Shown: in pieces, positions 1 through 33,063 of the stretch
How positions within the stretch are numbered: position 1 is the first letter of the stretch
How the letters are laid out: each line of letters starts with the position of its first letter
Assembly (NCBI GenBank): GCA_028748975.1
Contig: JAQTPI010000003.1
Span: 1-33,063 of the forward strand
Source: Patescibacteria group bacterium
GTDB taxonomy: Bacteria > Patescibacteriota > Patescibacteriia > UBA2196
DNA length: 33,063 nucleotides
Direction of reading: 5' to 3'
Notes under the pieces: generated by a model
The model's database searches: none
The model's input: the letters and a program-made list of their open reading frames with translations, nothing else
What the model was told of the DNA's origin: nothing
Made by a program: the position numbers and the translations under genes

Positions 1-1214
1 ACGATGCGCTCCAGGCCAAAACCAAATCCGGAATGCGGGACAGAACCGAATTGGCGCAGATCCAGATACCATTTAAAAGCGTCCACGGGCAATTTGTGTT
101 CTTTAATTCTTTTTAACAATTCATCATAGCTGTCTTCGCGCTCACTGCCGCCGATGATTTCGCCATAACCTTCGGGCGCGAGGAGATCAGCGTTCAAAAC
201 ATATTTCGGATTTTTGGGGTCGCGTTTCATGTAAAAAGCTTTAACTTCCGCCGGATATTTTTCCACAAAAATTGGCTTATCATATTGTTTGGAAAAAGTT
301 GTTTCATCGTCGCCGCCAAGGTCGTCCATGTCGCCAATGTCACTGCCCTGTTCTTTTAATTTTTTAACCACTTCGGCGTGAGTAATCCGGTAAAACGGCG
401 GTTTGATATTCTCTAGTGGTTTTATATCGCGCTCCAAAATTTTTAATTCTTCCTGGTTTTCTTTCAGAACTTTTTGCACCATGAAAGAAATTAATTCTTC
501 CTGAATTTTTAAATTTTCATCATGCTCCACAAAAGCGGCTTCAGCGTCCATCATCCAAAATTCGGTGAGGTGCCGGCGGGTTTTTGATTTTTCCGCGCGA
601 AAGACCGGTCCAAAATCGTAAACCCGGCCCAAAGAGGCAATGGCGGCTTCCAGATACAGCTGGCCGGATTGCGACAAATACGCTTTGCCCAAATCAAAAT
701 ATTCCACGCCAAAAAGAGTTGTCGTCCCCTCACACGCTGCCGGAGTCAGAATTGGCGAATCAAATTTAACAAAATTATTTTGATGAAGCCATTCGTTCGC
801 ACCGGAAATTAAAGTATCGCGGACGCGCTGGATTGCCCACTGCCTTTTACTGCGCAGCCAAAGATGGCGGTTGTCCAAAAGAAATTCCGGGCCGTGTTCT
901 TTTTTAGAAATGGGGTATTCTTCTTTCGGAATTTGGTAAAACTTAAAATCTTTAACCTGCAGTTCAAAAACGCCGGGCTGTTTGGGGTGTTCGGTGACGA
1001 GACCGCCTACTTCCACACTGGTTTCCAAAGTAACTTTTTGCGCCTCGTCCCATTTTTTATCATCAACATCGGCCTTATTCAAAATACACTGCACAAAACC
1101 AGTGCCGTCGCGCAGCTGCCAAAACATAATGGAGCCACTGGAGCGGAAATTATAAATCCAGCCACGCAAGGTGACTTTCTGGTTTTTGTATTGTGATAAT
1201 TCTTTGATAAACAT
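1..1214 (-). CDS. asnS: Asparagine--tRNA ligase, 3' end cut by window edge
   Basis: Class II aminoacyl-tRNA synthetase that charges tRNA-Asn in the cytoplasm. About 404 residues are visible, starting MFIKELSQY at 1214, where an N-terminal OB-fold anticodon-binding domain begins (RGWIYNFRSSGSIMFWQLRDG, roughly residues 18-37). The catalytic domain carries motif 2 (FRAEKSKTRRHLTEFW) and motif 3 (GFGFGLERI), which lies at the window edge. The FRAEKS...HLTEFW form is that of AsnRS rather than AspRS, which usually reads FRDED...QPEFTQ. Family members are about 430-460 residues, so some 25-50 residues are missing because the window ends, not because the gene is broken. A small unknown gene lies 23 bases upstream on the same strand and probably shares its promoter at 1577-1605. 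Confidence 0.93.
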   Translation of the reverse strand, partial: MFIKELSQYKNQKVTLRGWIYNFRSSGSIMFWQLRDGTGFVQCILNKADVDDKKWDEAQKVTLETSVEVGGLVTEHPKQPGVFELQVKDFKFYQIPKEEYPISKKEHGPEFLLDNRHLWLRSKRQWAIQRVRDTLISGANEWLHQNNFVKFDSPILTPAACEGTTTLFGVEYFDLGKAYLSQSGQLYLEAAIASLGRVYDFGPVFRAEKSKTRRHLTEFWMMDAEAAFVEHDENLKIQEELISFMVQKVLKENQEELKILERDIKPLENIKPPFYRITHAEVVKKLKEQGSDIGDMDDLGGDDETTFSKQYDKPIFVEKYPAEVKAFYMKRDPKNPKYVLNADLLAPEGYGEIIGGSEREDSYDELLKRIKEHKLPVDAFKWYLDLRQFGSVPHSGFGFGLERI

Positions 1215-1237
1215 ATAAATACAAAACTCAAAAAATA

Positions 1238-1513
1238 TCAATTATTTTGATACTGCGCTAAGCGCCTTTCCCATTCAATCAGTTGGCCATTTTCAGGCTC
1301 TTCTAAATTTAATTTATCCATAATTTCTCTAATCCTAACCAGCGCATTTTTCATCGCCACCAAGACTTCGGCCTTATATCTGTTCTCTTCTATCATCTGA
1401 AAGCCCGTCTCTATGGCGCATCTTTTGTTTTTAAGTTCGTGTAATAAATCCCCCTCTTCTTTGGAAGAGAATTTGTCTTTTAGATCTACGGTAGGCGCTG
1501 CTTCTATTTTCAT
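1238..1513 (-). CDS. Small alpha-helical protein of unknown function
   Basis: A 91-residue soluble protein rich in Lys, Glu and Leu with no signal peptide and no membrane segment. From about residue 16 onward it looks like two or three amphipathic helices (KEEGDLLHELKNKRCAIETG, then IMDKLNLEEPENGQLIEWER), perhaps a helical hairpin or coiled coil. I do not recognise a family. It is the first gene after a good minus-strand promoter (1577-1605) and ends 23 bases before asnS, so the two are probably co-transcribed. The start at 1513 is the only ATG that gives the full helical part. No clear Shine-Dalgarno sequence is seen before it. Confidence 0.6.
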   Translation of the reverse strand: MKIEAAPTVDLKDKFSSKEEGDLLHELKNKRCAIETGFQMIEENRYKAEVLVAMKNALVRIREIMDKLNLEEPENGQLIEWERRLAQYQNN

Positions 1514-1576
1514 GACATTATTTGCTTAACTTTTACAAAAGTATTAAACTTAAATTGGGCCTAAACCACTACTGAA

Positions 1577-1605
1577 ATTATACAAAACATACGGGTTTTA
1601 AGCAA
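1577..1605 (-). promoter_or_regulatory. Sigma-70-type promoter for the 91-aa gene and asnS
   Basis: On the minus strand a -35 box TTGCTT (1600-1605) and a perfect -10 box TATAAT (1577-1582) are separated by 17 bases. Transcription would start near 1570, about 55 bases before the ATG at 1513. Confidence 0.6.
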
Positions 1606-1619
1606 GTTTAAATAATTAC

Positions 1620-1625
1620 TATAAT
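1620..1625 (+). promoter_or_regulatory. -10 box of a probable leaderless transcript
   Basis: A perfect TATAAT lies only 7 bases before the ATG at 1633, so the expected RNA start coincides with the start codon. The -35 region 17 bases upstream (TTTAAG) is weak. Divergent to the asnS promoter. Confidence 0.4.
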
Positions 1626-1632
1626 AGATAAT

Positions 1633-1896
1633 ATGAAAATGAAAAATCCCAACACAATTATGGACCAGAAAACAAGAGAGGCCTTTATGCTTTTAGAAGC
1701 TTTTCACGATGTAAGAGGAGGATACCCTGAAAGAAAGGGAGAAAAAATTGACGTAAGCAAGCAAACCAATGATCAAGTATTGGCCATGGAACAATTTAAA
1801 ACTTTCTGTTCAGAAAAAGGTATTATACCGTCAAAAACGCAAGCCAAAAAACATAGGGGGGAATTTATTGAATGGTTTAACAAGGGCAGACAATAA
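1633..1896 (+). CDS. Small soluble protein of unknown function
   Basis: An 87-residue charged protein without signal peptide or membrane segment. The middle (MDQKTREAFMLLEAFHD) and the end (KTQAKKHRGEFIEWFNKGR) look helical and the C-terminus is basic, so nucleic-acid binding is possible but not shown. No family recognised. A TATAAT box ends 7 bases before the ATG and no ribosome-binding site precedes it, which suggests a leaderless mRNA; an in-frame ATG two codons later is an alternative start. The membrane-protein gene at 1919 follows after 22 bases on the same strand and is probably co-transcribed. Confidence 0.55.
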   Translation: MKMKNPNTIMDQKTREAFMLLEAFHDVRGGYPERKGEKIDVSKQTNDQVLAMEQFKTFCSEKGIIPSKTQAKKHRGEFIEWFNKGRQ

Positions 1897-1918
1897 ATTA
1901 CCAACTCGCTTTAAAAAC

Positions 1919-2347
1919 ATGAACTGGAAACAATTTCTAAAACCTACCAAAGGAAAATTCTTGATATTTTTAATTATCTTGATTTTGGCAAATATCCCGT
2001 TTATCGGGACGACTGTGCCATTTAAAAATTCTTGTATCTGTGAATCGCCAGAAGCAGTAGGATTGCCTGCCTGCAATCCTTTGGATTATTGCTATAATAC
2101 CTTTGAAGCGAGAAGTATTTTTTGGTGGCCAGGAGAAATATCTGCTCCAACCGGCTTTACATTATTGTCTTATACCCGATACAATAATACCTACGGACCA
2201 ATAATAAACAGTCACTCAATTCCACTGTTACATATTCTCAAGTGGCCGGATTTATACCTTGTTGGTTTAATTATCAATTTGATTTATTTCTATATTATTT
2301 CGTGCGTTATTATACATATTTATAATAGAAAAAAACATAAAAAATAA
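1919..2347 (+). CDS. Two-pass membrane protein of unknown function
   Basis: A 142-residue protein with a hydrophobic segment near residues 14-32 (FLIFLIILILANIPFIG) and another near 114-136 (LYLVGLIINLIYFYIISCVI), ending in a basic tail (RKKHKK). The part in between is probably outside the cell and has four cysteines in its first half (CICESPEAVGLPACNPLDYC), which could form disulfides. I chose the ATG at 1919 because it sits just before the first membrane helix; the frame is open upstream to 1769, but that part overlaps the previous gene out of frame. No clear ribosome-binding site. A terminator follows at 2375. Family unknown. Confidence 0.6.
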   Translation: MNWKQFLKPTKGKFLIFLIILILANIPFIGTTVPFKNSCICESPEAVGLPACNPLDYCYNTFEARSIFWWPGEISAPTGFTLLSYTRYNNTYGPIINSHSIPLLHILKWPDLYLVGLIINLIYFYIISCVIIHIYNRKKHKK

Positions 2348-2374
2348 TTTTCCTAATTAATAGTAATATCAAAA

Positions 2375-2399
2375 ACGCCCGATGGCTCGGACGTTTTTT
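2375..2399. terminator. Bidirectional terminator, copy 1
   Basis: Stem ACGCCCGA / TCGGACGT (one C-A mismatch) with loop TGGC, followed by T6 on the plus strand and by T5 on the minus strand (A5 at 2371-2375). It ends the plus-strand pair 1633-2347 and can act as a second terminator for the minus-strand gene at 2469. Nearly identical to the hairpin at 2938. Confidence 0.75.
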
Positions 2400-2421
2400 G
2401 GTTGGGAAAATTAAAAAGAAA

Positions 2422-2446
2422 AAGGAGCCCTTATGAAGGGCTCCTT
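2422..2446 (-). terminator. Terminator of the 118-aa gene
   Basis: Perfect 11-bp inverted repeat AAGGAGCCCTT-ATG-AAGGGCTCCTT. On the minus strand the stem is followed by a T-rich run, 22 bases after the stop codon of the gene ending at 2469. Confidence 0.8.
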
Positions 2447-2468
2447 GGTACCTATCTCGTGATTTGAT

Positions 2469-2825
2469 TTAGTTTGAGCCTGAACGGCTCTCATCAAATT
2501 TCTTGAGAATCGCGGCGATGGCTCCGTCAATATCACCGTCACTTGAAGAATTTAATTCGGTAACCATCTTAACGATATACCCCATCTTGGCTGCTTCTTC
2601 CCAGTGCTCGTTTTTTAGCATGTGCCGTTGAATAACAAAGAGGATTCCGATAAGTTTCAGTAAACTATCTTCAAAAACACACCTTTCTCTGTTATTTTCT
2701 TCCTCGCTGCCCACTTCTAACATTTCCTTCTTAGCCGTCTTGATAGCCCCCAACAAATTTCTAAGATGATGGCCACAAAGATTCCACCCTTCTTCAAGAG
2801 AAGTGAGGTTAAACACTGTTGCCAT
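2469..2825 (-). CDS. Small helical protein of unknown function in a one-gene cassette
   Basis: A 118-residue soluble, acidic protein with no signal peptide. Most of it looks helical, including a middle segment HMLKNEHWEEAAKMGYIVKM and an acidic patch before the C-terminal helix (SSSDGDIDGAIAAILKKF). No family recognised. The start is well supported by a strong GGAGG six bases before the ATG. It has its own complete promoter (2878-2906) and terminator (2422-2446), so it is a stand-alone unit and is probably well expressed. Confidence 0.7.
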   Translation of the reverse strand: MATVFNLTSLEEGWNLCGHHLRNLLGAIKTAKKEMLEVGSEEENNRERCVFEDSLLKLIGILFVIQRHMLKNEHWEEAAKMGYIVKMVTELNSSSDGDIDGAIAAILKKFDESRSGSN

Positions 2826-2877
2826 AGTGTCCTCCGTTTCTTGGTTTGATTTGATTCTTTGGATTGATGTTTAAATA

Positions 2878-2906
2878 ATATTAGCAAATAAATAAAAATT
2901 TGTCAA
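2878..2906 (-). promoter_or_regulatory. Strong promoter of the 118-aa gene
   Basis: On the minus strand TTGACA (2901-2906) and TAATAT (2878-2883) are separated by 17 bases. The expected RNA start is about 45 bases before the ATG at 2825. Confidence 0.75.
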
Positions 2907-2937
2907 CACCTTTTATATTTATAAAAACTAATGAAAA

Positions 2938-2962
2938 ACGCCCGATGGCTCGGACGTTTTTT
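2938..2962. terminator. Bidirectional terminator, copy 2
   Basis: Same stem ACGCCCGA/TCGGACGT and loop as at 2375, with T6 on the plus side and an A5 run on the other side. It lies just upstream of the promoter at 2878 and downstream of the interrupted minus-strand gene 2993-3195. The homology with copy 1 extends for roughly 70 bases. Confidence 0.65.
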
Positions 2963-2983
2963 GGTTGGGGAAAATTATATAAA

Positions 2984-3008
2984 AAGAGGCCCTTATGAAG
3001 GACCCCTT
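2984..3008 (-). terminator. Imperfect terminator hairpin, copy of 2422-2446
   Basis: AAGAGGCCCTT-ATG-AAGGACCCCTT with two mismatches, followed on the minus strand by a T-rich run. The stop codon (TAA, 2993-2995) of the interrupted gene lies inside the hairpin. Confidence 0.5.
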
Positions 3009-3195
3009 GTTTTCTTCGGAGCGCGCCAAATGGACTCTTTTTCCCCTGGGGGTTTAATCAATAACGACTGAAAACCAAACATCCAGATCAAGGCGAGACC
3101 AAAAAAAATCCAAAACACCGGACCGTGTAAATGAAAAACTGACGCCACTACAAAAAAGTGATGAGCGGTGATAACACAATCAATACTCTGACCAT
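2993..3195 (-). pseudogene. Small two-pass membrane protein gene interrupted at a T6 run (frameshift or -1 recoding)
   Basis: A GGGAGG ribosome-binding site precedes the ATG at 3195. The first frame reads MVRVLIVLSPLITFL and stops at TAG. Just before the stop the RNA reads ACT TTT TTG TAG, which contains the heptamer T TTT TTG, a possible -1 slippery site. A -1 shift there opens a frame that continues VVASVFHLHGPVFWIFFGLA and ends with a hydrophilic basic tail (KESIWRAPKKTRGPS) at the TAA of 2993. The joined product of about 67 residues would have two hydrophobic helices and a basic C-terminus, much like the intact 65-aa protein at 27958-28155. It may be a one-base indel, a sequencing error, or programmed frameshifting. 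No consensus promoter was found. Confidence 0.4.
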
Positions 3196-3206
3196 TTTTC
3201 CTCCCT

Positions 3207-3231
3207 GCCCCGTTTTGGCGGGGCGTTTTTT
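3207..3231 (+). terminator. GC-rich terminator hairpin
   Basis: GCCCCG-TTTTGG-CGGGGC followed by GT6 on the plus strand. The trailing part (TTTTTTGGTTG.GGAAAATTA) matches that of the hairpins at 2375 and 2938. No plus-strand gene is seen directly before it, so what it terminates is unclear; it sits just upstream of the minus-strand ATG at 3195. Confidence 0.5.
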
Positions 3232-3278
3232 GGTTGCGGAAAATTATTAGATGTGCCTAACGGCGAATATACAAATAC

Positions 3279-3359
3279 CTCCCCCAACCCCCCCTCCTTA
3301 TAAAGGAGGGGAGCTCGCGCAAGCTCCTCCCCTTACTAAGGGGAGGGTTTGGGTGGGGT
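3279..3359. repeat. Composite CTCCCC/GGGGAG palindromic repeat
   Basis: Two adjacent palindromes (CCTCCTTATAAAGGAGG and CTCCCCTTACTAAGGGGAG) joined by an AGCTCG...AGCT stretch, bounded by CCTCCCCCAACC and GGTTTGGGTGGGG. It belongs to the same family as the elements at 20224, 25526, 31765 and 32360. Short open frames over it are repeat translations, not genes. Confidence 0.7.
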
Positions 3360-3370
3360 TTATTATTATT

Positions 3371-3390
3371 TGTGCCACAGCAGTGGCACA
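3371..3390. other. Perfect 8-bp palindrome after the SIMPL gene
   Basis: TGTGCCAC-AGCA-GTGGCACA lies 31 bases downstream of the stop of the gene ending at 3421. It may be a transcript end, but there is no strong T run on the minus side. Confidence 0.35.
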
Positions 3391-3420
3391 CCAAAATTTT
3401 TATATTTTATTTTTAATTTT

Positions 3421-4152
3421 TTATTTAACCTCGTAGACGACGTTCACCTCCACCGCTACTTCGTTTTGGCCGACTTGGATGTCAGGCGAAGGCACGGCGC
3501 CACCACCGCCAATGCCCAGCGCCATGTCTTTGGACAGATAATTTGTCTGCGGAGCGTAATACTGATTTTCATAAACATTAATTATCTTGCCCAAATGCAT
3601 GCCGGTTTTTTTGGCAATATCTTCGGCCTTGGCAACCGCTTTTTCAATGGCCAAATCGCGCGCCTGCGCTTTCAGCTCGTTTTCATCATCAATGGTAAAA
3701 TCAATGCTGCCGATTTGGTTGGCGCCTTTTTCCGTGGTCTTGGAAATGGTATCGCCGATTTTGTCCAAATTGCGGATTTTAATGGTCACATTCTGGCTGA
3801 CTTCATAGCCGAGTAATCTTTGGCGGCCGACAGAATAATCATAAGAAGGATTCAAACTGTAATTGACGGTCTTGATGTCTTTTTCTTCAATACCCAGATT
3901 TTTTAAAGCCGCGATGATGTCGTTCATTTTTTTGGTATTTTCTTTGACAGCTTCGGCCGCGGTGGCTTTGACTTCAGTTTTGACGCCAACAGTTAAATTG
4001 GCAATATCGGGCTTGGCAAAGACTTTGCCGGTGCCAGAAACGCTAAATTGGTTCTGGAAAGGGTTGTCTTTTCTTAACATCACAAAACCGACAACGACAA
4101 TGGCAGTGATGCAAAGAATCGCCACGAGGTGCATGATTTTTGGTTTATCCAT
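3421..4152 (-). CDS. SIMPL-domain (DUF541) protein, membrane-anchored
   Basis: A 243-residue protein with one N-terminal membrane segment (residues 6-26, IMHLVAILCITAIVVVGFVML) and a SIMPL/DUF541 domain from about residue 35 to the end. Family signs are the opening FSVSGTGKVFAKPDIANLTV, the central LGYEVSQNVTIKIRNLDKIG, and the paired ARDLAIEKAVAKAEDIAKKTG helix. SIMPL proteins (including E. coli YggE) are outer-surface or periplasmic proteins linked to stress tolerance, with the exact role unclear. Here the domain is probably anchored outside the cell by the N-terminal helix. The gene stands alone with its own promoter (4215-4243). The length fits the family. Confidence 0.9.
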   Translation of the reverse strand: MDKPKIMHLVAILCITAIVVVGFVMLRKDNPFQNQFSVSGTGKVFAKPDIANLTVGVKTEVKATAAEAVKENTKKMNDIIAALKNLGIEEKDIKTVNYSLNPSYDYSVGRQRLLGYEVSQNVTIKIRNLDKIGDTISKTTEKGANQIGSIDFTIDDENELKAQARDLAIEKAVAKAEDIAKKTGMHLGKIINVYENQYYAPQTNYLSKDMALGIGGGGAVPSPDIQVGQNEVAVEVNVVYEVK

Positions 4153-4214
4153 ATATTTTTCTTTTATTCCTGCGCTGGTTTTAGACTAGCGAGAAATTGT
4201 TAATTTATACCTCT

Positions 4215-4243
4215 ATTATACTTTTTAAAAAAATAAAAGTCAA
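4215..4243 (-). promoter_or_regulatory. Promoter of the SIMPL gene
   Basis: On the minus strand TTGACT (4238-4243), 17-base spacer, then a perfect TATAAT (4215-4220). The leader to the ATG at 4152 is about 55 bases. Confidence 0.7.
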
Positions 4244-4280
4244 AAATACGAGGTAATGAGTAATAAGAGTAAAAAGAAAT

Positions 4281-4311
4281 AAAAAAATCCACTCACTGGC
4301 GTGAGTGGATT
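4281..4311 (-). terminator. Terminator of the NAD salvage operon
   Basis: Perfect 11-bp stem AATCCACTCAC/GTGAGTGGATT with loop TGGC, followed by T7 on the minus strand. It begins 13 bases after the nadE stop, marking the 3' end of the long minus-strand operon. Confidence 0.85.
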
Positions 4312-4324
4312 AAAAGTTTATTGT

Positions 4325-5272
4325 TTAATCCAATTTGATGTCTTTGATTTCGGGCAGGCCAAGATCGCGGCGTGAAAGTGCGATCGTGCCACGGCGTTTG
4401 TAAGCGCCATTAATGGCCCGAGTCGCCAGATTTTTGACCAATTCCGGTCTGACATCAGAAACAGCCACTAGGTTGGACAATTGTTTGCGGTCACCATCCG
4501 GGTTGAAATGGTTTTGAATGAGGGTTAGTATGACCCGATCCAAAACCGGGTACGACGCACCGAGTTGGTCTTCGTCGCCACCGCTGGCGACCCCAAGGCC
4601 ATCGTCGGGCCTGGCAGCAATGATCTCTTGCGGCACGCCAAGATAGCGCGCGAGGTCATAGGCCTCGGATCCTTTGAGAATATTTTGAATGATGGCAAAA
4701 TCGCCCACATCGCCGCAGATGGTCCAAAAGGCCATCCAGTGTTCCGAGAGATTATCGGTGGAAAGCACCATGCCGTTCATCATCCGCGCGATGTGATAGA
4801 TGGTTATCATGCGCAGACGGGCTTTGATGTTGCCGGCCGCGATTTTCTTGGACCAATTCCATCCAGACAGGGTGAACAGAACACCATTTCCCCCGGTTTT
4901 TTTCAAAATGTCTTCGATTTGGATATCTAAACCAGAAACCCCGAGAACATCACGACGGAAAAAATCTTCTAGATACCGAAGGTCAACAAAAATTTCTTCG
5001 GCATTAAAACATCTGATGGCAGCGCGGCCCAATCGTTCCGCTTCGGGTTTTGAACCGCAGGGCAGAATGACACCAACCGAGGTAATGGGAAAACCGTTTT
5101 GTCGTCCCAAAATACAAACCTGCTCGACAAAACCCAAAGTCAAGGCGCTGTCGAGGCCGCCGGAAGAACCGGTCACCAAATAGTGAATATTATTTTCACG
5201 ACAATAGTCAAACGTCAATCTGGTGCCATTCTCCACCACTTTCTTTGCCTGTGCTTTTGTGAGGTGGTACAT
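4325..5272 (-). CDS. nadE: NH3-dependent NAD synthetase
   Basis: Last step of NAD synthesis: deamido-NAD (NaAD) + NH3 + ATP -> NAD + AMP + PPi, in the cytoplasm. The 315-residue protein has the ATP-pyrophosphatase P-loop SSGGLDSAL (residues 36-44), the dimer/NaAD region GNIKARLRMITIYHIARM and STDNLSEHW, and the C-terminal ARPDDGLG...DEDQLGASYPVLD segment. There is no N-terminal glutaminase (CN hydrolase) domain, so ammonia is the expected nitrogen donor. GGAGGAAAC directly before the ATG at 5272 supports the start. It is the last gene of the operon, 124 bases after the deoxyribosyltransferase-like/Nudix gene, and is followed by a strong terminator. It acts after PncA, PncB and NadD of the same operon. 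Confidence 0.93.
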   Translation of the reverse strand: MYHLTKAQAKKVVENGTRLTFDYCRENNIHYLVTGSSGGLDSALTLGFVEQVCILGRQNGFPITSVGVILPCGSKPEAERLGRAAIRCFNAEEIFVDLRYLEDFFRRDVLGVSGLDIQIEDILKKTGGNGVLFTLSGWNWSKKIAAGNIKARLRMITIYHIARMMNGMVLSTDNLSEHWMAFWTICGDVGDFAIIQNILKGSEAYDLARYLGVPQEIIAARPDDGLGVASGGDEDQLGASYPVLDRVILTLIQNHFNPDGDRKQLSNLVAVSDVRPELVKNLATRAINGAYKRRGTIALSRRDLGLPEIKDIKLD

Positions 5273-5354
5273 GTTTCCTCCTTGATTTAGGGTTTATTTT
5301 TAATTGTGAAATTTCCTCCTGCCAAGCGCCTGAATTCAAGCGACTGGAAGAAAG

Positions 5355-5390
5355 AGTGGTGGACGGAAATTTAGAATTCCGGCCACCACT
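5355..5390. other. Intergenic hairpin after the NDT-like/Nudix gene (copy A)
   Basis: AGTGGTGG ... CCACCACT 8-bp stem, with inner GGAA/TTCC pairing, starting 6 bases after the stop of the upstream gene. It is followed by TGCCAAGCGCCTG and a TCCTCC motif (a GGAGGA on the coding strand), a layout repeated at 6631. It could be an mRNA 3'-end stabiliser, a processing site or an attenuator; there is no long T run. Confidence 0.6.
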
Positions 5391-5396
5391 AAATGA

Positions 5397-6551
5397 TTAT
5401 GTAGAAAGAAGCACTGATGAAATTATTCCCAACATACTCCAATCAACAAATTTTCCATCAAGAATTTCGCCGAAAGTATATATTTCTGTATATGTCCTTT
5501 CGGTGTCTTCAATTACACCATGTGGAACACCAACCTGATCACGAAGCCAACATAATTCATCGTCCGTGATTTCGACGGAAAAAACATGAGCTTGGTGCGC
5601 CGAAAAAGTGGCGACCATTTGCCGACTCTGATGTACTTTTATGCGTCCAGCATCAATTTTAAGATCCGTTTCCTCGTGTAATTCGTCGGCTGCAATTTGC
5701 AAGATATTTCCCTTTGGTTTGAAAGATGAACCACCAGCCACCTCTCTGACATAGCCGTCGTCATTAGAAACCGGACTTCGAAATTCACGAATCAAGACGA
5801 TGGTCGAATCTTTCAGAACGGGTTCTTTTTTATACATTACGACAGTGGAAATGTCGGGGCGAGCAAGAATGACTTCGTTTGTTTTATGCCTTCCCTCTTT
5901 GGTGATATAGATGTCCACACGAAGAACCCAGAAAAAAACGAAATTTTTCGTGGGACCGACGCGGAAAGTCCATTCCACCTTGGCCCCACAAAGAACATTA
6001 CCAGCCTTTTTAAGGTTTTGGTACCACTGCTGAAAAGATGGCGTGTTCCAAATATGCAGAGGCACCTGGCACTCACCACCATTTCGCAAGGCACCATTGC
6101 CGATCATTTTTATGGCCAGTCCAACCAAGTCCGATAAATTATCGGCTTGTGGCACAAACCATTCTTTGGCCTTGTAAAAAAGATAGTTCATGTTTGGCGC
6201 GCCAGATGGAGCGCCGAGAACTATTTTCCCGGACTTAAACCATTCACCGTGTTCATGATTGGTGGTAAAACCGGGAAGTGTTTTCAAGTCACGCGGAATC
6301 CAAAAAAGGATGCAATCCGCGCGATTCAATCCCTGATCTTCCCAGGTAATCTGGTTGTTGTAATCGGGTCTTGCATTACCTTCTCTGGATTCAGGAATAA
6401 AAACAAGGCCATCATAACCCTGTTTTCTAAGAATTTCAATGGCTTCCGGCCGCCAAGACGTAACGTCTTTGGATCGAGGTGTTGGTCCGGCCAGAAAAAT
6501 ACTTTTTTCCATTGTTTCCGGAAACGCTTCGCCAGCATAAACAAGCTGCAT
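5397..6551 (-). CDS. Nucleoside 2-deoxyribosyltransferase-like domain fused to a Nudix hydrolase domain
   Basis: A two-domain cytoplasmic enzyme of 384 residues. Residues 16-130 match the nucleoside 2-deoxyribosyltransferase-like fold (KSIFLAGPTPR, SWRPEAIEILRKQGYDG, FIPESRE, ITWEDQGLNRADCILFWIPRD, TTNHEHGEW). Residues 200-384 form a Nudix domain with a variant Nudix box ending ADELHEETDL (glutamates E290, E293, E294 kept; the normally preceding Arg is Asp), after the element GYVREVAGG. Nudix enzymes of this type often cleave ADP-ribose or NAD-type pyrophosphates, and the other domain class cuts or transfers N-glycosidic bonds; the true substrates here are unknown. I chose the ATG at 6551 because AGGAGGAAG precedes it; the longer frame to 6689 runs over an intergenic hairpin and overlaps pncB. 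It sits between pncB and nadE in the NAD operon. Confidence 0.82.
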   Translation of the reverse strand: MQLVYAGEAFPETMEKSIFLAGPTPRSKDVTSWRPEAIEILRKQGYDGLVFIPESREGNARPDYNNQITWEDQGLNRADCILFWIPRDLKTLPGFTTNHEHGEWFKSGKIVLGAPSGAPNMNYLFYKAKEWFVPQADNLSDLVGLAIKMIGNGALRNGGECQVPLHIWNTPSFQQWYQNLKKAGNVLCGAKVEWTFRVGPTKNFVFFWVLRVDIYITKEGRHKTNEVILARPDISTVVMYKKEPVLKDSTIVLIREFRSPVSNDDGYVREVAGGSSFKPKGNILQIAADELHEETDLKIDAGRIKVHQSRQMVATFSAHQAHVFSVEITDDELCWLRDQVGVPHGVIEDTERTYTEIYTFGEILDGKFVDWSMLGIISSVLLST

Positions 6552-6630
6552 GTCTTCCTCCTGCAATTTGGGTTTTCGATTTTTAATTTCCTCCTGCCAA
6601 GCGCCTGTTGCCAAGCGATTAGAATAAGGA

Positions 6631-6663
6631 GTGGTGGACGGAGTTTTGAACCCCGGCCACCAC
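6631..6663. other. Intergenic hairpin after pncB (copy B)
   Basis: GTGGTGG...CCACCAC stem with inner GG/CC pairs, 14 bases after the pncB stop. The whole stretch 6585-6663 is homologous to 5310-5390 (TTTCCTCCTGCCAAGCGCCTG, then GTGGTGGACGGA), so this spacer has been duplicated within the operon. Confidence 0.6.
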
Positions 6664-6676
6664 CGTGTTGTTAATT

Positions 6677-7906
6677 TTAATAGACGCATTTTTCATTACG
6701 GTTTTCACTGTAGTCAAAAACCGTCATATAACGTTCTATTTCACTTTTAAGACCGATGGCTTTGGCGATGTTATCGGACAGTTTCACAGCCGGGCGATCC
6801 ATGGCCATGATGAGTTTAATAACCATGGAAATCGGAGTGAAACCAACATCGTTGCCAAGGTTGGTACCCCAGCCGAAGCTCATCTTGATGCGGCCTTGAA
6901 AATGATAATAAATTTTAAGTATCATTTCGACAGTCAGGCCGTCGGAAAAAACAATCATTTTGTCGCGCGGGTCAATGCCGAAATTCTTTAGGGTCTGGAT
7001 GGCCAGTTCGCCAAATTCAATCGGCTCCATGGAATCCTGGCGGAAACCCTTGCCGCGCTTTAATCTTTCAGAGAGCATGTCTTGGAAATAGGCGCGACTG
7101 CCAAAGGTGTCAGTCAACGCGATGGAGAGTTCATAGCCGTAAAAATTCCACCAATCGTCCAGTAATTTGATTGGCGACTGGCGCAATTTTTTGTCGTCAT
7201 CCCCGGCCATGGCGGCGTAAGCCGAAGCCAGCTCATGGGCGTTGGTGGCGGTTGATCTGATGCCTTTGGCCATGGCAAAATAGGTATCCGACGTGCCCCA
7301 AAGCTGATTGGGAATACGATCGATCATGATATCAAGCAGGTGGCTGTGCCAACTTTTTAAGGCACGGCGACGATGACAAAAATCGGAAACGAAGAGCCCG
7401 GGCTTGTCCTTGATGAGGTCAAGTTTGGGAAGTAATTTCTGCTCCCCAATCCGGAATAATTCCGCTTCAGTAATACCCTGCTGTTTCATCAAAGCACGGG
7501 TATTAAGTTCGGAGATGATGGCCAGAGTCTTGGTCTCGGGAAAAGTGGTAATTTCCCATGGGCCAAAAAATCTGATGCGGAAATCATCGCCAACGCGGAC
7601 GATTTCACGGTCAGGGCGTTCGGTGTTAGTCGCCAAAAAAATTAGATCATCCGCTGAATACATTTTTTTGTCGCCGCACCAAACCTGTTCCAGATAACTC
7701 AATTCTCTCACTGACGGGCGCAAACCGAGCATGTGATCCACCTGCTCTTTGAGTTCAACTATATCAATGTAACGAGCCAGGGGAATTTTGCTGCGATTAG
7801 TTAAAGCAAATTCCACCGGTACCCTTGGATAATGATAATGAATGAATTGGCCCATCAAAAACTTATAATCATCCATGTCAAGAAAACTGGTAATGATTGG
7901 TTCCAT
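6677..7906 (-). CDS. pncB: Nicotinate phosphoribosyltransferase
   Basis: Converts nicotinate + PRPP (with ATP) to nicotinate mononucleotide, the committed step of the Preiss-Handler route. The 409-residue protein shows the family marks SFLDMDDYKFLMGQFIHYHYP at the N-terminus, FCHRRRALKSWHSH, LWGTSDTYFAMAKGIRSTATNAHE (the GTS..A...G...GT.aHe motif), DSGD-like FRQDSMEP, and the phosphate-binding FGWGTNLGND near residues 345-354 with KLSDNIAKAIG after it. The length fits bacterial PncB. The ATG at 7906 lies 3 bases after the stop of the ADP-ribosylglycohydrolase gene, with GGAG inside that gene's end, so translation is probably coupled. The nicotinate comes from the nicotinamidase encoded upstream. 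Confidence 0.94.
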   Translation of the reverse strand: MEPIITSFLDMDDYKFLMGQFIHYHYPRVPVEFALTNRSKIPLARYIDIVELKEQVDHMLGLRPSVRELSYLEQVWCGDKKMYSADDLIFLATNTERPDREIVRVGDDFRIRFFGPWEITTFPETKTLAIISELNTRALMKQQGITEAELFRIGEQKLLPKLDLIKDKPGLFVSDFCHRRRALKSWHSHLLDIMIDRIPNQLWGTSDTYFAMAKGIRSTATNAHELASAYAAMAGDDDKKLRQSPIKLLDDWWNFYGYELSIALTDTFGSRAYFQDMLSERLKRGKGFRQDSMEPIEFGELAIQTLKNFGIDPRDKMIVFSDGLTVEMILKIYYHFQGRIKMSFGWGTNLGNDVGFTPISMVIKLIMAMDRPAVKLSDNIAKAIGLKSEIERYMTVFDYSENRNEKCVY

Positions 7907-7909
7907 TGA

Positions 7910-8959
7910 TCACTCCTTAGTTATGAGTTCAAAAAATTTTTGGCCGAGGACAATGGCTTCTTTGGCCGAAGGACAACCGTCAATTAATTTCTTTGGAATG
8001 CCGGAAAGTCCGATGTTGGCGCCGATCATGGCGCCGGCCATGGCGGCATTGGTGTCGGTGTCGCCACCGGCATTGACTGCTTCCAAAACTCCGTTTTCAA
8101 ATCCAATCGGATGCCGCAGAAAGACGCCGATGGAGAAAACCACTGAATCCACGCAAATTCCGCCGGTACCAATTAGGTTTTTCAGAACAAAAAGCTCATA
8201 TTCCGAATCACCCCTTGTTCCCAAAATACCATAAAGAGTAGCGAGCTTGGCGGTGAAAGACGGAACTTTTCGTTCCACTTCTAGACCGTCAATTTCTTCC
8301 AATAAATCTTTGAGTAAAAAAATACTTACTGTATGATCAAAAATGTCTTGGGTTTGGGACAAAACTCTACTAATGATTCGGGCCACGGCATAGGCGGAAA
8401 GCCAGGAACGCGTGTCGCTGTGCGTTAAATAGCCGAGATCGCGCACCAGGTTGCGCAATATTTTTTCATCAGAGTCAAAAGCGAAAAGAGCCAGGGGCGC
8501 CACTTTCATAGCCACGCCATTGCCAGCTCCGCGATTGCCTTCTTTGACGTCGGGAACGGTAAAAGGACTTCTGCCCTGCCGGCCGCCGGATTCAAAATAT
8601 TGGCGCAGTTCTGCCACGGCTTCGGCAGTGGTTTTACCCCAGCCGAAACGCGTTTTTTCCATGGCCAAAACATGCATCTTGGCGAGATGAACGGGATCAA
8701 AAGCACCAAGATTCAAAAGCGATTTAGCCACCACTTCGGTCAGCTGCCAATCGTCGGTGGTATCACCGGGTTTTAAATTACCAGTGCCACGAATTTTCTT
8801 CTGGATAGGGGCAAGATATCCTTGCACACCATGATTGCCAATGGCCTGAATAATTTCTTGGTCGCTCATCATTTCCACGGGCATGCCGAGAGCGTCGCCA
8901 ATGGCCACGCCAGCCAAACAGCCCTGAAATTTTTCCAAAATTATTTCATTCGCTTTCAT
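7910..8959 (-). CDS. ADP-ribosylglycohydrolase (DraG/ARH family)
   Basis: A 349-residue all-helical hydrolase that removes ADP-ribose from modified proteins, nucleic acids or small molecules; the exact target is unknown. Metal-binding motifs are present: GDALGMPVE (21-29), GDTTDDWQL (65-73) and the C-terminal NAGGDTDTNAAMAGAMIGA (296-314), whose aspartates bind the two Mg ions. The ATG at 8959 overlaps the nadD stop (ATGA), so the two genes are translationally coupled; the longer frame to 9052 would lie inside nadD and is rejected. Within the NAD operon it can release ADP-ribose, which is the usual ligand of NrtR regulators, and it returns ADP-ribose for breakdown by the Nudix enzyme downstream. 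Confidence 0.92.
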   Translation of the reverse strand: MKANEIILEKFQGCLAGVAIGDALGMPVEMMSDQEIIQAIGNHGVQGYLAPIQKKIRGTGNLKPGDTTDDWQLTEVVAKSLLNLGAFDPVHLAKMHVLAMEKTRFGWGKTTAEAVAELRQYFESGGRQGRSPFTVPDVKEGNRGAGNGVAMKVAPLALFAFDSDEKILRNLVRDLGYLTHSDTRSWLSAYAVARIISRVLSQTQDIFDHTVSIFLLKDLLEEIDGLEVERKVPSFTAKLATLYGILGTRGDSEYELFVLKNLIGTGGICVDSVVFSIGVFLRHPIGFENGVLEAVNAGGDTDTNAAMAGAMIGANIGLSGIPKKLIDGCPSAKEAIVLGQKFFELITKE

Positions 8960-9567
8960 TTTTTTCCCTTTCTTTGGTAAAGATTCTGTTGTTTGATGTA
9001 TTTTTCCACTTCGGGCGTAACCAGACCGGTGATGGGTTTGCCGGCGGCGCATAAATTTCTGATTTCAGTGCTGGAGCCGTAAATATTCAAGGGCAAACAG
9101 GTGGCATGCGGCGGCAAATCTTTTTTTTCAATCTCGTAATCAGCACGGCTGATGACTAGAAAATTAAGTTTTTGCCAAAGTTCTTTACCACGATACCAAC
9201 TGGTTTGAATTTCGGATTCACTTTGAGCACCGCCTTTGATTAAATCAGTGCCAACCACATGAGAGATGTGGCCGAGAAGAGAAAATCTTTCTTGCAGATC
9301 CCAGGTTCTGGTAAAATCTTCCCTTAAGATATCAGAAAAATTAAGCCTGATTTTGGGCGCGCCGCCAAAAGTAAGGTGGCACATTATTTTGCGCTGTTGA
9401 GGCGAAGCCCGATGTTTCCCCTTTTGCGGTTCGGGACGAATGCCGCAAGGTATAATCACCAGGTCTCTGACAAAAGGCAGGGCGCTGACGGCTTTAACAG
9501 CCGCCAAATGTCCATTGTGGGGCGGATCAAAACTGCCACCGTAAATTGCGATGGTTTCTTGATTCAT
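8956..9567 (-). CDS. nadD: Nicotinate-nucleotide adenylyltransferase
   Basis: Transfers AMP from ATP to nicotinate mononucleotide to give NaAD. The 203-residue protein has the nucleotidyltransferase signature IYGGSFDPPHNGHLAAV (residues 8-24; GxFxPxHxGH) and the C-terminal YGSSTEIRNLCAAGK motif (ISSTxIR type), plus VVGTDLI in the middle. I chose the ATG at 9567 because CAGGAGGAAATTAAA precedes it; the upstream frame to 9684 is spacer containing a hairpin. The stop overlaps the start of the ADP-ribosylglycohydrolase gene by four bases. It links PncB to NadE in the same operon. Confidence 0.93.
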   Translation of the reverse strand: MNQETIAIYGGSFDPPHNGHLAAVKAVSALPFVRDLVIIPCGIRPEPQKGKHRASPQQRKIMCHLTFGGAPKIRLNFSDILREDFTRTWDLQERFSLLGHISHVVGTDLIKGGAQSESEIQTSWYRGKELWQKLNFLVISRADYEIEKKDLPPHATCLPLNIYGSSTEIRNLCAAGKPITGLVTPEVEKYIKQQNLYQRKGKK

Positions 9568-9670
9568 TTTAATTTCCTCCTGAATTTTTGAGTTTTGAAT
9601 TCCCCACCAATTTGATGGAGAGAAAGCTGCTGCCGAAAAATTCAGAAGCAATTTTCTAAAAAAGTTTCCG

Positions 9671-9701
9671 GGAAGGAAGAGCAATGATTGCTCTTCCTTC
9701 C
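9671..9701. other. Perfect 15-bp intergenic hairpin between the vWA gene and nadD
   Basis: GGAAGGAAGAGCAAT-G-ATTGCTCTTCCTTCC. On the minus strand it is followed by CGGAAACTTTTTT, so it may act as a partial terminator or attenuator, or as a processing/stability hairpin inside the operon. It begins 33 bases after the vWA stop. Confidence 0.7.
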
Positions 9702-9734
9702 GCGGAAGGTTGTGAATGTAATTCTAAATAAAAA

Positions 9735-10607
9735 TTAAACGATGTCTTCTTCGGCATCAGCCGGCGGAACGGCAGAGGCGGCTTGTACCGCGTTCGTGCC
9801 CTTGCTGGCCGATACCCGGCTCATCACCCGCATCATCCGACGGAAACGGCTTTTGTATTCCTTGTCGGTTTCGCTCTTTTTTTTGGCGAACACTTGGGTG
9901 TTTTCCGGGTCAAAGCCCAGTTCCCGGGCATAACCCTCCGGATCGGCCAGGCCGCCTTTGGTCTGAAAGTAGAAGAAAACGAACCGAACCAGGTCTTTCC
10001 GGCTCCCGGTGATAACCGATTGCACGGGCTGGAGATCATTCGGTGGTTCATTGTTGGCGCCGTCAGTTAGGACAATAACGTCCACTTCCGGCTGGATGCC
10101 GTATTCTTTTCTCAGTTCACCGGCATAGGCCATGGCTTTAGCGCAGCCGTCGATGATGGCCGCGTGAAGCGCAGTTGCCCAGCCACGAGAGGGATTGTAT
10201 TCGGCGCTGGTCAGCAACGGAAGCTTTTCCAATTCATGGAAATAGATTGTCTTGCCGTTTTCCGGCCTGCCCCAAATCTGCGTGATGTCGGAGGAAAAAG
10301 ACGAACCGCCGATACGCAGAGTGCTGATGTCGTCTTCACGCGCCTCTTTGATGGCAGGGACCAGGTCTTCGTTAAACCCCTTCAAAAGCAAAGGACCAAC
10401 GTCGGCCATTGAGGGCGAGCGGTCAAGAATATAGTAGACCACCCGAAGGCCGCCACCCATAGAAAGTTCGTCAAGAGTCACGGCCGTGCCCTGAATCATG
10501 GGCGCGGTGATTTGCTTGGACGCAAGCGAGATGATGCTGGAGCCGTCCGCATCTTTGAAAAAAGCGGCGATGTCGGCTGGGACCACCAGTCCCGGTTTTG
10601 CTGTCAT
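9735..10607 (-). CDS. von Willebrand factor A domain protein, TerY-like
   Basis: A 290-residue cytoplasmic protein with one vWA domain. The metal-ion-dependent adhesion site is complete: DRSPS at residues 62-66 (DxSxS), T145 in GWATALHAA, and D182 in VLTDGANNE. There is no signal peptide or membrane helix, so it is an intracellular adaptor rather than a surface adhesin. In TerY-P systems such a vWA protein occurs with a PP2C phosphatase and a protein kinase bearing a zinc ribbon, and exactly these two genes open this operon. Start chosen at the ATG of 10607 because AAGGAGAAAAAC precedes it. Base composition is clearly GC-richer than in the kinase gene upstream. The disordered Ala/Pro-rich tail (AASAVPPADAEEDIV) is of unknown use. 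Confidence 0.82.
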   Translation of the reverse strand: MTAKPGLVVPADIAAFFKDADGSSIISLASKQITAPMIQGTAVTLDELSMGGGLRVVYYILDRSPSMADVGPLLLKGFNEDLVPAIKEAREDDISTLRIGGSSFSSDITQIWGRPENGKTIYFHELEKLPLLTSAEYNPSRGWATALHAAIIDGCAKAMAYAGELRKEYGIQPEVDVIVLTDGANNEPPNDLQPVQSVITGSRKDLVRFVFFYFQTKGGLADPEGYARELGFDPENTQVFAKKKSETDKEYKSRFRRMMRVMSRVSASKGTNAVQAASAVPPADAEEDIV

Positions 10608-10632
10608 GTTTTTCTCCTTGGTTGATGGTGAT

Positions 10633-10665
10633 TTCGAGGCGCCTGGTAGACCCAAGCGCCTCGAA
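10633..10665. other. Intergenic hairpin between pncA and the vWA gene
   Basis: Perfect 10-bp stem TTCGAGGCGC/GCGCCTCGAA, 9 bases after the pncA stop. On the minus strand no T run follows, so a simple terminator is unlikely; on the plus strand T8 follows at 10668. It fits the pattern of hairpins right after stop codons in this operon. Confidence 0.6.
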
Positions 10666-10673
10666 TGTTTTTT

Positions 10674-11723
10674 TTACGCGTTGACGAAAGGAGCGTCGTG
10701 AGTGAAGAAACGGACGCCGGTTTTTTTGGCCCGCTCATTCAGCGCCACCACATGGGCGGCGTTCGGAATGATGGGCGCGGTGCCGTCGGTCATGAAAGCG
10801 AGTTTGGCCAGATAGGCTGTGTCGCTCAAATTGTCCATGGTCTGTTTCTTCATATAATAATCGCAGAAATCTTCGGCCACGCCGGAGAATTCAATGTTCA
10901 AGAACTCTTCAAAAGTCTTGATGACTCCCGACTGGAATCTGCCCTGGGGATGACTGTCGTCTTTCTTGCAGGGTTCCAGCGGTCCGAACCAATCGGTGGT
11001 CATGATGTGACCCTTATTGATCGGAATGGGCTGAAGGGACCGGGCGCCCGCCATGAAGGAGATGGTCTCGTCCAAAAGCGGGTGCAAATTGGCGCTGAAA
11101 GTGCCGAGCATGCAGTGAGGCACGAAAATCCAGATGTCGCCCTGGCCGGTCTTCTGCAGATGCTTCCAGTAATCCACGGCTTCCAGGGGATTGAATTTGG
11201 GCTGATAAAACCCGATATCATAGGTGCCGCCTTTGCCATCAAAACCATAGACGCGAAAGATGGCCTTTTTTTCATCGACCAGGGTGGCCAGAGCCGCCCG
11301 GCCATGACCACTCAGATCGAGCGGCAGGCCCTTGTGGTCGCGCCAGTAATAGTCGAAGGAGATGTGCTGGCGGGTGTGACCGTCCTGGGAATAGATGAGT
11401 CCGGAAAAATAGTCGGTGACGGTGCCGTTGATCAGGCGCACGCAGACTTTTAAAACAACTTCGTTGGTGCCGGTGACTGGCAATTCTCCGAAAGGATCGT
11501 CGCGGAAGCCGTTTTGCAGATCGGTCAGCATGGCAAGATTTTTGATGCCAGCCTTGATCAGGGCTTCGGCCGATTTCAAATGATGCGCTAAAGCGTACTC
11601 CACCCCTTCACGATAGGCGCCGTTCAAATCAGGGGCAAAGCCCTGAAAAGCTTTTTCCGGCTGGAAAAATCTGGGCGTATAAACGAGCGGGGCGTGTTTG
11701 GGAATGACTGGTGTTGCTGCCAT
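10674..11723 (-). CDS. pncA: Nicotinamidase-like cysteine hydrolase (isochorismatase fold)
   Basis: Probable nicotinamidase: nicotinamide + H2O -> nicotinate + NH3, feeding PncB. The 349-residue protein keeps all the expected site residues: catalytic D68 (MLTDLQNGF), metal ligands D114 and H116 (SQDGH) and H203 (VPHCMLG), catalytic K237 (INKGHI), and catalytic C287 (GVAEDFCDYY). It is longer than the usual PncA (about 180-220 residues), with an extra N-terminal part of about 60 residues and inserts between the motifs, so a related amide substrate cannot be excluded. Start at the ATG of 11723, preceded by CAGGAGAAAAAACC. Gene symbol is inferred from motifs and context: pncB, nadD and nadE follow in the same operon. 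GC content is visibly higher than in the kinase gene. Confidence 0.8.
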   Translation of the reverse strand: MAATPVIPKHAPLVYTPRFFQPEKAFQGFAPDLNGAYREGVEYALAHHLKSAEALIKAGIKNLAMLTDLQNGFRDDPFGELPVTGTNEVVLKVCVRLINGTVTDYFSGLIYSQDGHTRQHISFDYYWRDHKGLPLDLSGHGRAALATLVDEKKAIFRVYGFDGKGGTYDIGFYQPKFNPLEAVDYWKHLQKTGQGDIWIFVPHCMLGTFSANLHPLLDETISFMAGARSLQPIPINKGHIMTTDWFGPLEPCKKDDSHPQGRFQSGVIKTFEEFLNIEFSGVAEDFCDYYMKKQTMDNLSDTAYLAKLAFMTDGTAPIIPNAAHVVALNERAKKTGVRFFTHDAPFVNA

Positions 11724-11821
11724 GGTTTTTTCTCCTGGTTTAGTTTGAGATGACGAGAAAATAGGCTGGAAAAACAAAAAGATTCTGACGCAACCTCCTT
11801 TCCTTAAAAAATACAGAAAAA

Positions 11822-13771
11822 TTATTTTTTGGGACTGAGGCTAAAAATACTGTTACGGCGAACGACAATAATTTTATTGTTAAAACGCAACAAGCGATCG
11901 TCGGCCATAATTAAGCCTTTGGTTCCCGCGACCGGCGAATAACGCTGGCTAATCAATTCGTGTTTAACTAGTCCCTCGGTGCTTAAATGTAAAACGCTAG
12001 CGGATTGGAACAGCTTGCCCTGCAGTTCTTGCCAGTAGGCAAAGCCTTCTTCACTGTCGTTTAAAAGAATGTCTTGCTGTATTTGACCAGTTAAATCAAT
12101 AAGCGAAAACCGGATAAAATCTTTGCCGCGATATTTTGTTTTTCTGATCAATAAAACATTGGTTTTATTAAAATAGACAGAAAAATCTTCCAGTTTTTCT
12201 CCGCTTCTTGTGGCTGGCAAAGCGACATGATAATTAATGGTTTTTTCTTCATCACCAACCAATAAAAACCAGCGCAGGTCGCGCAGAGCGCCGTCATAAC
12301 CAAAAATGATTTCTTGGTCAGCGCCGGAGGTGCGGTCAACCGTAAACCATGTTTGCGTACTGAAAACTTCTGTCACGGGGTTTTCCAAAAACATTTTGCC
12401 AAAGAAACTGCCCCGCATCAGCATATTACCGGCAATCCGATATAAAAATCGGCTGGAAGTATCAAACATGGCGGTCTGACTGCGAAAAGAGACGGTGTTG
12501 GTCTCGTCAGTAAAAATCAGACTGTTGTTTTTTATCTGATACATTTCCAGTTTAACCGGCGCCGCGGCAGCGGGATCGGAACATTTCACCAAACAATCGG
12601 TGAAAAAACGATAGCGCGCGCCCGGCTCAGCTGCAAGGGCGGAAGAAATGACGGAAACGTGTTTGTGCTGGTCAATAACGACCACTTGCAGTTTATCATC
12701 AACACGGCAGACCAGATGCAGTTTTTCTTGCACCACCTGAGCAAAAAGCAGGGTGCCGCCGGTTTTAAAAATTTCTTCCACCAGGAGCTGCGCAACTTTG
12801 ATTTCTATCATGGTCTTTTCATGGCACTTGGGACAACTCTTTCTGGATTCGTGGTATTGCGCCCCGCAATTCGGACAAATCACCAGTTCGGCGCTGAAGC
12901 GGCGAAGCAGGCCGGTGTCCAAAGGGTCAATGGTTTTCCTTTTTAGGATTTTAACAACCGCGTCCATCAAGTCATCGGAAAGAAGTTCGGGCGGCGGCAA
13001 GATGTCAGGATAACTGACATCGCTGTCAAAAATAGTGCTACCGTTTTTTGTTCTTTCCTGCAGACTGCGGAAACGCGGATGAAGCCCCATGCGAAAGGGA
13101 TGGGCTCCGGAAAGCGCCATCAGCACAAACATCACGGTAAAAGAAAAACGATCGTGATGCGGCTGATGAAGAATGAATTTTCCGCCACTGACAAGATTGG
13201 GATAGAGATCGGGATGGGCAAAAAGTTCGGTGGTGGCCAGGCAAGGATACTCGGGTGAATAACCCCAGCTATCCGTATCCACGAAAGCCCTTCTGGTTAA
13301 ATCAGCTGAAATAAGAATACTGCCGGTGTTGATGTCGCCCATGACCACTTGGGAACCGTGAATAATGGGCACATCGTCAAAAACGTCGGCGAAAAGCAAA
13401 GAAATTTTACCCAAATTGATGTCGTTAGCCAACCGAAAATCTTCTTTCAGTAACTGCATCATTTTATAAAAACCACTCGGCACGCGACGCATTAAAAAAC
13501 CAATGACCTGATGGCGTTCGCTGTAAGCGGCCTTAAGGGCCATAATAAAATGCGGAGGAAAATTGAAAGTTGAATGGCAAATATAGTTGATTTTCCTTTT
13601 TCTAAAAGCGGCCAGTTTCGGACCATCGGGATCGTGAGGATCGGGTTTGTGAAAAAGTTTGACGCAAAAATCAGGGTCGGGCGGAAAAATATAAACACTA
13701 CCCTCGGAACCGCCGCCTAATTTCTGTTTGGGATCGTCTTCAAAAGGTTGGCGGTCAATATAATAACGCAT
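11822..13771 (-). CDS. Protein kinase-like protein with zinc ribbon and long C-terminal beta-rich region
   Basis: A 649-residue protein. Residues 15-290 form a Ser/Thr-kinase-like domain: glycine loop KLGGGSEGSVY (17-27), ATP lysine K38 (CVKLF), catalytic loop VMGDINTGSILI (D146; the usual Asn at D+5 is Ser151), and DTD in place of DFG (AFVDTDSWG, D165). A four-cysteine zinc ribbon follows (CPNC...CPKC, C299, C302, C313, C316). The last 320 residues are beta-strand-rich and could be a propeller-like sensor; no family recognised. Kinase plus zinc ribbon, PP2C and vWA is the composition of the TerY-P triad. The start at 13771 is 2 bases after the PP2C stop, with GGAGT overlapping that stop, so the two are coupled. 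Substrate unknown. Confidence 0.82.
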   Translation of the reverse strand: MRYYIDRQPFEDDPKQKLGGGSEGSVYIFPPDPDFCVKLFHKPDPHDPDGPKLAAFRKRKINYICHSTFNFPPHFIMALKAAYSERHQVIGFLMRRVPSGFYKMMQLLKEDFRLANDINLGKISLLFADVFDDVPIIHGSQVVMGDINTGSILISADLTRRAFVDTDSWGYSPEYPCLATTELFAHPDLYPNLVSGGKFILHQPHHDRFSFTVMFVLMALSGAHPFRMGLHPRFRSLQERTKNGSTIFDSDVSYPDILPPPELLSDDLMDAVVKILKRKTIDPLDTGLLRRFSAELVICPNCGAQYHESRKSCPKCHEKTMIEIKVAQLLVEEIFKTGGTLLFAQVVQEKLHLVCRVDDKLQVVVIDQHKHVSVISSALAAEPGARYRFFTDCLVKCSDPAAAAPVKLEMYQIKNNSLIFTDETNTVSFRSQTAMFDTSSRFLYRIAGNMLMRGSFFGKMFLENPVTEVFSTQTWFTVDRTSGADQEIIFGYDGALRDLRWFLLVGDEEKTINYHVALPATRSGEKLEDFSVYFNKTNVLLIRKTKYRGKDFIRFSLIDLTGQIQQDILLNDSEEGFAYWQELQGKLFQSASVLHLSTEGLVKHELISQRYSPVAGTKGLIMADDRLLRFNNKIIVVRRNSIFSLSPKK

Positions 13772-13773
13772 GC

Positions 13774-14601
13774 TTAGACTCCTTTTTCGGTATGAGGCAC
13801 GGTATTAATTTTTTCCCAAGTGACGGCACTGCAATCATCCTTCATTTTTTCCGGAAAATCATTAAACATGTTATTTAGCCAAATTTGCAGACCCAACAGA
13901 TTTTCCCTTTGAAAAGAAAAAAGAAGATCTTGATTGGGTGCTTCAGATAAAAGGCTTTTTAAACCGTCAGTGGCGATGACCAAACGATTAATTTCTTCAA
14001 CGCGAAAATTATTGATGGCAAAGCCAACACCGGCTTGATTGATGGAAACCACGGGGTAACTCGGGTTATCGTTTTGGTCAATAATCGTTAAATCATTGTT
14101 AACCAGAATCAACCCGTCACCGGCAGAAAAAGTGGTAATATTTTCTTCGTCGGAGATAAAGCCCAAAAGAGTAGCGGCTAAATAATCATTATGAAAACGA
14201 GTGGCGCCATCCCAGCCTTCTCGTCCTTTTAGAACAAAAGGATATTGCCAGAGAATATGCGTGGGCATTATTTTTCCGCTTAAATCTATCAGAAATTCGG
14301 TAATGGTTGGAAAAAGAATTTTGGGAATTTCCAAAATATTAATCCCGGCACAAATCAGTTCCTGAATCCTTCTAAAAGCGTAAACCACCAAAAGATTGGC
14401 TCCAACTTCATTATGGGAAAATAAAGGATTTCCCGTACAGCCGTCGGACACCAAACCAAGATGAAAATTTTTGCCAAAGGCGGAAACGGAAAAAGATTCG
14501 CTTAAAACAGCGTCTTGATTATTGAGGTTCAGAATTCGATGCTTGGAACCCTGTTTGGTGCCAGAACGCATCAAAGTTGTTACTTTTTCGCTCTTACTCA
14601 T
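13774..14601 (-). CDS. PP2C-family serine/threonine phosphatase
   Basis: A 275-residue cytoplasmic metal-dependent phosphatase. PP2C motifs are visible: NLNNQDAVL near the N-terminus (the RxxNEDxx region), LVSDGCTGN (the DG metal motif), YLAATLLGFI (the ATLL motif), FSAGDGLILV (GD), VIATDGLKSLL (DGL), and DDCSAVTWEK (DDCS, in place of DD(N/A)S/T). The start at 14601 has a very strong AAAGGAGG. It is the first gene of the operon and is directly coupled to the kinase gene, so the two probably set and remove phosphates on common targets. A promoter lies at 14739-14767 and an NrtR-type operator at 14786-14805. The leader is about 130 bases and contains a long hairpin (14684-14720). Confidence 0.88.
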   Translation of the reverse strand: MSKSEKVTTLMRSGTKQGSKHRILNLNNQDAVLSESFSVSAFGKNFHLGLVSDGCTGNPLFSHNEVGANLLVVYAFRRIQELICAGINILEIPKILFPTITEFLIDLSGKIMPTHILWQYPFVLKGREGWDGATRFHNDYLAATLLGFISDEENITTFSAGDGLILVNNDLTIIDQNDNPSYPVVSINQAGVGFAINNFRVEEINRLVIATDGLKSLLSEAPNQDLLFSFQRENLLGLQIWLNNMFNDFPEKMKDDCSAVTWEKINTVPHTEKGV

Positions 14602-14682
14602 GTTTCTTCTACCTCCTTTTTTATTTAGAATGAGTTTTTAAGGTTCTTTCCAAACGGTGTGTTCCTTATAAAATGTATCAGA

Positions 14683-14720
14683 TTAGCCAATACAGACAAA
14701 AAATTGTCAAATATTGGCTA
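14683..14720 (-). other. Long hairpin in the leader of the NAD operon
   Basis: On the minus strand TAGCCAATA ... TATTGGCTA pair (9 bp), with an inner GACA/TGTC pair and a T-rich loop. It lies between the promoter and the PP2C start. The arms contain the word TTAGCCAA also seen in the palindromes at 15557 and 28312, here in the outward arrangement. Confidence 0.5.
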
Positions 14721-14738
14721 TTTTTATAAGAATATATA

Positions 14739-14767
14739 ATCTTAGCAAATCAGTTAAGTTTTGTCAA
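14739..14767 (-). promoter_or_regulatory. Promoter of the NAD salvage/TerY-P-like operon
   Basis: On the minus strand TTGACA (14762-14767), a 17-base spacer, then TAAGAT (14739-14744). Expected RNA start near 14732. Confidence 0.65.
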
Positions 14768-14785
14768 CTTTTGTTTATTATTATG

Positions 14786-14805
14786 GTGTATATCTTACAC
14801 TAACT
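14786..14805. promoter_or_regulatory. NrtR-type operator upstream of the NAD operon
   Basis: GTGTATATCTTACACTAACT, an interrupted palindrome (GTGT...ACAC) matching 17 of 20 bases with the site over the nrtR promoter at 15503-15522 read on the other strand. It lies about 20 bases upstream of the -35 box of the operon promoter. Assignment to NrtR is inferred from position and shared sequence. Confidence 0.6.
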
Positions 14806-14818
14806 CTTGGCAAAAAAT

Positions 14819-15493
14819 TTAGAGGATCTGAACGACAGCGGGGCGGCGGCTGATAAACTCATATAATTCGGCTGGGCGGAAGGCCCTCCCCCTTCTTTCC
14901 TCGCCAGTCTTTTTGACCAGTTTCAGGCTAAAAATCTTCTTGCGGAAATTTCTCTTATCCAATTTTTTATCTAAAATTATTTCATAAACAGCCTGCAAAT
15001 CACTTAAAGAAAAATGTTTAGGCAAGAGGCTGTAAATTATATTGGTGTAGCCCAGTTTGGCTTGCAGGCGCTCTTTAGCCAAAGCAACAATTTCGCTGTG
15101 ATCATAGGCTAGAGGCGGTAATTTATTAACCGGAAACCAACCCACACCGGCATATTCTTGGCTTGTTTTCAGCGCCAGATTTTCACTCGGCACCAGGGCA
15201 AAATAGGCCACGGAAACGACCCGGCCCAAAGGATCGCGCTTAACTTTGCCAAAAGTATAAAGCTGTTCCAAATAGACATTTTTGAGGCCGGATTTTAAAA
15301 GCAGATGCCTTTGGGCGGATTGCTCCAGGGGTTCCTCGGGATTAACCAAACCGCCGGGCACAGCCCAACAGGCCTGAAAGGGTTCTTTTTTCATCTTAAT
15401 CAAAAGGACTTGCAATTTATCGTCTTTAATGGTGAAAATAACCACGTCGGTGGCCAGAACCGTGAACTTAAATTTTTTCTCAACTTTGGCCAT
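14819..15493 (-). CDS. nrtR: NrtR-type transcriptional regulator of NAD metabolism (Nudix + winged helix)
   Basis: A 224-residue DNA-binding regulator. The N-terminal Nudix-fold domain (residues 8-145) has VPGGLVNPEEPLEQSAQRHL (45-64), but the catalytic REUxEE core reads RHLLLK, so the glutamates that bind Mg are missing and it should sense rather than cleave its ligand. The C-terminal part (about 150-224, SLSDLQAVYEIILDKKLDKR and NFRKKIFSLKLVKKTGEERR) is the winged helix. In studied NrtR proteins ADP-ribose releases the repressor from DNA. Start chosen at the ATG of 15493 because the frame upstream runs through the promoter. A promoter and a matching palindromic operator lie right in front, so it is probably autoregulated. 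The NAD salvage operon begins 217 bases downstream on the same strand. Confidence 0.9.
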   Translation of the reverse strand: MAKVEKKFKFTVLATDVVIFTIKDDKLQVLLIKMKKEPFQACWAVPGGLVNPEEPLEQSAQRHLLLKSGLKNVYLEQLYTFGKVKRDPLGRVVSVAYFALVPSENLALKTSQEYAGVGWFPVNKLPPLAYDHSEIVALAKERLQAKLGYTNIIYSLLPKHFSLSDLQAVYEIILDKKLDKRNFRKKIFSLKLVKKTGEERRGRAFRPAELYEFISRRPAVVQIL

Positions 15494-15502
15494 AAAACAA
15501 AT

Positions 15503-15522
15503 AGTTAGTGTCTTATATACAC
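15503..15522. promoter_or_regulatory. NrtR-type operator overlapping the nrtR promoter
   Basis: AGTTAGTGTCTTATATACAC, an interrupted palindrome (AGTGT...ACAC) placed directly after the -10 box, covering the expected RNA start. It is 17/20 identical to the site at 14786-14805 in opposite orientation. Confidence 0.65.
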
Positions 15523-15552
15523 ATAGTAGCATGGTTTCAAAAACCCTGTCAA
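15523..15552 (-). promoter_or_regulatory. Promoter of nrtR
   Basis: TTGACA (15547-15552), 18-base spacer, TACTAT (15523-15528) on the minus strand. The leader before the ATG at 15493 is only about 25 bases, and most of it is the operator. Confidence 0.7.
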
Positions 15553-15556
15553 GCGA

Positions 15557-15586
15557 TTTTTCTTGGCTAAAGTTAGCCAAGAAAAA
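15557..15586. promoter_or_regulatory. Perfect 14-bp palindrome with TTGGCTAA core next to the nrtR promoter
   Basis: TTTTTCTTGGCTAA-AG-TTAGCCAAGAAAAA, 5 bases upstream of the nrtR -35 box. The 2-base centre is too short for a normal RNA hairpin loop, so a DNA operator is more likely than a terminator. The 18-bp core TTGGCTAA-N2-TTAGCCAA recurs at 28312-28335. Confidence 0.55.
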
Positions 15587-15620
15587 TTAACAGTTTTGAG
15601 TTATCCACAAAAACTAAAAT

Positions 15621-15654
15621 AAAAATAAAAAACCCGCCGAATGAGCTGGCGGGT
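15621..15654 (-). terminator. Terminator of the 35-aa gene
   Basis: ACCCGCC/GGCGGGT stem (15632-15654) followed on the minus strand by a TTTTTATTTTTA run (complement of 15618-15631). Confidence 0.85.
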
Positions 15655-15691
15655 AAATAATTGTGTGTGGTGGGTATGAGTGGTCGAAGCT

Positions 15692-15799
15692 TTAGGACCG
15701 GCCCAATTGCCTTTCCACTCTCCTGAATTCACGGTTGATATCGGCCATCATGAAACGAATTTTGATTTTGGCCACGACCCTACGAAACCATTTTGCCAT
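15692..15799 (-). CDS. Small basic protein, 35 residues, with its own strong promoter and terminator
   Basis: A 35-residue peptide starting MAKWFRRVVAKIKIRFMM and ending RRVERQLGRS. It is very basic and could form an amphipathic helix. Although short, it has a complete gene layout: a consensus promoter (15860-15888), AGGAGG seven bases before the ATG at 15799, and a strong terminator at 15632-15654. No family recognised. Possible roles include a membrane-active or nucleic-acid-binding peptide; neither is shown. It lies directly upstream of nrtR but is separated from it by the terminator. Confidence 0.65.
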   Translation of the reverse strand: MAKWFRRVVAKIKIRFMMADINREFRRVERQLGRS

Positions 15800-15859
15800 T
15801 CCAAACCTCCTCTTTTGTGAGAAATGAGCTTATTTTATACTTATTTAAGCAGTATATTA

Positions 15860-15888
15860 ATTATAGCGCATTTCTAAAAACTTGTCAA
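15860..15888 (-). promoter_or_regulatory. Consensus promoter of the 35-aa gene
   Basis: Perfect TTGACA (15883-15888) and perfect TATAAT (15860-15865) with the ideal 17-base spacer on the minus strand; one of the strongest promoters in the window. Confidence 0.85.
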
Positions 15889-15920
15889 GGGGATAACTTT
15901 CTTCACTTTTAAAGCTACGT

Positions 15921-15947
15921 GGATCCCGGCTCGGAGACCGGGATGAC
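15921..15947. repeat. Short GGATCCCGG...CCGGGATGAC palindromic repeat
   Basis: Partial member of the GTCATCCCGAG repeat family (other copies at 22866, 30832 and 32922), in the spacer between the 35-aa gene promoter and the gene ending at 15957. Confidence 0.6.
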
Positions 15948-15956
15948 AAATAATTA

Positions 15957-17075
15957 TTAATTTGTTTTTTCCTTAATAATTAAGGGGTTGAAAAAACGAG
16001 TGATTTCGGCGCCGGTGAAAGAGTCGCGGCCGGAAATTTGAATGCTTTCCAAAAGTTTTATGTTTTTGCCAATCTCTTTGTCTGTGGGCGTAAATTTTAT
16101 TTTGAAATTGGCCTCGCCCGAATCCGAGGTGGCAAGGGTGCCAATCTGCCAAGTTATTTCTTGTTTTTCTAAATCATATTCCAGCGGCGCGCCAAGATTG
16201 ACGGCAATTTGATTGGTCCACTCCATGCCCGGCGCCAGCTTGACTATTAATTTTGCGTTTTCAATTTTATTAATATTATTGGAAAGGGTTAAAAATACGC
16301 GGAGGGCGGTTTCCGAGTCAACTTGCGGCGGCCACGCTCCCCCACCAATTTGTTCGCCTTCGGCGGTGTAGAAAGCGTAAGACGGCGCCACGGAAAAATC
16401 GCTGTTAATTTTGACGCGATTTTCGGGCGAATCTTCGCTGAAGCTTTTGCCATCAAGAAAACCGGAAACAAAAGCCTGGGTGGCGATGTTTGGGTTGGTA
16501 GTGGAGATTTCTTTTTTTACAAAAAAATTGAAATCAAAAGAAATTTCTTCGCCGGGTTTGAAATTTTTAAGCGCTTCGTTTTCCGCCACGGTCCAAATTA
16601 AATTACCCTCGACAAATTTTCCTTTACTAATTAATGTTTTCTCATCCACAGCAGCGCCGTCTAGTTTTATTTTTACCTCCAGGTCGGTTAGTGGTGCCGC
16701 GGAATTATTTTTAAGAGTTAAAATATAGTTTAATTTTTCGCCGGGGTCGGCCACCAAATTATCTTTGTCATTAACAGCAAGGTTCATTTCCAATTTGGCC
16801 TGACTCGGATGAAAATAATTATTAACAAGGTCGGTAAAAGAAAAATTATTTTTTTTGAAGACCAAAATAAAGTTCAGAACGCAAAGTAAAATAATGACCG
16901 CCACAAAAAGCATGTCAACCAGTTTATGCGACTTGCGTTCGCGAGAAAGTTTCTCATATTTTTCTTTTAACGGCACAAACAAGTTAAGCGTGCGAATGTG
17001 GATGGGGCGCCGGGGAGTATTCTCTTTGGGTACAATCACTTCCTGTTTGGTTAGGTCGATTATTTTATCGGACAT
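15957..17075 (-). CDS. Membrane-anchored surface protein with DUF11-like beta domains
   Basis: A 372-residue protein with a cytoplasmic basic N-terminus of about 50 residues, one membrane helix (about 54-73, MLFVAVIILLCVLNFILVF) and a large outer part. The outer part has two Ig-like/DUF11-type beta domains: one with DPGEKLNYILTLKNNSAAPL and LTDLEVKIKLDG (about 108-205), and one with LRVFLTLSNNINKIENAKL and WTNQIAVNLGAPLEYDL (about 262-360). Such domains serve as stalks in wall or surface proteins. No catalytic motif is seen. It is read after the glycosidase-like gene on the same strand but is separated from it by a long AT-rich hairpin (17087-17249). Function unknown. Confidence 0.75.
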   Translation of the reverse strand: MSDKIIDLTKQEVIVPKENTPRRPIHIRTLNLFVPLKEKYEKLSRERKSHKLVDMLFVAVIILLCVLNFILVFKKNNFSFTDLVNNYFHPSQAKLEMNLAVNDKDNLVADPGEKLNYILTLKNNSAAPLTDLEVKIKLDGAAVDEKTLISKGKFVEGNLIWTVAENEALKNFKPGEEISFDFNFFVKKEISTTNPNIATQAFVSGFLDGKSFSEDSPENRVKINSDFSVAPSYAFYTAEGEQIGGGAWPPQVDSETALRVFLTLSNNINKIENAKLIVKLAPGMEWTNQIAVNLGAPLEYDLEKQEITWQIGTLATSDSGEANFKIKFTPTDKEIGKNIKLLESIQISGRDSFTGAEITRFFNPLIIKEKTN

Positions 17076-17086
17076 AAAATATTTTT

Positions 17087-17249
17087 AATTTCCAATTTCC
17101 AAGCTCCAATTTCCAAACAAATTCCAATGACCAAAATTTCAAATTCCAAAATGTTGGCGCTCCGCGCCAATTATTTGAGTTTTGGAATTTTATATTTTGA
17201 ATTTGTTTGTTATTTGGAATTTGTTATTTGGTGCTTATTTGGAAATTGT
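17087..17249. repeat. Long AT-rich imperfect inverted repeat (TTCCAATTTCC type)
   Basis: A stem of roughly 75 bases per arm, with AATTTCC/AATTCCAA units on the left and TTGGAAT/GGAAATT units on the right, folding around TTGGCGC-TCC-GCGCCAA at 17154-17169. It separates two surface-protein genes. It is a non-coding repeat of a type common in CPR genomes. Confidence 0.7.
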
Positions 17250-17268
17250 ATCTTGTTTCTTGATTATT

Positions 17269-19326
17269 CTATTCCATAGCAATTATTTCTTCTTCTCCAT
17301 CGCCATCCACATCGGCGGAGCTGACTTTGACGCCGTTGCGTTTGTTTTTATCAAAAGCAAAAAATCCTTTGCCTTGCGGGGTGCCGGTGATATTAAAAAT
17401 TCTGACGTGCGGACCACCGCCGAAGCCCGCACCAGTAATTATCTCATCTTTATTATCTTTGTTCAAATCAAGCGCGGCCACATTAACCCCGCCGCGAAAG
17501 CCAATCGCGTAGGCTAAAAAAGTAGAATTTATTTCTTTACCGTCAGCATTAAAAATTTTAACTTCCGGTTTTTGGCCACTACCCGCGCCAGCAATTATTT
17601 CATCGCTGCCGTCACCATTAACGTCGCCCGCGGCCACATTGACGCCGCCGCGCAAGTTTTTATCAAAAGCGAAAAAGCCTTTGTTCAACAACTTGCCATT
17701 CAAATCAAAAATCCGAACATGCGGACCGCCGCCTTTTTTAGTACCGGTGATGATTTCTTTTTTTTCATCGCCATTAATGTCGCCGATAGCCAGGCGAATG
17801 CCGCGATTATAGGTTGCGGTATAGGGATTAAAAGAAGAAATTTTAGAGCCATCAGCACTGAAAATTTGGACCAAAGAAGCGCCGGCGGAAATTGTTTCGT
17901 TTTGTCCGTCATTGTTTAAATCAGCAATTAAAACTTCATCGCCGCCGGAAAAGCGCGGGTCATAGGAATAAAAACCGGGTCGCTTGGTCTGCCCCCAAGA
18001 ATCAAAGACGCGCACGAAAGAACCGTTACCAAAAACAGCACCGGTTAAAATTTCCAATTTACGCAAGAGAAAAATTCCGTCATTGGCCGAGAGAATCACC
18101 TGATTGACAATTTGTCCGTTATTGGTGCTTGGGTCCTGAAAACCGCTAATCTTTTCATAAGTGGCATCGGTTAAATTGACGGTTTGTGATTTACTCGTGG
18201 AATTGACGAGCACGATGCCGTTTTCAAAATCACGGCGCCAAACGCCATTTTCATATTGCGTGGCCCGACTATTTAGCAAGTTTTTCGGCTCGCCAATGGG
18301 ACGGCCTAAATTGACACTGTATTCGTCATACCACCAAAGCTGGGAGTGGTCGTTCGTGCCAAAATCAAAAGCAAAATAACCGCCGCCCATAAGTGCCGAG
18401 CCCAAACCAAAACGCACTTTTTGAAAATCATTTTGGTTGCCGGTGTTATTTGTATTGGGATTTAAGACAATGGTTTCGGGGCTATATTTGATTTCTTTTC
18501 CCAAATTGGCGTAATCGCGCATGGAACCGGCCCAACCGCCAAGCCACGCATGCGGCCAGGTTTCATAAAGCCGGCCATTAATAAAATCATGGGCGTAGCT
18601 GGAACTGTTAACCATAATTATTTTACTGGGGCCGAGTAGCCGACGAGTTTCTTTCAGCATAGTCATGACGCCATTTTTCCATTCGCTGTCGGCGAAAGTT
18701 TTTTCATCAATGATGCCGTCATTATTGATGTCAACGTTGCCATTGTTGGTGTCTTTAATGCTTTCCAAAGCGTTGTCAAAAAACACGCCGTCCCAGCGCC
18801 CGCTGTCAATTAATTCGCGTTTGACAAAAGCCGGTAAAAAAGTATTAAATTTTTGGCCATTAATCTCGGGACAAAATCTGGTGAGATTGAAAGAATTGTT
18901 GCCGGGCCAAATGGAATGAATATTTCCAGAACCGTCTTTTAAATACCAGGCGTCATTAATTTGGCTTAACATTTTATGCCAAGGGCCATTCGCGCTTTCT
19001 AAATTTATATAATTTTGCATGGGAAATTCCATGGTGGAAAGATAGGCGATGATTTTTATTTTGGGATTAAGGGCACGAAGCGAGGAAAAAATTTCCGGAT
19101 TGGTGTCCTGAACTTGCATGCCTAAGATTACTAAATCCCATTTGGCAAGTTCAGTAATTTCACTGCCGGAAATTGGCGTTTTGAGATAATAGTTGGCTAA
19201 TTTAGGTTTGCCATCAGCGCCAAAAATGTCCGCTTGCGGCAATAAAAAAAGCACTGCCAAAAGCAATAAGGCGGCGTTTAAAAAGCCGTTGCGTGGAGTG
19301 TTGTAGTTTTTGAAGTTTAGGTTCAT
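17269..19326 (-). CDS. Secreted putative glycoside hydrolase (GHL15/GH114-like) with five FG-GAP repeats
   Basis: A 685-residue secreted protein. A signal peptide lies at about 14-36 (FLNAALLLLAVLFLLPQADIFGA). Residues 42-420 look like a TIM-barrel glycosidase of the GHL15 kind: KLANYYLKTPISGSEI, WDLVILGMQ, KIIAYLSTMEF, SGRWDGVFFDNALESI (probable active-site D), KIIMVNSSS, MGGGYFAFDFG. Residues 430-685 hold five FG-GAP/VCBS-type repeats with calcium-loop motifs DLNNDGQNE, DINGDEKKE, DVNGDGSDE, DLNKDNKDE and DVDGDGEEE, separated by GGGPHVRIF-type strands, so a beta-propeller-like part is likely. It may cut or bind surface polysaccharide. Start at the ATG of 19326, only a few bases from a divergent promoter at 19330. 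Confidence 0.82.
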   Translation of the reverse strand: MNLNFKNYNTPRNGFLNAALLLLAVLFLLPQADIFGADGKPKLANYYLKTPISGSEITELAKWDLVILGMQVQDTNPEIFSSLRALNPKIKIIAYLSTMEFPMQNYINLESANGPWHKMLSQINDAWYLKDGSGNIHSIWPGNNSFNLTRFCPEINGQKFNTFLPAFVKRELIDSGRWDGVFFDNALESIKDTNNGNVDINNDGIIDEKTFADSEWKNGVMTMLKETRRLLGPSKIIMVNSSSYAHDFINGRLYETWPHAWLGGWAGSMRDYANLGKEIKYSPETIVLNPNTNNTGNQNDFQKVRFGLGSALMGGGYFAFDFGTNDHSQLWWYDEYSVNLGRPIGEPKNLLNSRATQYENGVWRRDFENGIVLVNSTSKSQTVNLTDATYEKISGFQDPSTNNGQIVNQVILSANDGIFLLRKLEILTGAVFGNGSFVRVFDSWGQTKRPGFYSYDPRFSGGDEVLIADLNNDGQNETISAGASLVQIFSADGSKISSFNPYTATYNRGIRLAIGDINGDEKKEIITGTKKGGGPHVRIFDLNGKLLNKGFFAFDKNLRGGVNVAAGDVNGDGSDEIIAGAGSGQKPEVKIFNADGKEINSTFLAYAIGFRGGVNVAALDLNKDNKDEIITGAGFGGGPHVRIFNITGTPQGKGFFAFDKNKRNGVKVSSADVDGDGEEEIIAME

Positions 19327-19329
19327 GAC

Positions 19330-19357
19330 TTGACAAATTTTTATGGTTTGCTATAAT
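19330..19357 (+). promoter_or_regulatory. Consensus promoter of the 75-aa gene
   Basis: TTGACA (19330-19335), 16-base spacer, TATAAT (19352-19357). The leader that follows, up to AAGGAGG, is related in sequence to the leader at 31863-31917. Confidence 0.85.
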
Positions 19358-19407
19358 GGATGTAGTAGGAACAACTCGCAATTTAATCAACCAACAAGGA
19401 GGTAGCC

Positions 19408-19635
19408 ATGGGAAAATGGGGTTTAGAGGGTTTTGATACTTTTGAAGACGAATCCTACTCACTGCCTGGCAAATTTGACACACAAGAAAAAGCGGAAGAA
19501 GCAGCTACCAAAAGGCTCGCGGAACTCGAAAAGACGCAACCAACATCCTCTTCGGGAGGACAATCCTTTGGAGGAATTCAAGACCAAATATACATCATTC
19601 GGCCCGATGGAAGTAAATATCGGTACTTCAGTTAG
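19408..19635 (+). CDS. Small hydrophilic protein of unknown function
   Basis: A 75-residue protein without signal peptide. It starts MGKWGLEGFDTFEDESYSLP, has a helical charged middle (FDTQEKAEEAATKRLAELEK), a Ser/Gly-rich linker, and a short beta-like end (QDQIYIIRPDGSKYRYF). The start is fixed by AAGGAGG seven bases upstream, and the gene has a consensus promoter and a good terminator (19664-19691). No family recognised; the stand-alone, strongly driven layout is shared with the genes at 31918 and 32569. Confidence 0.7.
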   Translation: MGKWGLEGFDTFEDESYSLPGKFDTQEKAEEAATKRLAELEKTQPTSSSGGQSFGGIQDQIYIIRPDGSKYRYFS

Positions 19636-19663
19636 CTTTCGCGAACCAATTGTCTTGTATTTC

Positions 19664-19695
19664 AAGCCACCCGCTTATAGCGATGTGGCTTTTTT
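19664..19695 (+). terminator. Terminator of the 75-aa gene
   Basis: AAGCCAC-C-CGC-TTATA-GCG-AT-GTGGCTT followed by T6, then ATTTGTCAAAA. The stop codon of the convergent glycosyltransferase gene lies at the edge of the T run. Confidence 0.75.
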
Positions 19696-20947
19696 ATTTG
19701 TCAAAATAATTATAAACTCCCAAAATTTTTGTATAATGACTCCCCTTATCATAAAGCTGTTCTACTTTTTTCCTGTTTTCTTCCCCGTTTTCTATCACGG
19801 AATTAACATCATTTGTTAATTTTTTAATGAGTTCCACGAGCTCAAAAACATTGCCGGGAGAAAACAAAAAATTATTATCAATCAGTTCCGGCAGAGCGCC
19901 GATGTCGCTTGCCACCACACACTTGCCTTGCGCCATTGATTCCAGAGCGGAAAGACCAAAAGTTTCCGGGGAAAGCGAGGGAACGATGATCAAATAGGCG
20001 CCTTTGATTAGGTTTTGAAGTTCGGCGATGTTTTTGTGGCCGAGGAGTTGGGTGTTTTGTAATTGGTAATTAGTAATTAGTAATCCGTAATGACGGAACT
20101 CCGGACCCTCGCCGGCAATTTTCAATTTCAATTCTGGCAGTTGTTTCATGGCCTCAATCAAAACCCCAATCCCCTTTTCTTCGGAAACCCGGCCGAAATA
20201 TAATAAATAATTCCCGACACTATCCTCCCCTTTCGAAGGGGAGGTGGTCCGATATTCTATCGGACCGGAGGGGTTGCAAAAGTGCGGTACTATTTTTATT
20301 TTATTTCGGTCATAGCCGGCGGCGATTAGTTTTTCTTTGACAAAAATGCTGGGTGCGATGAAAAGATCAATATTTTTTCGATAGATATCTAAAACGCGGT
20401 GGTGAAACCACATTTCCAAAGAGCAAATTAAACTTTCGGTAAAAGAATTGTTGATACAGCGGTCAAAAAAACAACGGCCAAATTTTGACCCGCAGATTTT
20501 ATCATAAATTTTACCACGCAAATATAAATTATAATTGGGAGAAATTAATTTGTAGTCGTGGACGGTCATGACCACTGGAATTTTTTTCTTTTTCAAAACC
20601 GGTAAAATTGAAGGGGAAATTTGGTGATAAATGTTGTGGATGTGCGCCACGTCAAAGGGTCCATTTTCTTTGATTAATTTTTTTAGCTTGCGCCGGGCTT
20701 CCAGAGACCAAAAAAACCGTCCCACGGTTTTTAAATCCTGCCAAAGATTCCAACTGGGTTTGGTTTTTACTTCCGAGACAAAATATTTTTCAAAAACGCT
20801 CGGCAAATTTTTTGAATGCTTCATGGCAAAAGGCACAATCGTGTGGCCGTTTTCTTCCAAAAGTTTAGTCAGCTCAAAAAAGTAGCGCCCGACTCCGCCG
20901 GCTTCGCCTGACTCAAAGTAGAATTTGTTGACCATTAGGACATTCAT
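19694..20947 (-). CDS. Glycosyltransferase family 4 with repeat-derived insertions
   Basis: A 417-residue GT-B-fold enzyme that transfers a sugar from a nucleotide-sugar during surface polysaccharide synthesis. The N-terminal domain has VNKFYFESGEAGGVGRYFFE and FDVAHIHNIYHQISPSIL. The C-terminal domain has LLYFGRVSEEKGIGVLIEAM, LKIAGEGPEF and PSLSPETFGLSALESMAQGK, with the EX7E motif (ETFGLSALE). Two parts look repeat-derived: residues 225-242 (PSGPIEYRTTSPSKGED) are encoded by a double palindrome at 20224-20272, and residues 287-297 (LITNYQLQN) by a TAATTACTAATTAC repeat at 20056-20092. Both lie in loops and keep the frame. Last gene of the group wzy-like, four-helix-bundle, glycosyltransferase. 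Confidence 0.9.
   Translation of the reverse strand: MNVLMVNKFYFESGEAGGVGRYFFELTKLLEENGHTIVPFAMKHSKNLPSVFEKYFVSEVKTKPSWNLWQDLKTVGRFFWSLEARRKLKKLIKENGPFDVAHIHNIYHQISPSILPVLKKKKIPVVMTVHDYKLISPNYNLYLRGKIYDKICGSKFGRCFFDRCINNSFTESLICSLEMWFHHRVLDIYRKNIDLFIAPSIFVKEKLIAAGYDRNKIKIVPHFCNPSGPIEYRTTSPSKGEDSVGNYLLYFGRVSEEKGIGVLIEAMKQLPELKLKIAGEGPEFRHYGLLITNYQLQNTQLLGHKNIAELQNLIKGAYLIIVPSLSPETFGLSALESMAQGKCVVASDIGALPELIDNNFLFSPGNVFELVELIKKLTNDVNSVIENGEENRKKVEQLYDKGSHYTKILGVYNYFDK
20224..20272. repeat. Palindromic repeat element inside the glycosyltransferase gene
   Basis: Two adjacent palindromes, CCTCCCCTT-TCG-AAGGGGAGG (with one extra base) and GGTCCGATA-TTC-TATCGGACC, followed by GGAGGGG. The complement has the same order as the non-coding element at 32360 (CCCCTCCGGTCC, then CTCCCCCTT/AAGGGGGAG). 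Here it is translated in frame. Confidence 0.75.
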
Positions 20948-21033
20948 AATTTTAATGAAAAACGAAAAATGAAAAATGAATAATGAGCTACTTCACGACG
21001 AACTATAATGAAAAACGAAAAATGAATAATGAG
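20945..21033. repeat. AAAAATGAATAATGAGCTACTT direct repeats
   Basis: Two tandem copies of AATGAAAAACGAAAAATGAA followed by TAATGAGCTACTT, on the 3' side of the four-helix-bundle gene. The complementary motif TTTTTCATTATTCACTTTTC occurs at its 5' side (21407-21435), so the gene is framed by inverted copies. Confidence 0.65.
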
Positions 21034-21393
21034 CTACTTGTTCAAATTATTTTTTGCGGTTTTTACTGTAGAAACTAATAATTTTAAAATTTCCTCACAA
21101 TCAGCTTTGATACTTTCATACATTTCCAAATTTATATAATTTGTCTCTTTTAATAAATCAATCCAGTATCTGGTCTCGTTTGCCTCCTTCAAAGCCACGC
21201 TCATCTTATTTATAAAATCCGCTTTTGATTGGGCAAATTCTGCTTCTCTAACCAATGCGCCCATAGAAGTTCCCGACCTTAAAACTTGTTTACTCATCAC
21301 AAATTCTCTTTTCTTGTCGCATAAATATTTATACAAATTAATACTTCTAATGGCAAATTTATAGGTTTTATCTTTTAAAATATTTTCCGTCAT
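21034..21393 (-). CDS. Four-helix bundle protein (S23 / 23S rRNA-intervening-sequence family)
   Basis: A 119-residue helical protein of the family first seen inside 23S rRNA intervening sequences and also related to the Avd accessory protein of diversity-generating retroelements. Family marks are KTYKFAIRSINLYKYL, FVMSKQVLRSGTSMGALVREA, SKADFINKMSVALKEANETRYWIDLL and YINLEMYESIKADCEEILKLL. These proteins form pentamers in known cases; their cellular role is unsettled. I prefer the ATG at 21393 (MTENILKDK), which fits the family; a GTG at 21420 would overlap the upstream wzy-like stop and starts in repeat sequence. The gene is flanked by AAAAATGAATAATGA repeats and interrupts the polysaccharide gene group, consistent with a mobile past. 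Confidence 0.88.
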   Translation of the reverse strand: MTENILKDKTYKFAIRSINLYKYLCDKKREFVMSKQVLRSGTSMGALVREAEFAQSKADFINKMSVALKEANETRYWIDLLKETNYINLEMYESIKADCEEILKLLVSTVKTAKNNLNK

Positions 21394-21416
21394 AGAATGT
21401 CTGTATTTTTCATTAT

Positions 21417-22856
21417 TCACTTTTCATTTTTCATTAACGTCGTAATTCCGCCCATGACGGTCCAATAGAAAATACTCGTGCCATTAAACATTAAATAAAT
21501 AGCGAAAAAGATGCCGAACAGGGCGACAATATAGAAACCGGAAAAAATCAGGGCTAGGGCTTTTTGAAATTCATCCTTTTGTTTTATAAGTTTTACTAAA
21601 TCTCTGACTTGATACCAATTAAATAATAAAAACGGCGCAAAACCCAAAAGTCCTAGTTGCACGAGTAAACTGGCAAAATCATTATGGATGTTTCTGATAT
21701 CCACCAAATCCACAAAACCGCGAAATTCAAAAAAGAATTTTTGGCCAAAGCCCAGGCCGATGAGAGGATTATCCAAAAATTTTTCCAAAGCGATTTTCCA
21801 GGTGGCGAGCCGCCAGCCAGCCGCACTTTCAGCTAAACTACCAGTTTGGGAAAGTGTGGCGCCACGGCCGAGAACCGACTGGAACCATTTTTCCTGCAAG
21901 AAATTATAGTCGCTGCCGATTAATCCGGCGCCCCACAAAACCACCAGCGCGATAATTGCTAAAACACAAAAAGAAATCAGGGCGATTTTTAACAGATTGT
22001 TTTGCCGTTTAAAATCCAGCCAGATTAAAAGATTGGCGCCGGCAGCCAAAATTCCCAGCCACAAATGCCGAAACATAGCGCCGACCAAACCGGCGATTTG
22101 CAATAAAAATATCAATAAGGTTTTGAAGTAGCCAAAAACATACTGGCGATAGGCCATTAAAACCAAAAGAATAATAATGGAAAAAGTTAAATAGTAGGCG
22201 TGGAGGCCGGAAAGATAACGCAAACCGGCGGTGGCTTCGGACCAAAGGCCTCTGCCAGAAACAAGGCCGTAAATTACAAAACCAATTAAGACAACTCCGC
22301 CCCAGAGAAAAATTTTTAGGAGGCGGATTATTTGTTCTTTGCTGTTTAACATTAAGGCGGTCAGAAAATAAACCAGAAGATAGCTGTAATTTTTAAAAGT
22401 GGCGACGGCTAAAATTTTATCGCTGGCAGTTAAAAAACTGCGAAAAAGGGTTAAAACAAGAAAAAAGAAAAAAACAAGGAGCCAAAAATCTTTTCTATTT
22501 GCTTTCATGCTTTCATGTTTTAATGTTTTAATGTTCTGTTGTAAAAACCAGCAGAAGAAGGTAATGATGAGGACAAAATCCAGAGCGTAAATTTTATAAA
22601 TATCGTCGCCAATTTTTAGGGGCAGAAGCGAAAAATGTTCGCCAAAAATCATAGTAGTCAAAAGCGCCGCGAAAAGTCCGGCCACTGGTGTTTGCCAAAT
22701 AAAAAAAGCTGACAAAATTAAAATGCCGGCAAAAATTAGAGGATTATTGGTGAGGGTCAAAACCACCAAAGAAAGCAAACATAAAAAGACAGTAACCACG
22801 ACTGTGTTGAGTTCGATTTTGCCAAAAGATAATAATTGTTTTTTTATTGTTTCCAT
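21417..22856 (-). CDS. O-antigen ligase / Wzy-like polymerase membrane protein
   Basis: A 479-residue integral membrane protein with about 11-12 hydrophobic segments. The family signature region of O-antigen ligase/polymerase proteins (Wzy_C) is seen around residues 340-400: large loop AGWRLATWKIALEKFLDNPLIGLGFGQ, then IRNIHNDFASLLVQLGLLGF (the H-N-F/L motif). It probably joins or polymerises surface glycans outside the membrane. A peptide near residues 106-119 (QNIKTLKHESMKAN) is encoded by a CATTAAAACATTAAAACATG repeat and lies in a hydrophilic loop. The following four-helix-bundle gene begins around its stop codon. A GTCATCCCGAG repeat (22866-22954) lies just before the ATG, leaving little room for a normal promoter. 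Confidence 0.85.
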   Translation of the reverse strand: METIKKQLLSFGKIELNTVVVTVFLCLLSLVVLTLTNNPLIFAGILILSAFFIWQTPVAGLFAALLTTMIFGEHFSLLPLKIGDDIYKIYALDFVLIITFFCWFLQQNIKTLKHESMKANRKDFWLLVFFFFLVLTLFRSFLTASDKILAVATFKNYSYLLVYFLTALMLNSKEQIIRLLKIFLWGGVVLIGFVIYGLVSGRGLWSEATAGLRYLSGLHAYYLTFSIIILLVLMAYRQYVFGYFKTLLIFLLQIAGLVGAMFRHLWLGILAAGANLLIWLDFKRQNNLLKIALISFCVLAIIALVVLWGAGLIGSDYNFLQEKWFQSVLGRGATLSQTGSLAESAAGWRLATWKIALEKFLDNPLIGLGFGQKFFFEFRGFVDLVDIRNIHNDFASLLVQLGLLGFAPFLLFNWYQVRDLVKLIKQKDEFQKALALIFSGFYIVALFGIFFAIYLMFNGTSIFYWTVMGGITTLMKNEK

Positions 22857-22865
22857 TTTTTTGAT

Positions 22866-22954
22866 GTCATCCCGAGTCCGAGCGATAGTGAGGGCGATGG
22901 GATCTTAACCAAAAAGATTCCATCGGTCCGATGTCCATCGGACCTCGGAATGAC
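22866..22954. repeat. GTCATCCCGAG...CTCGGAATGAC palindromic element
   Basis: An 89-bp element with inverted ends (GTCATCCCGAG and CTCGGAATGAC) and the inner pair GATGGGATCTTAA...AAAAAGATTCCATCG. The same plan appears at 32922-33016. It sits 9 bases upstream of the wzy-like start codon. Confidence 0.75.
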
Positions 22955-22992
22955 GTATTCTTATATATTTAATTTTACCAGTTTTTTGGGAA

Positions 22993-23043
22993 TAAAAAAA
23001 GCCCTGCGCATGCTGCACAGGGCTTAAGAGACTTTGGTCTCTT
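22993..23043 (-). terminator. Double hairpin terminator of the lipoprotein operon
   Basis: First hairpin AAGAGAC-TTTG-GTCTCTT (23026-23043) at the stop codon, then AAGCCCTG...CAGGGCTT (22999-23025) followed by T7 on the minus strand. Confidence 0.85.
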
Positions 23044-24142
23044 AGTTTTCGAAGTGTCGGACCATGCCGTCCCACTGGCCGGCGATTTCGTCGATGAGAC
23101 GAATGGACTGCAGGCTGGGCTTGGCGTAGCCGAAACGGCCGTCGTAGTGCCACTGCGACACGACAATTTCCAGACCGTAGATGTACGTTACCCGGGTATA
23201 GCGGTAATCCTTGATGAATTTTTGCCCCAGATTGAGGCTGAACTCATCGTTATTTTGGACTACCACTACATCGAATCCGGCGTAATACGTGGTGTTGTCC
23301 TTGAATTTGAACACCTTGCCGTTGAACAGATTGATGGCCAACATCGGGCCCTCACTTCCGTCCAGAACCAGATAAGTGATCTGGTCTGACTTTTCACCGG
23401 CGACGTTCGTCTTGAGGACGAAAACGTCGGACTTGGACACGGGGTCCCAGATGATATTTTCGGAAATGTAGGGCGCTGGCGGCGGGGGCGGTGTCAGCGG
23501 ATCCAACGCGACCATGTACGATTTGGTTTCGCCCGGAGCGTTTGTGAAGGTGGCTTCCCAGGAGGTGTAACCATCCTTGAAAACCTTCAACACGTGGCTC
23601 TTGTTGGCTTCCACCCACCTTTTGCTTGCACCCCACAAATTGCCGTCCAGAGTGATGGTGACGTCAGCCGGACTCACCGCGGCGATCTCCACCCAGGAAT
23701 CCAGGTTGGCCTGCTTCTGGTGAAGCCAGTACCAGCTGTTCGGGCCGTTGACGACCCATTCGGCGCCGGTGACGGTCAGGTTGGTGCCAGGCATGTCCTT
23801 GTAGTACCATTTCTTCTTGTCGAAAGACAGGAGATTGAAATGGTCATACCCGAGCTTCGGCACCATGGTCTTTCCACCGTAAACACGGATCGTGTCCAGC
23901 GGAATTTTGTCTCCGGCCATAACCACAAAGGGATAGGCCGAGAAATCACCCGTGAAACGAATGGTGTTGTCGGACAGTGTATAGTTGATCACACCATCCA
24001 GTACCCTCACCGTCACAACGGTGTCCTTGGGCACGTCCGGAACTTCCGGACCGACCGAATTGTCCAGCTTGGAACAGCCGGCAAGCATGAATATCGCCAA
24101 AACGGTGGCGATGACCGCAAAGAACTTGAGGTACGTTTTCAC
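23042..24142 (-). CDS. Predicted lipoprotein of unknown function
   Basis: A 366-residue protein with a lipoprotein signal (residues 1-23, lipobox MLAGC; Cys about 23), so it should be lipid-anchored outside the membrane. The rest is beta-rich: VTVRVLDGVINYTLSDNTIRFTGDF, a carbohydrate-binding-like stretch with WVVNGPNSWYWLHQ, a PEGA-like stretch (ITLDGNLWGASKRW ... HVLKVFKDGYTSWEATFTNAPGE) near 160-212, a proline hinge (PLTPPPPPAPY) and a C-terminal beta domain. No enzyme motif recognised. It follows the OmpA-like gene after 13 bases and ends the operon. Its GC content (about 68 percent in the sampled line 23461-23520) is well above most of the window, which hints at transfer or strong codon preference. 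Confidence 0.78.
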   Translation of the reverse strand: MKTYLKFFAVIATVLAIFMLAGCSKLDNSVGPEVPDVPKDTVVTVRVLDGVINYTLSDNTIRFTGDFSAYPFVVMAGDKIPLDTIRVYGGKTMVPKLGYDHFNLLSFDKKKWYYKDMPGTNLTVTGAEWVVNGPNSWYWLHQKQANLDSWVEIAAVSPADVTITLDGNLWGASKRWVEANKSHVLKVFKDGYTSWEATFTNAPGETKSYMVALDPLTPPPPPAPYISENIIWDPVSKSDVFVLKTNVAGEKSDQITYLVLDGSEGPMLAINLFNGKVFKFKDNTTYYAGFDVVVVQNNDEFSLNLGQKFIKDYRYTRVTYIYGLEIVVSQWHYDGRFGYAKPSLQSIRLIDEIAGQWDGMVRHFEN

Positions 24143-24155
24143 GTTTTTCTCCTTG

Positions 24156-25082
24156 TTAAAAGGTTATGGAAATTACCCCCGAACCGACAATGCCGTCTCG
24201 TATTCTGCCGGTATAGGGAGTGATGTCCGAGGTCTCGGCGCGAAGATAATCCGCGCCAAACCGCAGGGAAATATGTTTGCTGATTCTTTTTTCCACTCCC
24301 ACTCCGGCTGTCGAGCCGAGAATTTGAAGTGAAAACCGATTGGTTTCGGAAGTTGCCTCCCAGCCAATCAGACCGCCGACTTGGGCATAAAAATTCCAAT
24401 TATCGGCTTGTTTGAAGACATAGCCGACATTGGCAGAACCAAGATAATCCCGGTACCATAATTTTTTATACCCGGGGGCGCTCCAGGGATTCAGCCCGCC
24501 CTGGACATTGACGAAAACTCGTTTGTACGAAAATTTCAGGCCAGCCGACATGACTGAAAGGTCACGAGCATTGCCACAACTGGCGCCTTGCCAGCCAAGC
24601 AGAAGCGAACAATTTAACGCGCTACTGTCGGGTGGAACCGGAAGACTTACCGGTTGCTCTTCTTGGGACACTGAGGACGTGGACGGCGGAGTCAAAACCA
24701 CCAGCACTATTTTTTCATCAGTGGTCAGCACGCCGGGCTTGAATGATTTCAGACCCAGAGCTTTGGCCACGGAACGAGCGCGCATGACGATTTTTCCGCC
24801 GTCGCGGGCGTCGGACTGATTTTTGTTTTCATCCACCCAGCCCACGAGATTGGCGCCGGCGGAAATTTCCGCGGTCCAACCGTTGGCGATTTTTTCCTTC
24901 GCCACAATGAGTTTCGCCTTGTACATGTTCGGTATCACCGAACTGCCAAGCGCGAACTCGACTTTGATGGTGTCCGGTTTGGTCGCTTGCGCGCGGGCAC
25001 TGGCGATGCCGAGGCCGATGGTGAGCATGACTGCCATGACCACCACTGCAAAAATTTCTCCACTTTTCAATTTCAGTTTCAT
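24156..25082 (-). CDS. Secreted OmpA-like / beta-barrel-like protein
   Basis: A 308-residue protein with a signal peptide (about 1-32, cleavage after ASARA). Residues 38-110 resemble an OmpA C-terminal-like domain: IKVEFALGSSVIPNMYKAKL, then ISAGANLVGWVDENKNQSDA and MRARSVAKALGL, though the key peptidoglycan-binding residues are only partly kept. After a Pro/Ser-rich linker, residues 165-308 have alternating beta strands of the outer-membrane barrel type (YVFKQADNWNFYAQVGGLIG, STAGVGVEKRISKHISLRFG) and end in an aromatic residue (VISITF), as barrel proteins do. This is unusual if the cell is a one-membrane CPR bacterium. The ATG overlaps the upstream stop (ATGA), and the lipoprotein gene follows after 13 bases, so the three genes form an operon. 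Confidence 0.75.
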   Translation of the reverse strand: MKLKLKSGEIFAVVVMAVMLTIGLGIASARAQATKPDTIKVEFALGSSVIPNMYKAKLIVAKEKIANGWTAEISAGANLVGWVDENKNQSDARDGGKIVMRARSVAKALGLKSFKPGVLTTDEKIVLVVLTPPSTSSVSQEEQPVSLPVPPDSSALNCSLLLGWQGASCGNARDLSVMSAGLKFSYKRVFVNVQGGLNPWSAPGYKKLWYRDYLGSANVGYVFKQADNWNFYAQVGGLIGWEATSETNRFSLQILGSTAGVGVEKRISKHISLRFGADYLRAETSDITPYTGRIRDGIVGSGVISITF

Positions 25083-25363
25083 GACGCTTTCTCCTTTTCT
25101 GGTTTCGGTTGTTCTTGATTTGATTTTTTTTCTTCCAGAAACATAACGACCACGCTAAGTGTGTCTATATTCATGGAAATTTTTTCCAGCGTTTCGCCCA
25201 AAGAATTAATCACTTGTAAGATTCTGACATGCTCTCTGCTTGTATTATCAAGTTTTGATAATACTTCGTGTAGAGTTTCTTTTACCTTAAAAATAATTAT
25301 GGGGGTCGGTGCCAGTTTTGCATTTATATCAGCAACTACTCTTGCCAATTCTAAAGAATCCAT
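25079..25363 (-). CDS. Small helical protein of unknown function
   Basis: A 94-residue soluble protein without signal peptide. Residues 22-75 look like long helices with coiled-coil character (IIIFKVKETLHEVLSKLDNT, LQVINSLGETLEKISMNIDT) and the tail is charged (EEKKSNQEQPKPEKEKAS). The start at 25363 has a strong AAAGGAGG. The stop overlaps the start of the OmpA-like gene by four bases, so it is translationally coupled to a surface protein; a role linked to that protein is possible. No family recognised. Confidence 0.65.
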   Translation of the reverse strand: MDSLELARVVADINAKLAPTPIIIFKVKETLHEVLSKLDNTSREHVRILQVINSLGETLEKISMNIDTLSVVVMFLEEKKSNQEQPKPEKEKAS

Positions 25364-25428
25364 TAGAACCTCCTTTTTTCTTTTTTATTAGCTAAATTGT
25401 GATTGTTCTTTCCTTATCAACTCTCTGC

Positions 25429-25546
25429 TCCTCCGATGTTCATCGGAGGAATTTGAGAATAGACAAATTATTTTTTAGTTTTGTCGCAGATTATATTCGC
25501 CTATCGGCGAATTGACCCCCTCGCGCTCCCCCTTGTTAAGGGGGAG
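25429..25546. repeat. Cluster of three short palindromes
   Basis: TCCTCCGATG-TT-CATCGGAGGA (25429-25450), ATTCGCC-TATC-GGCGAAT (25495-25512) and CTCCCCCTT-GTT-AAGGGGGAG (25526-25546) lie between the stop of the LamG gene and the start of the 94-aa gene. The last two recur together at 31765-31824, so they form one composite repeat. They may also end transcription of the LamG gene. Confidence 0.65.
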
Positions 25547-25568
25547 ATATCCAGGAGTCACAAATATT

Positions 25569-27050
25569 TTAGTAATACATGAAACCGAGCGGATAGGAAG
25601 CGAGTTCGTCATCGGAAATGACAATTAAGTCATTCCAATCGTTGCCATAGCGGTTGAAAACAGCTTCGGAAGCGAGCGGGCGCTTTTCGCCGTCCCAGAT
25701 CCAATACACGGTTTTGCCCGAGCCCTTGAGCATGGTGCCATCAGGATAGCGGGACCATGAATAAAAATTACCACCATCAGCATATTGAGTCAATTCTTCA
25801 TCGGTGACTTCAATCACCACGCGCTTGTTGCCCAATTTGCTTAAAGCATAAACATCGGAAACATGAATTTTGGTGTTGTCGCGGCCGATTAGATAAATTC
25901 TGCCGTCAGCGTTTTTAATCATCTTGCCGACTTTGAAATTGCGAACCGCGGCACCGGCAATAACACCGGTGGTATCTTTGGTTCCTTTTTTGGCAAAATT
26001 TTTGCTGGAACTATAAGCTAAATAATTTTGATAAACATAATATTGACCCATGGCCCATTGATGCAGTTTTAATTCATCAATTTTACCAACGGTGAAAGCC
26101 AGGTCTTCGCGGTAGTTGTTGCCAACCCGAAAGGTGGAACAACCAGTGGCATCAGCATATTCAGTTTCGCCAATGCGGCGGCCATCAATGTACAGCGAAA
26201 GTTTGCCGCTGAATTTTCCATCCCAAGTCATGGCAATAAAATGCCATTCATTCAAGCCCCATTTGTTGGCGCTGGAATTTCTGTCTTGAAGGACATAGGC
26301 CACTTCCGGCATTTCACCGACTTTATTACCACCGGCGCGCGCCACAATTCTTTTATAAAAATCAGCGCCGACTCCGCCAACTTCATAATAGAGAGCGTAG
26401 CGGGAATCATCGGTCTGCCAGATGACAGCGCTTTTATCAAAGCGGTCAAAAGAAAGCCAGGCAGTCACGGCGCCATAGCCGCTGCTGAAGACATTATCAC
26501 AAGAATATTGTAAATATGTTTTCGGGCGAGTAACTTGAAAGCCATAGCCGGTAAATCCAGGTTGAGTGAAATTCAAGCCATCGACATCTTTGATTTCGAT
26601 CGGATTAATGCCGTTGATATTTTTCCAGCCATCCTCAAAAAGCAAAGTGAAATAGGGCTGATAGACAACCAAATTAGGTTTTTCACCCAAAGTTTTTAGG
26701 TTGCCAAAATACTCCGGCTTTTCATAAGAATTGGAAGAGTTGGCCGTAATTTTGAAATAATACGGGGTGCCGGCGTCCAGTGCGCGCACCAAAATTGCGT
26801 GATCACGGCTTAAATATTCATCGGTGAAAAAAGTATCATAATTTTCGGAAGAATCGCCAAAATATAATTGGGAAACAACCGGCTGGCTGGTTTGCCAGCT
26901 GATGCGCGCCATATTGGCATATTCGGTCACCATCACGTTTTCAATCTTTTGGGATTGAGCGGCGGTGGTAGTGCTAAAACCAGTTAAAGCTAAAACAGTG
27001 GCGAATAAAACCACGGGAGCGACTTTTGATTTGAGATTAAAATTTTTCAT
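25569..27050 (-). CDS. Secreted protein with fibronectin-like and LamG/concanavalin-like domains
   Basis: A 493-residue exported protein. Signal peptide about 1-31 (VVLFATVLALTGFSTTTAAQ). Residues 35-120 form a fibronectin-III/purple-phosphatase-N-like domain (ARISWQTSQPVVSQLYFGDS, DAGTPYYFKIT). Residues 145-350 form a LamG-type lectin fold (NEWHFIAMTWDGKFSGKLSLYIDGRRIG, TFRVGNNYREDLAFTVGKIDELKL). The C-terminal 110 residues contain two related units (VYALSKLGNKRVVIEVTDEE and AVFNRYGNDWNDLIVISDDE), each after an aromatic strand (RIYLIGRDN, TVYWIWDG). Probably binds glycan or holds the surface layer; no catalytic residues recognised. It follows the Wzz-like gene after 32 bases on the same strand, so it may share that transcript. 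Confidence 0.8.
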   Translation of the reverse strand: MKNFNLKSKVAPVVLFATVLALTGFSTTTAAQSQKIENVMVTEYANMARISWQTSQPVVSQLYFGDSSENYDTFFTDEYLSRDHAILVRALDAGTPYYFKITANSSNSYEKPEYFGNLKTLGEKPNLVVYQPYFTLLFEDGWKNINGINPIEIKDVDGLNFTQPGFTGYGFQVTRPKTYLQYSCDNVFSSGYGAVTAWLSFDRFDKSAVIWQTDDSRYALYYEVGGVGADFYKRIVARAGGNKVGEMPEVAYVLQDRNSSANKWGLNEWHFIAMTWDGKFSGKLSLYIDGRRIGETEYADATGCSTFRVGNNYREDLAFTVGKIDELKLHQWAMGQYYVYQNYLAYSSSKNFAKKGTKDTTGVIAGAAVRNFKVGKMIKNADGRIYLIGRDNTKIHVSDVYALSKLGNKRVVIEVTDEELTQYADGGNFYSWSRYPDGTMLKGSGKTVYWIWDGEKRPLASEAVFNRYGNDWNDLIVISDDELASYPLGFMYY

Positions 27051-27082
27051 AAACTTATTTTTTAATTTATTATACTTTATAT

Positions 27083-27826
27083 TTATAACTGTTCAATGTC
27101 TTCAAAATAAATTTGTTTATTCAAGGGTTCGGAAAGCATGTGTTTGACGCGGCCAAGTTCGCGCTGACTGATTTTGTTGTGGCCGTGGCGTTCATTAGTT
27201 TCGGAAATTAGCTCACTGATATTTTTTTGTTCGCGCCAGAGAAAAAAACTGCCGGACAAAATTATGCCAATTAAGAGCGCGCCGACGATATTAAAAATTA
27301 TATTCGGGCGCACCGGGTAATTGGAAACTAAGCCGGGATCCACGACTTTGATTAAAACCGAATCACCGCCGCCATGATATTCGGAACCTTGCGTTGATAA
27401 AACCGCAGCGATAGTATTGGCGATCAATTTGGCCTGATCCGGATCTTTTTCATAAACATTTAAAGTTAAAATGCCGGTTTCCGGAGCGACAGAAGCACCA
27501 ATCATTTTGTTCCACATTTCACGGCGCTTGCTTTCCTGAAGCGGCCAAGAAATATCAATGGCGGAATTACTGGCGATTACTTTCTTAAAAAAAGAATCGG
27601 TTTTCACCACGGTGGCCAAATTATTGGCCAAAGTTTGGGAAGCGCGGGCCGCGCCATAAGCATCCAAAGTGGCGGTTTGTTTTTGAATAATGAGTAAGTT
27701 CACCTTAGCACGATATTCGAAGGGTTGCAAGAGTGAAATAATGGTAACCAAAATTACCAAAGCCGCGGTGAAAAGAATCATCGCTTGCCAGTTTTGTTTT
27801 AAGATTTTGAGATAGTTGGTGGTCAT
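27083..27826 (-). CDS. Wzz-type chain-length determinant protein
   Basis: A 247-residue inner-membrane protein of the polysaccharide co-polymerase type. It has the typical two-helix plan: TM1 at about 16-36 (MILFTAALVILVTIISLL), an outer helical domain with FEYRAKVNLLIIQKQTATLDAY and IKVVDPGLVSNYPVRPN just before TM2 (about 178-198, IIFNIVGALLIGIILSGSFF), and a short cytoplasmic tail of about 45 residues. The tail has no Walker motifs, so any tyrosine kinase (Wzc-type) would be a separate protein. It controls polymer length or export and fits with the Wzy-like and glycosyltransferase genes nearby. Confidence 0.88.
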   Translation of the reverse strand: MTTNYLKILKQNWQAMILFTAALVILVTIISLLQPFEYRAKVNLLIIQKQTATLDAYGAARASQTLANNLATVVKTDSFFKKVIASNSAIDISWPLQESKRREMWNKMIGASVAPETGILTLNVYEKDPDQAKLIANTIAAVLSTQGSEYHGGGDSVLIKVVDPGLVSNYPVRPNIIFNIVGALLIGIILSGSFFLWREQKNISELISETNERHGHNKISQRELGRVKHMLSEPLNKQIYFEDIEQL

Positions 27827-27957
27827 AGAAAAATAATAAGTAACTAGTAATAAGTAATGAGGGCGAACTATTCCCCTTTTCCCAGCCTTCTAACTTTTAG
27901 AAAACTTGGAAAAGGGCTGGCGGTTCGTCTGGGACGAAGTACCAGCTTGAACGGATT

Positions 27958-28155
27958 TTACCGCATCTTTCTTCTTATAAGAAGACGGATTGGTTTAAGA
28001 CGGATAACGGTAAAAATCATATGGCAAAGGAAAACAAAAAATATTAATAACAGAAACTTTCCGGTCCATATTTGTTCCTGTATAAACCAGATACCGGCAA
28101 GCACGGCACAAAATATCAAAATTGAAACCATAACTACCTTAACGTCTGTTTCCAT
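27958..28155 (-). CDS. Small two-pass membrane protein
   Basis: A 65-residue protein with hydrophobic helices at about 6-24 (VVMVSILIFCAVLAGIWFI) and 32-51 (GKFLLLIFFVFLCHMIFTVI), and a basic tail (RLLIRRKMR). The start at 28155 is fixed by GAGGGAGGAAGC just upstream; the longer frame to 28185 begins inside the leader. It has its own promoter far upstream (28384-28412) and a leader of about 220 bases with several hairpins. Its plan resembles the interrupted gene at 2993-3195. No family recognised. Confidence 0.55.
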   Translation of the reverse strand: METDVKVVMVSILIFCAVLAGIWFIQEQIWTGKFLLLIFFVFLCHMIFTVIRLKPIRLLIRRKMR

Positions 28156-28311
28156 TTTGCTTCCTCCCTCATTTAAATTCTCCACCCTTCTTTGCGGGTG
28201 GATGGCGCTTTCAGAATTACTCTTCTGAACAAAAGGAATAAACCAATAATTTGCTTTATTCGCTTTGTTCAGGCGGAAATTTAGGCCTATTGTGTATAAC
28301 TTTTAACCAAC

Positions 28312-28335
28312 TTTTTGGCTAAGATTAGCCAAAAA
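28312..28335. promoter_or_regulatory. Perfect 11-bp palindrome with TTGGCTAA core
   Basis: TTTTTGGCTAA-GA-TTAGCCAAAAA in the leader of the 65-aa gene. It shares the core TTGGCTAA-N2-TTAGCCAA with the palindrome beside the nrtR promoter (15557-15586). Confidence 0.5.
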
Positions 28336-28412
28336 TTGGCAATAAAAAATGCCACAATAGGTTACCTTGGTTGGTAATATACTATTGTAGCATAGCTAAT
28401 TTTTTTTGTCAA
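28327..28412 (-). promoter_or_regulatory. Promoter and structured leader, copy 1
   Basis: On the minus strand TTGACA (28407-28412), 17 bases, TACAAT (28384-28389), then a leader with TTACC-AACCAA-GGTAA and TGGCA-TTTTTTAT-TGCCA hairpins. The segment is closely matched at 29232-29312. It drives the 65-aa gene. Confidence 0.7.
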
Positions 28413-28431
28413 CTACCATTGACAATTTTTT

Positions 28432-29193
28432 TTAAATAAAGAGATCAATTCGAAGGCCGAAAATTGGCATGTTTGCTTCCGTTTTTATGCTTTTAAACGA
28501 GTCAAAAAACGATATTTTGTGGAAAGACCAGCCGGTATAAATCCAAAGCCGGCAAACATCTTCGTTTTCATCAATAAGCACGCCCGCCCTCAATAATTGA
28601 TAGCGATAGTTACCGATGTCAGAACGGGCAAAAACATGTTCTTGGGGCCAGCCCGTGGCGCCATTGGTGGCACGAAGGGTGCCCTCGCCGCCGAAAGTGT
28701 AATCACCAAAAAATTTAAACTTGCTTCTACCCAATCTTTGTTCCCAGCCGACACAAAAGTGAGGTGCCAGCTTTTCTTTCGCTTCCAAATTATACCAGAT
28801 AATTTCACTTCCCGTCCCCGGCCGGCCTTCTTCCGCACGATCGGGCTTGAAAGCAAAACTATTGAGCGTTTTAAAACTGCAACCAAAATACCAAGTTTCA
28901 TAAAAATAAATTAGGCCGGAAAGAGAAAGCCCTTCATCCAGACTGAGTTCCATTCGATCTTGCTTAATGAGAGTGTGGTAAACAGGCCCTTTGACAGACC
29001 TGATTTCTTTTGAAATATTTTTCAATAAAACTTCGGAGCCGCTGTCTATCCTAAGCCCAAGGTTAAAACGAATCATTTTTTTAAGGGGAATCTGCACCAC
29101 GAAAGGCTCTTCTTTGGATGTTGGTGCTTGGGGAGAGACCGCGCCGATTATTCCAAAAATCAGGCACAAAATCACACAAATATTTTTTTTCAT
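28432..29193 (-). CDS. Secreted beta-rich protein of unknown function
   Basis: A 253-residue exported protein. Signal peptide about 1-22 (KNICVILCLIFGIIGAVSPQA). The mature part alternates short beta strands (LSLSGLIYFYETWYFGCSFK, HFCVGWEQRLGRSKFKFFGD, GVLIDENEDVCRLWIYTGWS) and ends RIDLFI, a pattern compatible with a small beta-barrel or a soluble beta protein. No family recognised. The start at 29193 is fixed by TTGGAGGAAGC; the frame to 29205 begins before that site. Own promoter at 29285-29312, leader shared with the gene at 27958. Confidence 0.65.
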   Translation of the reverse strand: MKKNICVILCLIFGIIGAVSPQAPTSKEEPFVVQIPLKKMIRFNLGLRIDSGSEVLLKNISKEIRSVKGPVYHTLIKQDRMELSLDEGLSLSGLIYFYETWYFGCSFKTLNSFAFKPDRAEEGRPGTGSEIIWYNLEAKEKLAPHFCVGWEQRLGRSKFKFFGDYTFGGEGTLRATNGATGWPQEHVFARSDIGNYRYQLLRAGVLIDENEDVCRLWIYTGWSFHKISFFDSFKSIKTEANMPIFGLRIDLFI

Positions 29194-29231
29194 TGCTTCC
29201 TCCAAATATTTTTGAGTTAAAGGGCTGGGCT

Positions 29232-29312
29232 AAAAATTGGCAATAAAAAATGCCACAATAGATTACCCTGATGGGTAAGATACTATTGTAGCATGACTGT
29301 TTTTTTTGTCAA
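29232..29312 (-). promoter_or_regulatory. Promoter and structured leader, copy 2
   Basis: TTGACA (29307-29312), 16 bases, TACAAT (29285-29290), followed by a leader nearly identical to 28327-28395, including TTACC...GGTAA and TGGCA...TGCCA pairs. Drives the secreted-protein gene ending at 28432. Confidence 0.7.
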
Positions 29313-29351
29313 ACACCAAATCTATTTTTGGTATGGCGAATATTTTTCTTT

Positions 29352-29999
29352 TTAAAGGCCTAATTTTTCAAAAATCTCTTGTCGCACCGCTTCAATGGTT
29401 TGTTCCCCGTTAATTTCTAAAATGGGTATTGATTGAGTTTGATAATAAACAACGGCCAAAACTGTTTCTGTATAATAAATCTTTAATCTTTTTTGAATGG
29501 CTTCGGGCGTGTCATCAGAGCGTTTTATCAACTCCACGCGGCAGCGATCACAGCTACCAGCTTTTTGCGGCGGTTTGGATTCTTGATGATAAACCATGCC
29601 ACACGAGGGGCAAGTGCGCCGGCCCGAAAGCCGCCAGACAGCTTCAGCATCGGAAATATTTATTTTTAAAATACAATCAACAGCCGCAAAAGTTGCCAAA
29701 AACTTTGCTTGATCCACGGTGCGGGGAAAACCATCCAAAAGAAATCCCCGGACGCATTCCGGACCGAGTAAATAATTTTTAATCAGCAAATTGATTATCT
29801 CATCCGAAATTAATTCGCCAGTACTCATTTGTGTTTTTAAAAAATGGCCGAGCTTTGTGTCTTGCCCCATTTCCAGGCGCAAAAGATGGCCGGAAGAAAC
29901 AGCGGGCACACCCAAGCGCTTGGTTAAAAACTCTGTTTGCGTGCCCTTGCCCGCGCCCTGGGGACCAAAAATAATAAGCTTACTGAAACTGAACGCCAT
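29352..29999 (-). CDS. adk: Adenylate kinase (copy 1, divergent)
   Basis: ATP + AMP <-> 2 ADP in the cytoplasm. The 215-residue protein has the P-loop IIFGPQGAGKGTQ (residues 8-20), GFLLDGFPRT (AMP-site Arg), the GRRTCPSC...CDRC zinc-binding LID (long-form enzyme), and KRSDDTPEAIQKRL (DD...R). The AMP-binding STGDMLR motif reads SSGHLLR, so one Thr/Asp pair is changed. The start at 29999 has AGGAGG upstream. The gene is 64 bases after map on the same strand. A second adenylate kinase gene is at 31028; the two proteins are clearly homologous but well diverged, so this is not a recent duplication. Confidence 0.9.
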   Translation of the reverse strand: MAFSFSKLIIFGPQGAGKGTQTEFLTKRLGVPAVSSGHLLRLEMGQDTKLGHFLKTQMSTGELISDEIINLLIKNYLLGPECVRGFLLDGFPRTVDQAKFLATFAAVDCILKINISDAEAVWRLSGRRTCPSCGMVYHQESKPPQKAGSCDRCRVELIKRSDDTPEAIQKRLKIYYTETVLAVVYYQTQSIPILEINGEQTIEAVRQEIFEKLGL

Positions 30000-30063
30000 G
30001 GTGCCAACCTCCTGTGTTGTGATTGAAAAAGAATAAAAGTATTACTATGGTAAACCACTTAAA

Positions 30064-30819
30064 TTATTTAGTCAAAATTTCACAGCCCTTTTCAGTTACT
30101 AAAATTGTATGTTCAAAATGGGCGGATAAAGAATTATCGGCGGTTTTGAAAGCGCCGGTTTTGGCATCTTCCACGACGGCGTGGTGGCCGGCGGTAATCA
30201 TGGGTTCAATGGCCAAAGTCATGCCAGTTTTTATAATCGGGCCTAACCCTGGCAAACCAAAGTTGGGAATTTGCGGTTCTTCGTGAAGCTTCTCCCCGAC
30301 TCCGTGGCCGACCAAATCGCGCACCACGCTGAAACCTTTTTTCTCAACTTCCATTTGAATGGCGGCGGAAATATCGCCAAGTTTTATTCCAGGTTTTATT
30401 TTTTTAATTGCTACATTCAGAGCGTCTTTGGCCGCGGCCATTAATTTTTTGGCGGGCTTGGAAATTTTGCCAACTGCCACGGTTGTGGCGGTGTCCACTA
30501 CCAGACCGTTTTTGGCCGGGTAACGCATGCCAACATCCAAGCCAACAATATCGCCATCTTTTAAAACTCGGTTTGGTTTGGCTGGCGCGTGAACAACCTC
30601 ATCGTTAATGGAAGTGCATAAGGCGGTTGGAAAACCGTGATAGCCCTTAAAAATCGGGAAACCGCCAGCGGCGCGGATTTCACTCTCCACAAACTCATCC
30701 AATTCGGCGGTGCCAATTCCGGGTTTGACCATTTTCCCGGCCATGTTCAAAACGCGGGCGAGAATTTTTCCGCCCTCGCGCATTTGGGAGATTTGGTTTG
30801 AGGATTTTATGATTATCAT
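30064..30819 (-). CDS. map: Type I methionine aminopeptidase
   Basis: Removes the first Met from new proteins. The 251-residue enzyme keeps all five metal ligands: D in GLDVG, D in VVDTATT, H in LVGHGVGEKLHEEPQIPNFG, E in AIEPM and E in EHTILVT. No N-terminal SH3/zinc extension, as usual for bacterial type I. The start MIIIKSSNQI at 30819 is chosen from family alignment; the frame upstream enters a palindromic repeat at 30832. No clear Shine-Dalgarno. It sits between two adenylate kinase genes; the adk-map pair is classically found after secY in ribosomal operons but here there are no ribosomal genes. Confidence 0.93.
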   Translation of the reverse strand: MIIIKSSNQISQMREGGKILARVLNMAGKMVKPGIGTAELDEFVESEIRAAGGFPIFKGYHGFPTALCTSINDEVVHAPAKPNRVLKDGDIVGLDVGMRYPAKNGLVVDTATTVAVGKISKPAKKLMAAAKDALNVAIKKIKPGIKLGDISAAIQMEVEKKGFSVVRDLVGHGVGEKLHEEPQIPNFGLPGLGPIIKTGMTLAIEPMITAGHHAVVEDAKTGAFKTADNSLSAHFEHTILVTEKGCEILTK

Positions 30820-30831
30820 TTTTTGTGTGGT

Positions 30832-31021
30832 GTCATCCTGAACGAAGGCCGATAGCAATCGGCCGAAGTGAAGGATCCCGTGACTGAAAAGGTAAATAAT
30901 AAAGATATAAGGAAATAAGGATATAAAAGGCTCTGTTTATGTATTTCTTTATATCTTTATATCCCTATATTTTTTCATAAAATTACGAGATTCTTCTCCG
31001 CCTAGGGCGGATCAGAATGAC
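30832..31021. repeat. GTCATCCTGA element with a nested AT-rich repeat
   Basis: Outer ends GTCATCCTGA (30832) and TCAGAATGAC (to 31021) are inverted. Inside are GGCCGAT-AGCA-ATCGGCC, GGATCC, and an AT-rich imperfect palindrome (about 30890-30980, AAGATATAAGGAAATAAGG against CTTTATATCTTTATATCC), which looks like a second repeat inserted in the first. It fills the gap between adk copy 2 and map. Confidence 0.65.
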
Positions 31022-31027
31022 ACTTTT

Positions 31028-31663
31028 TTATAAACCAAGTTTGTTGAATATTTCCTCCTTCACCACCGGAATCGCCGGCGTGCCATCAATTTTAATCAAA
31101 ATTCCTTTGGCTTCGTAATATTTCAAAAGCGCGGCGACTTCTTCATGATATCTTTTCAGGCGTCTTTGAATTGCTTCTGGCTCATCGTCGGCCCGGGTAA
31201 TGAGGGCAACCGCGCAAACATCGCACTGCCCGGCGACACGCGCTGGCTTATATTCGGGGTGATAAATTTTTCCGCATTGAGGGCAGGTTAAACGGCCGCC
31301 TAATCTTTTTTTAGCAGTCTCATCGCTGATGTTAATTTCCAAAACGCAGTCAGGCGCGGCAACTGTTTCCAAAAATTCTGCCTGGAGCAGGGTGCGCGGG
31401 TAACCATCCAAAACGAAACCATGGGCGCAGTCAGGCCGAGCCAATCTTTCCGCCATTAATTTATTAATGACTTCATCGTCAACCAAAATTCCGTTTTTCA
31501 TTCTTTCCGCGATTGCCAAACCCAGAGGGGTTTTGGCGTCCACTTCACTGCGAAAAATTGAGCCGGTGGAAATGTTGGGCAGATTTAATTTGGCAGCCAA
31601 AAATTCGGCCTGGGTGCCTTTGCCCGAGCCCTGCGGTCCGAGAATAATGATTTTATTGAACAT
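31028..31663 (-). CDS. adk: Adenylate kinase (copy 2)
   Basis: A 211-residue long-form adenylate kinase with P-loop IIILGPQGSGKGTQ (4-17), AMP motif STGSIFR (Thr kept), GFVLDGYPRT, zinc LID GRLTCPQC...CDVC, and TRADDEPEAIQRRLKRY. Closer to the usual family pattern than the copy at 29352, so it is the better candidate for the housekeeping enzyme. Ends in the same FNKLGL/FEKLGL-type tail as copy 1. Upstream lies repeat-rich spacer without a clear promoter. Confidence 0.93.
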   Translation of the reverse strand: MFNKIIILGPQGSGKGTQAEFLAAKLNLPNISTGSIFRSEVDAKTPLGLAIAERMKNGILVDDEVINKLMAERLARPDCAHGFVLDGYPRTLLQAEFLETVAAPDCVLEINISDETAKKRLGGRLTCPQCGKIYHPEYKPARVAGQCDVCAVALITRADDEPEAIQRRLKRYHEEVAALLKYYEAKGILIKIDGTPAIPVVKEEIFNKLGL

Positions 31664-31689
31664 AAAATTTAGTTTAATTGATGGATTTA

Positions 31690-31757
31690 TTTTAGCATGA
31701 AAACATTAAAATATGAAAGCATAATAGCATTTTAACATTTTAGCATATTAGCATAAA
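31690..31757. repeat. AT-rich ATGAAAACATTAAAATATG repeat
   Basis: Imperfect inverted words GAAAGCATAATAGCATTTTAAC and ATTTTAGCATATTAGCAT upstream of adk copy 2. The same words (CATTAAAACATGAAAGCATGAAAGC on the minus strand) occur inside the wzy-like coding sequence at 22501-22540. Confidence 0.5.
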
Positions 31758-31764
31758 ACACACA

Positions 31765-31830
31765 CGCCTATCGGCGAGTTTATAATAAACCTCTCCCCAA
31801 CCCTCCCCTTCGTAAGGGGAGGGGGATGGG
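31765..31830. repeat. Composite palindromic repeat before the secreted small-protein cassette
   Basis: CGCC-TATC-GGCG (31765-31776), then CCTCTCCCCAACC and CCCTCCCCTT-CGT-AAGGGGAGGGG (31801-31824). Immediately followed by the promoter at 31834. Confidence 0.7.
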
Positions 31831-31833
31831 CGC

Positions 31834-31862
31834 TTGACAGGATTTTTTGGAGGTGCTATAAT
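31834..31862 (+). promoter_or_regulatory. Consensus promoter of the 112-aa gene
   Basis: TTGACA (31834-31839), 17-base spacer, TATAAT (31857-31862). The stretch from CGCTTGACAGGATTT to GGAGATGATAGTAA is almost the same as at 32462-32508. Confidence 0.9.
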
Positions 31863-31917
31863 GGAGATGATAGTAAACCACTCACAATTTAACCAGCAAA
31901 CAAGGAGGTAAGAGGTC

Positions 31918-32256
31918 ATGAAGACTGTAAAATCCTTAATTATGGTACTTCTTTTTATGTCTTTTGTTTCCGTATACGGAGAAGGTGCGATTAAGGGGAT
32001 TAATCAAAAAAGGGCTGTGGTAGATTTAAGTGTTGCTGTAACAATTGGTAATAATACCTACATCCCTATAAATTTTGAGGGACAAGCATGCTGGTATATA
32101 ATCGAACTCTTACAAGTAAAAGATGCTTTTGAAAAAGCGCACCCCGAACTGGAGGTAATTAGCTGGGAAACATACGAACACGGACAGCCCAGAAGTGGTT
32201 TTCTGATTAATGGCTTTATCTTTGGCCTTTGGGCTCACCACAAACCAAGGAAATAA
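31918..32256 (+). CDS. Small secreted protein of unknown function
   Basis: A 112-residue exported protein. Signal peptide about 1-22 (SLIMVLLFMSFVSVYGEG). The mature part has beta-like segments (AVVDLSVAVTIGNNTYIPIN), one cysteine (GQACWYIIELLQ), a helix (KDAFEKAHPELEV) and an aromatic C-terminus (GFIFGLWAHHKPRK). No family recognised. ATG at 31918 follows AAGGAGGTAAGAGGTC. It forms a stand-alone cassette: repeat, consensus promoter, gene, terminator. Confidence 0.7.
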   Translation: MKTVKSLIMVLLFMSFVSVYGEGAIKGINQKRAVVDLSVAVTIGNNTYIPINFEGQACWYIIELLQVKDAFEKAHPELEVISWETYEHGQPRSGFLINGFIFGLWAHHKPRK

Positions 32257-32276
32257 TTCTCGGTTTCTACTTTACT

Positions 32277-32304
32277 GGTCGCGGCATCATGTCGCGACCT
32301 TTTT
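32277..32304 (+). terminator. Terminator of the 112-aa gene
   Basis: GGTCGCG...CGCGACC stem with inner CAT/ATG pairing, then T5 and CTTTGTCAAAAAACT, a trailer also found after the zinc-ribbon gene at 32888. Confidence 0.85.
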
Positions 32305-32359
32305 CTTTGTCAAAAAACTGGAACGCGACCGCCACTAGACACGATTAACAAATCGCTGA

Positions 32360-32453
32360 CCCCCTCCGGTCCCGAGTTCTCGGGACCGACTCCCCCTTAG
32401 CAAGGGGGAGAGCTCGTAGCTCCCCTCCTTTATAAGGAGGGGGTTGGGGGAGG
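32360..32453. repeat. Composite palindromic repeat before the zinc-ribbon cassette
   Basis: Three palindromes in a row: GGTCCCGA-GTTC-TCGGGACC, CTCCCCCTT-AGC-AAGGGGGAG, and CTCCTTTATAAGGAG within CCCCTCC...GGGGGTTGGGGGAGG. Same family as 3279 and 20224. A minus-strand open frame over it is a repeat translation. Confidence 0.75.
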
Positions 32454-32465
32454 TAAATTTGGCGC

Positions 32466-32493
32466 TTGACAGGATTTGTGGGGGTGCTATAAT
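32466..32493 (+). promoter_or_regulatory. Consensus promoter of the zinc-ribbon gene
   Basis: TTGACA (32466-32471), 16-base spacer, TATAAT (32488-32493), flanked by the same bases as the promoter at 31834. Confidence 0.9.
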
Positions 32494-32568
32494 GGAGATG
32501 ATAGTAATTTTCTATTAGGTTAAATCCACGACCTTTAATTGTGGAAAAACAAATTTTAGGAGGACGCC

Positions 32569-32838
32569 ATGACACAATTATGTCCAAAGACACAATTATG
32601 TTCAAAATGTGGTGAAGTGACATATAGCCCATTTTGTTCAAAGTGTGGAACGAAGACAATTCCGATGCCAACATGCAATTGGTGTAAAAATGAAGTTTGG
32701 CCAGACACAAGGTTTTGTCCTGGCTGTGGAAGAAGTAGGGAAGATGCGCTCAATACCTTTCCGCCACCGCCTCCGTCCACACCCACACCATCGTTTCGTT
32801 CTCGTATCAAAAGTTTCTTCACATGGAAAAAACTTTAA
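32569..32838 (+). CDS. Double zinc-ribbon small protein
   Basis: An 89-residue cytoplasmic protein with two zinc ribbons: CSKC...CSKC (residues 11-27) and CNWC...CPGC (36-53), a proline-rich linker (FPPPPPSTPTPS) and a basic C-terminus (FRSRIKSFFTWKKL). Double zinc-ribbon proteins often bind nucleic acid or partner proteins, but no specific role can be given. The start at 32569 is fixed by TTAGGAGG; the N-terminus has a short repeated word (TQLCPKTQLC). Own promoter, and a terminator at 32862-32893. Confidence 0.82.
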   Translation: MTQLCPKTQLCSKCGEVTYSPFCSKCGTKTIPMPTCNWCKNEVWPDTRFCPGCGRSREDALNTFPPPPPSTPTPSFRSRIKSFFTWKKL

Positions 32839-32861
32839 TATCTTCATCGTCTGATAGACCA

Positions 32862-32893
32862 GCCGAAAGTTCAATTTTGCTTTCGGCTTTTTT
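32862..32893 (+). terminator. Terminator of the zinc-ribbon gene
   Basis: GCCGAAAG...CTTTCGGC stem (32862-32887) followed by T6 and CTTTGTCAAAAAACT. Confidence 0.88.
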
Positions 32894-32921
32894 CTTTGTC
32901 AAAAAACTAAATTATATTTAC

Positions 32922-33016
32922 GTCATTCCGAGGAACTCCGACTAATGTCGGAGGGCCGATGGAATCTTAACGCCAAGATCCCATCGCCCACGACTGCTGT
33001 CGGGGCTCGGGATGAC
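32922..33016. repeat. GTCATTCCGAG...CTCGGGATGAC palindromic element
   Basis: A 95-bp element with inverted ends, inner palindrome CTCCGAC-TAAT-GTCGGAG, and the pair GATGGAATCTTAA / AAGATCCCATCG in the middle. Same plan as 22866-22954. Confidence 0.75.
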
Positions 33017-33031
33017 GATAATTATATTACC

Positions 33032-33059
33032 AAAAAATCCCGCGCTCGCGGGATTTTTT
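33032..33059. terminator. Bidirectional terminator at the window end
   Basis: Perfect palindrome AAAAAATCCCGCG-CT-CGCGGGATTTTTT with U runs on both strands. It probably ends a minus-strand gene lying beyond the window and backs up the zinc-ribbon terminator. Confidence 0.85.
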
Positions 33060-33063
33060 ATTT

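Follow-up and report, generated by a model that had tools for sequence, protein, structure and literature searches.

Introduction

What connects the genes of NAD salvage with a phosphatase, a kinase and a vWA protein in one and the same row of genes? The question is raised by a locus of a Patescibacteria group bacterium in which these genes are interleaved. Bacterial immune responses frequently end in the depletion of NAD, to which phages are known to respond by making NAD, among others by the NAD-rebuilding pathways NARP1 and NARP2. On the cellular side, NAD operons are controlled by NrtR, a family of ADP-ribose-sensing repressors. The window, which means here the whole stretch of 33,063 nucleotides that was analysed, is one contig of a 904-kb genome with an estimated completeness of 99 %.

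Organisation of the gene cluster

An earlier note on this DNA had described nine minus-strand genes in a row between positions 4281 and 14805, and all of them were found by open reading frame (ORF) as well as domain and profile searches (Table 1). From the PP2C gene to nadE they are separated by 2, 98, 66 and 167 bp, an overlap of 4 bp, and again 3, 125 and 124 bp. The strong terminator claimed for the end of the unit is also present. The unit as described was incomplete, however, since a tenth gene, nrtR, lies directly upstream of the nine and had been missed. Their common strand, their spacing and the terminator suggest that the ten genes form a single transcript. For some genes the ORF tool sets the start too early; the likelier starts of nadD, the ADP-ribosylglycohydrolase (ARG), PncA-like, vWA, NDT-Nudix and nrtR genes are the higher coordinates in Table 1.

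Table 1 Features of the NAD salvage locus, in the order of transcription (positions refer to the window; a dot marks sites given without strand)
Feature	Position	Strand	Remarks
nrtR promoter TTGACA-18-TACTAT	15552-15523	-	−10 adjoined by operator 1
NrtR operator 1 (predicted), GTTAGTGTnnnATATACAC	15504..15522	.	directly 3' of the −10 of the nrtR promoter
nrtR, Nudix + winged-helix repressor	14819..15493	-	PF21906 3e-23; NF050029 8.5e-48
NrtR operator 2 (predicted), GTTAGTGTnnnATATACAC	14786..14804	.	upstream of the operon promoter
Operon promoter-like site TTGACA-17-TAAGAT	14767-14739	-	5' of the PP2C gene
PP2C phosphatase	13774..14601	-	PF13672 1.4e-9; conserved partner
Ser/Thr kinase fold + zinc ribbon C299-C316 + C-terminal beta-propeller-like domain	11822..13771	-	
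PncA-like nicotinamidase (predicted)	10674..11723	-	active-site residues; structure model
vWA protein, MIDAS DRSPS	9735..10607	-	weak PF00092; family HMM 3e-47
NadD, nicotinate mononucleotide adenylyltransferase	8956..9567	-	TIGR00482 5.8e-25
ADP-ribosylglycohydrolase (ARG)	7910..8959	-	PF03747 1.4e-54; start overlaps nadD stop
PncB, nicotinate phosphoribosyltransferase	6677..7906	-	PRK05321 5e-101; PF04095
NDT-like glycosidase + Nudix-like fusion	5397..6551	-	PF15891 3e-12
NadE, ammonia-dependent size	4325..5272	-	PF02540 6.7e-31; TIGR00552
Intrinsic terminator	4286..4311	-	11-pair stem, then T run

The operon is accessory and very likely acquired, because a strong NadE is rare both among the relatives and in the phylum. 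The genome itself holds a single strong match to PF02540; the eight nearest relatives have weak matches at most, few of 94 relatives possess a strong one, and so do 39 of 380 sampled genomes of the phylum. The PP2C (PF13672) is likewise single in the genome, and a search with the vWA sequence gave no match in 93 relatives. Matches in PHROGs were to families of unknown function only.

A divergent predicted nicotinamidase and its three partners

Judged from alignment and structure model, the PncA-like protein is a member of a divergent nicotinamidase subfamily with predicted activity. Its score against the curated nicotinamidase family is 21.9 bits, the cut-off being 174, and the aligned catalytic residues (D68, K237, C287) and metal ligands (D114, H116, H203) are invariant in 32 relatives. 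The model has a pLDDT of 91.5 and the best PDB matches are nicotinamidases; the 13 best are nicotinamidase/pyrazinamidase chains with TMt mostly around 0.75. Together with PncB, NadD and NadE, all assigned by profile matches, the full set of enzymes from nicotinamide to NAD is present, as had been proposed. The NDT-Nudix protein, whose Nudix half was assigned from its sequence and the annotation in phage G, has full-length homologues in huge phages (42-51 % identical).

The PP2C keeps its DG motifs. The kinase has no Pfam kinase match, and its fold was assigned by an AlphaFold model (pLDDT 81) together with Foldseek; in an alignment the GxEG loop, K38, D146, N148 and D165 are invariant in 24 relatives, so that the G-loop, the Lys and both the catalytic and the DFG-type Asp are kept. 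At the metal-binding position 151 the protein of the window has Ser, whereas nearly all relatives have Asn, which calls for caution. Its zinc ribbon consists of two CxxC motifs (CPNC and CPKC). Of 46 kinases 10 have such a ribbon, and these are mostly cellular; most phage versions lack it. The all-beta part at the C-terminus matches the beta-propellers of clathrin and DDB1 in Foldseek, at moderate model confidence. The comparison of the three genes with the TerY-P triad thus holds for the composition, as vWA, PP2C and kinase with zinc ribbon occur together; it does not hold for the tail of the kinase, and PADLOC gave no convincing match for the window or for three relatives.

Distribution of the four-gene module

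In the first three phage matches to the PncA-like protein the vWA, PP2C and kinase genes lay beside its gene in all three. This quartet is present in 43 of 47 viral loci with a PncA-like gene. Among 29 other loci from comparably large viral contigs, which were reached through the NDT-Nudix gene, none holds it, and the triad is missing from all 35 ordinary NadE loci examined in Patescibacteria. Eight of the 380 phylum genomes carry a PncA-like gene, six of them with the quartet. Scans of the viral contigs with the vWA or PncA sequence of the window alone gave no matches, since both proteins are very divergent; alignments including phage members were required to find their viral relatives, a purpose for which a mixed PncA alignment of 25 members proved too diverse.

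The order of the window, PP2C-kinase-PncA-vWA, was seen in about 10 of the 80 best loci of the genome collection, from Patescibacteria including Ca. Collierbacteria, Chloroflexota including Ktedonospora, and Myxococcota/delta-proteobacteria including Polyangiaceae. Most phages have the order PncA-vWA-PP2C-kinase. Across 46 loci the four proteins diverge in step: their pairwise distances are correlated at r 0.73-0.88, a level reached by none of 2000 permutations, as expected for a unit that is inherited together. A chance neighbourhood is rejected by this co-divergence and by the two background controls, and a single recent mobile copy by the co-divergence and the low identities of about 20-30 %. 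The reading of the triad as a general neighbour of NAD genes fails at the ordinary NadE loci. Some contigs pair the quartet with a TROVE/Ro60 gene.

The triad is not bound to every member of the family. In Chloroflexota the PncA-like genes are mostly stand-alone (67 of the 80 best loci lack vWA), so the enzyme does not need the triad. On the tree of the PncA-like family the presence of the triad is clustered and requires about 12 changes, which means repeated gain or loss; the protein of the window forms a long branch of uncertain placement.

At the core stands a module of four genes, which encode the nicotinamidase, the vWA protein, the PP2C and the kinase whose tail resembles a beta-propeller. 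The earlier note had taken the whole NAD pathway as partner of the triad, and this has to be narrowed to the nicotinamidase. Its view that the triad is integrated, and that these are not just two neighbouring operons, is borne out by the order conserved across phyla, by relatives of the whole operon and by common operators. Gene order had been named beforehand as one point at which the claim could be refuted, and it is kept in relatives.

The NrtR regulator and its operators

The regulator scores 162.9 bits against the NrtR equivalog NF050029, below the cut-off of 400, and resembles the solved NrtR 3gz5 (4.8e-33) and BtAraR 5bs6 (3.9e-41). As the arabinose-responsive BtAraR is its closest solved relative, ADP-ribose as ligand rests on context. 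BtAraR also illustrates that the ligand can change within this regulator family. The Nudix box (GGLVNPEEPLEQSAQRHLLLKSGL), read from the sequence, is degenerate and has no catalytic glutamates, which is usual in NrtR sensors, and for this reason the protein probably acts as a sensor and not as an enzyme.

The predicted operator GTTAGTGTnnnATATACAC exists in two exact copies, before nrtR and before the PP2C gene, with no other exact copy in the 904-kb genome. By chance 0.03 matches are expected in shuffles of the window, even with three mismatches allowed. A motif-based scan with up to two mismatches over 200 loci (3.5 Mb) gave 18 matches, of which 16, including the two sites of the window that defined the motif, are upstream of NAD or triad genes, a space that makes up 2.2 % of the scanned DNA; 60 shuffled motifs gave at most two matches there. 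In ten loci of other genomes the operator, with at most two mismatches, precedes nrtR, PP2C, pncB, nadD and stand-alone pncA genes, among the last those of Chloroflexota. Because operators stand before triad genes too, these genes, and not only the enzymes, are tied to the NAD regulon. The motif scan did not find the pattern at phage loci. Operator 2 is located upstream of the −35 element, which is unusual for simple repression.

Link to NAD synthesis

Full or nearly full sets, counted as PncB, NadE, the quartet, NadD and NrtR, with an ADP-ribosylglycohydrolase in some, exist in six phage contigs and in two Patescibacteria. Among large phage records NadE was found in 17 of 20 with a PncA-like gene and in 2 of 14 without (Fisher 6e-5). 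The contrast is approximate, as the control records were selected by way of a different NAD-related gene and some of them are fragments. The 20 records with the gene are made up of 18 that had been picked for it, 15 of them with NadE, and of two among the 16 controls, both with NadE.

These figures bear on the question whether the quartet stands by itself as a device for conflict or stress, with the nicotinamidase as effector or signal maker (for instance by taking away nicotinamide, which inhibits NAD-cleaving enzymes) and the NAD genes as secondary neighbours. We consider this unlikely, although it deserves to be weighed. It would agree with the 32 of 43 viral quartets that have no NadE, PncB or NadD in flanks of about 10 kb, where NadE is usually found elsewhere in the record, with two shorter quartet records without NadE, and with the TROVE/Ro60 pairing. 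The association with NadE speaks against it, as does the likeness of the predicted NrtR operators before the quartet, stand-alone pncA and pncB; moreover, the NAD genes belong to the same run in the window and in one of the two Patescibacteria with such sets.

Another explanation would put the ADP-ribosylglycohydrolase at the centre, as in systems predicted to undo ADP-ribosylation (Iyer et al. 2022). In the part of the literature account consulted, these consist of a Nudix-HTH regulator, an ADP-ribosylglycohydrolase, a vWA chaperone and a phosphatase (PMC9503650, section 3.8), and counterparts of all four are encoded in the window. Yet this gene is an accessory, present in 4 of 47 PncA-like clusters as compared to 41-43 for vWA, PP2C and kinase individually, while nicotinamidase and kinase belong to the core. 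The phosphatase of the window is a PP2C coupled to a kinase, and the four enzymes of NAD synthesis stand outside the description in that part of PMC9503650, which makes it improbable that the locus is a system of this kind. Finally, an ordinary NrtR-regulated salvage operon with the triad as accidental neighbour after horizontal transfer is very improbable: such operons are already known, the operon is accessory and its nearest relatives have neither a strong NadE nor the vWA, but the same four genes co-diverge in the same order in several phyla and in phages, and the operators precede PP2C and not the enzymes alone.

A model for the control of NAD rebuilding

We favour, with a probability of about 0.6, the reading of the locus as an ADP-ribose-inducible NAD-rebuilding operon, the first committed enzyme of which is under phospho-control. 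Cleavage of NAD by NADases, by ADP-ribosylation or by other NAD-consuming reactions would yield nicotinamide and ADP-ribose. By analogy to the NrtR family, ADP-ribose would then release NrtR from the two predicted operators, and the ten-gene unit would be expressed. PncA, PncB, NadD and NadE would convert nicotinamide via nicotinate to NAD, the ADP-ribosylglycohydrolase may free proteins of their ADP-ribose, and the signal could be ended by the NDT-Nudix protein, which probably degrades ADP-ribose or related nucleotides. The link to NAD loss that the earlier note had suggested gains from the predicted operators and from these ADP-ribose-handling genes.

The kinase, with zinc ribbon and beta-propeller as putative sensor, the PP2C and a metal-dependent vWA adaptor may form a reversible switch. 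We infer the nicotinamidase to be the target of the triad because it is its one constant partner; the switch would most likely set the activity of PncA or its complex with other enzymes. In huge phages the module together with NadE would presumably secure the supply of NAD when host defences deplete it. The more far-reaching version of this model is put forward tentatively, at slightly less than even odds: a switch made up of kinase, PP2C and vWA, with the beta-propeller as sensor, would control a divergent nicotinamidase, so that NAD is rebuilt only during an attack on NAD. It would be a system not recognised so far, common to Patescibacteria and other bacteria and to many huge phages, which it would serve as one more type of counter-defence against NAD depletion.

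Relation to known systems

The module joins a biology like that of the TerY-P triad to a NAD regulon of the NrtR type. TerY-P (Anantharaman 2012), compared here through the summary in PMC11090510, is composed of vWA, PP2C and a zinc-ribbon Ser/Thr kinase in adjacent genes. In contrast, the module has the nicotinamidase as constant fourth partner, its kinase carries the additional C-terminal domain, and most phage versions lack the ribbon. Among phage NAD genes the portions of two surveys that were consulted list NadV with NadM or NadR (PMC9503650, PMC7824862), and do not mention PncA-PncB-NadD-NadE with the triad. Like these genes and the NARP pathways, which are thought to counter NAD-depleting defences, the module rebuilds NAD in phages, as predicted from its genes; it differs by the deamidating route, for which the window has PncB (NAPRT), NadD and NadE in place of NadV with NadM or NadR, and by NrtR and the triad. 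In the open-access literature searched, no paper was found that describes a nicotinamidase together with vWA and PP2C, in line with the earlier note. The combination is probably new, its distinction from TerY-P being drawn from the summary mentioned above.

With the module, two predicted elements enter the contest for NAD: a phospho-switch that is conserved, and a salvage route by deamidation. Orphan triads of the TerY-P type gain a concrete metabolic partner with an assayable activity, and for Patescibacteria, which mostly have no NAD synthetase, the supply of NAD becomes directly testable.

The NrtR regulon of NAD salvage was reportedly described by Rodionov in 2008. In Streptococcus sobrinus NrtR controls NAD salvage (pncB), which is reversed by ADP-ribose (PMC12735969). 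Shared with the window are a repressor of the NrtR family, targets in NAD salvage and operators at its own and the target promoters; the triad, the ADP-ribosylglycohydrolase and NDT-Nudix are additions of the window. Its operator also differs in sequence from the NrtR sites of Mycobacterium and Streptococcus (PMC6800001).

Genomic context and proposed regulation of the NAD operon

NrtR-type operators, whose motif was defined from the window, are located immediately upstream of stand-alone PncA-like genes in three Chloroflexota loci (L105, L108 and L110), and this position suggests that a putative NrtR control of the PncA-like nicotinamidase is widespread.

The operon of the window is adjoined by a surface-polysaccharide type region and an adenylate kinase. 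No phage genes were found among the scanned proteins of this stretch, which is ordinary chromosome. Homologues of the window's NDT-like/Nudix-like fusion, 42–51 % identical along their whole length, are carried by about 20 huge-phage contigs, where the PncA module is mostly absent nearby; the fusion is perhaps a nucleotide/ADP-ribose recycler. Residue 151 of the window kinase is Ser instead of the metal-binding Asn found in the catalytic loop of nearly all relatives, and this may alter its activity.

Several quartet contigs, one of them from human faeces, contain an adjoining TROVE/Ro60 gene, which ties the module to RNA-repair type genes. In two other Patescibacteria, an adenylosuccinate-synthetase-like (PurA) paralogue was identified by eye near the NAD operon, in one of them adjoined by a vWA-like protein.

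Coordinates of the features in the window and in compared loci (L)
Feature	Locus	Position	Remarks
Kinase	Window	11822-13771	
Surface-polysaccharide type region and adenylate kinase	Window	15957-31663	Glycosyl hydrolase-like with FG-GAP repeats, glycosyltransferase, Wzy-type ligase, GNVR, laminin-G-like
NDT-like/Nudix-like fusion	Window	5397-6551	
NDT-like/Nudix-like fusion	L006	15007-16197	Bacillus phage G gp334
NDT-like/Nudix-like fusion	L007-L028, L035		
TROVE/Ro60 gene by quartet	L005	2255-3706	
TROVE/Ro60 gene by quartet	L075, L079, L080		
PurA-like paralogue region	L217	7778-9076	
PurA-like paralogue region	L218	11937-13400, 13363-14466
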